A stretch of DNA of 50,757 nucleotides. Origin: Bacteroidetes bacterium RIFCSPLOWO2_12_FULL_35_15. Lineage in GTDB: Bacteria; Bacteroidota; Bacteroidia; 2-12-FULL-35-15. This document shows, one piece after another, positions 1-50,757 of this stretch (within the stretch, counting starts at the first letter, position 1; every line of letters starts with the position of its first letter). The position numbers and the translations under genes were made by a program. The notes under the pieces are model-generated. The model worked only from the letters and a program-made list of their open reading frames with translations, did no database searches and was not told the origin of the DNA. The stretch covers positions 1 to 50,757 of the forward strand of contig MEPB01000109.1 of assembly GCA_001769385.1 (NCBI GenBank), in the 5' to 3' direction.

Positions 1-48
1 TCGATACTCTTTATAGGTGTTTACAGCCCACCATCTTGAAAACAACAT

Positions 49-76
49 GCACATAAAACGCAAGCGTTTTATGTGC
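49..76. repeat. perfect 13-bp inverted repeat at the broken end of the flavin oxidoreductase gene
   Basis: Arms GCACATAAAACGC (49-61) and GCGTTTTATGTGC (64-76) are perfectly complementary around a 2-nt AA centre. Recognisable Old Yellow Enzyme coding sequence starts a few bases to the right, and the bases to the left (1-48) do not continue it in any frame. This could be the end of a small mobile repeat, a deletion scar, or a fold-back artefact near a contig end. The sequence alone does not decide between these. Confidence 0.8.
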
Positions 77-80
77 TTCT

Positions 81-665
81 TGGCACACTCAATTCTTAAG
101 CACAGCAACTAATCAACGTAAAGACAAATGGGGCGGATCATTCGAAAACAGAGCTCGTTTGATCAGAACCATTTTGAAAGAAACACGTGCAGCATTACCA
201 AAAGATTTCATTGTGGGTGTTAGATTATCACCTGAAGACAAAGGAACCTTCAAAGGAATCGATTTTGATGAAAGCCTGAAACTGGCTTCCTTGTTAGCTT
301 CCGAAGGAGCTGATTATATCCATGTTTCACCTTGGGACTCATTTAAGAAACCGGAAAAATATATAAACGGATCAAAAACCATCATTGAATATTTCAGAGA
401 TAAAATTCCTGCCCCGGTTCCAATCATTGTTGCAGGTGAAATCTGGACCGGACCCGATGCAGAAAAAGCACTAAGCCTTGAAGCCGACTTTGTTGCTTTA
501 GGAAAAGTAGCTATTGGAAATGCTGACTGGCCAACAAAAGCAAAAGATATTAATTATCAACCCTCTCGACCACCCTATTCTATTGACCATTTACAAAAAC
601 AAGAATTGGGAGAATCGTTTATTACCTATATGAAAGGATGGAAAGGTTTTGTTGTTTCCGAATAA
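81..665 (+). pseudogene. 3' part of an NADH:flavin oxidoreductase (Old Yellow Enzyme family) gene
   Basis: The frame reads FLSTATNQR, then KWGGSFENRARL, which is the conserved OYE segment after the substrate-binding loop. It continues through VGVRLSPED, a GADYIHVS strand and the phosphate-binding end of the TIM barrel (VPIIVAGEIWTGPDAEKAL...VALGKVAI). These are the C-terminal half motifs of FMN-dependent ene-reductases and 2,4-dienoyl-CoA reductase-like proteins. The N-terminal half, including the usual HGAHGYLL block, is absent: the frame meets a TAA at 54-56 and the sequence before about 80 does not resemble the family. An in-frame TTG at 159 is internal to the fold and is not a believable start. 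The gene is therefore 5'-truncated, either a real pseudogene or an assembly break. The family call is firm; the substrate is unknown. Confidence 0.8.
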
Positions 666-797
666 AATTATGCATCCTAATTCTCGACATATGTTCCATT
701 TGGCAAATTAAATCCCTACACGGCTAAATGACTACACGAACGGTAGGCTAATAACAAATTTAAACTGTATTTTTATCTTTCAAATTAATAGAAGATA

Positions 798-1463
798 ATG
801 ATTCGTTTAAATCAAGTTCATAAATCATATGCCATCGGTAGGAATAGAATGGAAGTTCTGAAAGGAATTGACATGCACATAAAAGAAGGTGAACTTGTTT
901 CGATCATGGGTTCATCAGGTTCCGGTAAATCAACGCTGCTAAATATTTTAGGAATCCTCGACAATTATGATTCAGGCGAATATCATCTGAATAATATTCT
1001 TATCCGCAATCTTTCTCAAACAAAAGCAGCACAATTAAGAAATAAATTTTTAGGGTTTGTTTTTCAATCTTTCAATTTACTTGCTTTTAAAAATGCAATT
1101 GAAAACGTAGCGCTACCATTATATTATCAAAAAGTAAGTCGCAAAGAAAGAAATAAAATTGCATTGGAATATTTGGATAAAGTTGGATTAAAAGACTGGG
1201 CACATCACCTGCCAAGTGAAATGAGCGGGGGTCAAAAACAACGTGTAGCCATTGCCCGCGCATTGATAGGGAAACCAAAAGTTATCTTTGCAGATGAACC
1301 AACCGGAGCACTTGATTCAGCAACATCATCCGAAGTGATGGCTATTTTTAAAGAAGTAAACAAACAAGGAATAACTGTTGTGATTGTTACACACGAACAT
1401 GATATCAGCGCCATGACCGATCGCATCATACGGTTGAAAGATGGTTTAATAATTAATGAATAA
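798..1463 (+). CDS. ABC transporter ATP-binding protein, MacB/LolD type
   Basis: This 221-residue nucleotide-binding subunit should power the two FtsX-type permeases encoded next to it. Walker A is GSSGSGKST at residues 38-46. A Q-loop (FQSFNLL) follows, then the ABC signature MSGGQKQR near 142, Walker B VIFADEP just after it, and a switch histidine in VTHEHD. The length and lack of extra domains fit the LolD/MacB/FtsE group of mechanotransmission exporters, which push substrates from the periplasm rather than across the inner membrane. The gene opens an apparent operon of ATPase, permease, permease and adaptor (798-5685). That operon is interrupted by repeats at 1486-1586 and by a GIY-YIG gene at 4214-4570. 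The substrate cannot be told; efflux of a lipophilic compound or lipoprotein traffic are both possible. Confidence 0.93.
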   Translation: MIRLNQVHKSYAIGRNRMEVLKGIDMHIKEGELVSIMGSSGSGKSTLLNILGILDNYDSGEYHLNNILIRNLSQTKAAQLRNKFLGFVFQSFNLLAFKNAIENVALPLYYQKVSRKERNKIALEYLDKVGLKDWAHHLPSEMSGGQKQRVAIARALIGKPKVIFADEPTGALDSATSSEVMAIFKEVNKQGITVVIVTHEHDISAMTDRIIRLKDGLIINE

Positions 1464-1485
1464 AGAAATTAGAATTGTGCTTATA

Positions 1486-1586
1486 CACTCCTTCGACAAA
1501 CTCAGGATGACAATGCACAGTAAAAAAACAACAACATTAAAACGCATTCAGTCTGAGTTTGTCGAAGACTATTAGGAAAACCAAAG
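1486..1586. repeat. dispersed inverted-repeat element (GIY-YIG-associated family), copy 1
   Basis: CTTCGACAAACTCA (1491-1504) is perfectly complementary to TGAGTTTGTCGAAG (1554-1567), with 49 bp between. The left arm continues as GGATGACAA. The right arm is followed by ACTATTAGGAAAACCAAAG. Both arms recur at 4140-4542 around the GIY-YIG gene, so this looks like a short relative of that element without the gene. It lies between the ABC ATPase and the first permease, where a hairpin could also affect read-through. From memory, CTTCGACAAGCTCAGGATGAC-like repeats are common between Bacteroidota genes. Confidence 0.75.
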
Positions 1587-1601
1587 TGATACAACAAACA
1601 A

Positions 1602-2834
1602 ATGTTTGATATAGACAAATGGCAAGAAATTTTTGGTACCATCAGCAAAAATAAGCTGAGGACTTTTCTTACTGCATTTAGTGTAGCATGGGGAATTTTT
1701 GTTCTAATAATTTTGCTAGGTGCAGGTAAAGGGTTGAGAAATGGTGCTGAAAAACAATTCATGAGCGATGCTGTGAATAGTTTAAATGTTGAATCAGGTG
1801 AAACGACAATGCCATACAACGGTTTAAAACCGGGAAGAACAATACAGCTTACGAACGAAGATTTTAATCTAATAAAAGAAAAAATAAATCACATTGAATA
1901 TTCCAGTGCATCTTACAGGGGACGAAGTGCAAATGTTTTAAGTTATAAAAATGAACATGCGGCATTCACAGTTCGTCCTGTTATGCCTGATCATTGTTTC
2001 TTGGAAAATGCACAAACACTCGAAGGCCGGTTCATTAACCAAATTGATATTCGGGAGTATCGGAAAGTTTGTACTATAAGCGTTCCTGTTAAAGAAGCTT
2101 TATTTAAAAATGAAGAAGATCCTTTAAATAAATTTATTGACGTTGGTGGAATTCCTTTTAAAGTAGTTGGTGTTTTTACTGATCCTGGGAATGGTGATAA
2201 CAACAGGATCTATATTCCTGTTACAACTGCTCAGCGAGCATACAACGGGAAAAACAATATAGATAACATCTGGTCAAGTATTGATAAAGGCGGACTCGAA
2301 AATAGTGAAGCAATTGTAAACAATGTCAGAACAATACTTGCAGCGAAACATAATTTTAATCCTGCCGATATTAGTGCTATTCGAATTGAAAACTGGTCAG
2401 ATAATTATGTACGGATCATGAATATGCTGGATGGAATAAAAATATTTATATGGATAATAGGCATTTTCACATTGATAGCAGGTGTTGTTGGTGTTAGTAA
2501 TATCATGATGATCATCGTAAAGGAACGAACTAAAGAAATTGGAATTCGCAAAGCAATTGGCGCAACCCCATCCTCCATCGTTATGTTAATAGTTCAGGAA
2601 GCCATTTTTATTACTGCAATTGCAGGATATGTTGGGTTGGTTATTGGAGTCGGGGTTTTACAATTAATAAATATGGCAGGGGTTGAAGGAGATTTTTTTC
2701 ATCGGCCGGAAGTAGATTTTAATGTTGCAATTTCTGCTACCTTATTAATTATAGTTTCAGGAGCATTGGCTGGATTGTTTCCTGCATTAAAAGCAGCAAA
2801 AGTACAACCGGTTGAAGCATTAAGAAGTGAATAA
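1602..2834 (+). CDS. ABC transporter permease, MacB family (first of two)
   Basis: This 410-residue permease has the MacB layout: one N-terminal membrane helix (AFSVAWGIFVLIILLGAG), a large periplasmic MacB_PCD-type domain (about residues 50-265), then three C-terminal FtsX helices. The coupling segment VKERTKEIGIRKAIGA is typical of FtsX permeases and contacts the ATPase. The gene starts with MFDIDKWQEIF and shares this start with the next gene (MFDIDNWQEIF), so the two permeases arose by tandem duplication. The spacing to the second permease is 3 bp, which indicates a shared transcript. The pair probably forms a heterodimer. Classic MacB carries ATPase and permease on one chain; here they are separate, as in many Bacteroidota. 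Confidence 0.92.
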   Translation: MFDIDKWQEIFGTISKNKLRTFLTAFSVAWGIFVLIILLGAGKGLRNGAEKQFMSDAVNSLNVESGETTMPYNGLKPGRTIQLTNEDFNLIKEKINHIEYSSASYRGRSANVLSYKNEHAAFTVRPVMPDHCFLENAQTLEGRFINQIDIREYRKVCTISVPVKEALFKNEEDPLNKFIDVGGIPFKVVGVFTDPGNGDNNRIYIPVTTAQRAYNGKNNIDNIWSSIDKGGLENSEAIVNNVRTILAAKHNFNPADISAIRIENWSDNYVRIMNMLDGIKIFIWIIGIFTLIAGVVGVSNIMMIIVKERTKEIGIRKAIGATPSSIVMLIVQEAIFITAIAGYVGLVIGVGVLQLINMAGVEGDFFHRPEVDFNVAISATLLIIVSGALAGLFPALKAAKVQPVEALRSE

Positions 2835-2837
2835 AAT

Positions 2838-4088
2838 ATGTTTGATATAGACAACTGGCAGGAAATTTTTGCAACCATTAAAAAAAATAAGTTGCGCACT
2901 TTTCTTACATCTTTAGGTGTAGGCTGGGGAATATTTATGCTCGTGATAATGCTCGGTGCTGGTAATGGATTAAAAAATGGGGTGATGCAGGATTTCAAAG
3001 GAACAGCTACCAATAGTTTTTTTATGTGGACACAAAAAACTACCAAAGCATACAAAGGCATGAAACCCGGGCGCAACTTTAATTTCAACAATGGCGATGT
3101 AAAGGCTCTTTCTCAAATCAAGGAATTATCCATTGTGTCACCACAAAATCAATTAGGTGGATATCAAGGTGGGAATAATGTGATCAGGGGATTAAAGACT
3201 GGAAATTTTGAAGTCGGAGGAGTTTATCCAAACATAAAGGATATTCAGGAAATCAAAATTGTGGAAGGCAGATTTTTGAATGAAAATGATATTCGTGAAA
3301 AAAGAAAAGTATGCGTCATCGGTTCACGTGTAAAAGAAGTATTATTTAAAGCGGATGAAAATCCTATTGGAGATTATATTCAGATTAATGGTGTCTATTT
3401 TAAAGTGATCGGCCTTACAAAACCTTCCGGAAACGGAAATGATGCGCGTGAACAATCTCAAAAGATTCAGGTACCGTTTTCAACTTTTCAAAATGCATTT
3501 AATTATGGAGATGTTGTTGGGTGGTTTGCAATTGCATCACGTAAAGATATTCCTGCATCTGTTGCCGAAGAAAAAGTAATGGCCCTTATAAAAGAAAGAC
3601 ATAAAATTTCACCTGATGATAAATTGGCAATCGGGCACTGGAACATGGAAGTACAGTATAATAAAATGAATGGATTGTTTACAGGTATTAACGGATTGAT
3701 TTGGTTTGTTGGTATTGGAACACTCATTGCCGGAGTGATTGGAATAAGTAATATCATGCTGATCGTTGTAAAAGAACGCACAAAAGAAATTGGAGTGAAA
3801 CGTGCATTGGGGGCTATACCGAGTTTAGTGGTCGGACAAATAATTCTGGAGTCGGTTTTTTTAACATTGGTGGCAGGTTATTTTGGATTGGTATCCGGAG
3901 TGCTTTTATTAGAAGGAATAAATTCAATGTTAGGGGACAGCATTGAAATGTTTAAAAACCCAACAGTTGATTTGAATGTTGCTCTTTTTTCGTTAAGCGT
4001 ATTAGTTGTTTCCGGAGCTTTTGCAGGATTAATTCCTGCATACAGAGCGGTTTCCGTTCATCCGGTAGAAGCTTTACGAGCAGAATAA
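2838..4088 (+). CDS. ABC transporter permease, MacB family (second of two)
   Basis: This 416-residue paralogue of the preceding permease has the same topology: N-terminal helix (LGVGWGIFMLVIMLGAG), a periplasmic domain of about 210 residues, and three C-terminal helices. The coupling motif VKERTKEIGVKRALGA is in the FtsX domain, and the chain ends HPVEALRAE, a common MacB-permease ending. It starts 3 bp after the first permease. An adaptor gene follows at 4576, but a GIY-YIG gene bracketed by repeats now lies between them. The different periplasmic domains of the two permeases suggest an asymmetric periplasmic crown. The substrate is unknown. Confidence 0.92.
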   Translation: MFDIDNWQEIFATIKKNKLRTFLTSLGVGWGIFMLVIMLGAGNGLKNGVMQDFKGTATNSFFMWTQKTTKAYKGMKPGRNFNFNNGDVKALSQIKELSIVSPQNQLGGYQGGNNVIRGLKTGNFEVGGVYPNIKDIQEIKIVEGRFLNENDIREKRKVCVIGSRVKEVLFKADENPIGDYIQINGVYFKVIGLTKPSGNGNDAREQSQKIQVPFSTFQNAFNYGDVVGWFAIASRKDIPASVAEEKVMALIKERHKISPDDKLAIGHWNMEVQYNKMNGLFTGINGLIWFVGIGTLIAGVIGISNIMLIVVKERTKEIGVKRALGAIPSLVVGQIILESVFLTLVAGYFGLVSGVLLLEGINSMLGDSIEMFKNPTVDLNVALFSLSVLVVSGAFAGLIPAYRAVSVHPVEALRAE

Positions 4089-4139
4089 AATTTATTACAT
4101 AAGAAGGACAAATTTTAAACAAGATTCAATTAAATGCTC

Positions 4140-4542
4140 GTCAGTCTGAGGAAGCCTGTGGTGAGCTTTTGTCGAACCATCGAAGACTGATAGGAAAGCC
4201 AAGAAAGAAAGCAATGAAAGCAATGTATATATATTTACTTAAATGTTCTGACAACTCATACTACATTGGCGTAACCAATAATTTAGAAAGAAGATTATTA
4301 GAGCATAACGAAGGAATAAATATTAATTGCTATACATTTTCACGAAGACCAATTAAACTTGTTTTTTCTGAACTATTCGACAATGCTAAAAAAGCAATTG
4401 CATTTGAGAAAAAAATAAAAGGATGGTCACGAAAAAAGAAAGAAGCTTTAACAAATAATGATTGGCATTTATTGCCAGAATTATCAAAATCATTTGCAAA
4501 TAAAGCTAACGCACTCCTTCGACAAACTCAGGATGACAACAC
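4140..4542. mobile_element. GIY-YIG gene bracketed by inverted dispersed repeats
   Basis: The left end (about 4142-4192) carries GTCTGAG and GTCGAACCATCGAAGACTGATAGGAAAGCCAA. The right end (4511-4542) carries CACTCCTTCGACAAACTCAGGATGAC in the opposite sense. The same two sequence types occur as a short pair at 1486-1586. The bracketed gene encodes a small GIY-YIG nuclease and its last codons run into the right repeat. The unit splits permease 2 from its adaptor, so it probably arrived after the exporter operon formed. Calling it mobile is inference; no target-site duplication was identified. Confidence 0.5.
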
Positions 4543-4570
4543 ACTTAATATAAATTTGTTAAAAAAATAA
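4214..4570 (+). CDS. GIY-YIG nuclease domain protein
   Basis: This is a small protein (118 residues from the ATG at 4214; the ATG at 4223 is equally possible). It has the UvrC-like GIY-YIG core: YIYLLKCSDNSYYIGVTNNLERRLLEHNEG, with the two tyrosine-containing strands, the catalytic Arg in NLERRL and an aligned EH. The helix AIAFEKKIKGWSRKKKEAL carries the conserved Glu expected for metal binding. Single-domain proteins of this group are abundant in Bacteroidota and their role is poorly defined. Reading further upstream to a TTG at 4169 would translate the left repeat, so I reject that start. The last ~15 codons (LLRQTQDDN...) are translated repeat sequence, indicating that the repeat has been captured as the gene's 3' end. 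It lies inside the ABC exporter operon but has no evident link to export. Confidence 0.88.
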   Translation: MKAMYIYLLKCSDNSYYIGVTNNLERRLLEHNEGININCYTFSRRPIKLVFSELFDNAKKAIAFEKKIKGWSRKKKEALTNNDWHLLPELSKSFANKANALLRQTQDDNTLNINLLKK

Positions 4571-4575
4571 TAATT

Positions 4576-5685
4576 ATGATTCGTAAAATTTTAAAAATCA
4601 GTTTACTAATACTATTGTTAAGCGTTTTCGTCTGGACAATTTATTTTTTATATTCTAAATCAGCTCAACCACCGGTTGTATTTCAAACTATTGCACCGTT
4701 TGATACAACCATTATTAAAAAAACAGTTGCTACCGGAAGTGTTATTCCCCGCAGGGAAGTAAATATGAAATCACAAGTTTCCGGTATCATTGAAAAATTA
4801 TATGTTATTGCCGGACAAGAAATTAAAACCGGTGATGTGATCGCAAAAGTGAAGATCATTCCCAATATGATCAATCTTGCAAATGCTGAAAACAGAGTTA
4901 ATCAGGCAAAAATAAATTTTGATAATTCACAAACTGAATATGATAGAAATGAAAGTTTGCTAAAACAAAATGTTATTGCAAAAGCCGATTTTCAGCCTTA
5001 CGAATTAAAATTAAAATCTGCAAAAGAAGAATTAGATGCAGCGGAAAACAATTTGCAACTGATAAAGGAAGGGGTAACTAAATCGGCCGGACAAGCCACC
5101 AACACGCTAATTCGCTCAACCATAACGGGAATGGTGTTGGATGTTCCCATGAAAGAAGGAAGCAGTGTGATCGAAAGCAATACCTTTAATGAAGGAACTA
5201 CCATTGCATCTGTTGCTGATATGGGTGAAATGATCTTTGAAGGAAAAGTAGATGAAAGTGAAGTAGGAAAAATACATGAAGGAATGGATTTGATCCTTAC
5301 TATTGGCGCTATAGATAAAGAAAGCTTTTCAGCCAAGTTAGAATACATTGCACCAAAAGGTGTTACTGAAAATGGTGCCATCCAATTTCTGATCCGTGCG
5401 GCACTGGCAAAAAACAACGGGAGTTTTCTTCGCGCAGGATATAGCGCGAATGCAGATATAATACTTGCAAAAAAAGACAAAGTGTTTTCTATTCCTGAAA
5501 ATGTTTTGAAATTCGAAAAGGAAAAAACATTTGTCGAAATTGAAACCAGCAAAAATGTTTTTGAAAAAAGATACATTACCACAGGTTTGTCTGACGGGCT
5601 CAATATTGAAGTAGTAGATGGTCTTAAAAAAACAGATCGTATCAAAGTTCCGCAAATGGATAATATGCCCGGCAAAGAAGCGTAA
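4576..5685 (+). CDS. periplasmic adaptor (membrane fusion) protein of the ABC exporter
   Basis: This 369-residue HlyD/MacA-like adaptor would bridge the inner-membrane ABC complex and an outer-membrane TolC channel. It has one N-terminal membrane helix (about 7-27). The first lipoyl half-motif follows (GSVIPRREVNMKSQVSGIIEKLYV, near 55-80), then a helical hairpin with a coiled-coil pattern (about 95-165). The second lipoyl half (STITGMVLDVPMKEGSSV), a beta-barrel domain and a membrane-proximal domain complete it. Compared with RND adaptors the hairpin is short. It belongs with the ATPase and two permeases upstream, though the repeat-bracketed GIY-YIG gene now intervenes and ends only 5 bp before this start. 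No TolC gene is in this operon; the nearest is at 11204. Confidence 0.9.
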   Translation: MIRKILKISLLILLLSVFVWTIYFLYSKSAQPPVVFQTIAPFDTTIIKKTVATGSVIPRREVNMKSQVSGIIEKLYVIAGQEIKTGDVIAKVKIIPNMINLANAENRVNQAKINFDNSQTEYDRNESLLKQNVIAKADFQPYELKLKSAKEELDAAENNLQLIKEGVTKSAGQATNTLIRSTITGMVLDVPMKEGSSVIESNTFNEGTTIASVADMGEMIFEGKVDESEVGKIHEGMDLILTIGAIDKESFSAKLEYIAPKGVTENGAIQFLIRAALAKNNGSFLRAGYSANADIILAKKDKVFSIPENVLKFEKEKTFVEIETSKNVFEKRYITTGLSDGLNIEVVDGLKKTDRIKVPQMDNMPGKEA

Positions 5686-5803
5686 TATAATTGTATCGAT
5701 TAATTGGGTTGCAATTTTCCCCTTTTGACATACTAAAATTATTTGAAAGATTTTTTTCCTGTTGCAATTCTCCAATCTTTTGATTACAATTGCAAACTAC
5801 TCC

Positions 5804-7396
5804 ATGAAACGCATAAAAAAAATATGGGATTCCATTTCTAATATAGGAATTCTTGCTAATATAAGTACATCTGATAAAAAGCGCATTCTGCTTTTAAATC
5901 AAATGACTTTTACATCCATTGTTTTATCAATATTATTCATCCTGGTTTTTTCAAGTTTGAATTTTCCAAATACAATTACCATTCAACTTATATTTTTATT
6001 TTTCTACTTTTCTGTTCTTTATTTTTCATCACGAAGTTTTTTTAGGTTTTCAAAAGTGTTATTTATAGTTACACTTTTTACGCATGTTTTTGTTTTATGC
6101 TTACTTTTTGGTGAAGCCTCTCAAACACATTTATTATATATTCCGGCTGCCGTTATCCCAATTGTACTATATGATCTTAAACAAATTCAAATTAGTTTTT
6201 CGTTCATTTTTTTATCAATTGCGACTTTAGTATTTCTTTACCTGATCAATTTTTCCGCTTTTTTTTCGCTAACGTTATTACCAGACTTACTGGGAAAAAT
6301 ACGTCTCACTTTTATTATCACTGCAATAGTAGCAGAGATATTTGTGATTTATTCTTTAATTGCTAACTATGATAAAACGGAACGAAATTTAGATGAGAGC
6401 AACCTTCTTTTACAACAACAGCTGCAAGCTATTTTTGATAATTCATTTGATGCTCTGTTCCTGGTAAACTGGAAAGAGAGAAAAATTGTTAAAGCCAATA
6501 ATAGAGCTGTTGAACTATTTGAAGCGGAAAAAGAATGTGACTTCTATGGATTATATGGATTGGAATTTCATAAATCACCGAAAGAAAAAACGAATTATGA
6601 GGAAATGCGTAAATCATTAAAAGAAAAAGGCGTATTCGAAGAGGAGATTTTATATAAAACATTTAAAGGAAATGAATTTTGGGGAGCATTGGTCATACAG
6701 ATCATTTATATTTCAGGTATGCCATACCAGTCCATCCGCATTACAGATATTACACATCAAAAAAACATAAAAAAGCAAATACAGGACTCTCTTCATGAAA
6801 AAGAAATTTTGCTTTCCGAAATTCATCATCGGGTAAAAAATAATTTAGCCGTGATCAGCGGATTATTAGGGTTGCAATCTGCCTATGTGGAAGATGAAAA
6901 AGCCAAAATCTTGTTTGAAGATAGCCGTAACCGAATACACTCAATGGCTTTGATACACGATAAGTTATATCAACATGAAACTTTTGCCAAAATTGAATTT
7001 CAGGCGTATATTAACGATTTAATAGATCATATTAAATGATCCTATTTTTCAAAACAAACTAAGGTCAATTTCACGGTTACATGTAATGATATTTTTCTGG
7101 ATATTAAAACTGCTATCCCTTGTGGTTTGATATTAAATGAACTTATTACAAATGCTTGTAAACACGCGTTCAAAGACAGAACCGAAGGCGAAATTAAAAT
7201 TGTTTGTTCAAAAATGGGAGGAAATTTTACCTTAATGGTAAGCGACAATGGCGTTGGTTTTGATGGAGAAGAAGCATTAAAAAAGCCCAACTCTTTAGGC
7301 CTGACATTAATAAATGCCCTGACGGAACAGATCAACGGAAAGATAAAAACAACACTTCACAATGGAACAGCATATTACATTTCAATAGAAGTATAA
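5804..7396 (+). pseudogene. sensor histidine kinase (PAS, HisKA_2, HATPase) split by an in-frame TGA
   Basis: Read through, this is a 530-residue kinase. Six or so hydrophobic N-terminal helices (about 40-205) are followed by a PAS domain (about 215-320: AIFDNSFDALFLVN...) and a HisKA_2/HWE-like dimerisation helix with EIHHRVKNNL (phospho-acceptor most likely His342). The HATPase N-box is LILNELITNACKHAF and the G-box region is SDNGVGFDG. A TGA at 7037-7039 (codon 412) falls between the dimerisation helix and the ATPase. The downstream part stays in the same frame with no base shift, so one substitution or sequencing error explains it. The start is ATG 5804 rather than TTG 5762. The receiver protein 5 bp downstream is its likely partner. 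Without read-through the product would lack the ATPase domain. Confidence 0.85.
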
Positions 7397-7400
7397 ATTT

Positions 7401-7784
7401 ATGGCCAACATTTTAATTGTAGAAGACGAAGCAATCGTAGCACTGGAAAACAAAATGAATCTTAGTGCACTGGGACATAAGATATCAGCGATAACATCAT
7501 CAGCGGAAAATGCACTCATCGCTTTTCACGAAAAAACTCCCGACCTGATCTTACTGGATATTAAATTAAAAGGTACAATGGATGGAATTGAAGCAATACA
7601 TGAAATCCGAAAACACTCTCCCGTCCCTGTTATTTTTATTTCCGGAAATTCCGATACTAAAACATTACAACGTATAAGTGAAATTTCAAATGTCATTTAT
7701 TTACAAAAACCTATTTTGGTTGATGAATTAACAAATGCTGTAAATACTATGCTCAGCAAAGACTCTTCTGCGCTCACATTTTAG
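7401..7784 (+). CDS. single-domain response regulator (receiver only)
   Basis: This 127-residue CheY-like receiver has no output domain. The acidic pocket is E8-D9 (IVEDE), the phospho-acceptor is Asp53 (LLDIKLKG), the conserved Ser lies in VIFISGNSD, and the Lys-Pro pair is in YLQKPI. It starts 5 bp after the kinase gene, so the two should be co-transcribed and form a phosphorelay pair. HisKA_2 kinases are often paired with such stand-alone receivers, which pass phosphate on or bind a partner. If the kinase is dead, this protein may depend on another kinase. Confidence 0.92.
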   Translation: MANILIVEDEAIVALENKMNLSALGHKISAITSSAENALIAFHEKTPDLILLDIKLKGTMDGIEAIHEIRKHSPVPVIFISGNSDTKTLQRISEISNVIYLQKPILVDELTNAVNTMLSKDSSALTF

Positions 7785-7802
7785 TTTTATATCTGACAAA
7801 AA

Positions 7803-9737
7803 ATGGAAAAAACGGAGCGACTTCAGCTTTTGAAAAAATTATTAAAAGTTGAACGTGACGAAGATTTTGAACAATATAAGCATCATTTTTCCCGTAACAA
7901 CATTAACCACCGAAGAGAAAATGGGGTTACCTGGTATCCTGTTGTAATTACAAATGTTGAGATAGGACTTGGGGAATACCTTTCCATCGATATCGAACGC
8001 ACGACCAATCACAATGAACCCCATCAGTTTTCAGGAGGAAAAACAGCTTCTCTGTTTTCGAATAATCACACAGATGCATCACCTGTTAATGGGACAATAA
8101 AAGTGCTGGGGCGGAATAAAATCCGCTTGTCACTTAACATAGATGAATTGCCCGATTGGTGTGATGATGGTAAACTTGGCATCAATTTACTTTTTGATGA
8201 AAGAAGTTATAAGGAAATGGATATTGCAATGGAAAAAGTAATTACTGCTTCTCATTCCCGCTTAGCTCATTTGAGGGATGTGATGTATGAATTAAAGATT
8301 CCTGTCTTTGATAAAACGGATGAATCGTTGCACATCACCGGATTAAACCAATCACAAAATAAAGCAGTACAAAAAATAATAGCGGCCAGAGACATTGCTA
8401 TCATTCATGGACCACCGGGAACAGGAAAAACGACAACACTTGTTCAGGCTATACGACTGACTTTGAAAACCGAAAAGCAAGTTTTGGTTTGTAGTTCGAG
8501 CAACACAGCCGTTGACCTGCTCACCGAAAAACTACATCGTACCGGAATAAATGTATTACGACTGGGTAATCCTGCTCGTATATCGGAAGATGTAATTTCA
8601 AATACGCTGGATGCAAAAGTTGCTGCACATGATTCATACAAGGACTTAAAAAGTTATCGTAAAACAGCCGAAGAATATTTTAGGATGGCAGGAAAGTACA
8701 AACGGACGTTTGGCAAAGAAGAACGTGAGCAACGGCAATTATTTTACCAGGAAGCACGAAAAATATTACAAGAAGCACGGGTTTTAGAAGACTATATCAT
8801 CAGTGAACAGTTTGATAAAGCTCAGGTAATTGCATGCACACCTGTTGTGTCAGCAGGTCGAATGATGCGCGACAAACAATTTACTACTGTATTTATTGAT
8901 GAAGCCGCACAAGCCTTGGAGCCGATGTGTTGGATCCCGATCTCCAGAAGCAACCGTGTAATTTTTGCAGGCGATCATTTTCAATTACCTCCAACAGTAA
9001 AATCAAAAAAAGCAGAAAATGAAGGATTGAAAGAAACGCTGTTTGAAAATTGTATGCACATTGAAAACATTTCCGTGATGCTGAATACCCAATATCGCAT
9101 GAACGAACACATCATGAATTTCTCCAATCAAAAATTTTATCAGAATAATTTAGTTGCCGACACCTCCGTAAAAGATACTGTTTTGAGTTTTGATCCGATT
9201 GAAACACTTTTAAATACTGCTTTTGATTTTATTGACACCGCCGGTTGCGGATATACTGAAATTGTAAACCCCGAAAGTTTAAGTATTGCCAATCCTGAAG
9301 AAGGGCAATTGCTCTTGAAGCACTTGAAATTAGTGTTGGAACAATACGAACAAAGTAATAAATCCGGAAAAAAAATAAGCATAGGAATCATTTCTCCTTA
9401 CAAAGAACAGGTTCAGTATTTAACAACACAAATTACTGCGGACGAAGAAATGAAAAATTATTTGTCGCAGATTGCAGTTAAAACCGTTGATGGATTTCAG
9501 GGGCAGGAACGCGATATAATTTACATCAGTTTAGTACGTAGCAATGATCTGCGGGAAATTGGTTTTTTAAATGACATCCGCAGAATGAATGTGGCACTTA
9601 CCCGTGCAAAGAAAAAATTAGTGGTGATTGGTGATAGCGCCACGCTTGGAAATCACCCCTTTTACAAATCATTTTTAGAATATGCCGATAGCGTTGGAGC
9701 ATACAAAACAGCTTGGGAGTTTATTGGGTACGAGTAA
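7803..9737 (+). CDS. superfamily 1 DNA/RNA helicase, UPF1/IGHMBP2-like
   Basis: This 644-residue SF1B helicase carries all core motifs in order: Walker A GPPGTGKTT at 203-211; Walker B/DEAA box at 366-369 (VFIDEAAQALEP); motif III GDHFQLPP; motif IV QYRMNEHIM; motif V DGFQGQERDIIYISLVRS; and motif VI RRMNVALTRAKKKLVVIGD. The N-terminal ~190 residues form the beta-barrel and stalk region of the SMUBP2 group. Bacteroidota commonly encode one such protein; its cellular job in bacteria is not established, with nucleic-acid remodelling during repair or RNA turnover as candidates. It starts 18 bp after the receiver gene and could share its transcript, but no functional link is evident. Confidence 0.93.
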   Translation: MEKTERLQLLKKLLKVERDEDFEQYKHHFSRNNINHRRENGVTWYPVVITNVEIGLGEYLSIDIERTTNHNEPHQFSGGKTASLFSNNHTDASPVNGTIKVLGRNKIRLSLNIDELPDWCDDGKLGINLLFDERSYKEMDIAMEKVITASHSRLAHLRDVMYELKIPVFDKTDESLHITGLNQSQNKAVQKIIAARDIAIIHGPPGTGKTTTLVQAIRLTLKTEKQVLVCSSSNTAVDLLTEKLHRTGINVLRLGNPARISEDVISNTLDAKVAAHDSYKDLKSYRKTAEEYFRMAGKYKRTFGKEEREQRQLFYQEARKILQEARVLEDYIISEQFDKAQVIACTPVVSAGRMMRDKQFTTVFIDEAAQALEPMCWIPISRSNRVIFAGDHFQLPPTVKSKKAENEGLKETLFENCMHIENISVMLNTQYRMNEHIMNFSNQKFYQNNLVADTSVKDTVLSFDPIETLLNTAFDFIDTAGCGYTEIVNPESLSIANPEEGQLLLKHLKLVLEQYEQSNKSGKKISIGIISPYKEQVQYLTTQITADEEMKNYLSQIAVKTVDGFQGQERDIIYISLVRSNDLREIGFLNDIRRMNVALTRAKKKLVVIGDSATLGNHPFYKSFLEYADSVGAYKTAWEFIGYE

Positions 9738-9820
9738 GAGGATTTGAAAATAGTTACATTTATACTCGAACAAAAGAGCGATTAACCAATATTGATTTTA
9801 GTTAAATAAAATTTTTACTG

Positions 9821-10648
9821 ATGTTTAAATTTTTTGAATTCATCACAGAGGGGATTGGTTGGTTAAAGATTGCATTGTCTCCAACCCTTATTGGAATCGG
9901 AATTGGTGCTATTGTGTATTATTTGAACCAAGACTTATTAGGATTTGTTATTGGTGGGCTCTTTGTTATCGTTGGATTTATTGGAGGAATAATTTGGGCA
10001 ACACGTATTTGGAAAACAAAAGGCACAGTCTGGTTTTTATCAAGAACCATGGCAACTCCTGAACTTGACAAAAATGATGGTACAATACCTGATATGTCAA
10101 ACTTGGACAATCCACTTTCACCAAACATTAAGGAAAAATATATTATTTTAATTGCTGGATTTAGTTTTATTATTATTTTAATCCTCGCATCTATATATCC
10201 AGTATTTCAAAAAAGCATAGGCGTTCCACCCCCTCAAAATCAAAAACAGAGTGTTGCTCCTGACACTTCAAAAGTTGATAGAATAATTAAATTTTCATTA
10301 TTCGTTAAACAGAGTATCCCGGAAGGTGATTCGACAGGTGGCATTATCAACATAACGGAAAACGGGAAACCGTATCTAACAATTAATTCTGAAGGAATAA
10401 AATATCCAGTTGCCTTAGACTTTAATGAAAACTATCTTATCGAATGCTCAAAAAAAGGCTATGTAACAAAAGTTGTTGCCTTCGACACGCATATACCCAA
10501 AGGAAGAGAAAATGAAGAATTTGCTAATTTTTTTGTAGAGGTGGCGTTATACAAAAGTGCAAATGGGAAAACAACAAATTCAACAAAACCTATTGGTGGT
10601 GTTAGATTTGATAGTTTATTGGATGATTTTGAAAAAATAAAAAATTAA
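9821..10648 (+). CDS. membrane protein of unknown function with a C-terminal beta-rich domain
   Basis: This is a 275-residue protein. Two adjacent hydrophobic helices (about 14-33 and 40-64) and a third (about 108-130) place it in the inner membrane. The remaining ~140 residues (from SKVDRIIKFSLFVKQ) form a soluble domain. The segment TENGKPYLTINSEGIKYPVALDFNENYLIECSKKGYVTKVVAFDT resembles beta-sandwich modules common in Bacteroidota envelope proteins, where a lipid-like or peptidoglycan-proximal role has been suggested but not shown. No catalytic motif is visible. It stands alone, 83 bp after the helicase, and is followed by a repeat element. I do not assign a function. Confidence 0.7.
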   Translation: MFKFFEFITEGIGWLKIALSPTLIGIGIGAIVYYLNQDLLGFVIGGLFVIVGFIGGIIWATRIWKTKGTVWFLSRTMATPELDKNDGTIPDMSNLDNPLSPNIKEKYIILIAGFSFIIILILASIYPVFQKSIGVPPPQNQKQSVAPDTSKVDRIIKFSLFVKQSIPEGDSTGGIINITENGKPYLTINSEGIKYPVALDFNENYLIECSKKGYVTKVVAFDTHIPKGRENEEFANFFVEVALYKSANGKTTNSTKPIGGVRFDSLLDDFEKIKN

Positions 10649-10670
10649 TCATTTTCCCCGTTCAGCCTAG

Positions 10671-10794
10671 CTCTCGCCCTCGTTTGTAACGAGGGCGTTT
10701 GAATAATGCGTTTATAACGCAACATCTGTTTTTTTTGTACGATGCATCACAGATACATTTCTTGTATGTCCGCGTTGTAAACGAGGACGAGGGT
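10671..10794. repeat. REP-like palindromic repeat cluster
   Basis: This is a chain of hairpins built on the same core. CGCCCTCGTT (10675-10684) pairs perfectly with AACGAGGGCG (10688-10697) around TGT. GCGTT (10708-10712) pairs with AACGC (10716-10720) around TAT. GTTGTAAACGAGGACGAGGG (about 10774-10793) is an imperfect inverse of CTCGCCCTCGTTTGTAAC at the left end (15 of 18). The outer near-inverted ends give a unit of about 125 bp. From memory, Bacteroidota carry REP sequences of this kind, thought to be mobilised by IS200-like RAYT transposases; none is in this window. Confidence 0.7.
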
Positions 10795-10803
10795 CTAAAA
10801 AAA

Positions 10804-11058
10804 CTACTTGTAAATAATCTTAAAAATTAAAATAGTTACTGCAAAAACAAGCGTTATTGCGTTCCCAATGATGAGTGGAGCTTCTCCTAAAAATATTCCG
10901 TAAAAGAGCCAACATACGATCCCAAATGTAAAAAGGATATACATCCCTAAAGAAATGCTTTTCGTATTACGTGTTTTTAAAATTTGAACAACTTGCGGCA
11001 CAAATGAAATTGTGGTACAGGTGGCTGCTACCAGGCCCAATAATGCAATTAAATTCAT
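10804..11058 (-). CDS. SemiSWEET-type sugar transporter (PQ-loop protein)
   Basis: This 84-residue protein has three membrane helices (about 3-20, 37-56 and 61-82), the size and topology of bacterial SemiSWEETs, which dimerise to form a facilitative sugar channel. The signature PQ motif is at FVPQVVQILKTRNTKSIS in and after helix 1, followed by the typical Ser-rich turn and the GNAI motif at the start of helix 3. Known family members carry sucrose or glucose down a gradient. The gene is monocistronic: a TAnnTTTG-type promoter lies just upstream and a REP-like cluster is directly downstream. Confidence 0.92.
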   Translation of the reverse strand: MNLIALLGLVAATCTTISFVPQVVQILKTRNTKSISLGMYILFTFGIVCWLFYGIFLGEAPLIIGNAITLVFAVTILIFKIIYK

Positions 11059-11074
11059 GTGATTTGTTTGATGG

Positions 11075-11082
11075 CAAAGCTA
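11075..11082 (-). promoter_or_regulatory. TAnnTTTG-type -7 element for the SemiSWEET gene
   Basis: On the minus strand the sequence reads TAGCTTTG, a full match to the Bacteroidota -7 consensus TAnnTTTG, ending 16 bp before the ATG at 11058. I see no TTTG at the usual -33 spacing, so the call is tentative. Confidence 0.45.
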
Positions 11083-11165
11083 ATCAAAATTAATTTTACC
11101 ACTTATCACAAAATTCCGGTGGTTTCGTTTTCATTTCATTAAATTTGCCAATTCAAATGCTTTAA

Positions 11166-11183
11166 AATCGGATTTCACCGATT
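11166..11183. promoter_or_regulatory. candidate operator hairpin upstream of the tolC-like gene
   Basis: AATCGG (11166-11171) and CCGATT (11178-11183) are a perfect 6-bp inverted repeat with a 6-bp spacer. They sit immediately upstream of the -7 element at 11191, where a repressor dimer would block RNA polymerase. No regulator gene is adjacent, so this is positional inference. Confidence 0.35.
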
Positions 11184-11190
11184 CTATTTA

Positions 11191-11198
11191 TAAATTTG
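11191..11198 (+). promoter_or_regulatory. TAnnTTTG -7 element directly before the tolC-like start codon
   Basis: TAAATTTG is a full match to the -7 consensus and ends 5 bp before the ATG at 11204. Transcription would start at or next to the start codon, giving a leaderless or near-leaderless mRNA. A second TAAATTTG lies at 11140-11147 and could serve a longer transcript. Confidence 0.5.
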
Positions 11199-11203
11199 CA
11201 TCT

Positions 11204-12646
11204 ATGAAAAATGTTAATCTAATTGTTGTTTTATTTTTAGTGTGTTCATTATCAATAAAAGCGCAAGATGCCACAAAAACATCACAACCCTGGACATTGG
11301 AAACCTGCATTGATTATGCTTTAAAAAATAACATTCAAATAAAACAGTCGGAATTAAATACCGAACTTTCCGAAATAAACTTAACACAAAGTAAAGCAAA
11401 TTTACTTCCTTCGCTTAATGGCAATGCTTCTCATACTTATAATTATGGTCGTACTATTGACCGGTTTACCAATCAATTTGCAACCCAGCAAGTGCTTTCA
11501 CAAAACCTTTCGTTGAGTAGCGATGTAACATTATTTGGAGGGTTACAAACAATAAATTCAATTAAAGAAAATAAGTTTACTTATTTAGCAAGCAAATATG
11601 ATGTGGAAAAAATGAAGAATGATATTTCATTAAATATCGCATCAGCATACCTGCAAATATTATATGCAATGGAAGCGGCTGAAAATGCTCGCAATCAAAT
11701 GGGAATAACAAATGCACAAGTAGAACGCACAAAAAAACTGGTTGATGCCGGTGCTGCTGCTAAAGGAACATTATTAGATATCCAGGCACAATTAGCCTCC
11801 GAAGAATTGAATGTAACCAATACACAAAATCAGTTAGATCTTTCCTATCTTGCTTTGGCTCAATATTTAAATTTACCATCCGCAACCGATTTTACAATCG
11901 TTAAACCTGATTTATCAGTCGGCAATGAAACTTTATTAACAGCAACTGCAAGCCAAATTTATAATTCAGCGGTAAGCAATTTACCCGAAATTAAAAGTGC
12001 CGATTTAAAAGTAAAAAGTGCCGAGAAAGCAGTAGATGTTGCTTTGGGAGGATTAAGTCCCAGGTTAGTTTTCAGTGCTTCCTATGGAACCGGATATTCA
12101 AGTGCAAGTCAACAAATGACTTCAGATCCTGTTTTTCAGAATTATCAACCAAATGGAAGTTTTACTTCTGCCGGTGATACTGTGTTATCACCATCTTTTT
12201 CCAGTCCGGCATTTGAAAAAATCCCCTTCTCAAAACAATACAATGACAACATAAACAAATCATTCGGTTTTTATTTAACTATCCCTATTTTCAATAGATT
12301 TCAGACTAAATCAACAATTGACAGGGCTCGGATTCAAAAAACAAATGCTGACCTGAACGTTGAATCCACAAAACTACAGATCGAAAAAAATATTCAACAA
12401 GCTTATGCTGATGCCAATGCCGGATTAAAAAAATATAACGCCACATTAAAAGCCGTTGATGCCATGCAGGAATCCTTTAAATATACCGAACAAAAATTTA
12501 ATGTCGGAATGGTAAATACGACAGATTATAATACTGCAAAAAACAATTTAATTAAAGTTCAAAGCGATCTGTTACAATCAAAATACGAATATGTTTTTAA
12601 AACAAAGGTGTTGGACTTTTATCAAGGTAAACCATTAAAATTCTAA
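11204..12646 (+). CDS. TolC-family outer-membrane efflux channel
   Basis: This 480-residue precursor has a signal peptide (MKNVNLIVVLFLVCSLSIKA, cleavage near 20). Two internally repeated OEP domains follow. Each begins with a long helical segment rich in Asn, Gln and Ala: WTLETCIDYALKNNIQIKQSELN at the N-terminus, and LPEIKSADLKVKSAEKAVDVA at the start of the second half. A short loop-rich strand region with GFYLTIPIFNRF matches the second beta-barrel strands. TolC trimers form the exit duct for tripartite pumps. The gene is 21 bp upstream of an adaptor gene and they share a transcript. No inner-membrane pump gene is adjacent, so the channel may serve the MacB-type complex at 798-5685 or a pump outside the window. 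Confidence 0.92.
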   Translation: MKNVNLIVVLFLVCSLSIKAQDATKTSQPWTLETCIDYALKNNIQIKQSELNTELSEINLTQSKANLLPSLNGNASHTYNYGRTIDRFTNQFATQQVLSQNLSLSSDVTLFGGLQTINSIKENKFTYLASKYDVEKMKNDISLNIASAYLQILYAMEAAENARNQMGITNAQVERTKKLVDAGAAAKGTLLDIQAQLASEELNVTNTQNQLDLSYLALAQYLNLPSATDFTIVKPDLSVGNETLLTATASQIYNSAVSNLPEIKSADLKVKSAEKAVDVALGGLSPRLVFSASYGTGYSSASQQMTSDPVFQNYQPNGSFTSAGDTVLSPSFSSPAFEKIPFSKQYNDNINKSFGFYLTIPIFNRFQTKSTIDRARIQKTNADLNVESTKLQIEKNIQQAYADANAGLKKYNATLKAVDAMQESFKYTEQKFNVGMVNTTDYNTAKNNLIKVQSDLLQSKYEYVFKTKVLDFYQGKPLKF

Positions 12647-12667
12647 AATAATTAATCATTCATTTTT

Positions 12668-14038
12668 ATGAAAAAAATTTATTGGATACTGATAGTAGGA
12701 GTGCTGATTTTAATAACAGTTATCCTGTTCAAAAATTTTTCAGGAAGCAAGGCAATACCTGTTACAACAGAGAAAGCGGAGAAAAGAAGTATTGTTGAAA
12801 CCGTATCGGCAAACGGAAAAATTCAACCCGAAGTGGAAGTAAAAATAAGTTCGGATGTATCGGGCGAAATTGTTGAATTAATGGTAAAAGAAGGCGATCA
12901 GGTAAAAAAAGGTGACCTGCTTTGTAAAATAAGTCCGCTAATCTACGAATCCAATTCAAGCAGAATGGTGGCCACATTAAATGGTGCAAAAGCAAACTTA
13001 TCCAACTCTAAAGCACGCCTTGAACAAGTAAAAGCTTCGTTTATAAATATTGAATCTTCTTATCTGCGAAGCAAAAAACTATTTGATCAGGGCGCTATTT
13101 CTCAATCTGATTTTGATGCTTCTAAAGCCGGTTTTGAAGGAGCAAAAGCAGATGTAAAAGGTGCTGAAGAAAATGTGAATGCATCAGATTACAATGTAAA
13201 AAGTACCGAAGCATCCTTAAAAGAAGCAAATGATAATCTTGCAAAAACAAATATCTTTTCGCCTGTTAACGGAACTGTTTCAAAATTAAATAAAGAAAAG
13301 GGCGAACGCGTAGTTGGAACAGCACAGTTTGAAGGAACAGAGATTATGCGTCTTGCAAATCTTAATGAAATGGAAGTAAGTGTTGATGTGAATGAAAATG
13401 ATATTGTTCGTGTACATAATAATGATACTACTTTAATTGAAGTGGATGCTTATATGGACAGAAAATTCAAAGGCATTGTTACCGAGATAGCAAACTCCGC
13501 AAATACAACCGGAGTTACAGCTGAGCAGGTAACAAATTTTACAGTGAAGATCCGGATTTTGCAAGAATCATATTCGGATTTATTTAACTCAACAAAAACC
13601 AATGCTCCTTTTCGTCCCGGCATGAGTGCAACCGTTGATATTCAAACTAAAAAAGCAGGTAATGTCATTACAGTTCCTATACAAGCTGTTACCACCAGGA
13701 CCGACAGCAGTAAATACCATCCGAAAGATATCAAAAAACAAGAAGAAGGGCCTGATGGAATTATCGTAAAAAATGCAAATGACAAAAGTGATAAAAATGA
13801 TGCAACCGAAGCTTTGAAAGCCGAAGAATGTGTTTTTGCTTTAGTAGATGGAAAAGCTAAAATGATAAAGGTTAAAATTGGCATTCAGGACAATAATTAT
13901 ATTGAAATAAAAGAAGGCATAAAAGAGGGTGACGAAATTATTTCAGGACCCTACAGTGCGGTATCAAAACTTTTGAAAGAAGGTTCGGAAGTTAAAAAAG
14001 TTGAGAAAACAGACTTATTTAATGTTCCGAAAAAATAG
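12668..14038 (+). CDS. periplasmic adaptor (HlyD/MacA-like) paired with the TolC channel
   Basis: This 456-residue adaptor has one N-terminal membrane helix (about 4-22) and a lipoyl half-motif (VSANGKIQPEVEVKISSDVSGEIVEL, near 49-75). A long alpha-hairpin (about 100-195) contains repeated NLSNSKARLEQVKASF-like heptads. The second lipoyl half (IFSPVNGTVSKLNKEKGERV) and the barrel/membrane-proximal domains complete the fold. A charged Lys/Asp/Glu insert near residues 350-375 (HPKDIKKQEEGPDG...KNANDKSDKNDA) interrupts the last domain. It starts 21 bp after the TolC gene. It is only distantly like the adaptor at 4576, so the two probably serve different pumps. tsaB follows after 44 bp. Confidence 0.9.
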   Translation: MKKIYWILIVGVLILITVILFKNFSGSKAIPVTTEKAEKRSIVETVSANGKIQPEVEVKISSDVSGEIVELMVKEGDQVKKGDLLCKISPLIYESNSSRMVATLNGAKANLSNSKARLEQVKASFINIESSYLRSKKLFDQGAISQSDFDASKAGFEGAKADVKGAEENVNASDYNVKSTEASLKEANDNLAKTNIFSPVNGTVSKLNKEKGERVVGTAQFEGTEIMRLANLNEMEVSVDVNENDIVRVHNNDTTLIEVDAYMDRKFKGIVTEIANSANTTGVTAEQVTNFTVKIRILQESYSDLFNSTKTNAPFRPGMSATVDIQTKKAGNVITVPIQAVTTRTDSSKYHPKDIKKQEEGPDGIIVKNANDKSDKNDATEALKAEECVFALVDGKAKMIKVKIGIQDNNYIEIKEGIKEGDEIISGPYSAVSKLLKEGSEVKKVEKTDLFNVPKK

Positions 14039-14082
14039 TTTGAAAATTTACTGATGCTATATTCATTTTCAAATTAAAATTA

Positions 14083-14808
14083 ATGGCGCTCATTTTAAAT
14101 CTCGAAACCGCAACTACCGTTTGCAGTGTATCACTAGGAAAAGATGGGGAATTACTCGCTTTAAAAGAGCAAAATGGCGATTATTCACATGCCGAAAATC
14201 TCACACTTTTTATTGAAGATGTTTTAAAAAAAGCAAATGTGAAAATTTCGGAATTAGATGCTATCGCAGTTAGCAAGGGTCCCGGCTCCTACACGGGATT
14301 GCGAATTGGGGTGAGCACGGCAAAAGGATTATGTTATTCACTGGATAAACCTTTGATTGCAATTGATACGCTGAAACATATTGCATTAGCAGCTTCTCAA
14401 AATTTCAAATCTCAAATTTCAAATCCAAAATCTCTTTTTTGTCCTATGCTGGATGCAAGAAGAATGGAAGTGTATTGCGCGCTATTTGATTCTTCCCTTA
14501 ATTATGTCAGAGAAACAGCTGCTGAAATTATTGACCAATCTTCTTTCAAATTACTTTTCTCTCCTTCTGAAAAAGCTAAAGAGGAGTATCCTGTTTATTT
14601 TTTTGGTGATGGGGCATCAAAATGCAAAGCTGTTTTATCACAAAATGCAAATGCTTTTTTTATTGATGATATTTTCCCTTCAGCAAAAAACATGGTCTCC
14701 CTTTCTGAAAAGGCCTTTATCAACAAGCAATTTGAAGATGTTGCCTATTTCGAACCTTTTTATTTGAAAGATTTCGTTGCCGGAAAGAAAAAGGAAAAAT
14801 CTTCGTAA
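14083..14808 (+). CDS. tsaB: TsaB, tRNA N6-threonylcarbamoyladenosine biosynthesis partner
   Basis: This 241-residue ASKHA-fold protein acts with TsaD and TsaE to place threonylcarbamoyl on A37 of ANN-decoding tRNAs. The N-terminus ILNLETATTVCSVSLGKDGELLAL and the motif VSKGPGSYTGLRIGVSTAKGLCYSLDKPLIAIDTL are diagnostic. TsaB lacks the metal site of TsaD, as here. About residues 106-116 (NFKSQISNPKS) are encoded by a short repeated AT-rich DNA stretch (see findings) and look like a loop insertion. The gene follows the TolC/adaptor pair by 44 bp; the link is probably only positional. Confidence 0.93.
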   Translation: MALILNLETATTVCSVSLGKDGELLALKEQNGDYSHAENLTLFIEDVLKKANVKISELDAIAVSKGPGSYTGLRIGVSTAKGLCYSLDKPLIAIDTLKHIALAASQNFKSQISNPKSLFCPMLDARRMEVYCALFDSSLNYVRETAAEIIDQSSFKLLFSPSEKAKEEYPVYFFGDGASKCKAVLSQNANAFFIDDIFPSAKNMVSLSEKAFINKQFEDVAYFEPFYLKDFVAGKKKEKSS

Positions 14809-15050
14809 AACAAACATCCTTTTAAAGAGCTCTTTTTGAATAATTATCACCGACAATCTGCTTTTTTCACTTAAAATCACGTCAATGAGCAATATCAAGT
14901 AATCAAATGCAATATTATTATTCACAATTTTATTCCCTAAAACACAATTAAATAGGGAGGATAAACGTTTTTACAACAATTATTACTTTAATTTTTTATG
15001 AAAAATAATTATTAAAATAATTACGCATCGGATTTTTTGAAACTAAATAT

Positions 15051-15058
15051 TATATTTG
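15051..15058 (+). promoter_or_regulatory. TAnnTTTG -7 element for the small basic protein gene
   Basis: TATATTTG matches the Bacteroidota -7 consensus and lies 43 bp before the ATG at 15102. The rest of the 290-bp interval after tsaB is very AT-rich and I see no other gene in it. Confidence 0.45.
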
Positions 15059-15101
15059 TATCCCTAAGTAATTCTAACAAAATTTAAACTTAATTGAATT
15101 G

Positions 15102-15401
15102 ATGAAAAAGATTTTAATGTTTGCCATTTTTTTTATTGGAATTTCTACATTCTCGTTTTCTCAAGCTACCGGAAAAGGCAGCGAAAAATCAGGTGGTTTT
15201 TTATCCCGTATTTTTCACAAAGAGAATAAGCCGCGCAGACAAATGTCGCATTTTGATAAGAAGAAAAAAGATCCTAACATTAAAAACAATGGAACTTCTT
15301 ATAAGAAAAACCGCAAAGACAAATATGTTGTGGATGGTGACGGATTTGGAACCGCTACACAGGGTAAAAAAAGAAAAGGAAAGAAAGCCGGAACTCATTA
15401 A
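15102..15401 (+). CDS. small, very basic exported protein of unknown function
   Basis: This is a 99-residue precursor. Residues 1-20 are a clear signal peptide (MKKILMFAIFFIGISTFSFS), followed by QATGKGSEKSGGFLSRIF. The mature part is dominated by Lys, Arg, Gly and Asn (KKKKDPNIKNN, KKNRKDKYVV, GKKRKGKKAGTH), predicted disordered with a high positive charge. The start is the ATG at 15102; a TTG three bases earlier is unlikely. It has its own promoter-like element and stands alone. Such proteins occur near PhoH in other Bacteroidota as far as I recall, but no function is known. Binding to LPS, peptidoglycan or nucleic acid is conceivable from the charge only. The 290 bp that follow, before phoH, hold no other gene that I can see. 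Confidence 0.75.
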   Translation: MKKILMFAIFFIGISTFSFSQATGKGSEKSGGFLSRIFHKENKPRRQMSHFDKKKKDPNIKNNGTSYKKNRKDKYVVDGDGFGTATQGKKRKGKKAGTH

Positions 15402-15691
15402 TTTTTCTTTATTACTAATTTAATTTCTTAAGGCTGATACTTTTTGTTATTCCTTATTCGAAAATTTCAAATCCGAAAAAAAACTCAATTCATTTTATTA
15501 GCTTTTATACTAAATTTCAAACTAACCTTTGTTTAATTTTCTCATCCGCAAAGCTATTATTACACTATGCTTTCCCCATTTTTTATAATTGGTTTTAACA
15601 TTGTTTTGTTAATTACTTTATGCTACCAATTTAAAATTTGCGTTAATGTTTGTATAGTTTTATCAAAAACAATTTAAATACTACTCGGTAT

Positions 15692-17023
15692 ATGCTGAAA
15701 GAGAAAAAGATTTTCGTTCTTGATACATCTGTAATTATTTACGACCACATGGCTGCCAAGAGCTTTAAAGAACACGATGTGGTAATTCCTATAACCGTTC
15801 TTGAAGAATTGGATAATTTCAAAAAAGGCAATGACACCAAAAACTTTGCGGCACGTGAATTCACCAGATACATTGATAAAATTTCGGATGGAAATACACT
15901 CCAGGATTGGATAAACATCAATGGCAAGGGTCATGGAATGATCAAAATTGAAATGCATCAGGATTCTAAAATAGATGCAGAAAAAGTTTTTGGAGAACGC
16001 AAAGCCGACCATCGCATTCTAAATACAGCGCTGTATGTTTCAGATAATTTCCCGGATCGTAAAGTAGTTCTTGTAACTAAAGATATTAACCTTCGCATAA
16101 AAGCGAAATCATTAAACTTAAATGCGGAAGATTATGAAACCGGAAAAATTAAAGATGTAAACGAACAACTTTACACCGGGAGAAGTGAAATATCCAAAGT
16201 CCCTTCTGAATTAATTAATGAAATTTATGAGAAAGGGTTTTGTGAATCTGCTGCTCTTCTTAAAAAACAAAAACCAAAATCCAATCATTTTTATGTTCTG
16301 AAAAATGGTTCCAAATCAGTACTTGCTTCGTACAATCCCGCCAAAGATGTGATTGAACGTGTAAAAAAAGTTACTGCTTTTGGTATCAACCCACGCAATG
16401 CCGAGCAAGCATTCGCTTTAGATGCGATCTTAAATCCTGCTATTAAATTAGTAACCTTACAAGGTGTTGCCGGAACCGGAAAAACATTATTATCATTAGC
16501 CGGAGCGCTCGAGCAACGTAAAGATTTTCATCAGATTTATTTAGCCCGCCCCATTGTTCCTTTGAGTAATAAAGACATTGGTTATTTACCGGGGGATATC
16601 AAATCAAAATTAAATCCTTACATGGAACCCTTGTGGGATAATTTAAAATACATTAAAAATCAATTCAACGAAAGAGATCGTGAATACAAGCAAATAACCG
16701 AAATGGTAGAACATGAAAAACTGGTTGTTTGTCCCTTGGCTTATATTCGCGGACGAAGTTTATCGGATGTGTTTTTTATTGTTGATGAAGCTCAAAACCT
16801 TACTCCACATGAAGTAAAAACAGTTATTTCACGTGCCGGACAAAACACAAAAATTATTTTCACCGGTGATATTTATCAAATTGATACACCTTATCTTGAT
16901 TCTCAAAGTAATGGCTTATCCTATTTAATTGATAAACTAAAGGACCAAAATCTATATGCTCACGTTACACTTGAAAAAGGAGAACGATCAGAATTAGCGA
17001 ATCTGGCTAACGAGTTTTTATAG
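15692..17023 (+). CDS. PhoH family protein with N-terminal PIN domain (PhoH2-like)
   Basis: This 443-residue protein is a fusion of a PIN ribonuclease and a PhoH ATPase. The PIN domain (about 5-150) begins FVLDTSVIIYD with the first catalytic Asp at residue 11, and has later acidic residues in the RKADHRILNTAL and LVTKDINLRIKA segments. The PhoH domain (about 225-440) has Walker A GVAGTGKT at 258-265 and Walker B VDEAQN with Asp365/Glu366; the arginine-rich motif YIRGRSLSDVFF precedes it. PhoH2 proteins have been described as sequence-specific RNA helicase/RNases. I choose ATG 15692; reading from TTG 15650 would add a non-conserved tail. No antitoxin gene is adjacent, so this looks like a housekeeping RNA-processing copy. 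Confidence 0.93.
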   Translation: MLKEKKIFVLDTSVIIYDHMAAKSFKEHDVVIPITVLEELDNFKKGNDTKNFAAREFTRYIDKISDGNTLQDWININGKGHGMIKIEMHQDSKIDAEKVFGERKADHRILNTALYVSDNFPDRKVVLVTKDINLRIKAKSLNLNAEDYETGKIKDVNEQLYTGRSEISKVPSELINEIYEKGFCESAALLKKQKPKSNHFYVLKNGSKSVLASYNPAKDVIERVKKVTAFGINPRNAEQAFALDAILNPAIKLVTLQGVAGTGKTLLSLAGALEQRKDFHQIYLARPIVPLSNKDIGYLPGDIKSKLNPYMEPLWDNLKYIKNQFNERDREYKQITEMVEHEKLVVCPLAYIRGRSLSDVFFIVDEAQNLTPHEVKTVISRAGQNTKIIFTGDIYQIDTPYLDSQSNGLSYLIDKLKDQNLYAHVTLEKGERSELANLANEFL

Positions 17024-17140
17024 TTTAACATGCTTTATTGATTCCATTATTATATCACCCGATTGGGATTTTGAATGGTTTGATTTCTTTTTTTTCTACC
17101 TATTTTTTGATTGAAACTGGGGCATTTGGTAATCTTTTCT

Positions 17141-17836
17141 TTACCAGGGTATATTATAATGCGCTGTATCTCCCATGCCCAAATAAATACTATCATTAAT
17201 AACACTGTGCACACCACCTTTTGTTTTATCAAATGTTATGTGCCATAACCCCATTGCATGCCCTCCAAAATTTAAATAATTATTTGGGGGGGAAGGAAAA
17301 AGATTAGAAGGCCAGTTTAATTTATATATCATTTCCGGTCTATAAGAGTGAAAAATTCTTTGCTCCAATGTAATTGTAAAAGTATCTGGTGAAATGATTA
17401 TTGCCGCTGGGGGTAAATGAAGTACACAAATGTTAAAAGTCGCATTAAGGCCAATCTGATTAAAAACCGACATATGACTCTTTTCAATTTCAAGTGGCCC
17501 AACACCAATAAATGTATAATCAGGCGTATAATGACTTTCGATGAATTCAGCGTAGGAATATTTACTACTTGAATGGATGTCAATATCTTTGAAAATAAAA
17601 TCTCCGCTTGTATCTGTGGTATAGGAATAGGATGTTACCTCCACATTATTATGCCCCTTTTCGTGTCTTTCTAATAATTTTACTTCCACATTTGCAAATC
17701 CTTTACCAGTGCAGTCATTACGTACATTTCCCCGAATGGTTTCTTTTTTAATATAATCTGCTTCTTCATCCTTTTTGCAGGTTGTGAAAAAAAGAGTAAA
17801 TATCAGCAATAGAAATATGTATTTAGGTAGGTTCAT
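17141..17836 (-). CDS. tandem lipoprotein paralogue 3 (carboxypeptidase-regulatory-like fold)
   Basis: This is a 231-residue precursor with signal peptide MNLPKYIFLLLIFTLFFTTC; the Cys at about 20 is the probable lipidation site, followed by KKDEEAD, an acidic stretch seen in Bacteroidota surface lipoproteins. Residues ~32-75 (IRGNVRNDCTGKGFANVEVKLLE) look like a carboxypeptidase-D regulatory/transthyretin-like beta-sandwich. The family is shared with the two genes upstream: the first ~130 residues and the last ~30 (GVHSVINDSIYLGMG) are conserved, while ~135-195 is variable. It is last in the operon and 16 bp from its neighbour. It points toward phoH in convergent orientation. Function unknown. 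Confidence 0.8.
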   Translation of the reverse strand: MNLPKYIFLLLIFTLFFTTCKKDEEADYIKKETIRGNVRNDCTGKGFANVEVKLLERHEKGHNNVEVTSYSYTTDTSGDFIFKDIDIHSSSKYSYAEFIESHYTPDYTFIGVGPLEIEKSHMSVFNQIGLNATFNICVLHLPPAAIIISPDTFTITLEQRIFHSYRPEMIYKLNWPSNLFPSPPNNYLNFGGHAMGLWHITFDKTKGGVHSVINDSIYLGMGDTAHYNIPW

Positions 17837-17852
17837 TTTGGTAATTTTTTCT

Positions 17853-18557
17853 TTACCAAGGTATCGTATAACTTGTATCTGCTCCCATATCTAAATAAAT
17901 ACTATCATTTATAACACTATGCACACCATTTTTGGTTTTATCGAGGGTGATATGCCACCATCCCATGGGATAATTACATACATTAACATAACTGTATATA
18001 CCTAAAGCCCCAATATAGAAAAATCTTGGAAAACCTGTTTCTTCATAAACTCGGTTGGGTTCGTAATAATGAAGTGTCCTTTGCTGTATATTAATCGTAA
18101 ATGTATCGGGTGCGATCGATGTAACATTCTGAGATAATTGCAGAATTAGAAGTTTAAAAGTTGCTGATATCCCAATTTGATTAAAAATAGACATATGGCC
18201 CTTTTCAATTTCAAGTGGTCCAATGCCATAAAGAAAATACTCAGGAGAATAATGACTTGCTATATACTCTGCGTAGGTATATTTACTGCTTGAATGGATG
18301 TCAATATCTTTGAAAGTAAAATCGCCAAGGTTATCAGTAATGCAGGTATATGAATTTACATCCACATTGTTGCGGCCTTTTTCATATCTTTCCAATAATT
18401 TCACTTCTATATTTGCGAACCCTTTACCTGTGCAATTATTTCGCACATTTCCCCGAATGGTCTCTTTTGTAATATAATCTGCTTCATCATCTTTCTTGCA
18501 GGTTGTGAAAAAAAGAATAAATATCAGCAATAGAACTATGTACTTAGACAGGGTCAT
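17853..18557 (-). CDS. tandem lipoprotein paralogue 2
   Basis: This 234-residue lipoprotein precursor has the lipobox region FFTTC, then KKDDEAD. The IRGNVRNNCTGKGFANIEVKLLE beta-sandwich segment and the SSKYTYAEYIASHYSPEYFLYGIGPLEIEKGHMS block are almost identical to paralogue 1. The variable middle is unlike the others (FYIGALGIYSYVNVCNYPMGWW). It ends VHSVINDSIYLDMGADTSYTIPW. The spacing is 17 bp from paralogue 1 and 16 bp to paralogue 3. I do not assign a function. Confidence 0.8.
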   Translation of the reverse strand: MTLSKYIVLLLIFILFFTTCKKDDEADYITKETIRGNVRNNCTGKGFANIEVKLLERYEKGRNNVDVNSYTCITDNLGDFTFKDIDIHSSSKYTYAEYIASHYSPEYFLYGIGPLEIEKGHMSIFNQIGISATFKLLILQLSQNVTSIAPDTFTINIQQRTLHYYEPNRVYEETGFPRFFYIGALGIYSYVNVCNYPMGWWHITLDKTKNGVHSVINDSIYLDMGADTSYTIPW

Positions 18558-18574
18558 TTGGTAATCTTTTTCTT

Positions 18575-19270
18575 TTACCAGGGTATAGTGTAACTTGTAT
18601 CTGCGCCCATACCTAAATAAATACTATCATTAATAATGCTATGTACACCATTTTTGGTTTTATCAAGTATGATATTCCATAAACCCATATGATAATTACC
18701 CCAGTTCGGACTAGATTGTGAACCAGGCATTAAATTTCGGGGAAATCTATAAAGTTCCCAAATCCTGTTAGGTTCGTATCTATGCATAACTCTCTGTTCA
18801 AGTTTTAGTGTAAAAGTATCTGGTGGAGTAATTATAGTTCCTGATGGAAGTAAAAATATACACAATTTAAAAGTGGCTGAAATACCAATTTGATTAAAAA
18901 TAGACATATGGCTCTTTTCAATTTCAAGTGGACCAATGCCATAAAGAAAATAATCAGGAGAATAATGACTTGCTATATACTCTGCATAGGAATATTTACT
19001 GCTTGAATGGATGTCAATATCTTTAAATGTAAAATTACCAATGTTATCAGTAATACAGGTATATGAATTCACTTCCACATTGTTATGGCCTTTTTCATGA
19101 CTTTCTAATAATTTTATTTCCACATTTGCAAATCCTTTACCTGTACAATTATTTCGCACATTTCCCCGAATGGTCTCTTTTTTAATATAATCTGCTTCTT
19201 CATCTTTTCTACAGGTTGAGAAAAAAATCGCGGATATTATTAAAAAAAACATGCATTTTAATAGGGTCAT
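18575..19270 (-). CDS. tandem lipoprotein paralogue 1
   Basis: This 231-residue lipoprotein precursor (MTLLKCMFFLIISAIFFSTC, then RKDEEAD) is the first of the three copies in transcription order. Its ATG overlaps the TGA of the upstream sorting-domain ORF by 4 bp (ATGA), so the two should be translationally coupled. It has the same regulatory-like beta-sandwich and conserved C-terminal block as its paralogues. The variable region reads ELYRFPRNLMPGSQSSPNWGNYHMG. The signal peptide is the least conserved part compared with copies 2 and 3, which resemble each other more closely there. Function unknown; surface exposure is inferred from the lipobox and acidic +2 region. Confidence 0.8.
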   Translation of the reverse strand: MTLLKCMFFLIISAIFFSTCRKDEEADYIKKETIRGNVRNNCTGKGFANVEIKLLESHEKGHNNVEVNSYTCITDNIGNFTFKDIDIHSSSKYSYAEYIASHYSPDYFLYGIGPLEIEKSHMSIFNQIGISATFKLCIFLLPSGTIITPPDTFTLKLEQRVMHRYEPNRIWELYRFPRNLMPGSQSSPNWGNYHMGLWNIILDKTKNGVHSIINDSIYLGMGADTSYTIPW

Positions 19271-19554
19271 TTGGTAATAATGATTTTTGAATATTCTGAG
19301 TTTTTTTTATTAATCACCTTCAAAAGGTAAATGCCATTTTCTAAATATTGTAAGTCAAATTCATTAGTTTGCTTGTTATTAATTACTTTTGAAAAAACAA
19401 TTTTCCCTGCCAAATCGCTAACAATCACTTTTGAGTTAATCCCTTCGTCTTTATTTTCCACAACAATTAAACCATTACTTGAATTAGGATAAATTTTCAG
19501 GTTGTTGGCAGAAAAAGAGATTTCTTTATAATTTTCGCTTTTGATATTAATCAA
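19267..19554 (-). pseudogene. orphan T9SS type A C-terminal sorting domain
   Basis: The ~80 codons contain only the sorting-domain fold: NLKIYPNSSNGLIVVE, VIVSDLAGKIVFSK, LENGIYLLKV and the typical end YSKIIITK. No signal peptide or cargo domain precedes it; the frame is blocked by a TAA a few codons upstream of the TTG used as nominal start, and a terminator-like hairpin sits directly upstream. It is probably the tail of a deleted secreted protein whose promoter and body are gone. Its TGA stop overlaps the ATG of lipoprotein 1, which suggests the lipoproteins were once downstream in that protein's operon. Confidence 0.7.
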
Positions 19555-19588
19555 AACCGATTCAGTAAATTAATTAAGCTCCTTTCAA

Positions 19589-19624
19589 AAAAAACGCATG
19601 GTGAATCCTCATTCTGCGTTTTTT
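19589..19624. terminator. bidirectional terminator-like hairpin
   Basis: AAAAAACGCA (19589-19598) pairs with TGCGTTTTTT (19615-19624), with an inner GAAT/ATTC stem in the loop. Poly-A on one side and poly-T on the other would allow termination in both directions. No intact gene ends here on either strand, so it may be left over from the deleted gene behind the sorting-domain remnant. The remaining DNA to 19892 holds no gene I can support. Confidence 0.55.
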
Positions 19625-19822
19625 TATTTTCAGAAACATTATGTTATAAATCATATTTATGTGTTTAATCAACTGTCCCACAATCACCTGCAAATCATGA
19701 CTATAAACATGTTTTATAAAAGAGGTTTTAATGATATTTGTTCGATTTACACTCAAAATAATAAATGATGAAATAGCCAAGCATTGAACGATCTACAAAT
19801 CAGAAATGAAAATGTGGCAGGG

Positions 19823-19843
19823 CAAAGAGCCTGTGGCTCTTTG
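19823..19843. repeat. 9-bp perfect hairpin upstream of etfB
   Basis: CAAAGAGCC (19823-19831) pairs with GGCTCTTTG (19835-19843) around TGT, 50 bp before the etfB start. No U-tract follows. It may be a 5'-UTR stem-loop or a repeat fragment. Confidence 0.5.
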
Positions 19844-19892
19844 AGCCAGTAAGTGCGTAAGATGTGGCAATTAAAAAACAAATTATCTACAC

Positions 19893-20768
19893 ATGAAAGA
19901 GTTTCGAATTGTTGTTCTTGCCAAACAGGTTCCTGATACAAGGAATGTAGGTAAAGATGCTATGAAGGCTGATGGAACGGTAAACAGATCTGTTTTACCG
20001 GCCATTTTTAATCCTGAAGACTTGCATGCGCTTGAGCAAGCATTGCGCATCAAGGATAAGTTTCCCGGTTCTACCATTACCATACTTACCATGGGGCCGG
20101 TTCGCGCTGCAGAAATACTTCGTGAAGGGTTTTATCGCGGTGCCGATGATGGTATTTTATTAACTGATCGCGCCTTTGCAGGTTCGGATACACTTGCAAC
20201 GTCTTACGCGCTTGCATGTGCGATACGAAAAATAAAAAATTATGATGTTATTGTTTGTGGCCGACAAGCCATCGATGGCGATACGGCACAAGTTGGACCG
20301 CAAGTAGCTGAAAAATTAGGTATCCCACAAATCACCTATGCCGAAGAGATCGTTTCATTAACGAAAGATAAAATTCAGATCAAACGCAGATTGGAAAGAG
20401 GAATCGAGATCGTGGAAAGTACATTTCCTGTATTGATCACTGTAAATAATTCTGCTCCACATTGTCGTCCGCGAAATGCAAAACGATTGATGAAATATAA
20501 ACATGCTTCCACATTAAGCAAACGTCAGGAAAGCGAAGAAGATTATCTTTCAACAGGGTCAAACAATACACACTTAACCATTAAAGAATGGAGCGTAAAT
20601 GATATTGAGTGTGATCATGAACAACTTGGTCTTGGTGGCTCTCCAACAAAAGTAAAAAAAGTGGATAACGTTGTTTTCCAGTCGAAAGAATCCCGAAGAC
20701 TGGATGATTTTGATGATGACATCCATGTATTAATGAAAGAGCTGATCACTTCTCATATTGTTGGATAA
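19893..20768 (+). CDS. etfB: electron transfer flavoprotein beta subunit
   Basis: This 291-residue ETF beta (FixA family) carries AMP and helps hold the FAD of the EtfAB dimer, which passes electrons from acyl-CoA dehydrogenases to the respiratory chain. Diagnostic stretches are VVLAKQVPDT at the N-terminus, NPEDLHALEQALRIKD, TMGPVRAAEILREGFYRGADDGILLTDRAFAGSDTLATSYAL, and CGRQAIDGDTAQVGPQVAEKLGIPQITYAEEI. The C-terminal ~40 residues form the arm that contacts EtfA. It is somewhat longer than classical EtfB (about 250) but typical of Bacteroidota. The partner etfA follows after 120 bp that hold a dispersed repeat. Confidence 0.95.
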   Translation: MKEFRIVVLAKQVPDTRNVGKDAMKADGTVNRSVLPAIFNPEDLHALEQALRIKDKFPGSTITILTMGPVRAAEILREGFYRGADDGILLTDRAFAGSDTLATSYALACAIRKIKNYDVIVCGRQAIDGDTAQVGPQVAEKLGIPQITYAEEIVSLTKDKIQIKRRLERGIEIVESTFPVLITVNNSAPHCRPRNAKRLMKYKHASTLSKRQESEEDYLSTGSNNTHLTIKEWSVNDIECDHEQLGLGGSPTKVKKVDNVVFQSKESRRLDDFDDDIHVLMKELITSHIVG

Positions 20769-20780
20769 TAATGAAGATTT

Positions 20781-20862
20781 GCGTTAGGGATAGTAGCGGA
20801 AATCCTTTTGTGAGGCACGAACAAAAGATTGCAGTGAATAGCCCGGCCCGAAGGGAACGCCC
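20781..20862. repeat. palindromic Bacteroidota repeat between etfB and etfA
   Basis: The element runs from GCGTTAGGG to AACGCCC. Internally CTTTTGT (20804-20810) and ACAAAAG (20821-20827) form a 7-bp stem around GAGGCACGA... and the flanks GGG/CCC and CGG/CCG can add outer stems. From memory, near-identical sequences (GCGGAAATCCTTTTGTGAGG..., ...AGCCCGGCCC...AACGCCC) recur in intergenic regions of many Bacteroidota. It is located inside an operon, 13 bp after the etfB stop. Confidence 0.65.
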
Positions 20863-20888
20863 AAATAAATAAAAAAAATAATATACAC

Positions 20889-21908
20889 ATGAATAATGTA
20901 ATTGTTTATTGCGAATTGGATGAAGGCAAAATTGCTGATGTTAGTTTCGAACTACTCACCAAAGGCCGCAGCCTTGCCAATCAATTAAATTGTAAACTGG
21001 AAGCTCTTTTGTTTGGAAGCAATCTCAAAGGTTTTGAAAAAGAAATTTTTCCGTATGGAGTAGATACCATCTACATGGCCGATGACAAAAGGCTTACACC
21101 CTATTCGACTTTACCACACACCTCAGTAATGGTAAATCTTTTCAAAGAAGAAAAGCCGCAAATAGCTTTGATGGGCGCAACTACAATTGGTCGCGATCTT
21201 GGCCCACGTGTTTCATCTGCTTTAAAAAGCGGGCTGACAGCGGATTGTACCGAACTGGAGATTGGTGACCATGAAGATAAAAAGATCAACAAAATTTATA
21301 AAAATCTGCTGTATCAAATTCGTCCGGCCTTTGGTGGAAACATCATCGCTACCATTATCAATCCTGATTGCCGCCCTCAAATGGCAACGGTTAGAGAAGG
21401 GGTCATGAAAAAAATAATTGCCGATCCGAATTACAAAGGCAAGGTTGTAAACCTGGATGTCAGTAAATATGTGGATGATACAGCTTTTGTAGTAAAAGTA
21501 ATTGAACGTCACATCGAAAAATCAAAAATAGATATTAAAAATTCTCCGGTAATTGTTGCAGGTGGATTTGGAGTTGGCTCTGCTGATAATTTCAAACAAT
21601 TATTTAATCTTGCTACTATGCTGGGCGGTGAAGTTGGTGCTTCGCGTGCTGCAATAGATGCCGGTTATGTGGAGCATGAACGGCAGATCGGACAAACAGG
21701 AGTAACCGTGCGTCCGAAATTATACATCGCTTGCGGAATATCAGGTCAGATACAACATCTTGCAGGGATGCTGGAATCAAGCATTATTATTTCTATTAAC
21801 AGCGATCCGAATGCCCCAATCAATAAAATAGCAAACTATGTGATTGTAGGAAAAGTAGAAAATGTGATCCCGAAAATGATCCGATACTATAAAGAAAACA
21901 CAAAATAA
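20889..21908 (+). CDS. etfA: electron transfer flavoprotein alpha subunit
   Basis: This 339-residue ETF alpha (FixB family) binds FAD. The N-terminal domain I has the GATTIGRDLGPRVSSALKSGLTADCTELEI block. The C-terminal FAD domain has VVAGGFGVG, GGEVGASRAAIDAGYVEHERQIGQTGVTVRP, LYIACGISGQIQHLAGM and INSDPNAPINKIANYVIVG, which hold the flavin and its phosphates. It forms a heterodimer with EtfB and is followed after 27 bp by an acyl-CoA dehydrogenase gene, the likely electron donor. The three genes make a compact beta-oxidation or branched-chain acyl-CoA oxidation unit. Confidence 0.96.
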   Translation: MNNVIVYCELDEGKIADVSFELLTKGRSLANQLNCKLEALLFGSNLKGFEKEIFPYGVDTIYMADDKRLTPYSTLPHTSVMVNLFKEEKPQIALMGATTIGRDLGPRVSSALKSGLTADCTELEIGDHEDKKINKIYKNLLYQIRPAFGGNIIATIINPDCRPQMATVREGVMKKIIADPNYKGKVVNLDVSKYVDDTAFVVKVIERHIEKSKIDIKNSPVIVAGGFGVGSADNFKQLFNLATMLGGEVGASRAAIDAGYVEHERQIGQTGVTVRPKLYIACGISGQIQHLAGMLESSIIISINSDPNAPINKIANYVIVGKVENVIPKMIRYYKENTK

Positions 21909-21935
21909 TTTGTAACATATTTAATATAACAGATC

Positions 21936-23642
21936 ATGGCAAATTTTTTTACCGATAACCCCGATATTCAATTTCAACTGACACATCCGCTGATGCAGCG
22001 AATCGTCTCCTTGAAGGAAAACAATTTCAAAGGGAAAGATGATTTTGATTTTTCGCCAAAAGATTTTGAAGATGCAATGGACAGCTATACACAAGTGCTT
22101 GAAATTGTTGGCGAAATATGCGGAGACATTGTTGCTCCCAATGCTGAATCGGTTGACCACGATGGCCCCACCTTGAAAGATGGAAGAGTAAAATATGCAA
22201 AAGGCACTCAGGAAAACATTGATGCGATCAACCAGGCAGGATTGATGGGTATTACCATGCCTCGTAAATTTGGCGGACTTAATTTTTCTCTCATTCCCTA
22301 CATTATGGCTGCTGATATTGTTTCCAGGGCTGATGCCGGTTTTGTAAATATTTGGGGATTACAGGATTGTGCCGAAACAATCAATGAATTTGGTTCACCT
22401 GAACAACGTGCAAAATATCTCACACGTGTTTGCCAGGGAGAAACCATGGCAATGGTTTTAACAGAGCCGGATGCCGGTTCCGACTTGCAAGCAGTGATGT
22501 TAAAAGCAACGTATGATGAAAACAAAAAAACCTGGTTACTAAATGGTGTAAAGCGTTTCATAACAAATGGGGATGGCGACATTTCGTTGGTGCTTGCCCG
22601 TTCAGAAGACAGAACACAAGATGGACGAGGGCTTTCCATGTTTATTTTTGATAAGACGAATGGTGGGGTTACGGTGCGAAGATTAGAAAATAAATTAGGG
22701 ATCAAAGGTTCACCAACGTGTGAACTTGTTTTCAAAGATGCACCGGCAGAGCTTTGCGGACAACGAAAATTCGGCCTGATAAAATACGTAATGTCATTGA
22801 TGAATGGCGCAAGGCTTGGAATAACAGCACAATCAGTTGGAGTGAGTGAGGCTGCTTATCGCGAAGCACTGGAATATGCAAAAAAACGAGTTCAGTTCGG
22901 AAAACCTATCATCCAGTTTCCGGCAGTGTACGAAATGCTTGCCGTAATGAAAGCTAAATTGACTGCTGCACGTTCTTTGTTATATGAAACAGGTCGTTTT
23001 GTGGATATGTATAAAGCACTATCTCATATCGGAACAGAACGTGAATTATCAAAAGAAGAAAAAGAAGAACAACGTAAATATCAAAAATTAGCAGATGTTT
23101 ATACACCTCTTGCAAAAGGATTAACCTCCGAATTCTGTAACGAAATTGCTTATGATGCTTTGCAAATACATGGTGGTTCAGGTTTCATGAAAGATTATCC
23201 GATCGAACGGATCTATCGTGATGCACGGATTACTTCCATTTACGAAGGAACAACACAACTTCAGGTGGTTGCTGCCATGAAAGGAATTACAACAGGCGCT
23301 TATCTTGCTCAAATGCAGGAATACGAAAAAGCTTCCATCAAACCGGAAACAGAATCGTATAGAAGAATTCTTATTGACATGACCTATGAATATGAAGAGG
23401 CAGAAGCAAGGGTAACAGTACAAAATAATCCTGAATTTATTGATTTTCACGCTCGCAGATTGGTTGAAATGGCAGGAAATGTAATTATGGGTTATTTGTT
23501 ATTATACGATACACAACGTGATCATAACTATTGGAAAACCTTAGAAGTGTTTTTACGTTTTGCCCGTTCACGTAATACTGCGAATTCAGTTTTCGTAAAC
23601 CATTCAAACCTGAATGATTTGGGGAAATTTAAATTTGAGTAA
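21936..23642 (+). CDS. acyl-CoA dehydrogenase with C-terminal extension
   Basis: This 568-residue FAD enzyme oxidises acyl-CoA to enoyl-CoA and passes electrons to EtfAB encoded just upstream. The N- and middle-domain motifs are GLMGITMPRKFGG and MAMVLTEPDAGSDLQAV (flavin/substrate site), with INGVKRFITNGDGD-like sequence. The helical C-terminal domain has ALEYAKKRVQFGKPIIQFPAV, LQIHGGSGFMKDYPIERIYRDARI and TSIYEGTTQLQ, whose Glu is the usual catalytic base. About 130 residues follow the standard ~440-residue core and resemble the extension seen in Bacteroidota and VLCAD-like members. Chain-length preference cannot be read from the sequence. Confidence 0.94.
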   Translation: MANFFTDNPDIQFQLTHPLMQRIVSLKENNFKGKDDFDFSPKDFEDAMDSYTQVLEIVGEICGDIVAPNAESVDHDGPTLKDGRVKYAKGTQENIDAINQAGLMGITMPRKFGGLNFSLIPYIMAADIVSRADAGFVNIWGLQDCAETINEFGSPEQRAKYLTRVCQGETMAMVLTEPDAGSDLQAVMLKATYDENKKTWLLNGVKRFITNGDGDISLVLARSEDRTQDGRGLSMFIFDKTNGGVTVRRLENKLGIKGSPTCELVFKDAPAELCGQRKFGLIKYVMSLMNGARLGITAQSVGVSEAAYREALEYAKKRVQFGKPIIQFPAVYEMLAVMKAKLTAARSLLYETGRFVDMYKALSHIGTERELSKEEKEEQRKYQKLADVYTPLAKGLTSEFCNEIAYDALQIHGGSGFMKDYPIERIYRDARITSIYEGTTQLQVVAAMKGITTGAYLAQMQEYEKASIKPETESYRRILIDMTYEYEEAEARVTVQNNPEFIDFHARRLVEMAGNVIMGYLLLYDTQRDHNYWKTLEVFLRFARSRNTANSVFVNHSNLNDLGKFKFE

Positions 23643-23686
23643 ATTTTTATTTCATTTATTCTGAAACCATAATTTTGTAACCCCGT

Positions 23687-23771
23687 GCGAGTACTTCGGC
23701 TTCGCTCAGTATAAACTCGCGAAGCAATCTCTCTGAGAAAAGATCGCTTCGTCATTCTTCCTCGCGATGAC
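23687..23771. repeat. dispersed repeat with three hairpins after the acyl-CoA dehydrogenase
   Basis: GCGAGT (23687-23692) pairs with ACTCGC (23715-23720). GAAGCAATCT (23721-23730) pairs with AGATCGCTTC (23741-23750) at 9 of 10 positions. GTCAT (23751-23755) pairs with ATGAC (23767-23771). From memory, GAGATTGCTTCGTCGTTCC...CGCAATGAC repeats are widespread in Bacteroidota. The whole 436-bp interval from 23643 to 24078 carries this repeat and the promoter at 24017 but no gene I can support. Confidence 0.65.
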
Positions 23772-24016
23772 GAATAAATCGACATGCTGCACCTTCATTT
23801 GACAGTGTCGGTGCCATTCAAGCATTCTGCGTTGGAAGCAGACACATCGAGAAATGAGGGAGGTAATTTAAATTAGACCGTTTTATAGTGGCAAATGATA
23901 TTACTAAACCTCCCTGCATAACAATTCTTTTAAATTCCGTTTTAGCAAAAATTGCACAATGATTTAGGCAATGGGAATTAACGAATATTAACACTCCCGA
24001 GTAAGCAAAAATCTAG

Positions 24017-24024
24017 TATATTTG
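24017..24024 (+). promoter_or_regulatory. TAnnTTTG -7 element for the porG-like gene
   Basis: TATATTTG is a full -7 match, 54 bp upstream of the TTG chosen as the start of the porG-like gene. It overlaps the TTG at 24022 that would otherwise give a longer reading frame, which argues against that longer start. Confidence 0.5.
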
Positions 24025-24078
24025 TTTCCCGTTGTCAAAAAACACAATAATAACGGCAAAAAACAGTTATTTATACGC

Positions 24079-24921
24079 TTGAAAAAGATCCTTTTCATAT
24101 TTATTATCACCTGGCTTTCAGCACTTACTGCATTTGCTCAACGTCAAAACAAAAAAAGTGCTGAAGTAGGCGTGTTTTTGGGTGGTTCGTATTATCTTGG
24201 TGATATAAATCCTGTTGGACATTTTCTATTCACTAAACCTGCCGGTGGTGCCGTTTTTCGATATAATTTTAATTCTCGTTTATCTGCAAGGGCTAATTTA
24301 CTATTCGGATCTTTTGAAGGACATGATTCCTATTCCGATTCCCCTTCAGCACAGCAACGGAACTTAAGCTTTAAATCGAAAATCACTGAATTCTCAGCAC
24401 AATTAGAATTTAATTTTCTGGATTATAAGATCGGAAACGACAGAAGGAAGTTCTCCCCCTATATGTTTTTTGGAATTGCCGGGTTTAAATTCAACCCTAT
24501 GGGTGAATTGGGAAACGACTGGGTTGCACTTCAGCCATTAGGTACCGAAGGCCAAGGCATTGTTGGTGGAGCATCCAACAGAAAATATAAACTCATTCAA
24601 ATGTCCATTCCTTTTGGAGTTGGAATAAAAACAAACCTTGCAAAAAATATCGGACTTTCATTGGAATGGGGAATGAGAAAAACATTTACCGATTATTTAG
24701 ATGATGTAAGCACACGTTATTACGATCCGGTTAAATTAACGGCTGTTCGTGGTGCAACTGCTGCAAAACTATCGGACCCAAGCATTAATACCGACCCCAA
24801 TTATAGTAATGTGGGAAGACAAAGGGGTAATCCAACAACAAAAGATTGGTATTCATTTGCAGGAGTAGTCTTAACTATAAAATTAAAAGAGCCCCGTGAA
24901 AAATGTCCGGGCGTTAATTAA
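24079..24921 (+). CDS. porG: PorG-like outer-membrane protein (DUF6089)
   Basis: This is a 280-residue precursor from the TTG at 24079. The signal peptide (KKILFIFIITWLSALTAFA) ends before QRQNKKSAEVG. The mature protein reads as a small beta-barrel: AEVGVFLGGSYYLGDINP, repeated alternating strands, and a C-terminal barrel strand (WYSFAGVVLTIKLKE). This family (DUF6089) includes PorG of Porphyromonas gingivalis, an outer-membrane part of the type IX secretion system. From memory, that gene also sits directly before uppS and bamA, as here. Exported proteins with T9SS sorting domains elsewhere in this window show that such a system is present. The TTG start is inferred from the signal peptide and promoter; it could be a little further upstream. 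Confidence 0.75.
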   Translation: MKKILFIFIITWLSALTAFAQRQNKKSAEVGVFLGGSYYLGDINPVGHFLFTKPAGGAVFRYNFNSRLSARANLLFGSFEGHDSYSDSPSAQQRNLSFKSKITEFSAQLEFNFLDYKIGNDRRKFSPYMFFGIAGFKFNPMGELGNDWVALQPLGTEGQGIVGGASNRKYKLIQMSIPFGVGIKTNLAKNIGLSLEWGMRKTFTDYLDDVSTRYYDPVKLTAVRGATAAKLSDPSINTDPNYSNVGRQRGNPTTKDWYSFAGVVLTIKLKEPREKCPGVN

Positions 24922-24954
24922 AAAAATAATTTGTAACGAATCAAAATACTGAAT

Positions 24955-24983
24955 CGTTCTATCAGATAGAACGTTTTATTTTT
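24955..24983 (+). terminator. terminator-like hairpin just before uppS
   Basis: CGTTCTAT (24955-24962) pairs perfectly with ATAGAACG (24966-24973) around CAG, followed by TTTTATTTTT. It ends 3 bp before the uppS ATG at 24987. It would end porG transcription; yet no separate promoter for uppS fits between them, so it may act as an attenuator. Confidence 0.6.
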
Positions 24984-24986
24984 AAA

Positions 24987-25730
24987 ATGAGTTTAAAAGA
25001 AAAAATTAACCCTTCAAAATTACCACAGCATATAGCTATCATTATGGATGGCAATGGACGATGGGCAAAACAAAAAGGGCAAGAACGCATTTTTGGTCAC
25101 GAGAGAGGTGTAAAATCTGTTCGAGAAGCAGTGGAAGCTGCTGCTGAAGTAGGCGTTAAATTTCTTACTCTTTATGCATTCTCCACAGAGAACTGGAACC
25201 GACCGCAGGAAGAAGTGATTGCCTTGATGCAATTGCTTGTACATACCATAAATGCAGAAACAAAAACCTTAAATAAAAACAGCATCCGCCTTCAGGCAAT
25301 TGGCGACTTAAAAAGTTTGCCTACCGATTGTTATAACGAATTACAAGAGGCGATTGAAAACACAAAAAGCAATACACGAATGACATTGGTGCTTGCGTTA
25401 AGCTATAGCTCACGTTGGGAAATTATGAATGCCATAAAGGAAATTGCCCAAGCGGTGGAAAACAAAACACTTTCAGCTGCCGCTATTACCGAAGATACCC
25501 TTAAAGCGCATTTATGCACATCCTCCATTCCTGATCCCGAATTGATGATCCGCACAAGCGGAGAGCACCGCATCAGCAATTTTTTATTATGGCAATTAGC
25601 TTATTCCGAATTATATTTTACTGAAAAACTTTGGCCCGACTTCGGGAAAGAAGATCTGTTTGAAGCAATACTTGATTATCAAAACCGTGAACGCAGATTT
25701 GGAAAAACGAGCGAGCAATTAATTTCTTAA
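24987..25730 (+). CDS. uppS: isoprenyl transferase (undecaprenyl diphosphate synthase)
   Basis: This 247-residue cis-prenyltransferase extends farnesyl-PP with isopentenyl-PP to make the C55 carrier lipid for peptidoglycan and O-antigen assembly. It has HIAIIMDGNGRWAKQKG with the catalytic Asp at 21, GHERGVKSVREAVEAA, LTLYAFSTENWNRP, and near the C-terminus the substrate-binding DPELMIRTSGEHRISNFLLWQLAYSELYF and WPDFGKEDL. The length is standard. bamA starts 5 bp after its stop, so both are on one transcript. Confidence 0.97.
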   Translation: MSLKEKINPSKLPQHIAIIMDGNGRWAKQKGQERIFGHERGVKSVREAVEAAAEVGVKFLTLYAFSTENWNRPQEEVIALMQLLVHTINAETKTLNKNSIRLQAIGDLKSLPTDCYNELQEAIENTKSNTRMTLVLALSYSSRWEIMNAIKEIAQAVENKTLSAAAITEDTLKAHLCTSSIPDPELMIRTSGEHRISNFLLWQLAYSELYFTEKLWPDFGKEDLFEAILDYQNRERRFGKTSEQLIS

Positions 25731-25735
25731 CCCTG

Positions 25736-28471
25736 ATGTATAAAAAATTAGCAGCCCTGTTCTGCCTTTCCATATTATTTTTTACAATAAATGCACAAGA
25801 GATCCAACTTGGCGGACCAGACTCTACCAGCATGGATTTTTCTACTCCCCGCGAATATGAGATCGGTGGAATTACCGTTAGTGGTGCAAATCATTTAGAT
25901 CAAAATGTTCTTATATTATTATCCGGTTTAAGCGTTGGGGATAAAGTACAGGTACCGGGCGAAAAAATTTCGACAGCTATTGAAAACTTATGGAAACAAG
26001 GCCTCTTTGAAGACATAAAAATTACTGCAACAAAAATTTCCGGCTCAACTATTTTCCTGATTATTGAAGTTGAAGAACGTCCGCGCTTATCAAAATTTGC
26101 ATTAAAAGGAATGACCAAAAGTGAAGCGGATGACCTGCGTGAAAAAATAAAATTGATCAAAGGAAAAGTGGTTACCGATGGTATGGTCTCCTCTACTGAA
26201 AACTTGGTGAAAGATTTTTTTGTGGATAAAGCCTATCTCGATGTTAATGTTGATATAAAAAAAGAAAAGGATCCGCAATTTGATAACAGTGTCATACTTT
26301 TTATAAACGTTACGAAAGGGTATAAGGTCCGTGTTAAAGACATTAATTTTATTGGTGCTAAATCAATTGGAACTTTTAAACTTCGCAGAACAGCATTTAA
26401 AGAAACAAAACGCAAACGCTGGTGGAACCCCTTTAATAACGGAAAATTTGATGAAAGCAATTACGAAAAAGACAAAAAAGCGTTCATCGCCAAATACAAT
26501 GGCAAAGGGTTCCGGGATATGCAGATATCAAAAGATTCTATTTATCGTGCTTACTACAAAAAAAGATTAATGCGCGGCAAGCACCTGGTTGCTGCTTACA
26601 AACGAATTGTTCATGGAACACCTATGAACGCTGAGACCTATTACAAGGTCATTAAAAAAAACCCGGTTAAATTCAGGTTGATACAAAGCATTAAAACCTT
26701 TCATATTGTTCGGGATTCAAATTATTACAAACGATTTTTGACTATTGACATGTATGTTTCTGAAGGGAATAAATACTATTTCAGAAACATCAATTGGGTG
26801 GGGAACAGCAAATACACCAGCAAAGACCTGAACAACGTTTTAGGCATAAAAAAAGGCGATGTTTATGATCAGGAAAATCTGGATTCGAAATTATATATGA
26901 ATCAAAATGGCAATGATATCAGCTCTTTGTATATGGATGATGGCTATTTATTTTTCAACATTTCTCCTGTTGAGATAATGGTTACCAATGATTCTATTGA
27001 TCTGGAAATGCGAATTTTTGAAGGAAAACAAGCCACCATCAACAAAGTAACTATTGTTGGAAACACCAAAACAAACGACCATGTTATTTTGCGTGAAATA
27101 CGCACCAAACCGGGCCAGCTGTTCCGCAGATCGGATATCATTCGCTCACAACGGGAATTATCTCAGCTGGGATATTTTGACCCTGAGAAAATGAATGTCA
27201 CACCAACTCCAAATCCTGCCACAGGAACTGTTGATATTGAATATACAGTGGAAGAAAAACCTTCGGATCAAATTGAATTATCGGGTGGTTACGGAAACAA
27301 ACAAGTAGTTGGAACATTAGGTGTTTCATTCAATAATTTTTCTGCAAAGAATTTTTTCAAAAAAGATGCCTGGCGCCCATTGCCATCCGGTGATGGACAA
27401 CGTTTGAGTATTCGCGCCCAATCAAACGGCTTGTACTTTCAATCTTATAATATGTCTTTTACAGAACCATGGTTAGGAGGCAAAAAACCAAATTCACTTA
27501 GTGTAACAGCTTATTATTCGATTCAAACCAATGGACAAAAGAAAACAATAAAATCTGAAGGAGAAAAAATTCCAAATCCTTTACGTCAATCATTGGATAT
27601 TTTTGGTGTTTCTGTTGGTTTAGGTAAACGCTTAAAATGGCCCGATGATTATTTCACTATTTATCATGAGTTAGATTATCAATATTATATTTTAAATAAT
27701 TTCAACTCCATGTTTACTTTTGGAAAAGGGTATTCAAATAATATTTATTACAAAGCTGCCATTCAACGTAATTCACTGCAAGGCAATCCGATCTTTCCTT
27801 CGGGAGGATCACAAATTGCTATAACAGGGCAATGGACACCACCTTATTCTTTATTTAATAATAAAGATTATACAAGTCCGAAGATGACTGACCAGGAACG
27901 CTATAAATATGTTGAATATCAAAAATACAAACTGACAACAACCTTCTATACTCCCATTACAAATAAGAGGGGCTCTGATGGAAAAGAGGCACGTAATTTG
28001 GTATTGCGAACATCAGCAGGTTTTGGATTATTAAGTTCTTATAACAGCAAAGTTGGACAATCCCCTTTTGAGCGTTTTTATTTAGGTGGAAGCGGACTTA
28101 CAGGTTATTCACTTGATGGAAGAGAAATTATTGCACTAAGAGGTTACGATGATCAATCATTATCACCATCAACCGGTGCGGCATTTATTACAAAGTACTC
28201 AATGGAATTAAGATTTCCGGTAACATTAAATCCACAGGCTACTATATTTATACTTGGATTTGCAGAAGCAGGTAATTCATGGGCAAAATCAAAAAACTTT
28301 GACCCGTTTAATGTGTATCGTTCAACAGGAGTTGGAATAAGAGTATTTTTACCAATGTTCGGATTACTTGGATTTGATTACGGATGGAGACTTGATGACG
28401 TACCATCCAATTTAGGAATGCAAAAAGGACAGTTTCACTTTACCATTGGAGCATCCATTGGTGAATTATAG
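25736..28471 (+). CDS. bamA: outer-membrane protein assembly factor BamA
   Basis: This 911-residue precursor inserts beta-barrel proteins into the outer membrane. The signal peptide is residues 1-20. POTRA domains start at IGGITVSGANHLDQNVLILLSG and repeat at VRVKDINFIGAKSIGT, YYFRNINWVGNSKYTSKDLN and ATINKVTIVGNTKTNDHVI. The C-terminal barrel (about 530-911) contains the SEWQL-like lid region equivalent FYLGGSGLTGYSLDGREIIALRGYD and ends in a barrel strand. Between POTRA 2 and 3 lies an extra Lys/Arg-rich segment of roughly 55-60 residues (about 268-330: YYKKRLMRGK...HGTPMNAETYYKVIKK) that I do not recognise from typical BamA proteins. The gene sits between uppS and two skp genes, the usual Bacteroidota order. 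Confidence 0.95.
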   Translation: MYKKLAALFCLSILFFTINAQEIQLGGPDSTSMDFSTPREYEIGGITVSGANHLDQNVLILLSGLSVGDKVQVPGEKISTAIENLWKQGLFEDIKITATKISGSTIFLIIEVEERPRLSKFALKGMTKSEADDLREKIKLIKGKVVTDGMVSSTENLVKDFFVDKAYLDVNVDIKKEKDPQFDNSVILFINVTKGYKVRVKDINFIGAKSIGTFKLRRTAFKETKRKRWWNPFNNGKFDESNYEKDKKAFIAKYNGKGFRDMQISKDSIYRAYYKKRLMRGKHLVAAYKRIVHGTPMNAETYYKVIKKNPVKFRLIQSIKTFHIVRDSNYYKRFLTIDMYVSEGNKYYFRNINWVGNSKYTSKDLNNVLGIKKGDVYDQENLDSKLYMNQNGNDISSLYMDDGYLFFNISPVEIMVTNDSIDLEMRIFEGKQATINKVTIVGNTKTNDHVILREIRTKPGQLFRRSDIIRSQRELSQLGYFDPEKMNVTPTPNPATGTVDIEYTVEEKPSDQIELSGGYGNKQVVGTLGVSFNNFSAKNFFKKDAWRPLPSGDGQRLSIRAQSNGLYFQSYNMSFTEPWLGGKKPNSLSVTAYYSIQTNGQKKTIKSEGEKIPNPLRQSLDIFGVSVGLGKRLKWPDDYFTIYHELDYQYYILNNFNSMFTFGKGYSNNIYYKAAIQRNSLQGNPIFPSGGSQIAITGQWTPPYSLFNNKDYTSPKMTDQERYKYVEYQKYKLTTTFYTPITNKRGSDGKEARNLVLRTSAGFGLLSSYNSKVGQSPFERFYLGGSGLTGYSLDGREIIALRGYDDQSLSPSTGAAFITKYSMELRFPVTLNPQATIFILGFAEAGNSWAKSKNFDPFNVYRSTGVGIRVFLPMFGLLGFDYGWRLDDVPSNLGMQKGQFHFTIGASIGEL

Positions 28472-28530
28472 AAATTTACTAAATTCGCCTCACATTTAGC
28501 AGTTTGAATAATTACTAAACAAAAGCAAAA

Positions 28531-29091
28531 ATGAAAAAAATAATTTTAATTCTAGCCCTGGTGCTTGCCACAAGTGCAGCAACATTCGCTCAGGCACAAA
28601 AAATCGCTTATGTTGACACAGAATACATCCTGGGCCAGATACCGGAATACAAAGCTGCGCAGGCTGAATTAGACAAAACATCTATTCAATGGCAAAAAGA
28701 AATTGAAGCAAAATATGCAGAAATTGATAAAATGTACAAAGCTTATCAGGCTGAACAAATTTTGCTTACAGAAGATATGAAAAAGAAGCGCGAAGCAGAT
28801 ATTGTTTCAAAAGAAAAAGAAGCAAAAGACTTACAAAAACAACGCTTTGGGGTGGATGGCGAATTATTCAAAAAACGTCAGGAGTTAGTAAAACCTATTC
28901 AGGACAAAGTTTACAATGCAATTAAAGCGGTTGCAGAAAAAGGCGGCTATGCCATCATATTTGATAAGGCAAGCGATCTGACAATGCTTTATGCAAATTC
29001 AAAATTTGACAAAAGCGATGACGTATTGGAAAACTTAGGATATAAAACAGGAAGTTCAGGAACAAAAACAGGATCAGGAACTAAAAAATAA
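28531..29091 (+). CDS. Skp/OmpH-family periplasmic chaperone, copy 1
   Basis: This is a 186-residue precursor with signal peptide to about residue 20 (ATSAATFAQA), then QKIAYVDTEYILGQIPEYK, the conserved OmpH start. A long charged coiled coil (about 42-120) forms the arms, and KGGYAIIFDKASDLTMLYANSKFDKSDDVLENLGYK closes the body. A Gly/Thr/Lys-rich tail follows. Skp trimers hold unfolded outer-membrane proteins on their way to BamA, encoded immediately upstream. A second copy follows; tandem skp genes are common in this phylum. Confidence 0.93.
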   Translation: MKKIILILALVLATSAATFAQAQKIAYVDTEYILGQIPEYKAAQAELDKTSIQWQKEIEAKYAEIDKMYKAYQAEQILLTEDMKKKREADIVSKEKEAKDLQKQRFGVDGELFKKRQELVKPIQDKVYNAIKAVAEKGGYAIIFDKASDLTMLYANSKFDKSDDVLENLGYKTGSSGTKTGSGTKK

Positions 29092-29146
29092 TTAATAAAT
29101 AATTTATACTTTTACCAAAATTTTATAAACCAAATAAATAATCAAG

Positions 29147-29692
29147 ATGAAGAATACTTTTAAATTAATAGTAGTTGGGATTGCAGTTATGCTAATTTCA
29201 TTTTCAGCAAATGCACAAAAAATTGCCCATATAAATTTAGATTCGTTAATAACCTTAATGCCGGAATCAAAAACTGCGCAATTAGCTGTTCAGGATTATT
29301 CTAAACAATTACAGGATCAGGTTACTGCAATGCAAACCGAATTACAAACTAAATACGAAGAATATCAGGCAAAATCAAAAGATATGCCTGAGGTAGTTCG
29401 TGCTGCTAAAGAAAAAGAATTAAATGATCTGAATCAACGTATTCAGGATTTCCAACAACAGGCACAAACTGATTATCAAAAGAAAAGCGCTGAACTTTCA
29501 AAACCTGTTTATGAAAAAGCAAAAAGGGCAATTGACCAAGTTGCAAAAGATGCCGGTTATAAATACGTTTTAGATACAAGCACCGGTTTAGTTTTATATA
29601 TGGAGCCCTCTGAAGATATTATCGGAATGGTAATAAAAAAGCTTGGAATCACTATTCCTCCTGCAAATACACCTGTTCCTCCTAAAAAATAA
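29147..29692 (+). CDS. Skp/OmpH-family periplasmic chaperone, copy 2
   Basis: This is a 181-residue precursor with signal peptide MKNTFKLIVVGIAVMLISFSANA, then QKIAHINLDSLITLMPESKTAQ. The coiled-coil arms (about 45-125) are rich in Gln (LQDQVTAMQTELQTKYEEYQAK). The C-terminal body DAGYKYVLDTSTGLVLYMEPSEDIIGMVIKKLGI is conserved with copy 1, and a Pro-rich tail ends the protein. A very strong terminator follows 15 bp after the stop, so the skp pair ends the bamA transcript. Confidence 0.93.
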   Translation: MKNTFKLIVVGIAVMLISFSANAQKIAHINLDSLITLMPESKTAQLAVQDYSKQLQDQVTAMQTELQTKYEEYQAKSKDMPEVVRAAKEKELNDLNQRIQDFQQQAQTDYQKKSAELSKPVYEKAKRAIDQVAKDAGYKYVLDTSTGLVLYMEPSEDIIGMVIKKLGITIPPANTPVPPKK

Positions 29693-29707
29693 ATTCAATA
29701 TTTTCCT

Positions 29708-29762
29708 GAAAACTCCTGTTTCCTCCTGATAACTATCAGGAGGAAACAGGAGTTTTCTTTTT
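29708..29762 (+). terminator. strong intrinsic terminator after the skp pair
   Basis: A perfect 24-bp stem pairs 29708-29731 with 29734-29757 around a 2-nt centre (AC), followed by a T-rich tract. The left half starts GAAAACTCCTG and the right half ends CAGGAGTTTTC. This is the clearest terminator in the window and ends the uppS-bamA-skp-skp transcript. Confidence 0.92.
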
Positions 29763-29768
29763 ATTTAT

Positions 29769-29776
29769 TACTTTTG
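29769..29776 (+). promoter_or_regulatory. TAnnTTTG -7 element for murI
   Basis: TACTTTTG matches the -7 consensus and lies 28 bp upstream of the GTG start of murI, just after the terminator. Confidence 0.45.
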
Positions 29777-29804
29777 ATTTAAAGTATATAACAAAAACAT
29801 TTTC

Positions 29805-30635
29805 GTGAACGATTCGAAAAAAAAACCAATTGGCGTATTTGATTCCGGCTATGGAGGCCTTACTGTTTTAAAAGAAATTGTTAAACAATTGCCGGAATAT
29901 GATTATGTGTATCTGGGTGATAATGCCCGTGCACCTTATGGCACACGTTCTTTTGAAACTGTTTACGAATATACATTAGAATGTGTCCAGCAACTATTTG
30001 ATATGGGTTGCGAATTGGTGGTGCTGGCTTGTAATACAGCTTCTGCAAAAGCTTTGCGTACCATTCAACAAAAAGACCTGCCAAAAATAGCACCCCATAA
30101 AAGAGTATTAGGCGTGATTCGCCCAACAACTGAAATTGTTGGGAACTATACAAAAACAGGTCATGTTGGAGTTTTAGGAACAACAGGGACAATTAATTCA
30201 AATTCGTATCCCATCGAGATCGCAAAATTTTTTCCTCAACTTATTGTCCACCAGGAAGCTTGTCCGATGTGGGTCCCCTTAATTGAAAACAACGAATTTG
30301 AAAGTGAAGGGGCCGATTTTTTTATCCGCCAAAATCTGGATCATCTCTTAAAAAAAGATACTGAAATTGATACGATCATTCTTGGTTGTACCCATTATCC
30401 CTTACTTATTAATAAGATCAAAAAATTATTGCCTCCAAACATCACTTTACTTTCGCAAGGAGAAATTGTTGGAAAAAGTTTAGTCGATTATTTACACAGG
30501 CACCCTGAAATAGAACAAAAATGCAGTAAAGGAGGAAACACAGCGTTTTTTACAACTGATTCCCCTGAAAATTTTGATACCGCTGCAAGCATATTTTATG
30601 GAAAACCATTGCATTCCAAACATTTAGCCTTATAA
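29805..30635 (+). CDS. murI: glutamate racemase
   Basis: This 276-residue enzyme supplies D-glutamate for peptidoglycan. The N-terminus IGVFDSGYGGLTVLKEI, DNARAPYGTRSFETV, the first catalytic Cys76 in LACNTASAKALR, and the second, Cys195, in LGCTHYPLL are all present. The start is GTG at 29805, read from conserved spacing to FDSG. It follows the envelope-assembly genes, with its own terminator upstream and a promoter-like element, so it is transcribed separately. Confidence 0.96.
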   Translation: MNDSKKKPIGVFDSGYGGLTVLKEIVKQLPEYDYVYLGDNARAPYGTRSFETVYEYTLECVQQLFDMGCELVVLACNTASAKALRTIQQKDLPKIAPHKRVLGVIRPTTEIVGNYTKTGHVGVLGTTGTINSNSYPIEIAKFFPQLIVHQEACPMWVPLIENNEFESEGADFFIRQNLDHLLKKDTEIDTIILGCTHYPLLINKIKKLLPPNITLLSQGEIVGKSLVDYLHRHPEIEQKCSKGGNTAFFTTDSPENFDTAASIFYGKPLHSKHLAL

Positions 30636-30679
30636 ATTCTTAATGCAATTTATTCCCTCTTTTTTCGTTTCCATTTAGT

Positions 30680-32254
30680 ATGATGAAATCATTACTTCCT
30701 GAAAAATATCATCAGTCTATATATATTTTCGCACTGGCTCTCTTGGTGATCGGGATGCCGCTATCAAAATTTTTAATGAGCCTGGCTCAAATTATTTTAG
30801 TGGGCAACTGGGTTCTGGAAGGAAATATTAAAAATAAACTCATTAGCTTTTGGAAAAACAAACCTGCTGTCATTTTATCTTCCTTATTGTTATTGCATTT
30901 CATAGGTCTGATTTATACTTCCGATCTTAATTATGCCTTTAAAGACATTCGCATAAAAGGACCCTTGTTAATTCTTCCATTAATTCTTTCAACTTCTAAA
31001 CCGCTATCCAAAGAACTATTCGAATGGGTTTTGAAAGCTTTTGTTGCATCCATTATCCTTGGAACAATAATCAGCATGTTAATTTTAAATGACATTATTC
31101 CCCGTCAGGTTGTAGATGTCAGAAACGTTTCTATTTTTATTTCGCACATCCGTTTTGCATTACTTATTTGTGTTGCCATTTTTGTTTCCGCCTATTTCTT
31201 TTTCCAATCTCCTAATAGCACAAAAAAATATGTCTGGGTTGCGATCATTGTTTGGTTAATTGCGTTTTTAATTATAATGGAATCTTTAACAGGATTGGCT
31301 ACGCTGGCAATTGCAATTTTTATTATTGGGGTCTATTTTGTTTTAAAACTCAAAAAACAATTCTATAAATATGCTTTCTTTACACTTATAGCAGCAGGTA
31401 TTGCAAGTACGTATATATTCATTAATTCAGAAATAAATAAAATCAACAATCATGTTGAAAAGATTAATTTAAATGAATTGATCAATTACACTTCCAAAGG
31501 GAATTTATATGTACACAACCTTACCAGTAATCTATATGAAAATGGAAATTTAATTTGGATCTATATCTGTGAGCCGGAGCTTGAACAATCCTGGAACGCG
31601 AGAAGCACTATACCTTACAATTCAAAAGATTTGAAAGGAAATGAGTTGCATTTTACACTTATTCGTTTTTTAAGTTCAAAAGGGTTAAGAAAAGATGCGG
31701 ATGCAGTTAACTCATTGACAGTTGAAGAAATTAAAGCTATTGAGCGGGGAGCGCCCAACGTAAATTATATGAATGTAAGTAGTTTACGGGGACGACTTTA
31801 TTCGACACTTTGGGAAATAAAAGAATATAAAAAAGATGGAGATGCAAATGGACATTCCCTTGCACAGCGTTTTGAATATTGGAAAGCATCAATTGGAATC
31901 ATTAAAGAAAATTTACTTTTCGGAGTTGGGACAGGTGATATCCAGCAATCATTTGATGAGTATTATGTAAAAACAAATTCTATATTAAAAAAAGAATTAC
32001 GACTTCGTTCACACAATCAATATTTATCAATTACAGTTGCCTTCGGAATAATTGGTTTGCTGTGGTTTTTGATCACTTTATTTTATCCAATGTTAAAACA
32101 AAAAAAGATGTTTGATTTTTTATACATCTCATTTTTTATCATTGCACTGATCTCATTTTTTACGGAAGACACTCTTGAAACACAAGCTGGTGTTACATTT
32201 TACGCATTTTTCAATTCCATTTTCTTATTTCTTCAACCTCAAAAAGAAGATTAA
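30680..32254 (+). CDS. O-antigen ligase / polymerase-like membrane protein (WaaL/Wzy superfamily)
   Basis: This 524-residue polytopic protein has about ten membrane helices: clusters at about 15-35, 60-80, 95-115, 120-145, 165-185, 195-225 and 235-255, then a large soluble loop (about 260-410), then helices near 445-510. The loop motif RFEYWKASIGIIKENLLFGVGTGD is the typical ligase/polymerase signature with its conserved Arg and Gly residues, followed by SHNQYLSITVAFGIIGLLWF. Such proteins attach or polymerise undecaprenyl-linked glycans. Two glycosyltransferases run in from the other side and its stop overlaps the last gene's stop by 4 bp. Whether it acts on LPS or another surface glycan cannot be told. 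Confidence 0.87.
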   Translation: MMKSLLPEKYHQSIYIFALALLVIGMPLSKFLMSLAQIILVGNWVLEGNIKNKLISFWKNKPAVILSSLLLLHFIGLIYTSDLNYAFKDIRIKGPLLILPLILSTSKPLSKELFEWVLKAFVASIILGTIISMLILNDIIPRQVVDVRNVSIFISHIRFALLICVAIFVSAYFFFQSPNSTKKYVWVAIIVWLIAFLIIMESLTGLATLAIAIFIIGVYFVLKLKKQFYKYAFFTLIAAGIASTYIFINSEINKINNHVEKINLNELINYTSKGNLYVHNLTSNLYENGNLIWIYICEPELEQSWNARSTIPYNSKDLKGNELHFTLIRFLSSKGLRKDADAVNSLTVEEIKAIERGAPNVNYMNVSSLRGRLYSTLWEIKEYKKDGDANGHSLAQRFEYWKASIGIIKENLLFGVGTGDIQQSFDEYYVKTNSILKKELRLRSHNQYLSITVAFGIIGLLWFLITLFYPMLKQKKMFDFLYISFFIIALISFFTEDTLETQAGVTFYAFFNSIFLFLQPQKED

Positions 32255-33267
32255 CTTACAAGAAGTTTTGCTATTTCGGTGGCTGAAATTTCATTCATGC
32301 ACAAGCAATTTTGAGGATTTTTTTTACAGTCATTACATAATTTATCCACACAAACATAGTATGCTTTTTTTCCAATCGGCTGCCAGCGTCCCGGATGCAT
32401 TGGTTTAATCGGAGGATAAATACCGATCGCGCCAATGCCGGCCGCAGCAGCAATATGCAATGGTCCTGTACTTGCAGCCACTAAAAAATCAACGTTACCA
32501 ATAAATGCAATAAATTCCTCCAGGGAAAATTTTCCGGTAATATCCACAACATGTGTTGGCAACGATTTTATCCAATCGGAAAGAATAACTTTTTCTTTGT
32601 CGGTACCGCTTATAAAAATTTTATATTTTTCAGGGGGCAATAACTGAATCAACGCGCTGTAATTTTTCAAACTCCATTCACGAGCACTGGCATTTGATTT
32701 TGGGTGCAGTATCACATTGGTTTTAGTGGCATCAATCAATGCAAGAGAGGCACTATTTAAAGAAGGAATTTTTATAAAGCCAATATAGTTTGCCAGTTCC
32801 TTCAAGTCCGGAATAGTATTTATTCCCAACGGACCTAATAATTTGCAATTCAATTGAGCCTCATGCAAAGTAGAATTTTTTCGACTCAACTTTACTAATT
32901 TGTTTACGTTTCCCCAATGGAACAAACGATTGGTGGTTCCTATCCGATTTTTTATTTTTGCTTTCTTAGCAAGCTGCGCAATTCGTTTATTCGGAAAGAC
33001 GTGAACCAGTGTATCTGCATTTAATGTCCTGAGTTTTTCTATTGCAGCTGTGTCTTCTAACTTCAATAGTTCATCCGCATTTACAAACTCATCAACAAAT
33101 TCACAACAATTAATAATTGCTTGTGTATAGGTTCGTCCTAAGAAAATAATTTTTGCATCCGGAAAATGTTTTTTAATTAATCCACAAACCGGCAGTGTTA
33201 AGATCACATCACCAATGGCATCGGTACGACTAATGATAATACGTTTTATGTCAGGAGTAGAACTCAC
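32251..33267 (-). CDS. glycosyltransferase family 9 (heptosyltransferase-like)
   Basis: This 338-residue GT-B enzyme resembles lipopolysaccharide core heptosyltransferases. It has the N-terminal IIISRTDAIGDVILTLPVCGLIKK and IIFLGRTYTQAI, and the second-domain NVILHPKSNASAREWSLKNYSALIQLL and VAASTGPLHIAAAAGIGAIGIYPPIKPMHPGRWQPIG that contact the sugar nucleotide. A cluster of four cysteines near the C-terminus (CVDKLCNDCKKNPQNCLC) could bind metal and is common in this family. The start is a GTG at 33265-33267. The gene begins 2 bp after its upstream neighbour's stop, so the two are translationally linked. Confidence 0.92.
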   Translation of the reverse strand: MSSTPDIKRIIISRTDAIGDVILTLPVCGLIKKHFPDAKIIFLGRTYTQAIINCCEFVDEFVNADELLKLEDTAAIEKLRTLNADTLVHVFPNKRIAQLAKKAKIKNRIGTTNRLFHWGNVNKLVKLSRKNSTLHEAQLNCKLLGPLGINTIPDLKELANYIGFIKIPSLNSASLALIDATKTNVILHPKSNASAREWSLKNYSALIQLLPPEKYKIFISGTDKEKVILSDWIKSLPTHVVDITGKFSLEEFIAFIGNVDFLVAASTGPLHIAAAAGIGAIGIYPPIKPMHPGRWQPIGKKAYYVCVDKLCNDCKKNPQNCLCMNEISATEIAKLLVS

Positions 33268-33269
33268 GT

Positions 33270-34022
33270 TTACTTGTAAAGATTTCGTAATTTTTTATAC
33301 TTTAAAAATGTGGCGTATGCAGAAATCCGGCAAACTGTAAATCCTGCACTTCCATCTAAAAATCCAAGTTTAAAAATATAATCGCGCATAAATTTCACAA
33401 CAGGGCTCATCCAGCATTTTAAGAGTGACGCCTTTTTCCCTTCTTTAAATTGAGCTTTTGCTAAAATATCTGTAAAATAATTCACTTGTTTGTAATGGTC
33501 TTCAATGGTATAATAACTGTAGTGTAAAATATTTCCTTTTAATGAGGCAGTGGTTTTGTCACCTTCAAGCATCCTATATTTGTCGTGTGGATTTACGCCT
33601 CCCCATGCACCTTTTCGCGAATCCCAAAGTCGTAATTTTGAATCGGGATACCAGCCGCAATGATAGATCCATTTCCCGCAATAATTGGTCAAACGATTCA
33701 TATAATAGCCTTCATACTTCCAGTTTTTTTTAATTTCCAAAATGGATCTTTTCAAAACCTCATCCAATGCTTCATCCGCATCCAATGATAATACATGTGG
33801 AAATTTAGCTTGTGTAATAGCATAATTTTTCTGCTCAATATGGCCTTCAAAGGAATGTTGAATAAAGCGTACACCTTTTGTTTTACAAATTTCTTGAGTT
33901 TTATCAGTCGAAAAAGAATCAACCACAACCACATCATCTGCTATTTCCTGAATGGAATCAAGACAGCGTGCAATATTTTTTTCTTCGTTGAAGGTGATAA
34001 TAACAACTGACAGTGGTATCAT
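33270..34022 (-). CDS. glycosyltransferase family 2 (LPS core / WaaE-like)
   Basis: This 250-residue GT-A enzyme starts MIPLSVVIITFNEEKNIARCLDSIQEIADDVVVVDSFSTDKT, the nucleotide-binding fold, with the metal-binding motif LSLDADEAL at about 75-83. The C-terminal half has HCGWYPDSKLRLWDSRKGAWGG, typical of WaaE/KdtX-like beta-1,4-glucosyl- or galactosyltransferases that decorate LPS inner core. It runs into the family 9 gene 2 bp downstream; together with the ligase-like protein they suggest LPS core or O-glycan assembly. The acceptor is unknown. Confidence 0.92.
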   Translation of the reverse strand: MIPLSVVIITFNEEKNIARCLDSIQEIADDVVVVDSFSTDKTQEICKTKGVRFIQHSFEGHIEQKNYAITQAKFPHVLSLDADEALDEVLKRSILEIKKNWKYEGYYMNRLTNYCGKWIYHCGWYPDSKLRLWDSRKGAWGGVNPHDKYRMLEGDKTTASLKGNILHYSYYTIEDHYKQVNYFTDILAKAQFKEGKKASLLKCWMSPVVKFMRDYIFKLGFLDGSAGFTVCRISAYATFLKYKKLRNLYK

Positions 34023-34053
34023 TTACGGTTTTCGGAATATCTGTTCTTACAGG

Positions 34054-34061
34054 CAAAAGTA
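34054..34061 (-). promoter_or_regulatory. TAnnTTTG -7 element for the glycosyltransferase pair
   Basis: On the minus strand the site reads TACTTTTG, a consensus match 31 bp upstream of the GT2 ATG at 34022. Confidence 0.45.
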
Positions 34062-34131
34062 CTAAAATTATCTACTTTATAAGTGTAACCGCATCAGTAA
34101 TGAATGACGTTCAATTTTATCCCGGATGAAT

Positions 34132-34310
34132 TTAATTTTCAATAATTACTTTCTTAACTGTCTTTATTTGATCACCGCTAATTTTCAGAAAATAAATGCG
34201 GAAGAAATCCCCTGAATAAGAATTGTATTTGTGGTTTCTCCATGGTGCAGATCCAGTTCTTTGGTTTGCAGAATTTTGCCTGATGGATCTGTAAGAAGAA
34301 GTGCAGCTTT
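34132..34310 (-). pseudogene. decayed T9SS C-terminal sorting domain
   Basis: Two out-of-phase pieces on the minus strand read as one sorting-domain tail. The first is KAALLLTDPSGKILQTKELDL...GETTNTILIQ. After a slip at the G4 run near 34209-34212 (one extra G restores frame), the second is GDFFRIYFLKISGDQIKTVKK, then VIIEN and TAA (34132-34134). The YPNP-type start of the domain and any cargo are absent. It sits directly after the DUF2490 gene of the CotH locus, so a further T9SS-exported protein probably once ended that operon. Confidence 0.7.
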
Positions 34311-34344
34311 CTTTTAATTTTTTCCCTGAAAAAGTTTTCAGTTT

Positions 34345-35028
34345 CTACAAAGATAAACTATACTCTATTCCAACAATATACAGATTTTGAGGTGCAGAAA
34401 CATTGAATTCCTGCTGGATCAGATAATATAATCCAACTGTATTTCTGTTGTTGTATTTGTAATCCAACCCAAGCGCAAAACGACCACGATGCCATAGTTT
34501 ATTTGATTCAACAGCTCTTGGATTATTGATCTGATAACGGAATTCCGTTGCAATATAAGGAGTTACAGGTTTATCCAGATCGTATTTCAATTCAAATTTA
34601 TTTCTCGAATACCATTCCGGAATATTTCCGATTTCACTCGAATAAACATTTCTTACTTCTGCCTGAATCCGTTCACGAAAAGAAGCTGTAAGTTTTCCAA
34701 ATTTTTTCTTTACAGAAATATCAAGCATTAAACGGTGGCGATAACTGAATGTGTTATCCTCCATATATTTTTCAATTGGCCGGTAAGCCAATGATACTTT
34801 CAGAAAATCAAGCGGTTTAACAAAAACTCCCAGATCCGTATAAAACAGATTGGTACGGGTAAAATTTTCTTTTCTTCTGTATTCTTCGGTGATAAAAACA
34901 CCGAATTTTTTATTCAGTTTTTTTTCAATATTAAAAGTAGCCCACAAGCCGGCATCATTTGTAGCTTGTGAAAACACATCCACTGAAAAAAGAATTGTAA
35001 TTATAAAGGATAGAACGTATTTATTCAT
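34345..35028 (-). CDS. DUF2490 outer-membrane protein
   Basis: This 227-residue precursor has a signal peptide (MNKYVLSFIITILFSVDVFS). The mature chain is alternating amphipathic strands (GLWATFNIEKKLNKKFGVFITEEYRRKENFTRTNLFYTDLGVFV, and so on), ending in an aromatic-rich C-terminal strand IVGIEYSLSL as in outer-membrane barrels. This matches the DUF2490 family, of unknown function. It is last of nine minus-strand genes, 21 bp after the DUF4956 gene. In the inferred system it could be a pore or an anchor for exported products. Confidence 0.8.
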   Translation of the reverse strand: MNKYVLSFIITILFSVDVFSQATNDAGLWATFNIEKKLNKKFGVFITEEYRRKENFTRTNLFYTDLGVFVKPLDFLKVSLAYRPIEKYMEDNTFSYRHRLMLDISVKKKFGKLTASFRERIQAEVRNVYSSEIGNIPEWYSRNKFELKYDLDKPVTPYIATEFRYQINNPRAVESNKLWHRGRFALGLDYKYNNRNTVGLYYLIQQEFNVSAPQNLYIVGIEYSLSL

Positions 35029-35049
35029 ACAATTTATATAGACAATATA

Positions 35050-35682
35050 TTAATCAAATTTGCTTTCATAATGGTACACTCTGATGTTTGCCGTATCTTT
35101 TAAAAAATCGATCTTGTTTATTTCGATCCTGTTAATTGTTATTCCCATCCTCATTTCCAGATCGGCTTTCAGTTCAGCTCTACACGCCGGTTTTATCAGT
35201 TCAATGTTTTCATATTGTATCATTTGTGAAACTTCTTTTTTAAATATTATGGTTGTTTCAAGAAGCAGTGTAAAAATGATGATGATCGAATTAATGAAGG
35301 ATAGTTCTATCCAGTTGCCTTTACTTAAAGCTGTTATTAATCCCATCGCGATCACCAGGAACATATAAGTCATATCTTTTGTAGTGATGCCTTCGGTCCG
35401 GTATCGTAACATCGAGAAAACCGCGAATAAACCAAATGCTGCTCCCATGCTCATATCTGATTTGTTCAGAATAAATGTGATCAGGAAGATGATCAGGTTG
35501 AAGATGAATAGTGTAAAAAAGTTTTCCCGGTTTTTATATACCGGAAAATAAATAAACCGGATCAGTACAAAAACAGAAATAAAATCAATTGTCAGCCGGA
35601 TGAAAAATTTAGGTCCTAATTTTTCAAAAAATGCAAACCCTGTTGAAGCGGTATCTCCGCTAAGTTCTTGTAAAAGTACCAT
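35050..35682 (-). CDS. DUF4956 integral membrane protein
   Basis: This 210-residue protein has four membrane helices (about 25-45, 55-75, 80-95 and 105-145 clusters) followed by a cytoplasmic ~65-residue domain (YENIELIKPACRAELKADLEMRMGITINRIEINKIDFLKDTANIRVYHY). The conserved loop GAAFGLFAVFSMLRYRTEGITTKDMTYMFLVIAMGLITALS is typical of DUF4956. In other genomes this family often neighbours VTC-domain polyphosphate polymerases and CotH proteins, as here. Its start overlaps the VTC gene's end by 23 bp, so the two are translationally coupled. It is a plausible membrane partner or exit channel for polyphosphate, by analogy with the membrane part of yeast VTC; this is inference. Confidence 0.85.
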   Translation of the reverse strand: MVLLQELSGDTASTGFAFFEKLGPKFFIRLTIDFISVFVLIRFIYFPVYKNRENFFTLFIFNLIIFLITFILNKSDMSMGAAFGLFAVFSMLRYRTEGITTKDMTYMFLVIAMGLITALSKGNWIELSFINSIIIIFTLLLETTIIFKKEVSQMIQYENIELIKPACRAELKADLEMRMGITINRIEINKIDFLKDTANIRVYHYESKFD

Positions 35683-36424
35683 TTAGTGTTTTTTTTAGTA
35701 AAATTAAATTTGGTTTAAAATTATTATGTTTAATTTTTTCAAATAAGTTGATCACTCCATAACAGTATTTACTGATGGAACCTTCCCGGACATGATATCC
35801 TTTCATTAATTTCATGAAGGCTGAATCCACAGATTTGTCTTGTTTTACTTCCGCAATCACCAAATTATCTATGGTCTTATCCTGTTCGGAATTTTTAAAG
35901 GTCAAGTCAAGATCGATGGTAACTCGCTCAGGAGAATTTTTATTTACCAATGTTATTCTGGAATAATTGACCCAAAGCTTTGCTTCTAAATGTATGGGAA
36001 GCAAGGGTGTTTTTTCTTTCAATAAGGTTTCGGCAATATCTATTATTTTACCGTCAATTTGGGATTGTTTTACACGGTCCTTAATTGTTCTTCCTTTATT
36101 ATTCTTGAATTTTACTTCAAAAAAATGCAATTCGGATTCCACATATTTCCGGCAACGAATTTTAAACCGGGTAGGTTTACCTCTGTGGTGCGCATGATAC
36201 AAGTCGAAGTGCTCTGTATCAAAATAAAGGGATTCGTACCGGCTTATTCTGTTTCCATTCACATCCAACACCCGGTAATTGTTTTTTATCTGTTCCAGAA
36301 AATGGGGCAATTGATCGAGCCTGAAAACAAACTTGGTATCGGTCCTGTCCATCAGGGCAACGCTGTCCATTTCTTTCAGAGAAATAGTTTCAAAATCAGT
36401 TAATATATTTTTAATTCCGTTCAA
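35660..36424 (-). CDS. polyphosphate polymerase (VTC-domain protein)
   Basis: This 254-residue protein with the TTM/VTC fold would make polyphosphate from ATP inside a positively charged tunnel. Family signatures are in order: EMDSVALMDRTDTKFVF, RYESLYFDTEHFDLYHAHH, RFKIRCRKY, FFEVKFKNNKGRTIKDR, LEAKLWVNYSRI, ERVTIDLDLTFKN and LVIAEVKQDKSVDSAFMKLM. The pairs of Arg and Lys on alternating strands and the acidic EVK segment correspond to the phosphate-binding and metal sites of yeast Vtc4. The start is a TTG at 36422-36424; no ATG lies before the conserved domain. It is followed with a 23-bp overlap by DUF4956. Polymerase activity is not proven for this bacterial branch. Confidence 0.88.
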   Translation of the reverse strand: MNGIKNILTDFETISLKEMDSVALMDRTDTKFVFRLDQLPHFLEQIKNNYRVLDVNGNRISRYESLYFDTEHFDLYHAHHRGKPTRFKIRCRKYVESELHFFEVKFKNNKGRTIKDRVKQSQIDGKIIDIAETLLKEKTPLLPIHLEAKLWVNYSRITLVNKNSPERVTIDLDLTFKNSEQDKTIDNLVIAEVKQDKSVDSAFMKLMKGYHVREGSISKYCYGVINLFEKIKHNNFKPNLILLKKTLNGTFTRT

Positions 36425-36511
36425 TTTTAATACTCGTAAACGTGTTTTTTAGGGCGATCAAATTCTCTTTTGAATCTTTTTTCGGTTTTCCTCAACTAAT
36501 TTCAGTCCTTA

Positions 36512-36943
36512 TTAATTATAAATTTCAACAGTACCTGCATCCACTTCTTCTTTCTTTTTACTTATTTCGATACTCTTTAAAACAGCGACCTTTGGAGCAT
36601 ATAAATTGGGATTTAGCATGCTATAGGGAGGGGCGACTGTCCCAACCGAATCCTTTGAATAAACATATATTTTATATGAACCTTTACGGAGGTATTGAAA
36701 TTCGAAAACACCATCCGGTCCTGATTTTATTTTATTTCCGTAAGAAACTTCATCGCCATAAATAATATAAACATCCTCGTCAGCACCCACATATTGATTT
36801 AATAAGATGGAGAAATTATCGTTGTAATTTTTCACATGCACCTTTCCTCTAATACTTGAATTACCTCCTTCACCGGCAGGTTTTTTACATGATACAATAA
36901 CCAGTGCTGCTGCAATCGAAATTATAAAAAATATTTTTTTCAT
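36512..36943 (-). CDS. small lipoprotein with a regulatory-like beta-sandwich
   Basis: This is a 143-residue precursor: MKKIFFIISIAAALVIVSC with the lipid-linked Cys at 19, then KKPAGEGG. The mature part starts IRGKVHVKNYN, then DGVFEFQYLRKGSYKIYVYSKDS, which has the pattern of carboxypeptidase-regulatory/prealbumin-like domains. The same type of fold occurs in the lipoprotein triplet at 17141-19270, though sequences differ. It lies between the CotH and VTC genes with 87-89 bp on each side and has no enzymatic motif. It may be an envelope partner of one of those proteins. Confidence 0.8.
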   Translation of the reverse strand: MKKIFFIISIAAALVIVSCKKPAGEGGNSSIRGKVHVKNYNDNFSILLNQYVGADEDVYIIYGDEVSYGNKIKSGPDGVFEFQYLRKGSYKIYVYSKDSVGTVAPPYSMLNPNLYAPKVAVLKSIEISKKKEEVDAGTVEIYN

Positions 36944-37032
36944 GTTTTTTGATACTTGTTTTATATATTAAAACTTATTCTTTGGGAGATCCACTAAATA
37001 TACTCAAACTTACATTAAAATTAAGCACGAAT

Positions 37033-39321
37033 CTATTTTAAAATCTGAAGTTTTTTAAACTGATCAGCATTTATTTTTAGAACATAGAATCCTTCGGATA
37101 ATTCGGAAATACTCACCGTTTCAATTTTGTTGGTTGAAATAATAGTTTTTATTTCCTGGCCCAATGCATTGTATAAACAAATTGTATTTTCTTTTTCAGT
37201 GCTGTTAAATTGTATTGTAAAATACTCACAAGCCGGATTAGGATATACTTTTATCTCATTTTCAGCGGCTCCATTTTCATTGATGCCTGTTAAACAATTG
37301 GATGCATTAAATGTTGGCAGACTTGGAATAAAAGTTCCTGTTCCGTCCGGGCACCTGCCAACAGAAACGTCTCCAACCTGGGCTCCAAAGTTTATACTAT
37401 CTAATATGTTACCTGAAATGTCACTCAAAACAAGTTGCTCTCCGCCTGATAATAATTTAAAATTACAATGAAGATAGGAGGATGTGGTTGCATTCTCATC
37501 GGCCCAAACTACCAGGTAACCCTGCGGCTGAATGATTGCATTGTCGGGGAAAGCAAATTTTGTTAGGTTGAGGGAATTATCAGTCAGATACAAGCCAAAC
37601 ATGTTCAAGGAGCTTGATGTATTATTGTAAAATTCTATCCAGTCTTCATGCTGACCATTTTCATTTGTATTATAACCCTGGTTGGCGGCCAAAAATTCAT
37701 TGATCCTGACTTGTCCCGAAGCAGCAGTCTGAACATTCGACTGTAACGTATAAAATTCATGTTCCGCTCGTTCCGGTGAAAACATTCCGGCAGTATTATT
37801 TTCAGCATAAATATAATATTGCAGCACCGGACCATTCATTGTAAATGTGGCTCCATAAATATTATCGCCTGCTGTGCCATCATTATTTAAGCCATCATCA
37901 GTCATTAAAATTCGAGTGAATTTATCCGTGTTCACAAAACGATAACCCAGATAAACTGAATTTGCATTTGTGTTTGTGACCTGAGCCGCAATACTGATCG
38001 TGCTATTTATACCAGGCGTTAAATTGCTTGGGGTTATCGCAGAAATAGTTGGAGGTACAGCCGTAAAATCAGCCAAAGATTGTAAATAAGAAACTCTTGC
38101 ACTCATCAGCGTACTAATACCCGGCACAACATAGCTCCCAACAGTAGTGTTACTTGTCATGGCTGATTGAAACTGAGCATACGTAAAAAATTTATTTGTA
38201 TCTGCTACAATTGCAGTATCAATTAAGGTCTGCAATTGTGAAGCAGTCGTTTGATAACTATTGGATACAAACATTTCATTCATAATGGTTCGCATGTGGG
38301 CAATATACATTCGTTTATACAGGACATTATTCATCACATCTTTTATCAATGGCCAGTAAACATCGGCAGAATGAATGGTAGGTGACAATTGCTGCATGTT
38401 GGCAACCGTTAAGCTTCCCATACTGGAATTTGAACTCCCGACAAAAGGAAATCCACCCAAAGACATATTCAGATCCCAAATTACCGGATTGAAACGTTTG
38501 GTATTATCTTTATATAAATAATAATTCTGAGCAAATACTCCGGTGTAACTATCCAGATTAATTAATACATTATTAAATGCCAACATCCAGATTGCTCTGT
38601 CCATATCCAGTACAGAGGAAATGTTTGATGAAAAATTAGTGACGGTATCACAAAGTCCAACCAGATCATTCCATCCATTTGTTGATTTTATTTCATAATA
38701 ATTAAAATAATTTGAACTATCGGTTGTGTTATATTTTAAATTGCTTTTTGTAGCCGGACCCGGATTTACAATTGGATTACATTTGATCAGGGTATTTTGC
38801 GAAGAAAAAAAGTGATCGGAACAAAAGGACTTACCAATTGGTTCAGCATTTGAATACAATCCAACATAAGCTCCGTTAACAAAAAGCTGAGCAAAGTTGG
38901 ATCGTGGGCAATCCATATAATTCTGCAAAATGTTATAGGAAAGAACTTCCCTGATCATGGAAGGATCGGCATACCCATTACCAAGTTTAATATCTTTTAT
39001 GCTTTGATAGGATTGACTCTTAAATTCATCCAACGAAATGTGTATTGGATTTTTTAAATACGTTGAGTTGTAGGAACTGTTTCCTTTGTACTTAACACCT
39101 ACGCTATCGAACTGCACTCCATTGATTTTCACTAATGAAGCCATTATATAACTGTCAAACCCATTTTTTGCGGTATCCATTTGATAATCCCAATCGGGTT
39201 GCGTAAAACTAATTTCGATCTTTTGAATGGTAGTTAAATCGTAAAAAGTAGTTTGGCTCTGCGCAGTTGCTATTATAAATAATGCAAAAATTACAAGTAT
39301 CAGGAGTTTGCTTTTAATCAT
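37033..39321 (-). CDS. exported CotH kinase with lamin-tail and T9SS sorting domains
   Basis: This is a 762-residue precursor with a signal peptide to about residue 20. The CotH kinase domain spans about 25-420 and has GVKYKGNSSY, ADPSMIREVLSYNILQNYMDCPRSNFAQLFVNGAYVGLYSNAEPIGKSF and the metal/catalytic region NPVIWDLNMSLGG with Asp283. CotH of Bacillus phosphorylates spore-coat proteins. An Ig-like segment follows, then a lamin-tail domain (about 535-655: INEFLAANQGYN...EDWIEFYN...LYLTDN), and a T9SS type A sorting domain ends the chain (VYPNPACEYFTIQF...LSEGFYVLKI). The protein is thus exported across the outer membrane and anchored or released there. It stands 12 bp after the carbohydrate-binding-like gene. 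Confidence 0.9.
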   Translation of the reverse strand: MIKSKLLILVIFALFIIATAQSQTTFYDLTTIQKIEISFTQPDWDYQMDTAKNGFDSYIMASLVKINGVQFDSVGVKYKGNSSYNSTYLKNPIHISLDEFKSQSYQSIKDIKLGNGYADPSMIREVLSYNILQNYMDCPRSNFAQLFVNGAYVGLYSNAEPIGKSFCSDHFFSSQNTLIKCNPIVNPGPATKSNLKYNTTDSSNYFNYYEIKSTNGWNDLVGLCDTVTNFSSNISSVLDMDRAIWMLAFNNVLINLDSYTGVFAQNYYLYKDNTKRFNPVIWDLNMSLGGFPFVGSSNSSMGSLTVANMQQLSPTIHSADVYWPLIKDVMNNVLYKRMYIAHMRTIMNEMFVSNSYQTTASQLQTLIDTAIVADTNKFFTYAQFQSAMTSNTTVGSYVVPGISTLMSARVSYLQSLADFTAVPPTISAITPSNLTPGINSTISIAAQVTNTNANSVYLGYRFVNTDKFTRILMTDDGLNNDGTAGDNIYGATFTMNGPVLQYYIYAENNTAGMFSPERAEHEFYTLQSNVQTAASGQVRINEFLAANQGYNTNENGQHEDWIEFYNNTSSSLNMFGLYLTDNSLNLTKFAFPDNAIIQPQGYLVVWADENATTSSYLHCNFKLLSGGEQLVLSDISGNILDSINFGAQVGDVSVGRCPDGTGTFIPSLPTFNASNCLTGINENGAAENEIKVYPNPACEYFTIQFNSTEKENTICLYNALGQEIKTIISTNKIETVSISELSEGFYVLKINADQFKKLQILK

Positions 39322-39333
39322 TTTTCTTCCGCA

Positions 39334-40341
39334 TTATTCAATGATCAATTTTAGATTGGTACTATTTTTTTTGCTGTTCAAAATAGTCAGAAAATAAACG
39401 CCCGATGTTAAGGTCTCCTTTTCGATCCTCAGTTCTGCCGCATTATGATTGTTGTAGGAGCGGACAATCCTACCCGTGATATCCAGTATGTAAACCGAAT
39501 GTAAAATATCAATATCGTTAAAATGCAAAATTGTAAAATCAGTTGCAGGATTAGGAAATAATTTCAGTTCGTTCATTTCTGTATGTTCAGATATGCCGGC
39601 AATGGCGCTACATGAATAGCAGGTCGAGAAACATACCACTTCCAAAACGGTATCATGCGGAACCAGAAAATTTCTATTTCCGGAAGTTGCACAACTTGCA
39701 GGCACAGTTTCGTATTCCGAAATTAAATTACCGTTGATATACTTAAATTGGCAACCGGCTGCATTTGTATCAATATAGGCGATGTATTCATATACCGTAT
39801 CATTAAATGAATAGAGAATGTTTTTTGCAGTATTCCAACCCTGCCAGGTTCCGGCAACATGTGGTTTTTCAGCACTTACTGTTTGATACAGCATATCTAC
39901 TTTAAAGCGTATCAGGTTAAACCCTGCCGGTGCATTTCCGGCAAATCTGATTGCCCCCACAAATGTTGTATCATTTGCCAATGAATCAACATACAACCAT
40001 CTGTTGTCATTAAAATTATATCCTACACGTGCTTCAACCGGAACAAACTCTGCCTCATAAAACTGATCGCCATTAACGAATTTGTATTCATACTTGGCAA
40101 AGGCCGGAATATTCACTACAATACTGAATATATTAGTATCTGCTGTTTCCCGGACAAGTGAAGTTGTATTTGGTGCCCAATCACCACCGGCAAATCCAGC
40201 AAGTGTTTGAAAGTCACCTGATACATGCATTCCGAGTGAACTAACCGGAATACCGGTCATGTCCACAGCAAATTTCACTTTTTTTGCGAATGCAAAAGAG
40301 CTAATTGAAAGTAATAGTGATACGATAATAATTTTTTTCAT
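39334..40341 (-). CDS. T9SS-exported protein with two carbohydrate-binding-like repeats
   Basis: This is a 335-residue precursor. The signal peptide (MKKIIIVSLLLSISSFAFA) precedes two related ~110-residue repeats. Repeat 1 is VKFAVDMTGIPVSSLGMHVSGDFQTLAGF...YEYKFVNGDQFYEAE; repeat 2 is IRFKVDMLYQTVSAEKPHVAGTWQGWN...CQFKYINGNLISEYETV. The pattern (VDM, hydrophobic strand, G-D/T-F/W, FKYINGN) resembles starch-binding CBM20/48-type or SusE/F-like modules. A Cys-rich linker (CFSTCYSC) leads to a sorting domain (LKLFPNPATDFTILHF...LTSGVYFLTIL). It lies between the sulfotransferase and CotH genes with 12-19 bp spacings. Its likely role is to bind a glycan or glycoprotein target for those enzymes; this is inference. 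Confidence 0.8.
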   Translation of the reverse strand: MKKIIIVSLLLSISSFAFAKKVKFAVDMTGIPVSSLGMHVSGDFQTLAGFAGGDWAPNTTSLVRETADTNIFSIVVNIPAFAKYEYKFVNGDQFYEAEFVPVEARVGYNFNDNRWLYVDSLANDTTFVGAIRFAGNAPAGFNLIRFKVDMLYQTVSAEKPHVAGTWQGWNTAKNILYSFNDTVYEYIAYIDTNAAGCQFKYINGNLISEYETVPASCATSGNRNFLVPHDTVLEVVCFSTCYSCSAIAGISEHTEMNELKLFPNPATDFTILHFNDIDILHSVYILDITGRIVRSYNNHNAAELRIEKETLTSGVYFLTILNSKKNSTNLKLIIE

Positions 40342-40360
40342 CAGACAAAATTTTAATTTC

Positions 40361-42061
40361 TTATTTAATTAAAGATATTCTTTTTACTATAGAACCTGAA
40401 TTTTCGCCAGTTAATTTAATGATATAAATTCCATTTTCAAAAGAAGAAAGGTCGATTGTAGATGCATTTATTTCTTTTACAACTAATTTTCCGACTGCAT
40501 CAAAAACCAGCACCTCATAATTTGTTCCTATCCTAGATGATGATTCAATTGTAATTATTCCGCTTGTTGGATTCGGGTAAATGATAATATCGCTTACACT
40601 ATTTTCATTAATCCCAGTAGCCGAAAATGTAAAATTAAATCCCGGTGAATATTCGTAAACACATCCATTGCTATCGGTAATGCGTACAATATAAATTCCA
40701 GTTTGCGTGGCATTGTAGTCCTGACTGGTTGCCCCTGCTATTAAAGAACCATTCAGATACCATTGATAGGTTGTAGCTGATGTAGCACTTAAGGTATTAC
40801 CCGCAAGTGAAATTGAAGGGATTGCAGGAGGTGGATTGTTGATGTAACAATCGCTGTAACGAAATGCTTTTGCACAGGCACCTGTTAAAGTTTTTGACCA
40901 TAATAATGTTCCGGTAGGTCCAAACTCTTTTATATAGCCCGAAATACCCATACTCACAAGGGTATTTCCATTTGGCAATTGTTGTGACCCACCTTCATTA
41001 CTATTGTATCCACCGGCAAGTATCCGCTTGGTGTATGAAGAAGGTAAATAGGCAGAACCAGGGGTTAATGAATAATTATAACCGGAAACAGGGGGAGCAA
41101 TAAAATCAACACAAGAAGCATTACTTGGGCTCGTAATTCCTTTGTTATTATATCCTGCCAAATTTCCGGCATTCGGACACCCTTCCGGGATCCAATGAGC
41201 ATCATGCACGACATTGAGTATTTTTGTCCCTGTAGCACCATAAGCTGCGGGATTTCCCCAACGATACAAAATATCACCACCTTTTCCTGAGTTGCCACCC
41301 GAATGAGTTGCTGCTTCTGCCGTTGTTGTGCTATGGTCAATTACATATATTTCACTTAAATTATGCGAACTAAAGGTTACCTGATCAAGGATCGGATTAT
41401 AGTCTACTCCGTTCATATGCAGCCAATCTTTTTGCGCTTGATAGTTTATATTTAATAGTTCCGGATGATTTACAATGGATGTCTGATAATTTGCAGCTGA
41501 AGCATTTGTATTTTGAACCAAATGATCCCAGGCATGCCATTCCCAAACAACGTTTCCGGTAGTGGCGCCTGTTGGTTGCACTTCCACAATTTTATCAGGC
41601 CACATCGTGTTCGAAAAAGTTGAACATCCTGCTGCGGTTACCTGTGTCCCGGTTTTTGTTTCGTAAGCAATCAATAATACATTTCCGTTTGGCATGGGAC
41701 AAATGTCGTGGTGGGTGCAATAAGCCGTTGTTGAATAAACAAAATCCCACACTACATTTCCATTGTAATCCAGTTTCTGTACCTCTCCGCAAATAGGTCC
41801 TCCGGTAAATGAATTTCCGGTTCTTTCAATTGCTCTCCAAAGAAAACCTCCCGGCATTAAATAGGTAGAGTAACCTGTTTTTTTCGCTGTAGCATCTGTC
41901 CATGTATGATAAACAGTGCCATTGGTATCAACTAATTGTGCGGTTGAAGTAGTTTTTATGCTATACAAGGTGTAACCGGGATATTGTTGCGCCATCATGC
42001 TTGTGAATACGAAAAAGCTGATGATCATCAAAAGCTTTGCTGTTATGTTTGTTTTTTTCAT
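40361..42061 (-). CDS. T9SS-exported aryl-sulfate sulfotransferase-like protein
   Basis: This is a 566-residue precursor with a signal peptide to about 24. The body is a six-bladed propeller (about 30-400) of the ASST/arylsulfotransferase family: VYHTWTDATAKKTGYSTYLMPGG, a histidine-rich CTHHDICPMPNGNVLL, VVWEWHAWDHL, DWLHMNGVDYNPILDQVTFSSHNLSEIYVID, and VVHDAHWIP. These His motifs match the donor-binding and transient sulfo-His sites of bacterial ASST. An Ig-like segment (about 415-480) and a T9SS sorting domain (IIIYPNPTSGIITIESS...FENGIYIIKL) follow. ASSTs move sulfate between phenolic esters without PAPS, so they can work outside the cell. It is first in the enzyme block, 90 bp after the LytTR regulator. 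Confidence 0.88.
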   Translation of the reverse strand: MKKTNITAKLLMIISFFVFTSMMAQQYPGYTLYSIKTTSTAQLVDTNGTVYHTWTDATAKKTGYSTYLMPGGFLWRAIERTGNSFTGGPICGEVQKLDYNGNVVWDFVYSTTAYCTHHDICPMPNGNVLLIAYETKTGTQVTAAGCSTFSNTMWPDKIVEVQPTGATTGNVVWEWHAWDHLVQNTNASAANYQTSIVNHPELLNINYQAQKDWLHMNGVDYNPILDQVTFSSHNLSEIYVIDHSTTTAEAATHSGGNSGKGGDILYRWGNPAAYGATGTKILNVVHDAHWIPEGCPNAGNLAGYNNKGITSPSNASCVDFIAPPVSGYNYSLTPGSAYLPSSYTKRILAGGYNSNEGGSQQLPNGNTLVSMGISGYIKEFGPTGTLLWSKTLTGACAKAFRYSDCYINNPPPAIPSISLAGNTLSATSATTYQWYLNGSLIAGATSQDYNATQTGIYIVRITDSNGCVYEYSPGFNFTFSATGINENSVSDIIIYPNPTSGIITIESSSRIGTNYEVLVFDAVGKLVVKEINASTIDLSSFENGIYIIKLTGENSGSIVKRISLIK

Positions 42062-42151
42062 AGGTCAATTTATTTTTTGCCAAATATCATTTGAAAGGTA
42101 TGTGTAAAAAAATTAAATCGGTAAAAGATTAATTTATTGAGGTAAATAGTA

Positions 42152-42847
42152 TTACTTTTTAAAAATGTCAAAGAACTCCGCTTCGTAGCTGCTTCCAACA
42201 GGGATTTCTTTACCTGCAATTGTAATATTTTTTTTTCTCACACTTTCAATCTTACTGAAAGAAATGATGAAAGAGCGATGAACCCGAATAAATTCTTTTG
42301 AAGGTAATTTTTCCATGATCCCTTTCATCGTCATTCGGGTAACAACAGGCTTACTGTTATTTTGTATGTAAATTTTCAAATAGTCATCCAAGCCTTCTAT
42401 CAATACAATGTCGTTGATCGCTATTTTGATGAGACTGTAATCAGCTCTGACAAAAAGATAAGCTTCCTGGTTTTTTTCTGATGGTACCAAAGCACTATAA
42501 AAATCATTTGCTTTATTTACGGCTTGTAAAAAACGTTCGTAAGTATATGGTTTAAGCAGGTAGTCAACCGCATTCAGATTAAAGCCTTCCACAGCAAATT
42601 CGCCATAAGCGGTAGAAAAAATAACCATTGTGTTTTGTTCTACTGCTTTATAAAGTTCGATCCCTGAAATGGAAGGCATATTAATATCTAAAAAAAGAAG
42701 ATCCGCTGGAAATTTTCGCAGATATTTTAATCCTTCGGTTGGTCTTGAAAATGTTTTCTGCAATTCAATAATTCCGGATTTTTCACAAAAATGCTCAATA
42801 ATTTTTAGTGCCGGCAATTCATCGTCAATGGCTATCGCTTTTATCAT
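42152..42847 (-). CDS. LytTR-family response regulator
   Basis: This 231-residue protein has a receiver domain (about 2-120) with the acidic pair DD at 8-9, phospho-acceptor Asp54 (DLLFLDINMPSISG) and the Lys in YLLKPYTYERF. The DNA-binding LytTR domain (about 135-231) has YLFVRADYSLIKIAINDIVLIEGLDDYLKIYI, KGIMEKLPSKEFIRVHRSFIISFSKI and IPVGSSY. It overlaps its kinase gene by 4 bp (ATGA) and faces the T9SS/CotH block on the same strand, which is a likely target. I did not find clear LytTR direct repeats in the short 42062-42151 interval. Confidence 0.94.
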   Translation of the reverse strand: MIKAIAIDDELPALKIIEHFCEKSGIIELQKTFSRPTEGLKYLRKFPADLLFLDINMPSISGIELYKAVEQNTMVIFSTAYGEFAVEGFNLNAVDYLLKPYTYERFLQAVNKANDFYSALVPSEKNQEAYLFVRADYSLIKIAINDIVLIEGLDDYLKIYIQNNSKPVVTRMTMKGIMEKLPSKEFIRVHRSFIISFSKIESVRKKNITIAGKEIPVGSSYEAEFFDIFKK

Positions 42848-43890
42848 TTGATATCAAGAGTAAGTGAAACACTATATTCTTTTTCAGTGTCATCAATAAC
42901 AAGTTTATGTTTTAAAGAAGAATTGTATTGCAATCTGTTTTTTGTGTTTTTAACTCCCAATCCACTTTTAAATTCTTCCATACGTTGAACAAAAACCTTA
43001 TTGTTTTTTACAGATAAAAATAACTCATTTTCGGAAATATCAATATTAATTTTGATGGAAGAGTTGCCTTCTGCGTTTACTCCATGTTTGTAAGCGTTTT
43101 CAATAAATGAGATCATGATCAGGGGAGCGATCATTTTATTTTTCTTTTCCCCTGAAATGTTGCATTCCACATGAATAAAACTCCCAAATCTTATTTGCTG
43201 CAGCTCTATGTAGTTTTGAATATATTCGATCTCCTTTTCCAGACTTACATCATCCTTTGAGCTTTCATTCAATACATACCGCATCATGTTGGAGAGCTTA
43301 ACAATTGATGGTGCAACATTATCTGACCGAACGATGGCTAAAGAATAAATACTGTTTAAGGTGTTGAATAAAAAATGGGGATTGATCTGTGATCTCAAAT
43401 ACGACAATTCCAGATCCAGTTTTTCGTTTTCAGTTTGCTTCCACTGGTTGTTTATTTTTATCAACAAGGAGAATACAAGTACAATTAAAAATTGAAAAAT
43501 GAACTTTCCTGAATTATGAAAAACATCGCCAAATGGTCCCGGCATAAATCCTTTTAGTCCACGATGAAATGGCGGGGGCGGTTCTTCCAGATGAAAAATA
43601 TTTTGTGTTTGAAATAAGAATGTAAGAAAGAAAATCAGAAAAAAAGAAAGGATCGCTATCGAGAAAAAAAGAAAATATTTTTTGTTGAAATATAACCTGG
43701 GTACCAGAATATAATAACTGAGGTAGAAAAAAAGAATTAAAAAAACAGAAAAAAGCAAGTCACGAACAAAACCTAAGTCGTTTATGAAATCAAAAGGAGA
43801 TGAAATATCAGGAGTAAATAAAAGGGGAAATGCTAATAATACAGCACAACCCAAAATATGAATAATCAGCTGGTTGACTCTTTTGTTCAT
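42844..43890 (-). CDS. LytS/YehU-type sensor histidine kinase
   Basis: This 348-residue kinase has four membrane helices (about 7-25, 43-62, 70-92 and 130-147). The extracytoplasmic loop between helices 3 and 4 is rich in Pro, Phe and His (EEPPPPFHRGLKGFMPGPFGDVFHNS). The His_kinase domain follows: LDLELSYLRSQINPHFLFNTLNSI with His172. The ATPase region has MISFIENAYKHGVN (N-box) and GLGVKNTKNRL (G-box). It lacks a classical HisKA and belongs with a LytTR regulator, which overlaps it by 4 bp. The His/Pro-rich loop could sense metal or phosphate-like ligands at the envelope, which is speculative. Confidence 0.93.
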   Translation of the reverse strand: MNKRVNQLIIHILGCAVLLAFPLLFTPDISSPFDFINDLGFVRDLLFSVFLILFFYLSYYILVPRLYFNKKYFLFFSIAILSFFLIFFLTFLFQTQNIFHLEEPPPPFHRGLKGFMPGPFGDVFHNSGKFIFQFLIVLVFSLLIKINNQWKQTENEKLDLELSYLRSQINPHFLFNTLNSIYSLAIVRSDNVAPSIVKLSNMMRYVLNESSKDDVSLEKEIEYIQNYIELQQIRFGSFIHVECNISGEKKNKMIAPLIMISFIENAYKHGVNAEGNSSIKINIDISENELFLSVKNNKVFVQRMEEFKSGLGVKNTKNRLQYNSSLKHKLVIDDTEKEYSVSLTLDIK

Positions 43891-43895
43891 TTCTA

Positions 43896-43903
43896 CAAAT
43901 ATA
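43896..43903 (-). promoter_or_regulatory. TAnnTTTG -7 element directly before the kinase start codon
   Basis: On the minus strand it reads TATATTTG, ending 5 bp before the ATG at 43890. It is therefore a candidate leaderless start for the LytS/LytTR operon. Confidence 0.5.
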
Positions 43904-44123
43904 ATTTAAATGTTGAAATGAGCCCTAAGCATATTCTAAATAAAGAGGTGAGTAAGAATATTTTGTAGGTATAAATTTCTATCGTATAGTATTATCACCA
44001 CTATTTAGAATGAAATCAGTGCATCACACAAGGGCTGTGTTCATATCGATATTAGCAGTTGCCACGTTACATTTTTGCTCTTCGAAATATACTTTGTTGT
44101 CACATTGTACAAAAATTATCTGC

Positions 44124-44131
44124 TATATTTG
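44124..44131 (+). promoter_or_regulatory. TAnnTTTG -7 element directly before meaB
   Basis: TATATTTG ends 7 bp before the ATG at 44139. The longer frame from 44010 would run through this promoter, so I place the start at 44139. The transcript would be leaderless or nearly so. Confidence 0.55.
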
Positions 44132-44138
44132 TCCAATC

Positions 44139-45047
44139 ATGTCAGTTACAAAAACACTTATTCAGCAATTACAAAAGGGAGATAAAAAATCCCTTGCACG
44201 TTGTATTACCATTGTTGAAAATGAATTAGATGGCTACGAAGAAATACTAACTTCACTGGATTTTAATCAGCATATTCCTGTTATTGGCGTTACCGGACCT
44301 CCGGGAGCAGGAAAAAGCACGTTGATAAATTCTGTCATTAAAAAACTTACCACGCAAGGAAAATCTGTTGGTGTGATTGCCATCGATCCTACATCCCCTT
44401 TTAATTATGGTTCTTTGCTGGGTGATAGATTGCGTATGGCAGAACATTTTACCAACGAAAAAGTTTTTATCCGTTCCATCGCCACACGAGGTTCATTAGG
44501 TGGATTATCTGTAAAAACAATTGAAATAGTGGATATAATGCGTGCTTTCTCATTTGATTATATTATTGTAGAAACGGTTGGTGTCGGGCAAAGTGAAGTG
44601 GAAATAGTTGGCCTGGCCGATACAACAGTTTTAGTTTTAGTTCCTGAAGCAGGTGATGAGGTACAGGCTTTGAAATCGGGTGTAATGGAAATTGCTGATA
44701 TTTTTGTTGTGAATAAGTCAGACAGAGAAGGTGCAAACATTTTTTTGAAAAACCTGGCTCAATTGGCACATTCGAAACCTTTATCAGATTGGAGTATTCC
44801 TGTGATTAAATCAATTGCTACAACTCATGAAGGTGTTGACGAATTAATTGCTTCTATAAACAAACATCACACCACAGGAGTAAACTCAAAGCGTCCGTAT
44901 CTATTGGTTGAAAAAGCATATCGCTTAATACAAAATCACCGGATGAAAAGTGTTTCGAAACAACTATTACAACAGCAGATTGAAGCGGAATTTAAAAAAC
45001 CTGATTTTAATTTGTATCGTTTTGTGAAGGAGAATGAATTTTATTAA
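44139..45047 (+). CDS. meaB: MeaB/ArgK-like GTPase (methylmalonyl-CoA mutase chaperone)
   Basis: This 302-residue G3E-type GTPase loads and protects B12-dependent acyl-CoA mutases. Walker A is GPPGAGKST at 53-61. It has DPTSPFNYGSLLGDRLRMAEHF, the switch region RGSLGGLSVKT, ETVGVGQSEVEI with the conserved Gln-Ser-Glu, and the guanine-specificity motif VNKSD. The N-terminal helix (MSVTKTLIQQLQKGDKKSLARCITIVEN) and C-terminal tail are typical. The mutase itself is not in this window. It is divergent from the LytS kinase, sharing the 248-bp intergenic region. Confidence 0.94.
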   Translation: MSVTKTLIQQLQKGDKKSLARCITIVENELDGYEEILTSLDFNQHIPVIGVTGPPGAGKSTLINSVIKKLTTQGKSVGVIAIDPTSPFNYGSLLGDRLRMAEHFTNEKVFIRSIATRGSLGGLSVKTIEIVDIMRAFSFDYIIVETVGVGQSEVEIVGLADTTVLVLVPEAGDEVQALKSGVMEIADIFVVNKSDREGANIFLKNLAQLAHSKPLSDWSIPVIKSIATTHEGVDELIASINKHHTTGVNSKRPYLLVEKAYRLIQNHRMKSVSKQLLQQQIEAEFKKPDFNLYRFVKENEFY

Positions 45048-45052
45048 ACTAA

Positions 45053-45160
45053 TGTCATCTCGACCACTCGACTTTGCTAAGTGTAATCGCAGTGGAGAGA
45101 TCTTTATACTTATGTATTTGTTCAATTTAACAAGATTCCTCCGCTACGGTCGGAATGACA
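45053..45160. repeat. MITE-like repeat with 13-bp imperfect terminal inverted repeats
   Basis: The left end TGTCATCTCGACC (45053-45065) and the inverse of the right end GGTCGGAATGACA (45148-45160) agree at 11 of 13 positions. The 108-bp unit has internal complementarity (ACCACT/AGTGG). From memory, TGTCATTTCGACC...GGTCGAAATGACA units are common in Bacteroidota intergenic DNA. It lies 6 bp after the meaB stop. Confidence 0.65.
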
Positions 45161-45190
45161 ATTTTTAAAGGCATGCAAATAAAATTTTAA

Positions 45191-46264
45191 ATGAACCGCA
45201 GAACTCAAACAGCTGATTTATTAAAAGGAATAGCGGTGCTCCTGATGATACAGGTACACATCATAGAGTTATTTGCGAGCAATACAATTTACAACAGCAT
45301 TATAGGAAAGATCTTACTGTTTTTAGGTGGCCCTCCTGTAGCACCTGTCTTTATGGCCATTTTCGGCTATTTTATTGCCGCGTCAAAACGATCTTCTTTG
45401 CAATTAATTATCAGAGGAATGAAATTTTTTGCATTAGGAATGTTTCTGAACATTGCACTGAATTTAAACCTGATCATCTCTGTAAATAGAGGATTGCTTC
45501 AAATTGACCTACTACCTTATATTTTTGGTGTTGATATATTGCAGTTTGCGGGTATTGCAATTATTATTATTGCTATTTTCAAAAAGGCTTTTGAAAATAA
45601 TTTATTTTTTGTTCTGATCTGTATTTTGATCTCCTCTTTTATGGGAAATCTGTTAAGTAATTTTAGTCCGGAAACAGATGTGATGCGCTATATATGCTCC
45701 TTTATTTACGGTTGCAGCAAATGGTCGTATTTCCCATTATTTCCGTGGTTAGCCTACCCATTAATCGGCATTGCGTTCTATCAATTCAAAAAACAATATG
45801 GAGTGACTGATATCAATAAATCCATTTCCGACATATTTAAAAAACCGGAAGCACAACGATTTTTCAAACAAATGATGGGAGTAGTCTTTTTTCTTTTTTT
45901 ACTATTAACCGGCAGATACGCAGTTTCTGTTGCTTCCAACCTGCCTTCCTATTACCACCATGAATTTATTTTTATGGTATGGACATTGATCTTTCTGGCG
46001 CTATATAGTTTCAACATGAATGAAATAAATAATTTTGCCAGAGAATTTATTTTATTCAAATACATCAAATGGCTTGGGAAAAATGTGACCATCATGTATG
46101 TTCTTCAATGGATCCTTATTGGTAATACAGCTACGGAAATATACAAGACAGTTACTTCACCTTTATATTTAGTCATCTACTTTTTTGCCGTTTTAGGAAT
46201 TGCGAGTGGAATAAGTTATTTGTTGATTGGGTTGAAAGAACGGTTTTTCAAAAAAGCTGTTTAA
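45191..46264 (+). CDS. HGSNAT-like membrane acyltransferase (DUF1624-type)
   Basis: This 357-residue protein has roughly ten membrane helices. The N-terminus MNRRTQTADLLKGIAVLLMIQVHIIELFA carries the Asp-Lys-Gly and membrane-embedded His typical of the heparan-alpha-glucosaminide N-acetyltransferase-like family. PVAPVFMAIFGYFIAASKR, LQIDLLPYIFGVDILQFAGIAI and WSYFPLFPWLAYPLIGIAFYQFKKQY match the same group. Members move acyl groups from cytoplasmic acyl-CoA to sugars on the other side of the membrane. It is the only gene between the MITE-like repeat and a convergent neighbour. The substrate is unknown. Confidence 0.8.
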   Translation: MNRRTQTADLLKGIAVLLMIQVHIIELFASNTIYNSIIGKILLFLGGPPVAPVFMAIFGYFIAASKRSSLQLIIRGMKFFALGMFLNIALNLNLIISVNRGLLQIDLLPYIFGVDILQFAGIAIIIIAIFKKAFENNLFFVLICILISSFMGNLLSNFSPETDVMRYICSFIYGCSKWSYFPLFPWLAYPLIGIAFYQFKKQYGVTDINKSISDIFKKPEAQRFFKQMMGVVFFLFLLLTGRYAVSVASNLPSYYHHEFIFMVWTLIFLALYSFNMNEINNFAREFILFKYIKWLGKNVTIMYVLQWILIGNTATEIYKTVTSPLYLVIYFFAVLGIASGISYLLIGLKERFFKKAV

Positions 46265-46318
46265 GGCTGTAAGTCTTGCTAATAATGACGAAATTGGACG
46301 CAATTCCTAACTGTAATT

Positions 46319-47200
46319 TTACTTTGGAAATGAAATTGATACATTAATTGGATATTGTGAAATAACCCCATCAATTTTTGCAGGAGCCCAAGTAGGGCAA
46401 TTATCAATTAACTCAAATATGTTTTTAAGATAACATTTATCGGAAGTGTAAATTAATTTTGGTTCTATTAATTTACCATTAGTATCCACTGTAGCCGTAA
46501 TATAGATTTTTCCATTAAACCAGCCACAAGAAAGGCTTTTTTCTTGTATTCCGTTTCTTAGATAATCTATGAATTTATCATATCCAAGTGGAAACACCGG
46601 TTTGATAATATGAGGAAAATAGAGTGTGTCTTGCCCAGAAATAGTGAAACATTTTCCACTTATAAATACCCCATTATCATAAGTATCCAATCTAACTAAT
46701 TTACCATTAGGATAAAAAGAAAAATAATTTCCATTGAACTTCCCATTTTTGAATTTTGCCATTTCAGAAACAGAATTATCCTCCCGCCATTTTTTTAAAT
46801 TAATAATTGTATCATTATGAAATACTCTTAAGGCCTTCATTTGTCCGGATTCATAATATTCTTTGCTTTCCCCTTCTAGACGATTCTTTATATAAAATTC
46901 CTCTGCTTTCTTTTTTCCATTAGGATAATAATAAACAAATTTCCCATGTTTAAGTTTTCTATCCCAGTCAAGATAGGAACCTGTCATTTGCAAAGTATCA
47001 TTTTTATAATAATCCTCTGCCAAAAACAAATTTACTTTTAATGAATCCTTTATCTTGCGAATTACACTGTGATATTCAGCCGACCGTTCATTATCAACCT
47101 TTTGCCAATATTTATCATAATATTCGGTCTCATATTTTTGAGCCATACTACGGCTAGAAAAAATAAAAAAAGTAAACGCCACTAAAATTAAACGCATCAT
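46319..47200 (-). CDS. YwqK/MORN-like repeat protein with TonB-type C-terminal domain
   Basis: This is a 293-residue precursor with signal peptide MMRLILVAFTFFIFSSRSMA. Middle residues (about 55-185) contain MORN_2/YwqK repeats: KHGKFVYYYPNGKKKAEEFY, EGESKEYYESGQMKALRVF and FNGNYFSFYPNGKLVRLDTY. The C-terminus (about 225-293: NGKIYITATVDTNGKLIEPKLIYTSDKCYLKNIFELIDNCPTWAPAKIDGV) matches the TonB C-terminal fold. Proteins of this combination are common in Bacteroidota envelopes but have no assigned function. It lacks a membrane helix other than the signal, so it is not a classic TonB. It runs convergent with the acyltransferase gene. Confidence 0.82.
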   Translation of the reverse strand: MMRLILVAFTFFIFSSRSMAQKYETEYYDKYWQKVDNERSAEYHSVIRKIKDSLKVNLFLAEDYYKNDTLQMTGSYLDWDRKLKHGKFVYYYPNGKKKAEEFYIKNRLEGESKEYYESGQMKALRVFHNDTIINLKKWREDNSVSEMAKFKNGKFNGNYFSFYPNGKLVRLDTYDNGVFISGKCFTISGQDTLYFPHIIKPVFPLGYDKFIDYLRNGIQEKSLSCGWFNGKIYITATVDTNGKLIEPKLIYTSDKCYLKNIFELIDNCPTWAPAKIDGVISQYPINVSISFPK

Positions 47201-47283
47201 TTTTTGATAAACTTTTGGGATAGTTCGGGTAAAATTAATCTGTTTCTATGCAAAATAACATTTAAAAATTTCAAATACCAAAG

Positions 47284-48771
47284 CTACATCATCTTAAACC
47301 CATCTGCTGCATACAATTCATTTATATCTAATGTTCCCGGATCAATAATATCTGCCCGGTAATGTTCCCGTAAAGCTTTGATCCAACGTTTTCCCCGATC
47401 AGAAAGTTGAAAATCATCCGACATCAAACGTCCTCTTAACACCAGGATTCCCAGATCGGCACCTTCATAAAAATAATTGTCTTTTTGGGTGATCTGCATA
47501 TAGAATGCCTCCTTATCACCAACCACTGATTGTCGGTGAGCATCCATTTTCTTGAATTTAATTTTTTCGTTTTTCTTCATTTCCCAGATACCGGAAGCGG
47601 GTGCCTGTGTTACCAGCTCTAACGTGTTTCTGGTATGTTTAATTACCAATTGACTCCAGCTATCCATGTTCTCAGCCTTTGCCCAGCGATCTGTTAATTC
47701 CGACACATTAATTTCATAAGGCACATCCATCCATTCCAGCATGTGAAATAAAAATAAAGGCACATCGGTCATTGCAAATTTTGCATGATTAGTCAGCGAA
47801 CTAACTCCTGAAATCCGAGGGTTTAATTCGCCTAAATAAATTTCTCCAGCGTCTTTATCAATTAAAAAATCAAGCTCAAAATACCCCTTGTATCCTTCTT
47901 TGCGAAGCTGATCACCAAATTGTTGTGTGTATTTTTTTGCTTTTTCCCTGATTTCAGGAGTAAAAGCATTTCCATAAATTTCGTTACCGCACCAGCCACC
48001 TTTGTAAGGAGTTAACTCCGGGAAACCTACCAATTCCGTCATTAGAGGAGCAACCAACGTTCCATGTTTTGTAACACAACCTTCAATGGCTGTACCATAA
48101 CAATTGATGCGCTTCATGATTTTTACTTCCTTTTCGTTGATTATTTCCTCCTTGTGAAGATCAAAATCTGCTTCATCTGAAATAAAAAATGTGGTATGAC
48201 CCGAATCACCAAAAGGCATTTGAATAACAAGATCTCTCCCAAGTTTTTTAGAAACTTCACGCAGGTGGACATAATCTTTTACAGAGGAAAGGACATAAGG
48301 AACGCAAGCTACACGGGCTTTTTCAGCAATCCGATTGGTATTGACCTTATTATCTAAAAATGTACGTAATGCAGCCGGAGGAAAACAAACATCCAGGCCA
48401 AGTGCTTTTGCATTTTCTTCTGTTTTTTCATTGAACATCAGGAACAATGCTTTTCCCACTTCTCCATTCACACTTCTTGATTTTATATAATCCTTAACTT
48501 CAGGATGAATCAGTAAATAATTATTGATGTCTTCAATACTTTGAAATTCTTCATGGGGCACTTCCTCTTTCGGAGAAAATAAATTGGGATGTAAGCCTTC
48601 GAAACTATCTATATGACTGATGTATTTAAAATTACTGATCCATTCATCCATACCCAATAAATTAAAATTGGTGGCACTGATAAAATAAACCGGAGTTTTA
48701 TTTTCTTTGAAATATTGTTTTATCTCCGGTATTCCTTTTAGTGTTTTTTGATGATTAGTTGGGCTTGTCAT
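47284..48771 (-). CDS. ATP-grasp enzyme of unknown substrate
   Basis: This is a 495-residue protein. The ATP-grasp core (about 120-335) includes DVCFPPAALRTFLDNKVNTNRIAEKA at the start, LVIQMPFGDSGHTTFF in the small-loop region, EVKIMKRINCYGTAIEGCV, and YFELDFLIDKDAGEIYLGELNPRISGVSSLTNHAKF with the metal-binding E-x-N-P-R motif. The N-terminal ~110 residues and C-terminal ~150 residues are specific to this group and not recognisable otherwise. Such enzymes join a carboxylate to an amine or thiol through acyl phosphate. A PLP decarboxylase-like gene lies upstream on the same strand and may supply the amine. The start ATG at 48771 is fixed by homology to a fossil copy at 48967. Confidence 0.85.
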   Translation of the reverse strand: MTSPTNHQKTLKGIPEIKQYFKENKTPVYFISATNFNLLGMDEWISNFKYISHIDSFEGLHPNLFSPKEEVPHEEFQSIEDINNYLLIHPEVKDYIKSRSVNGEVGKALFLMFNEKTEENAKALGLDVCFPPAALRTFLDNKVNTNRIAEKARVACVPYVLSSVKDYVHLREVSKKLGRDLVIQMPFGDSGHTTFFISDEADFDLHKEEIINEKEVKIMKRINCYGTAIEGCVTKHGTLVAPLMTELVGFPELTPYKGGWCGNEIYGNAFTPEIREKAKKYTQQFGDQLRKEGYKGYFELDFLIDKDAGEIYLGELNPRISGVSSLTNHAKFAMTDVPLFLFHMLEWMDVPYEINVSELTDRWAKAENMDSWSQLVIKHTRNTLELVTQAPASGIWEMKKNEKIKFKKMDAHRQSVVGDKEAFYMQITQKDNYFYEGADLGILVLRGRLMSDDFQLSDRGKRWIKALREHYRADIIDPGTLDINELYAADGFKMM

Positions 48772-49119
48772 TGTTGTTGGGTTGATAATTTTTTATATAT
48801 AAATTACAAGGCAATGTATTATGGTACGCTGATTTATTATGATACTTATGAAAGAAAAATGATTTAAACTTTTTTTGATTTTTTTATGATTTTAATTCAA
48901 TTCTTACCACAAGACTAATTTCTGGTACTCCTGTTGGTGTTTTTTGTCCTCTTGTTTTAGTTGTCATTGTTGTTGGGTTGGTAATTTTTTATATTTAAAT
49001 TACAATGCAATGTATTATGGTACGCTGATTTATTATAATACTTATGAAAGAAAAATGATCTAAATTTTATTTGATTTTTTTATGATTTTTTTTAATTCAA
49101 TTATTACCGCTAGAATAAT
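48728..49119. repeat. two-copy tandem duplication (unit about 195 bp) of the ATP-grasp 5' region
   Basis: Unit 1 (about 48728-48920) and unit 2 (about 48924-49119) share long near-identical runs such as AATGTATTATGGTACGCTGA and ACTTATGAAAGAAAAATGAT, plus GTCATTGTTGTTGGGTTG. Each unit covers the first codons (minus strand) and the upstream region of an ATP-grasp gene. Only unit 1 is joined to an intact gene. The 484-bp interval otherwise holds no gene. It is not a CRISPR: only two long units. Confidence 0.85.
48884..48967 (-). pseudogene. fossil N-terminus of a second ATP-grasp gene
   Basis: The minus-strand ORF has 27 codons. It reads MTTKTRGQKTPTGVPEIS and then LVVRIELKS before a TAA. The first part aligns with the start of the intact ATP-grasp protein (MTSPTNHQKTLKGIPEIK). 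The second part is translated upstream sequence of the neighbouring copy, so the rest of this gene has been deleted between the two units. It is too short to be functional as an enzyme. Confidence 0.75.
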
Positions 49120-49255
49120 TTAATCATTACGCCAAAGGCGCATCATAAAAACTTAGATTTAAAAATCATTTTTTATCTTAAAAATCTTTGAAGATCTGCG
49201 TCCCATAATACAAAATACTTCAAAGTAGTTTAATATTTACCAATATCTCATTTCA

Positions 49256-50757
49256 TTATTTTTTTGATTTAGTTTTACCATTTGTCAGCTGCATAACCGG
49301 CATTGCGCCCATTGCCGACAGTGTATTCTTACGATTTAATGCTCCCACTGTAAATATTTTTAGCCCAAGTTCGGCACTATAACCATGTATTTCCTTCACA
49401 TCCAGTGCGATCATAAAACGGATGATCTCAGGACTTACAACTTGTCCGGGAACCAATATCGGAAACCCCGGAGGATAAGGAATTACAAAGGAGGTGGAAA
49501 CCAATTCTTTATTTTTGTTCAAGGCGTCTAAACATTCACTCAATGGAACGTATTCACACATATCCTCATCATATGCTAAAAAGAAAGCTTCCCGCAAATT
49601 ACCACCCGGCACTCCTGGCGAGGCCTGGAATGAACGATGGAAATAACTGAAATCAGGCAGTGGAGGTACATCTTTGATCAATGATTGAATGTGCTTTTTT
49701 GAAATTTCCGCTTCCCGTTTATTTAACGAACGGTTGCTTTCATCCAATTCATCAGCGATCTGCAACAAGGCGTTTATTAAAAATGTGACACTCCCTCGTG
49801 TTGTTCCAATATTGGTCATTAACAAAACAGTATTCCGTGATGTTTTATTAACCTGAATATTGAAACGATCCATCAGATACATATTCTTAAACTCATCGCC
49901 TGTTATGCCTGCCTTTCCAACCGACAGCGTTATTTTTGTAGGATCTAAAACAAACTCATCTTTCTCCCATGATTCTTCCATTCGATCCCAACCGGCTTTT
50001 GGAGAATAATACTCACTATGCCCATGTTTACGAAATGCTTCGGGTATCAAATCTTTCACTGACAGAATATGAAAATATTTACTCAATTTAGGATGCTCTT
50101 CTACTTTAGAACGCAGGATCATTGCCATCTCTATGGCTTTTTCAACCAACTCATATCCTTCCAGTTCCACTTGTCTGCGCCCCGCATCCAATGATGCCAG
50201 GATCTGATAATTAGGAGAGGTAGTGGTATGCGTCATATACGATTCCTGAAAATTATCTGCTACTCTTCTGCTATATTCTTCATCCCAAATATGTATCATT
50301 GAACCTTGACGGAAACTGGAAACTGTTTTATGAGTGCTCTGAGTTGCATAAACCCTGATCTTCACTTTTTCGGGATCCGGCAAAGAAGGACTTTCACCGG
50401 GTTTTAAACCCTCAATATGTTTTTTATACTGCTCTTTGTATTCCTCGCTTCTGTATTTATGAAATAACTTTTGCGCCACATACATTCCTGTTCGTTGCTT
50501 GAAAGTGTAAGTAAAACTGGCGAATGCAAACCAGGCTTCATCCCATAAAAAAACCATATCCGGTTTAATAGCAAGCACTTCTTCCATTACTTTTTCTACA
50601 TTGTACACCAAACCGTCAAACGTACAATTGGTAAGCAATAACATTTTTGCATGGTCCAATCGTCTTGCTTTTTTTAAAGCAATTAATTTCTCTTTAATAA
50701 CGCTTAACGGAACAGCACCATACATTGAATATTCATCGATCGGATACGAATCCAGAT
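49256..50757 (-). CDS. Orn/Lys/Arg decarboxylase-like PLP enzyme, cut by the window end
   Basis: The window holds the C-terminal 500 residues of a fold-type I PLP enzyme; the frame stays open to the right end (LDSYPIDEYSMYGAVPL), so the first part lies outside. The PLP site appears as LLLTNCTFDGLVYNV, FLWDEAWFAF (Asp that binds the pyridine N) and ATQSTHKTVSSFRQGSMIHI with the Schiff-base Lys. The C-terminal domain, with AFFLAYDEDMCEYVPL, VIPYPPGFPILVPGQVVS and EIHGYSAELGL, matches the Orn/Lys/Arg decarboxylase major and C-terminal domains. Substrate preference cannot be read. It is upstream of the ATP-grasp gene on the same strand. Confidence 0.88.
   Translation of the reverse strand, partial: LDSYPIDEYSMYGAVPLSVIKEKLIALKKARRLDHAKMLLLTNCTFDGLVYNVEKVMEEVLAIKPDMVFLWDEAWFAFASFTYTFKQRTGMYVAQKLFHKYRSEEYKEQYKKHIEGLKPGESPSLPDPEKVKIRVYATQSTHKTVSSFRQGSMIHIWDEEYSRRVADNFQESYMTHTTTSPNYQILASLDAGRRQVELEGYELVEKAIEMAMILRSKVEEHPKLSKYFHILSVKDLIPEAFRKHGHSEYYSPKAGWDRMEESWEKDEFVLDPTKITLSVGKAGITGDEFKNMYLMDRFNIQVNKTSRNTVLLMTNIGTTRGSVTFLINALLQIADELDESNRSLNKREAEISKKHIQSLIKDVPPLPDFSYFHRSFQASPGVPGGNLREAFFLAYDEDMCEYVPLSECLDALNKNKELVSTSFVIPYPPGFPILVPGQVVSPEIIRFMIALDVKEIHGYSAELGLKIFTVGALNRKNTLSAMGAMPVMQLTNGKTKSKK

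What the first reader, a model, noticed from the sequence alone, without database searches (positions are those of the whole stretch)
17141..19270. Lipoprotein triplet with conserved ends and a variable middle
Three tandem copies keep residues 1-130 and the last ~30 almost unchanged but differ strongly at about 135-195. Such a pattern suggests duplication with gene conversion at the ends and diversifying selection in an exposed loop, as in surface antigens or receptors.
Basis: partly seen in the sequence, partly recalled or inferred. Interest (0 to 1): 0.55.

Follow-up and report, generated by a model that had tools for sequence, protein, structure and literature searches.

The report
Orphaned lipoprotein triplet beside lost lipase
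Three neighbouring surface-lipoprotein genes share nearly identical first domains but carry anciently different middles, and they look like left-over specificity partners of a secreted lipase-like enzyme whose gene has been deleted here, much like the tandem protector lipoproteins that staphylococci keep beside a secreted lipase toxin.

Summary
Genes A, B and C (17141-19270, minus strand) keep residues 23-130 and the last ~35, while 50 of 64 columns vary at 135-195 (permutation 0/10000). Recent conversion between A and B over the first domain is supported. Diversifying selection is not: omega is below 1 where it can be estimated. A's middle is 70% identical to a copy in another species but 44-45% to its own neighbours, so the middles are old types and the ends are homogenised within the genome.

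In relatives the lipoprotein start overlaps by 4 nt the stop of a ~1070-aa T9SS-sorted alpha/beta-hydrolase. Here only the last ~90 codons of that gene remain (19267-19554) and no close copy was found elsewhere in the genome. Of 54 such hydrolases, 29 have an adjacent predicted lipoprotein gene, against 1 of 42 other T9SS cargo genes. The closest known system is S. aureus TslA lipase with tandem TilA immunity lipoproteins. Best reading: cognate-lipase partners, most likely immunity, orphaned here. The main rival is an activator role: Riean_0653, of a lipoprotein family found beside several of these hydrolases, is required for haemolysis in Riemerella.

The parts
18575..19270 (-). lipoprotein copy A, 231 aa; its start codon overlaps the stop of the hydrolase relic by 4 nt
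   Evidence: ORF; lipoprotein signal pattern MTLLKCMFFLIISAIFFSTC|RKDEEAD
17853..18557 (-). lipoprotein copy B, 234 aa
   Evidence: ORF; 73% identical to A
17141..17836 (-). lipoprotein copy C, 231 aa
   Evidence: ORF; 67% identical to A
18686..18868 (-). type-specific middle of A (residues 135-195)
   Evidence: 70% identical to L013 copy 2 and 44-45% to B and C
17964..18155 (-). type-specific middle of B (residues 135-198)
   Evidence: 56% identical to the copy in G012 (L016) and 33-44% to A and C
17252..17434 (-). type-specific middle of C (residues 135-195)
   Evidence: 45% to A, 33% to B
19267..19554 (-). relic of the secreted hydrolase gene: its last ~90 codons, coding the T9SS C-terminal sorting domain, with no N-terminal part
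   Evidence: Por_Secre_tail 44 bits, cutoff 27; 57% over 90 aa to the C-terminus of the L013 hydrolase, E 3e-28, ~101 bits; at most 52 bits to any other protein in the loci then held
17110..17140 (-). stub of a further repeat unit after copy C: the string that precedes the copies (ATTACCAAATG) recurs here
   Evidence: repeats D6 and D10; junctions read
17024..19580 (.). segment (relic + A + B + C) absent between phoH and the etfB-like gene in the closest relative G024; ends approximate
   Evidence: G024 (PhoH 98% identical) has the two genes ~0.2 kb apart with the same terminator and no array; the name etfB is from recall

Best explanation
A, B and C are surface lipoproteins that are dedicated partners of a T9SS-exported alpha/beta-hydrolase of the PGAP1/DUF676 lipase type. 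Domain 1 (residues ~30-132, transthyretin-like) is a shared stalk. The second beta-sandwich domain (133-231) carries a type-specific middle that I infer contacts the cognate hydrolase. The genes arose as tandem copies at the 3' end of the hydrolase gene. Recombination keeps domain 1 and the C-terminal hairpin alike within a genome, while distinct middle types persist across species. Most likely the lipoproteins are immunity proteins that block cognate or related lipases at the cell surface, as TilA does for TslA. In this genome the hydrolase is reduced to its sorting signal and three orphan partners remain. Shown: gene anatomy, A/B conversion, cross-species types, genetic linkage, relic. Inferred: hydrolase binding, immunity, lipid substrate.
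For: 4-nt overlap of stop and lipoprotein start at 7 of 7 hydrolase or hydrolase-fragment junctions read in L013 (1), L014 (3), L015 (2) and the window (1). Adjacent predicted lipoprotein at 29 of 54 hydrolases vs 1 of 42 control T9SS genes, p=1.9e-8; 46 of the 54 carry the type A sorting domain. 21 of 40 in loci fetched after the idea formed, p=1.2e-7, and 8 of 15 vs 1 of 42 within the same 12 genomes, p=3e-5. Paralogous small ORFs within 14 of 54 loci scanned. Synonymous breaks in L013, L058, L110, L119, L126, L130. The N-terminal tree rejects A + L013 copy 2 (AU 1e-37); the middle tree rejects A+B+C (AU 0.019). Relic closest to the L013 hydrolase. Surface-export motif. SprA translocon in the genome, 2614 bits. 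PGAP1 26.5 bits (cutoff 24.3) and DUF676 22.7 (20.3) in distant hydrolases; GxSxG invariant in 13 of 13 cores.
Against: No binding, lipase or killing data were found for any member. Riean_0653, of a lipoprotein family found beside several of these hydrolases, is needed for haemolysis and restores it in trans (PMC7881567); that fits an activator better than pure immunity. That family, NF052634, has such a hydrolase beside it or within ~1.5 kb in only 8 of 29 gene clusters. 25 of 54 hydrolases had no adjacent lipoprotein by my predictor. The genome keeps one distant hydrolase on contig C74 (76.5 bits) with its own adjacent 226-aa gene that the predictor also flags, doubtfully, so the window's copies are not the only candidate partners in this genome. 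The hydrolase structure model failed (pLDDT 31) and the three close members scanned match no Pfam lipase model. The middle-tree test is modest (73 columns). Synonymous breaks are not significant for A/C (84/200), B/C is marginal (11/200), and none is seen in L053, L104 or L105.
Confidence: 0.47

Rival explanations
1. The lipoprotein is an activator, chaperone or surface tether needed for the hydrolase to work, not an immunity protein; extra copies serve different hydrolase variants.
For: Riean_0653 mutants of Riemerella have greatly reduced haemolysis, restored by the gene in trans, while the recombinant protein is not haemolytic (PMC7881567 abstract and passages); the lipoproteins at L058 and L104 belong to that NCBIfam family (121.8 and 161.7 bits, cutoff 57). 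In Enterobacter, Tli both activates and neutralises the Tle lipase (PMC10294624).
Against: Copies persist where no close hydrolase was found in the genome: the window, G004 and, with a broken frame at a contig edge, G012. Several copies beside one hydrolase are not expected of a foldase. Whether Riean_0653 itself lies beside a hydrolase was not tested, and its family is often found without one.
Confidence: 0.3
2. An ordinary multigene lipoprotein family whose middle is simply less constrained; the hydrolase link is a by-product of shared operons for lipid or nutrient use.
For: omega below 1 where estimable; domain 1 has the transthyretin-like fold also seen in solved Bacteroides DUF3823 proteins; most NF052634 clusters lack the hydrolase (21 of 29).
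Against: Control T9SS genes rarely have adjacent lipoproteins (1 of 42). A relaxed middle would not be more conserved across species (70%) than the first domain (52%).
Confidence: 0.18
3. Surface antigen or receptor triplet under diversifying selection by phage, host or protist.
For: Predicted surface lipoprotein; part of the variable segment is a low-confidence stretch of the model (mean pLDDT 63 at residues 181-190).
Against: No dN/dS excess seen; middles are old and shared across species; the antigen idea does not predict the hydrolase linkage.
Confidence: 0.05

Closest known systems
TslA phospholipase and TilA (DUF576/Lpl) tandem immunity lipoproteins of Staphylococcus aureus (PMC10730906, abstract and passages)
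   Same: Secreted lipase encoded beside lipoprotein partners; several non-identical tandem copies; copy number varies; copies shuffled by recombination across a conserved stretch; copies also kept away from the toxin in immunity islands.
   Different: Exported by T7SS in Gram-positives, with helical Tla partners. Here a T9SS sorting domain and a lipoprotein of transthyretin-like plus beta-sandwich domains; no sequence relation was tested. Immunity is proven there, only inferred here.
Tle lipase and Tli lipoprotein immunity of T6SS (PMC10294624, text section part 1 of 2)
   Same: Lipase plus cognate lipoprotein partner; Tli can both activate and neutralise.
   Different: Injected by T6SS; Tli is an ankyrin-repeat protein.
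rAID orphan immunity arrays of gut Bacteroidales (PMC12247911, abstract)
   Same: Arrays of immunity-like genes kept apart from their effector.
   Different: rAID arrays are recombinase-associated and hold T6SS immunity genes such as SUKH proteins; here the neighbours are phoH and an etfB-like gene, and no search for a recombinase was run.
TANFOR polymorphic toxins of Bacteroidetes (PMC7073777, outline and section 9)
   Same: Toxin-immunity pairs in Bacteroidota with a suggested T9SS link.
   Different: TANFOR proteins are large toxins with an N-terminal TANFOR domain whose export by T9SS is speculation there; most hydrolases here carry the T9SS sorting domain themselves (46 of 54).

Membership tests
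T9SS cargo (the upstream hydrolase) | type A C-terminal sorting domain | tested here: met
   Por_Secre_tail in L014, L015 and the window relic above cutoff, TIGR04183 42.2 bits in L013; across the wider family 46 of 54 C-terminal ends match at E <= 0.01; the other 8 include two cut by a contig edge and two in broken genes
T9SS cargo (the upstream hydrolase) | secretion by the T9SS shown experimentally | not testable with these tools
   none
PGAP1/DUF676-type alpha/beta-hydrolase | Pfam score above the curated cutoff | tested here: inconclusive
   Met in distant members L053, L058 (PGAP1) and L062 (DUF676); not met in the close L014 and L015 proteins, which are linked to them by profiles A5/A6
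PGAP1/DUF676-type alpha/beta-hydrolase | GxSxG nucleophile motif | tested here: met
   G, S, G invariant in 13 of 13 aligned cores; Asp and His of the triad not assigned
Surface-exposed Bacteroidota lipoprotein | lipobox cysteine followed by an export signal C-X-K-(D/E)2-X | tested here: met
   A CRKDEE, B CKKDDE, C CKKDEE against the Capnocytophaga signal in PMC5080379; other Bacteroidota use other signals, and localisation itself is not testable here
TslA-TilA-like lipase/immunity system | lipase gene adjacent to lipoprotein gene(s) | tested here: met
   29 of 54 vs 1 of 42
TslA-TilA-like lipase/immunity system | lipoprotein binds and inhibits the lipase and protects cells | not testable with these tools
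   none
TslA-TilA-like lipase/immunity system | T7SS export and Tla helical partners | not tested
   no search for T7SS or Tla-like genes was run
BSAP-5i family immunity protein (NF053773) | score above 150 bits | tested here: not met
   16.3 (A) and 12.8 (B) bits, N-terminal part only
CarboxypepD_reg (PF13620) | score above 32.3 bits | tested here: not met
   14.8-19.8 bits; the fold of domain 1 still matches the carboxypeptidase D TTR-like domain 5aq0, Z 8.9, rmsd 2.2 over 79
Polymorphic toxin system | variable C-terminal toxin domains exchanged with orphan cassettes | tested here: inconclusive
   L014 has C-terminal hydrolase fragments of 244, 285 and 124 aa, two of them followed by a lipoprotein, but their variable part is not shown to be a toxin domain

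The most novel reading that the evidence does not exclude
Bacteroidota use the T9SS as an inter-bacterial weapon that delivers membrane-attacking lipases. They protect themselves with tandem, recombination-shuffled surface immunity lipoproteins whose middle segment sets specificity, and species such as the window's keep or acquire the lipoproteins alone as an orphan immunity island against their neighbours' lipases.
Probability: 0.3. Interest if true: 0.82.

Novelty: new variant of a known kind. Interest (0 to 1): 0.6.

Why it matters
Whether the T9SS takes part in killing between bacteria is open: the TANFOR paper calls it speculation (PMC7073777), and the main text of a 2023 review of T9SS effectors has no occurrence of 'lipase' or 'antibacterial' (PMC10202324, term counts). 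A widespread lipase-lipoprotein gene pair (hydrolase profile in 75 of 395 sampled genomes of the window's class) with tandem, mosaic partners gives a concrete, testable candidate, and explains the triplet as a specificity array rather than an antigen.

Tried and rejected
Diversifying selection on an exposed loop: rejected as the main reading because omega is below 1 wherever it could be estimated and the middles are shared across species. Recent transfer of A's middle from another species: not favoured, since synonymous sites between A and L013 copy 2 in the middle are near saturation (0.72). CarboxypepD_reg, BSAP-5i and TIGR04134 membership: all below cutoff. PADLOC: no match for five proteins scanned. 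PDB by sequence: none for the lipoprotein profile. Foldseek: best rows are Gram-positive pilins with TM about 0.3, so shared beta-sandwich architecture only. The hydrolase structure model failed (pLDDT 31) and was not searched. The genome's distant hydrolase on C74 was considered as a current partner of the window's lipoproteins; it is only distantly related (76.5 bits) and has an adjacent 226-aa gene of its own that the predictor flags as a lipoprotein, doubtfully, so it is not excluded. Polarity of the island (gain in the window or loss in G024) could not be settled: of the 30 phoH loci held, only G024's showed the etfB-like gene within the flank.

Limits of the adjacency test: the lipoprotein predictor was loosened after I saw a first count on the hydrolase loci and before I looked at the controls; it recognised 11 of 11 known members. 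I recalled Fisher counts for the subsets by hand and tested them. Hydrolase regions were taken in E-value order, leaving out one contig-edge fragment and merging neighbours; 10 earlier loci plus L013 and L014 were added. 8 of the 54 hydrolase frames lack a detectable sorting domain. Controls were T9SS genes of 700-1300 aa in listed order; two eligible rows from G028 were passed over and one control gene was cut by its region's edge.

Full report
What is there. The finding covers three intact genes on the minus strand, A (18575-19270), B (17853-18557) and C (17141-17836), each coding a ~231-aa lipoprotein. Variable columns are 29 of 108 at residues 23-130, 50 of 64 at 135-195 and 12 of 35 at 197-231; no permutation in 10000 reached the observed clustering. 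The signal peptide is variable too (12 of 22), which the finding overlooked.

Ends and middle. Synonymous differences between A and B are 0.57 per codon inside codons 129-205 and 0.19 outside, and none of 200 shuffles gave a stronger break. B and C share a low-divergence stretch at codons 6-37 (11 of 200 shuffles). A and C show no significant break (84 of 200). So recent conversion touched mainly A and B. In the middle dN is 0.56-0.62, but synonymous sites are saturated or nearly so and omega is 0.18 (B/C) and 0.39 (A/C) where finite, so a dN/dS excess is not shown.

The middles are old types. Homologues are rare and patchy: full-length close matches occur in 4 of 36 genomes of the genus, the window's included (G000, G027, G012, G004), in two more species (L014, L015), and more distantly in L094 and L095. 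Over residues 21-130 A is 87% identical to B, 81% to C and 52% to copy 2 of L013 (G027). Over 136-196 A is 44% and 45% identical to B and C but 70% to L013 copy 2; B is 56% identical to the G012 copy. Trees agree: the first part rejects A + L013 copy 2 (AU 1e-37) and the middle rejects A, B, C as a group (AU 0.019, only 73 columns, with low support for where B and C fall). Synonymous sites between A and L013 copy 2 are near saturation in the middle (0.72), so this is not recent transfer. The middle is thus not hypervariable in itself. Distinct, long-lived types sit between ends that are homogenised within each genome.

Structure. The predicted model of A (pLDDT 84.7) has a transthyretin-like domain at residues ~30-132 (carboxypeptidase D TTR-like domain 5aq0, Z 8.9, rmsd 2.2 over 79; DUF3823 proteins Z 6.7-8.4) and a second beta-sandwich at ~133-231 (Z about 6, which may mean only a common arrangement). 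The A/B conversion break (codons 129-135) lies at this domain boundary. All three copies carry C-X-K-(D/E)2-X after the lipid cysteine, the surface-export signal defined for Capnocytophaga (PMC5080379 passages).

The missing partner. In L013, L014 and L015 the lipoprotein start overlaps by 4 nt the stop of a large T9SS-sorted protein. L015 has two full pairs. L014 has one 786-aa protein with a lipoprotein, then 244- and 285-aa C-terminal fragments each followed by a lipoprotein, then a 124-aa fragment. The window has the same overlap, but only the last ~90 codons of that gene survive (19267-19554). This relic is 57% identical over 90 aa to the end of the L013 protein (about 101 bits) and scores at most 52 bits against any other protein in the loci then held. 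No close copy of the protein was found elsewhere in the genome, which is 99.4% complete and encodes the SprA translocon; a distant family member lies on contig C74 (76.5 bits). A and B are preceded by ATTACCAAATGACC, the last bases of that gene plus the start, C by the same with small changes, and the string recurs after C; L013 shows the same after its second copy. The copies therefore most likely arose next to the hydrolase gene. In the closest relative, G024 (PhoH 98% identical), phoH and the etfB-like gene are ~0.2 kb apart with no array. Whether the window gained the segment or G024 lost it is not settled.

What the partner is. A profile of its core finds 75 of 395 sampled genomes of the class at E <= 1e-20. 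Distant members pass Pfam cutoffs for PGAP1 or DUF676, and the GxSxG motif is invariant in 13 of 13 cores. Three close members scanned match no lipase model by themselves and the structure model failed, so 'lipase' is an inference by relatedness.

Linkage test. Among 54 hydrolase genes in 52 loci, 29 have a directly adjacent, same-strand predicted lipoprotein gene of 100-330 aa; among 42 other T9SS genes, 1 does (Fisher p=1.9e-8). Of the 54, 46 show the type A sorting domain at the C-terminal end (the same number with Pfam). For loci fetched after the idea formed the count is 21 of 40 (p=1.2e-7), and within the same 12 genomes 8 of 15 vs 1 of 42 (p=3e-5). Paralogous small ORFs occur within 14 of the 54 loci scanned (in L093 the two each follow their own hydrolase, and not every small ORF is a proven lipoprotein). 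The lipoproteins are of at least two kinds, one with a transthyretin-like first domain and one related to DUF6252 / NCBIfam Riean_0653; of ten scanned, one passes the CarboxypepD_reg cutoff (L097) and two the DUF6252 cutoff (L104, L119), and three match nothing. Of ten tandem sets tested, synonymous breaks with p of 9/200 or less were found in the window (A/B), L013, L058 (all six pairs), L110, L119, L126 and L130, and not in L053, L104 or L105; L110 and L119 have a different layout from conserved ends and variable middle. The reverse test is weaker: of 29 clusters of the Riean_0653 family in 24 genomes, 8 have such a hydrolase beside them or within ~1.5 kb (five; three from coordinates; one further cluster, G492:C32, was judged only from the list).

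How it most likely works. The closest known system is the S. aureus TslA phospholipase and its tandem TilA lipoproteins: TilA binds the lipase domain at 14.2 nM and protects cells, and the related genes vary in number and are shuffled by recombination (PMC10730906 passages). By analogy I take the window's genes as orphan immunity-type partners, with the middle setting specificity. The strongest evidence for a rival is PMC7881567 (abstract and passages): transposon mutants of Riean_0653 have greatly reduced haemolysis, the gene restores it in trans, and the recombinant protein is not haemolytic. That fits an activator, or a dual role as reported for Tli (PMC10294624). I did not establish whether Riean_0653 lies beside a hydrolase.

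Literature. Eight full-text searches listed no paper whose title or abstract start describes a T9SS-exported lipase with lipoprotein immunity; only the listed rows and the passages cited were seen.

Verdict. Observation confirmed; first interpretation partly supported; a new variant of a known kind (secreted lipase with tandem lipoprotein partners), by a different export route, with the function inferred.

Noticed in passing
window 19776-19872: About 100 bp between the phoH terminator and the etfB-like gene here that did not align to G024's interval, with a short palindrome (CAAAGAGCCTGTGGCTCTTTG); a 92% identical ~70-bp match lies on contig C68, so it may be a small repeated element.
   Followed up: partly
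window 37033-42061: Two places with T9SS sorting-domain-like matches in neighbouring minus-strand genes (at 37069-37266 and 40403-40594), separate from this finding.
   Followed up: no
L014:29-2804: The locus starts with a frame whose first ~45 residues read as a PurD-like protein (recognised from memory) running on into other sequence, and the hydrolase frame after it is only 786 aa; possible insertion or assembly artefact.
   Followed up: no
L053:3631-6374: Four tandem lipoproteins downstream of a hydrolase in G028, with a separate 121-aa frame in between whose end resembles a sorting domain; conserved first half and divergent second half, but no significant synonymous break.
   Followed up: partly
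L210/L232 (G652), L206/L230 (G221), L228 (G666), L224 (G634): Clusters of Riean_0653-family lipoproteins, tandem in G652, G221 and G666, with no hydrolase in the ~1.5 kb flanks held; their partners, if any, are unknown.
   Followed up: no
L126:6377-7767: Two lipoproteins nearly identical at DNA level over the first ~146 codons and strongly divergent at codons 147-213: a very recent conversion.
   Followed up: partly
L173:2686-5878 (G000:C74): The genome's distant T9SS hydrolase (829 aa) has a 226-aa gene 22 bp upstream whose start fits the lipoprotein pattern, though it could also be an ordinary signal peptide.
   Followed up: partly

What the first reader, a model, noticed from the sequence alone, without database searches (positions are those of the whole stretch)
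34345..43890. Nine-gene locus joining T9SS-exported CotH kinase and sulfotransferase with VTC polyphosphate polymerase and DUF4956
Seen: nine same-strand genes in the order LytS kinase, LytTR regulator, ASST+T9SS, carbohydrate-binding-like+T9SS, CotH+T9SS, lipoprotein, VTC, DUF4956 and DUF2490, with 12-91 bp gaps and 4- and 23-bp overlaps. Known: CotH is a protein kinase; ASST moves sulfate without PAPS; VTC4 makes polyphosphate; VTC, DUF4956 and CotH genes often cluster. Inferred: one regulated system that makes polyphosphate at the inner membrane and modifies a surface glycoprotein with phosphate or sulfate outside the cell. I know of no described system with this whole gene set.
Basis: partly seen in the sequence, partly recalled or inferred. 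Interest (0 to 1): 0.82.

Follow-up and report, generated by a model that had tools for sequence, protein, structure and literature searches.

The report
Surface phosphate–sulfate modification gene cluster
Nine neighbouring genes in an uncultured Bacteroidota genome form a recurring, clearly non-random module that joins a polyphosphate-polymerase-like enzyme and its membrane partner inside the cell with a kinase-like, a sulfotransferase-like and a carbohydrate-binding-like protein sent to the cell surface; what it makes is unproven but testable.

Summary
Nine minus-strand genes at 43890-34345 are as described: His_kinase, LytTR regulator, ASST+T9SS tag, CBM-like+T9SS tag, CotH+LTD+T9SS tag, lipoprotein, VTC, DUF4956 and DUF2490. 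The association recurs. Of 56 ASST-like loci with room downstream, 46 have CotH and 27 VTC. The order is conserved at 57-82% ASST identity, permuted in some lineages, and ASST and CBM are fused in three. A tenth gene (YD-repeat secreted protein, between lipoprotein and VTC) is usual in relatives; the window keeps only its 3' remnant. Active-site residues are conserved in VTC and CotH, and in ASST at 4 of 5 positions (Arg374 is His). DUF2490 models as an outer-membrane barrel nearest NanC/KdgM. A paralogous DUF4956-VTC-CotH set in the same genus sits in polysaccharide clusters, and the trio is known beside pel genes, where two of its three genes affect Pel production. Best reading: a regulated, envelope-spanning module that supplies phosphate (probably polyphosphate) and phosphorylates/sulfates a surface matrix. 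The module is well supported. Polyphosphate synthesis, export and the substrates are inferred. New variant of a known gene set.

The parts
42844..43890 (-). sensor histidine kinase, His_kinase PF06580 (LytS/BtsS-type), about four TM segments by eye
   Evidence: orthologues sit with the cluster at its 5' or 3' end in other genomes
42152..42847 (-). LytTR response regulator, 4-bp overlap with the kinase gene
40361..42061 (-). ASST-like protein (PF05935, beta-propeller family) with T9SS sorting domain; H118, H215, N217, H286 match E. coli ASST H252, H356, N358, H436; R374 is H233
39334..40341 (-). carbohydrate-binding-like (X25/CBM20-like) protein with T9SS sorting domain; fused to ASST in L155, L162, L171
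37033..39321 (-). CotH kinase-like protein with lamin-tail domain and T9SS sorting domain; D257/D283 align with the catalytic aspartates
36512..36943 (-). small lipoprotein (signal peptide ending VSC)
36425..36511 (-). 3' remnant of a deleted secreted YD/RHS-repeat gene (intact in the paralogue L044:4471-5040 and in most relatives)
35660..36424 (-). VTC-domain polyphosphate-polymerase-like enzyme, TTG start
35050..35682 (-). DUF4956 membrane protein: TM helices plus C-terminal alpha/beta (ACT/ferredoxin-like) domain; 23-bp overlap with VTC
34345..35028 (-). DUF2490 outer-membrane beta-barrel, nearest solved folds NanC/KdgM acidic-oligosaccharide porins

Best explanation
A two-component-regulated, envelope-spanning module that charges an extracellular matrix or surface glycan/protein with phosphate and sulfate. 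The VTC enzyme in the cytoplasm polymerises phosphate from ATP. DUF4956 is its inner-membrane partner and works like the membrane part of the yeast VTC complex, handing the chain to the periplasm. The lipoprotein and the YD-repeat protein act between the membranes. DUF2490 is the outer-membrane channel for a polyanion or acidic glycan. CotH (phosphotransfer), the ASST-like protein (PAPS-free sulfo- or phospho-transfer through an active-site His) and the carbohydrate-binding-like protein are exported by T9SS and act on the surface. The LytTR pair controls expression. Shown: gene set, recurrence, T9SS tags, conserved active sites, predicted barrel. Inferred: polymer made, direction of transport, substrates, co-regulation.
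For: Recurrence: around 56 ASST-like loci with >8 kb downstream, CotH 46, VTC 27, DUF4956 26, DUF2490 23, lipoprotein 22, HK 16; all ten families together in L123, L124, L158, L170, L175. Around 44 type-A VTC genes of 79 related genomes, DUF2490 37, lipoprotein 36, YD 31. Permuted orders (L129, L138, L173, L188) and HK-RR downstream (L141, L153, L157, L182, L189); ASST-CBM fusions. VTC4-type residues kept. CotH catalytic Asp pair invariant (PMC7821199). ASST His436 equivalent conserved. DUF2490 barrel Z 16.2 to NanC (2.8 A, 178 residues), 15.9 to KdgM (2.5 A, 161 residues), with conserved inward-facing basic residues. SprA present. Type-B DUF4956-VTC-CotH lies in glycosyltransferase/O-antigen-ligase clusters. 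In S. intermedius the DUF4956- and CotH-type genes SIR_1592 and SIR_1594 affect Pel level and aggregation (PMC12345266).
Against: No biochemistry on any bacterial VTC-DUF4956 pair was found in the library. DUF4956 has no convincing solved relative over its TM part, so a channel role is a guess. DUF2490 also occurs away from VTC, and NanC/KdgM are uptake porins. 20 of 56 ASST-like loci have CotH but no VTC within 9.5 kb, so the surface part can work without it. ASST Arg374 is His in most of the family. An outside kinase has no obvious ATP.
Confidence: 0.42

Rival explanations
1. Control module for matrix polysaccharide: CotH phosphorylates proteins of a secretion or assembly machine, VTC-DUF4956 senses or supplies phosphate inside, and ASST/CBM are separate tailoring proteins. 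Polyphosphate is not exported.
For: Proposed for CotH in pel loci (PMC7112168). The type-B trio sits in polysaccharide clusters. DUF4956 has a C-terminal ACT/ferredoxin-like domain of a kind often regulatory.
Against: In type A no polysaccharide synthase is conserved in the cluster, and the glycosyltransferases beside the window locus are not conserved next to it elsewhere. CotH and ASST are exported beyond any cytoplasmic control circuit.
Confidence: 0.25
2. The T9SS proteins are structural surface proteins: CotH as matrix scaffold or adhesin and the ASST-like propeller non-catalytic; VTC-DUF4956-DUF2490 is a separate phosphate-storage or transport unit carried along.
For: ASST Arg374 replaced by His in most members. 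Surface part and VTC part also occur apart.
Against: Strict conservation of catalytic His/Asn in ASST and both Asp in CotH. Repeated re-joining of the two parts in different orders.
Confidence: 0.17
3. Nutrient scavenging: DUF2490 imports acidic sulfated/phosphorylated oligosaccharides, ASST and CotH process them at the surface, and VTC stores the phosphate.
For: NanC/KdgM-like barrel; carbohydrate-binding-like protein.
Against: No glycoside hydrolase, polysaccharide lyase, sulfatase or SusCD gene was among the families recognised in the cluster. PPK1 and PPK2 are already present for storage.
Confidence: 0.1
4. Chance adjacency of unrelated operons.
For: Gaps of up to 90 bp and no transcript data.
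Against: Recurrent synteny over many families.
Confidence: 0.02

Closest known systems
CotH / poly-P polymerase / DUF4956 accessory genes of Gram-positive pel clusters (PMC7112168; S. intermedius SIR_1592-1594, PMC12345266)
   Same: The trio CotH, VTC-type polymerase and DUF4956, contiguous; matrix-polysaccharide context matched by the type-B paralogue in this genus
   Different: No pel genes here; CotH carries a T9SS tag; added ASST, CBM-like, lipoprotein, YD protein, OM barrel and LytTR pair
Yeast VTC complex (Vtc4/Vtc1)
   Same: VTC tunnel-domain residues conserved; paired with a membrane protein
   Different: No SPX domain found; the membrane partner is DUF4956, not the VTC1-type bundle
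C. perfringens NELoc-2 VTC-'tubulin/FtsZ'-CotH genes (PMC2879425)
   Same: VTC genes beside predicted membrane proteins and a CotH gene
   Different: Gram-positive, no T9SS or ASST; whether the 'tubulin' proteins are DUF4956 was not checked
Arylsulfate sulfotransferase (E. coli AssT)
   Same: Catalytic His and three further active-site residues
   Different: Arg374 is His; T9SS-exported; profile match to canonical-type Bacteroidota ASST at 98.7% probability but only weak sequence match to 3ELQ
NanC/KdgM porins
   Same: 12-strand-type monomeric barrel, basic inward residues
   Different: About 10% identity; function of DUF2490 not established (TC 1.B.81, PMC4827864)

Membership tests
CotH protein kinase | Catalytic aspartates D228 and D251 (B. 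subtilis numbering) | tested here: met
   NxD (D257) and WD (D283) align with the B. cereus CotH 5jd9 motifs and are invariant in 9 orthologues; the match of these motifs to B. subtilis D228/D251 is by motif, not by a direct alignment to the B. subtilis protein
CotH protein kinase | ATP-dependent phosphotransfer | not testable with these tools
   needs assay
VTC-type polyphosphate polymerase | VTC4 tunnel residues (K200, R264, R266, E426, K458), no ExExK acidic patch | tested here: met
   R27/K31, R90, R92, R156, R167, E192, K194, K219 invariant in 20 sequences and aligned to VTC4 structures; acidic-patch rule from PMC4641920, checked at the N-terminal motif and the E192/K194 motif only
Eukaryotic VTC complex | SPX domain and VTC1-type membrane domain | tested here: not met
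   254-aa protein with only the VTC domain; partner is DUF4956
Arylsulfate sulfotransferase (PF05935) | Active-site H252, H356, N358, H436 | tested here: met
   H118, H215, N217, H286; kept in 97 of 99 aligned relatives
Arylsulfate sulfotransferase (PF05935) | Active-site R374 | tested here: not met
   His in 78 of 99 sequences including the window, Arg in 16
Arylsulfate sulfotransferase (PF05935) | PAPS-independent sulfate transfer | not testable with these tools
   needs assay
Pel accessory cluster | CotH, VTC and DUF4956 genes together | tested here: met
Pel accessory cluster | Contiguous pelDEADAFG genes | tested here: not met
   nine genes by Pfam and immediate flanks 30680-34022 and 44010-47200 show none; the rest of the window was only read by eye
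T9SS cargo | C-terminal Por_Secre_tail and a T9SS translocon in the genome | tested here: met
   SprA
KdgM/NanC porin family | NanC/KdgM-type barrel fold | tested here: met
   AF2 pLDDT 92.4, Z 16.2 NanC, 2.8 A over 178 residues; DSSP lists 11 strands of 3 or more residues
KdgM/NanC porin family | Sequence-family membership / acidic-oligosaccharide transport | tested here: inconclusive
   Pfam gives DUF2490 only; transport not testable

The most novel reading that the evidence does not exclude
A dedicated polyphosphate synthesis-and-secretion machine: VTC and DUF4956 make and push polyphosphate through the inner membrane, DUF2490 passes it through the outer membrane, and exported CotH (and perhaps the ASST-like enzyme, via phospho-His) use it instead of ATP as the phosphate donor for the cell surface.
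Probability: 0.17. Interest if true: 0.88.

Novelty: new variant of a known kind. Interest (0 to 1): 0.6.

Why it matters
Extracytoplasmic CotH kinases have no known phosphate donor, and bacterial VTC-DUF4956 pairs have no function that I could find described. A compact module that puts both with an outer-membrane channel, in many Bacteroidota and with a related DUF4956-DUF2490 pair in B. thetaiotaomicron (BT3498-3499, PMC10434189), makes both questions testable and links them to matrix building.

Tried and rejected
The flanking glycosyltransferases, O-antigen ligase, MeaB and acyltransferase are not conserved beside the locus (one acyltransferase hit in L147), so they are left out. A Bacteroidota-type promoter scan (TTG-N17-23-TAnnTTTG) gave only one minus-strand hit, inside duf2490; generic promoters were no commoner than in shuffles. 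DUF4956 fold searches gave no significant whole-chain match; ALMT channel rows (Z 7.5) are within the range expected for helical bundles. ASST alone against the PDB gave only weak hits and needed profile-profile comparison. The idea that the Arg374-to-His change marks CotH-linked enzymes was tested and fails: CotH is near both forms. A His instead of Lys at the CotH 'SFK' motif was considered a loss of activity, but B. cereus CotH also has His there.

Full report
Observation. The nine ORFs, their strand, order and spacing are as reported. Pfam and NCBIfam confirm the families and the three T9SS sorting domains. The carbohydrate-binding assignment is weak (X25 8e-5, CBM20 1.3e-3), but a fused homologue gives the same CBM20 signal. 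The window is contig C109 of a 5.39-Mb, 99%-complete genome; same-genus contigs that could be matched by length to public records carry titles of uncultured Bacteroidetes MAGs. The genome has SprA, one ASST-family gene, seven CotH, four VTC, four DUF4956, PPK1 and PPK2.

Recurrence. I fetched the surroundings of the VTC genes found in 79 related genomes and annotated them with profiles grown from the window proteins. Two types appear. In type A (44 loci) the usual order is lipoprotein > YD protein > VTC > DUF4956 > DUF2490; within 9.5 kb DUF2490 is present in 37, lipoprotein in 36, YD in 31, CotH in 18 and ASST in 8. In type B (22 loci) the order is DUF4956 > VTC > CotH, CotH is present in 20, and the loci read by eye lie among glycosyltransferase-like genes with a Wzy_C (O-antigen ligase family) gene next to CotH. 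Starting instead from the ASST-like protein in 84,980 species genomes (only the best 80 of 542 matches are held, so close relatives dominate), 46 of 56 loci with room downstream have CotH, 27 VTC, 26 DUF4956, 23 DUF2490 and 16 the HK. All ten families occur together in five loci. Orders are permuted in L129, L138, L151, L173, L188 and L193, HK-RR sits downstream in five loci, and ASST is fused to the CBM-like protein in L155, L162 and L171. Conserved but permuted association is stronger evidence for joint function than short gaps alone. Sampling is uneven (36 of the 79 genomes are one genus).

The missing gene. Relatives have a 160-200-aa secreted protein with RHS/YD-type repeats between lipoprotein and VTC. 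In the window the 87-bp gap aligns with the end of this gene in the 93-97% identical paralogue on C39, so most of it was deleted here. Another copy on C68 keeps CotH and YD but has a frameshifted VTC and a lipoprotein remnant.

Are the enzymes likely active? VTC: residues invariant in 20 homologues include those aligned with yeast VTC4 K200, R264, R266, R361, R373, E426 and K458 (VTC4 numbering partly from memory). Triphosphate-tunnel phosphatases have an acidic patch that VTC4 lacks (PMC4641920); the window protein has R and K at the positions I could match. CotH: the two aspartate motifs that correspond to D228 and D251, whose mutation inactivates B. subtilis CotH (PMC7821199), are invariant. 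ASST: four of five catalytic residues (PMC10932419) are kept, including the His that carries sulfate; Arg374 is His in 78 of 99 sequences. None of this proves activity.

Envelope parts. DUF2490 models confidently as a signal peptide plus barrel (pLDDT 92.4), closest to the acidic-oligosaccharide porins NanC and KdgM (Z 16.2 and 15.9). Inward-facing strand positions, assigned from hydrophobicity, carry 21 K/R and 12 D/E in the window protein, with several basic columns kept in 18 or more of 25 sequences. I ran no control on unrelated barrels, so the charge argument is weak. DUF4956 models with TM helices and a C-terminal alpha/beta domain (pLDDT 79) that weakly resembles ACT domains of aspartate kinase, as described for S. 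intermedius SIR_1592 (PMC12345266).

Mechanism. The best reading is a regulated surface-modification module in which VTC-DUF4956 provides phosphate, probably as polyphosphate, and exported CotH and ASST-like enzymes work on a glycan or protein matrix bound by the CBM-like protein. [quoted passage not shown] Export of polyphosphate through DUF4956 and DUF2490 is the boldest step and is unproven.

Literature. Searches for the gene combinations found the trio in pel loci and a similar C. perfringens locus and no paper on the full set. The library covers only open-licence papers, so absence is weak evidence.

Verdict. Real, recurrent, and not named in what could be searched; a new variant of the CotH-VTC-DUF4956 gene set whose function is open.

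Noticed in passing
window 36425-36511: Remnant of the 3' end of a deleted YD/RHS-repeat gene; relatives and three further loci of the same genome keep the intact gene.
   Followed up: yes
L009 5800-8567 (contig C68): Decaying second copy: T9SS-tagged CotH and YD gene intact, VTC frameshifted, lipoprotein remnant only.
   Followed up: partly
L121 9001-15700 (contig C68): Distant DUF4956-VTC pair followed by CotH, a Wzy_C protein and a second CotH, at the end of a sugar/glycosyltransferase gene cluster; same arrangement in many congeners.
   Followed up: partly
window 34023-34344: Downstream spacer reads in one frame like a worn T9SS C-terminal domain (..DPSGKILQTKELDLHHGETTNTILIQGIS..), perhaps a relic of another cargo gene.
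   Followed up: no
L160 17588-18675, L175 18762-19862, L147 13740-14890: Lipoprotein-DUF2490 pairs without VTC or DUF4956 between them, suggesting these two form their own envelope unit.
   Followed up: no
window 17141-19270: Three consecutive very similar ORFs of 231-234 aa (lipoprotein-like, ETIRGNVRNxCTGK) in tandem.
   Followed up: no
L203 (G014 C267): One congener carries 13 ASST-family matches, five of the genes within 11.5 kb, with canonical-type active-site residues.
   Followed up: no
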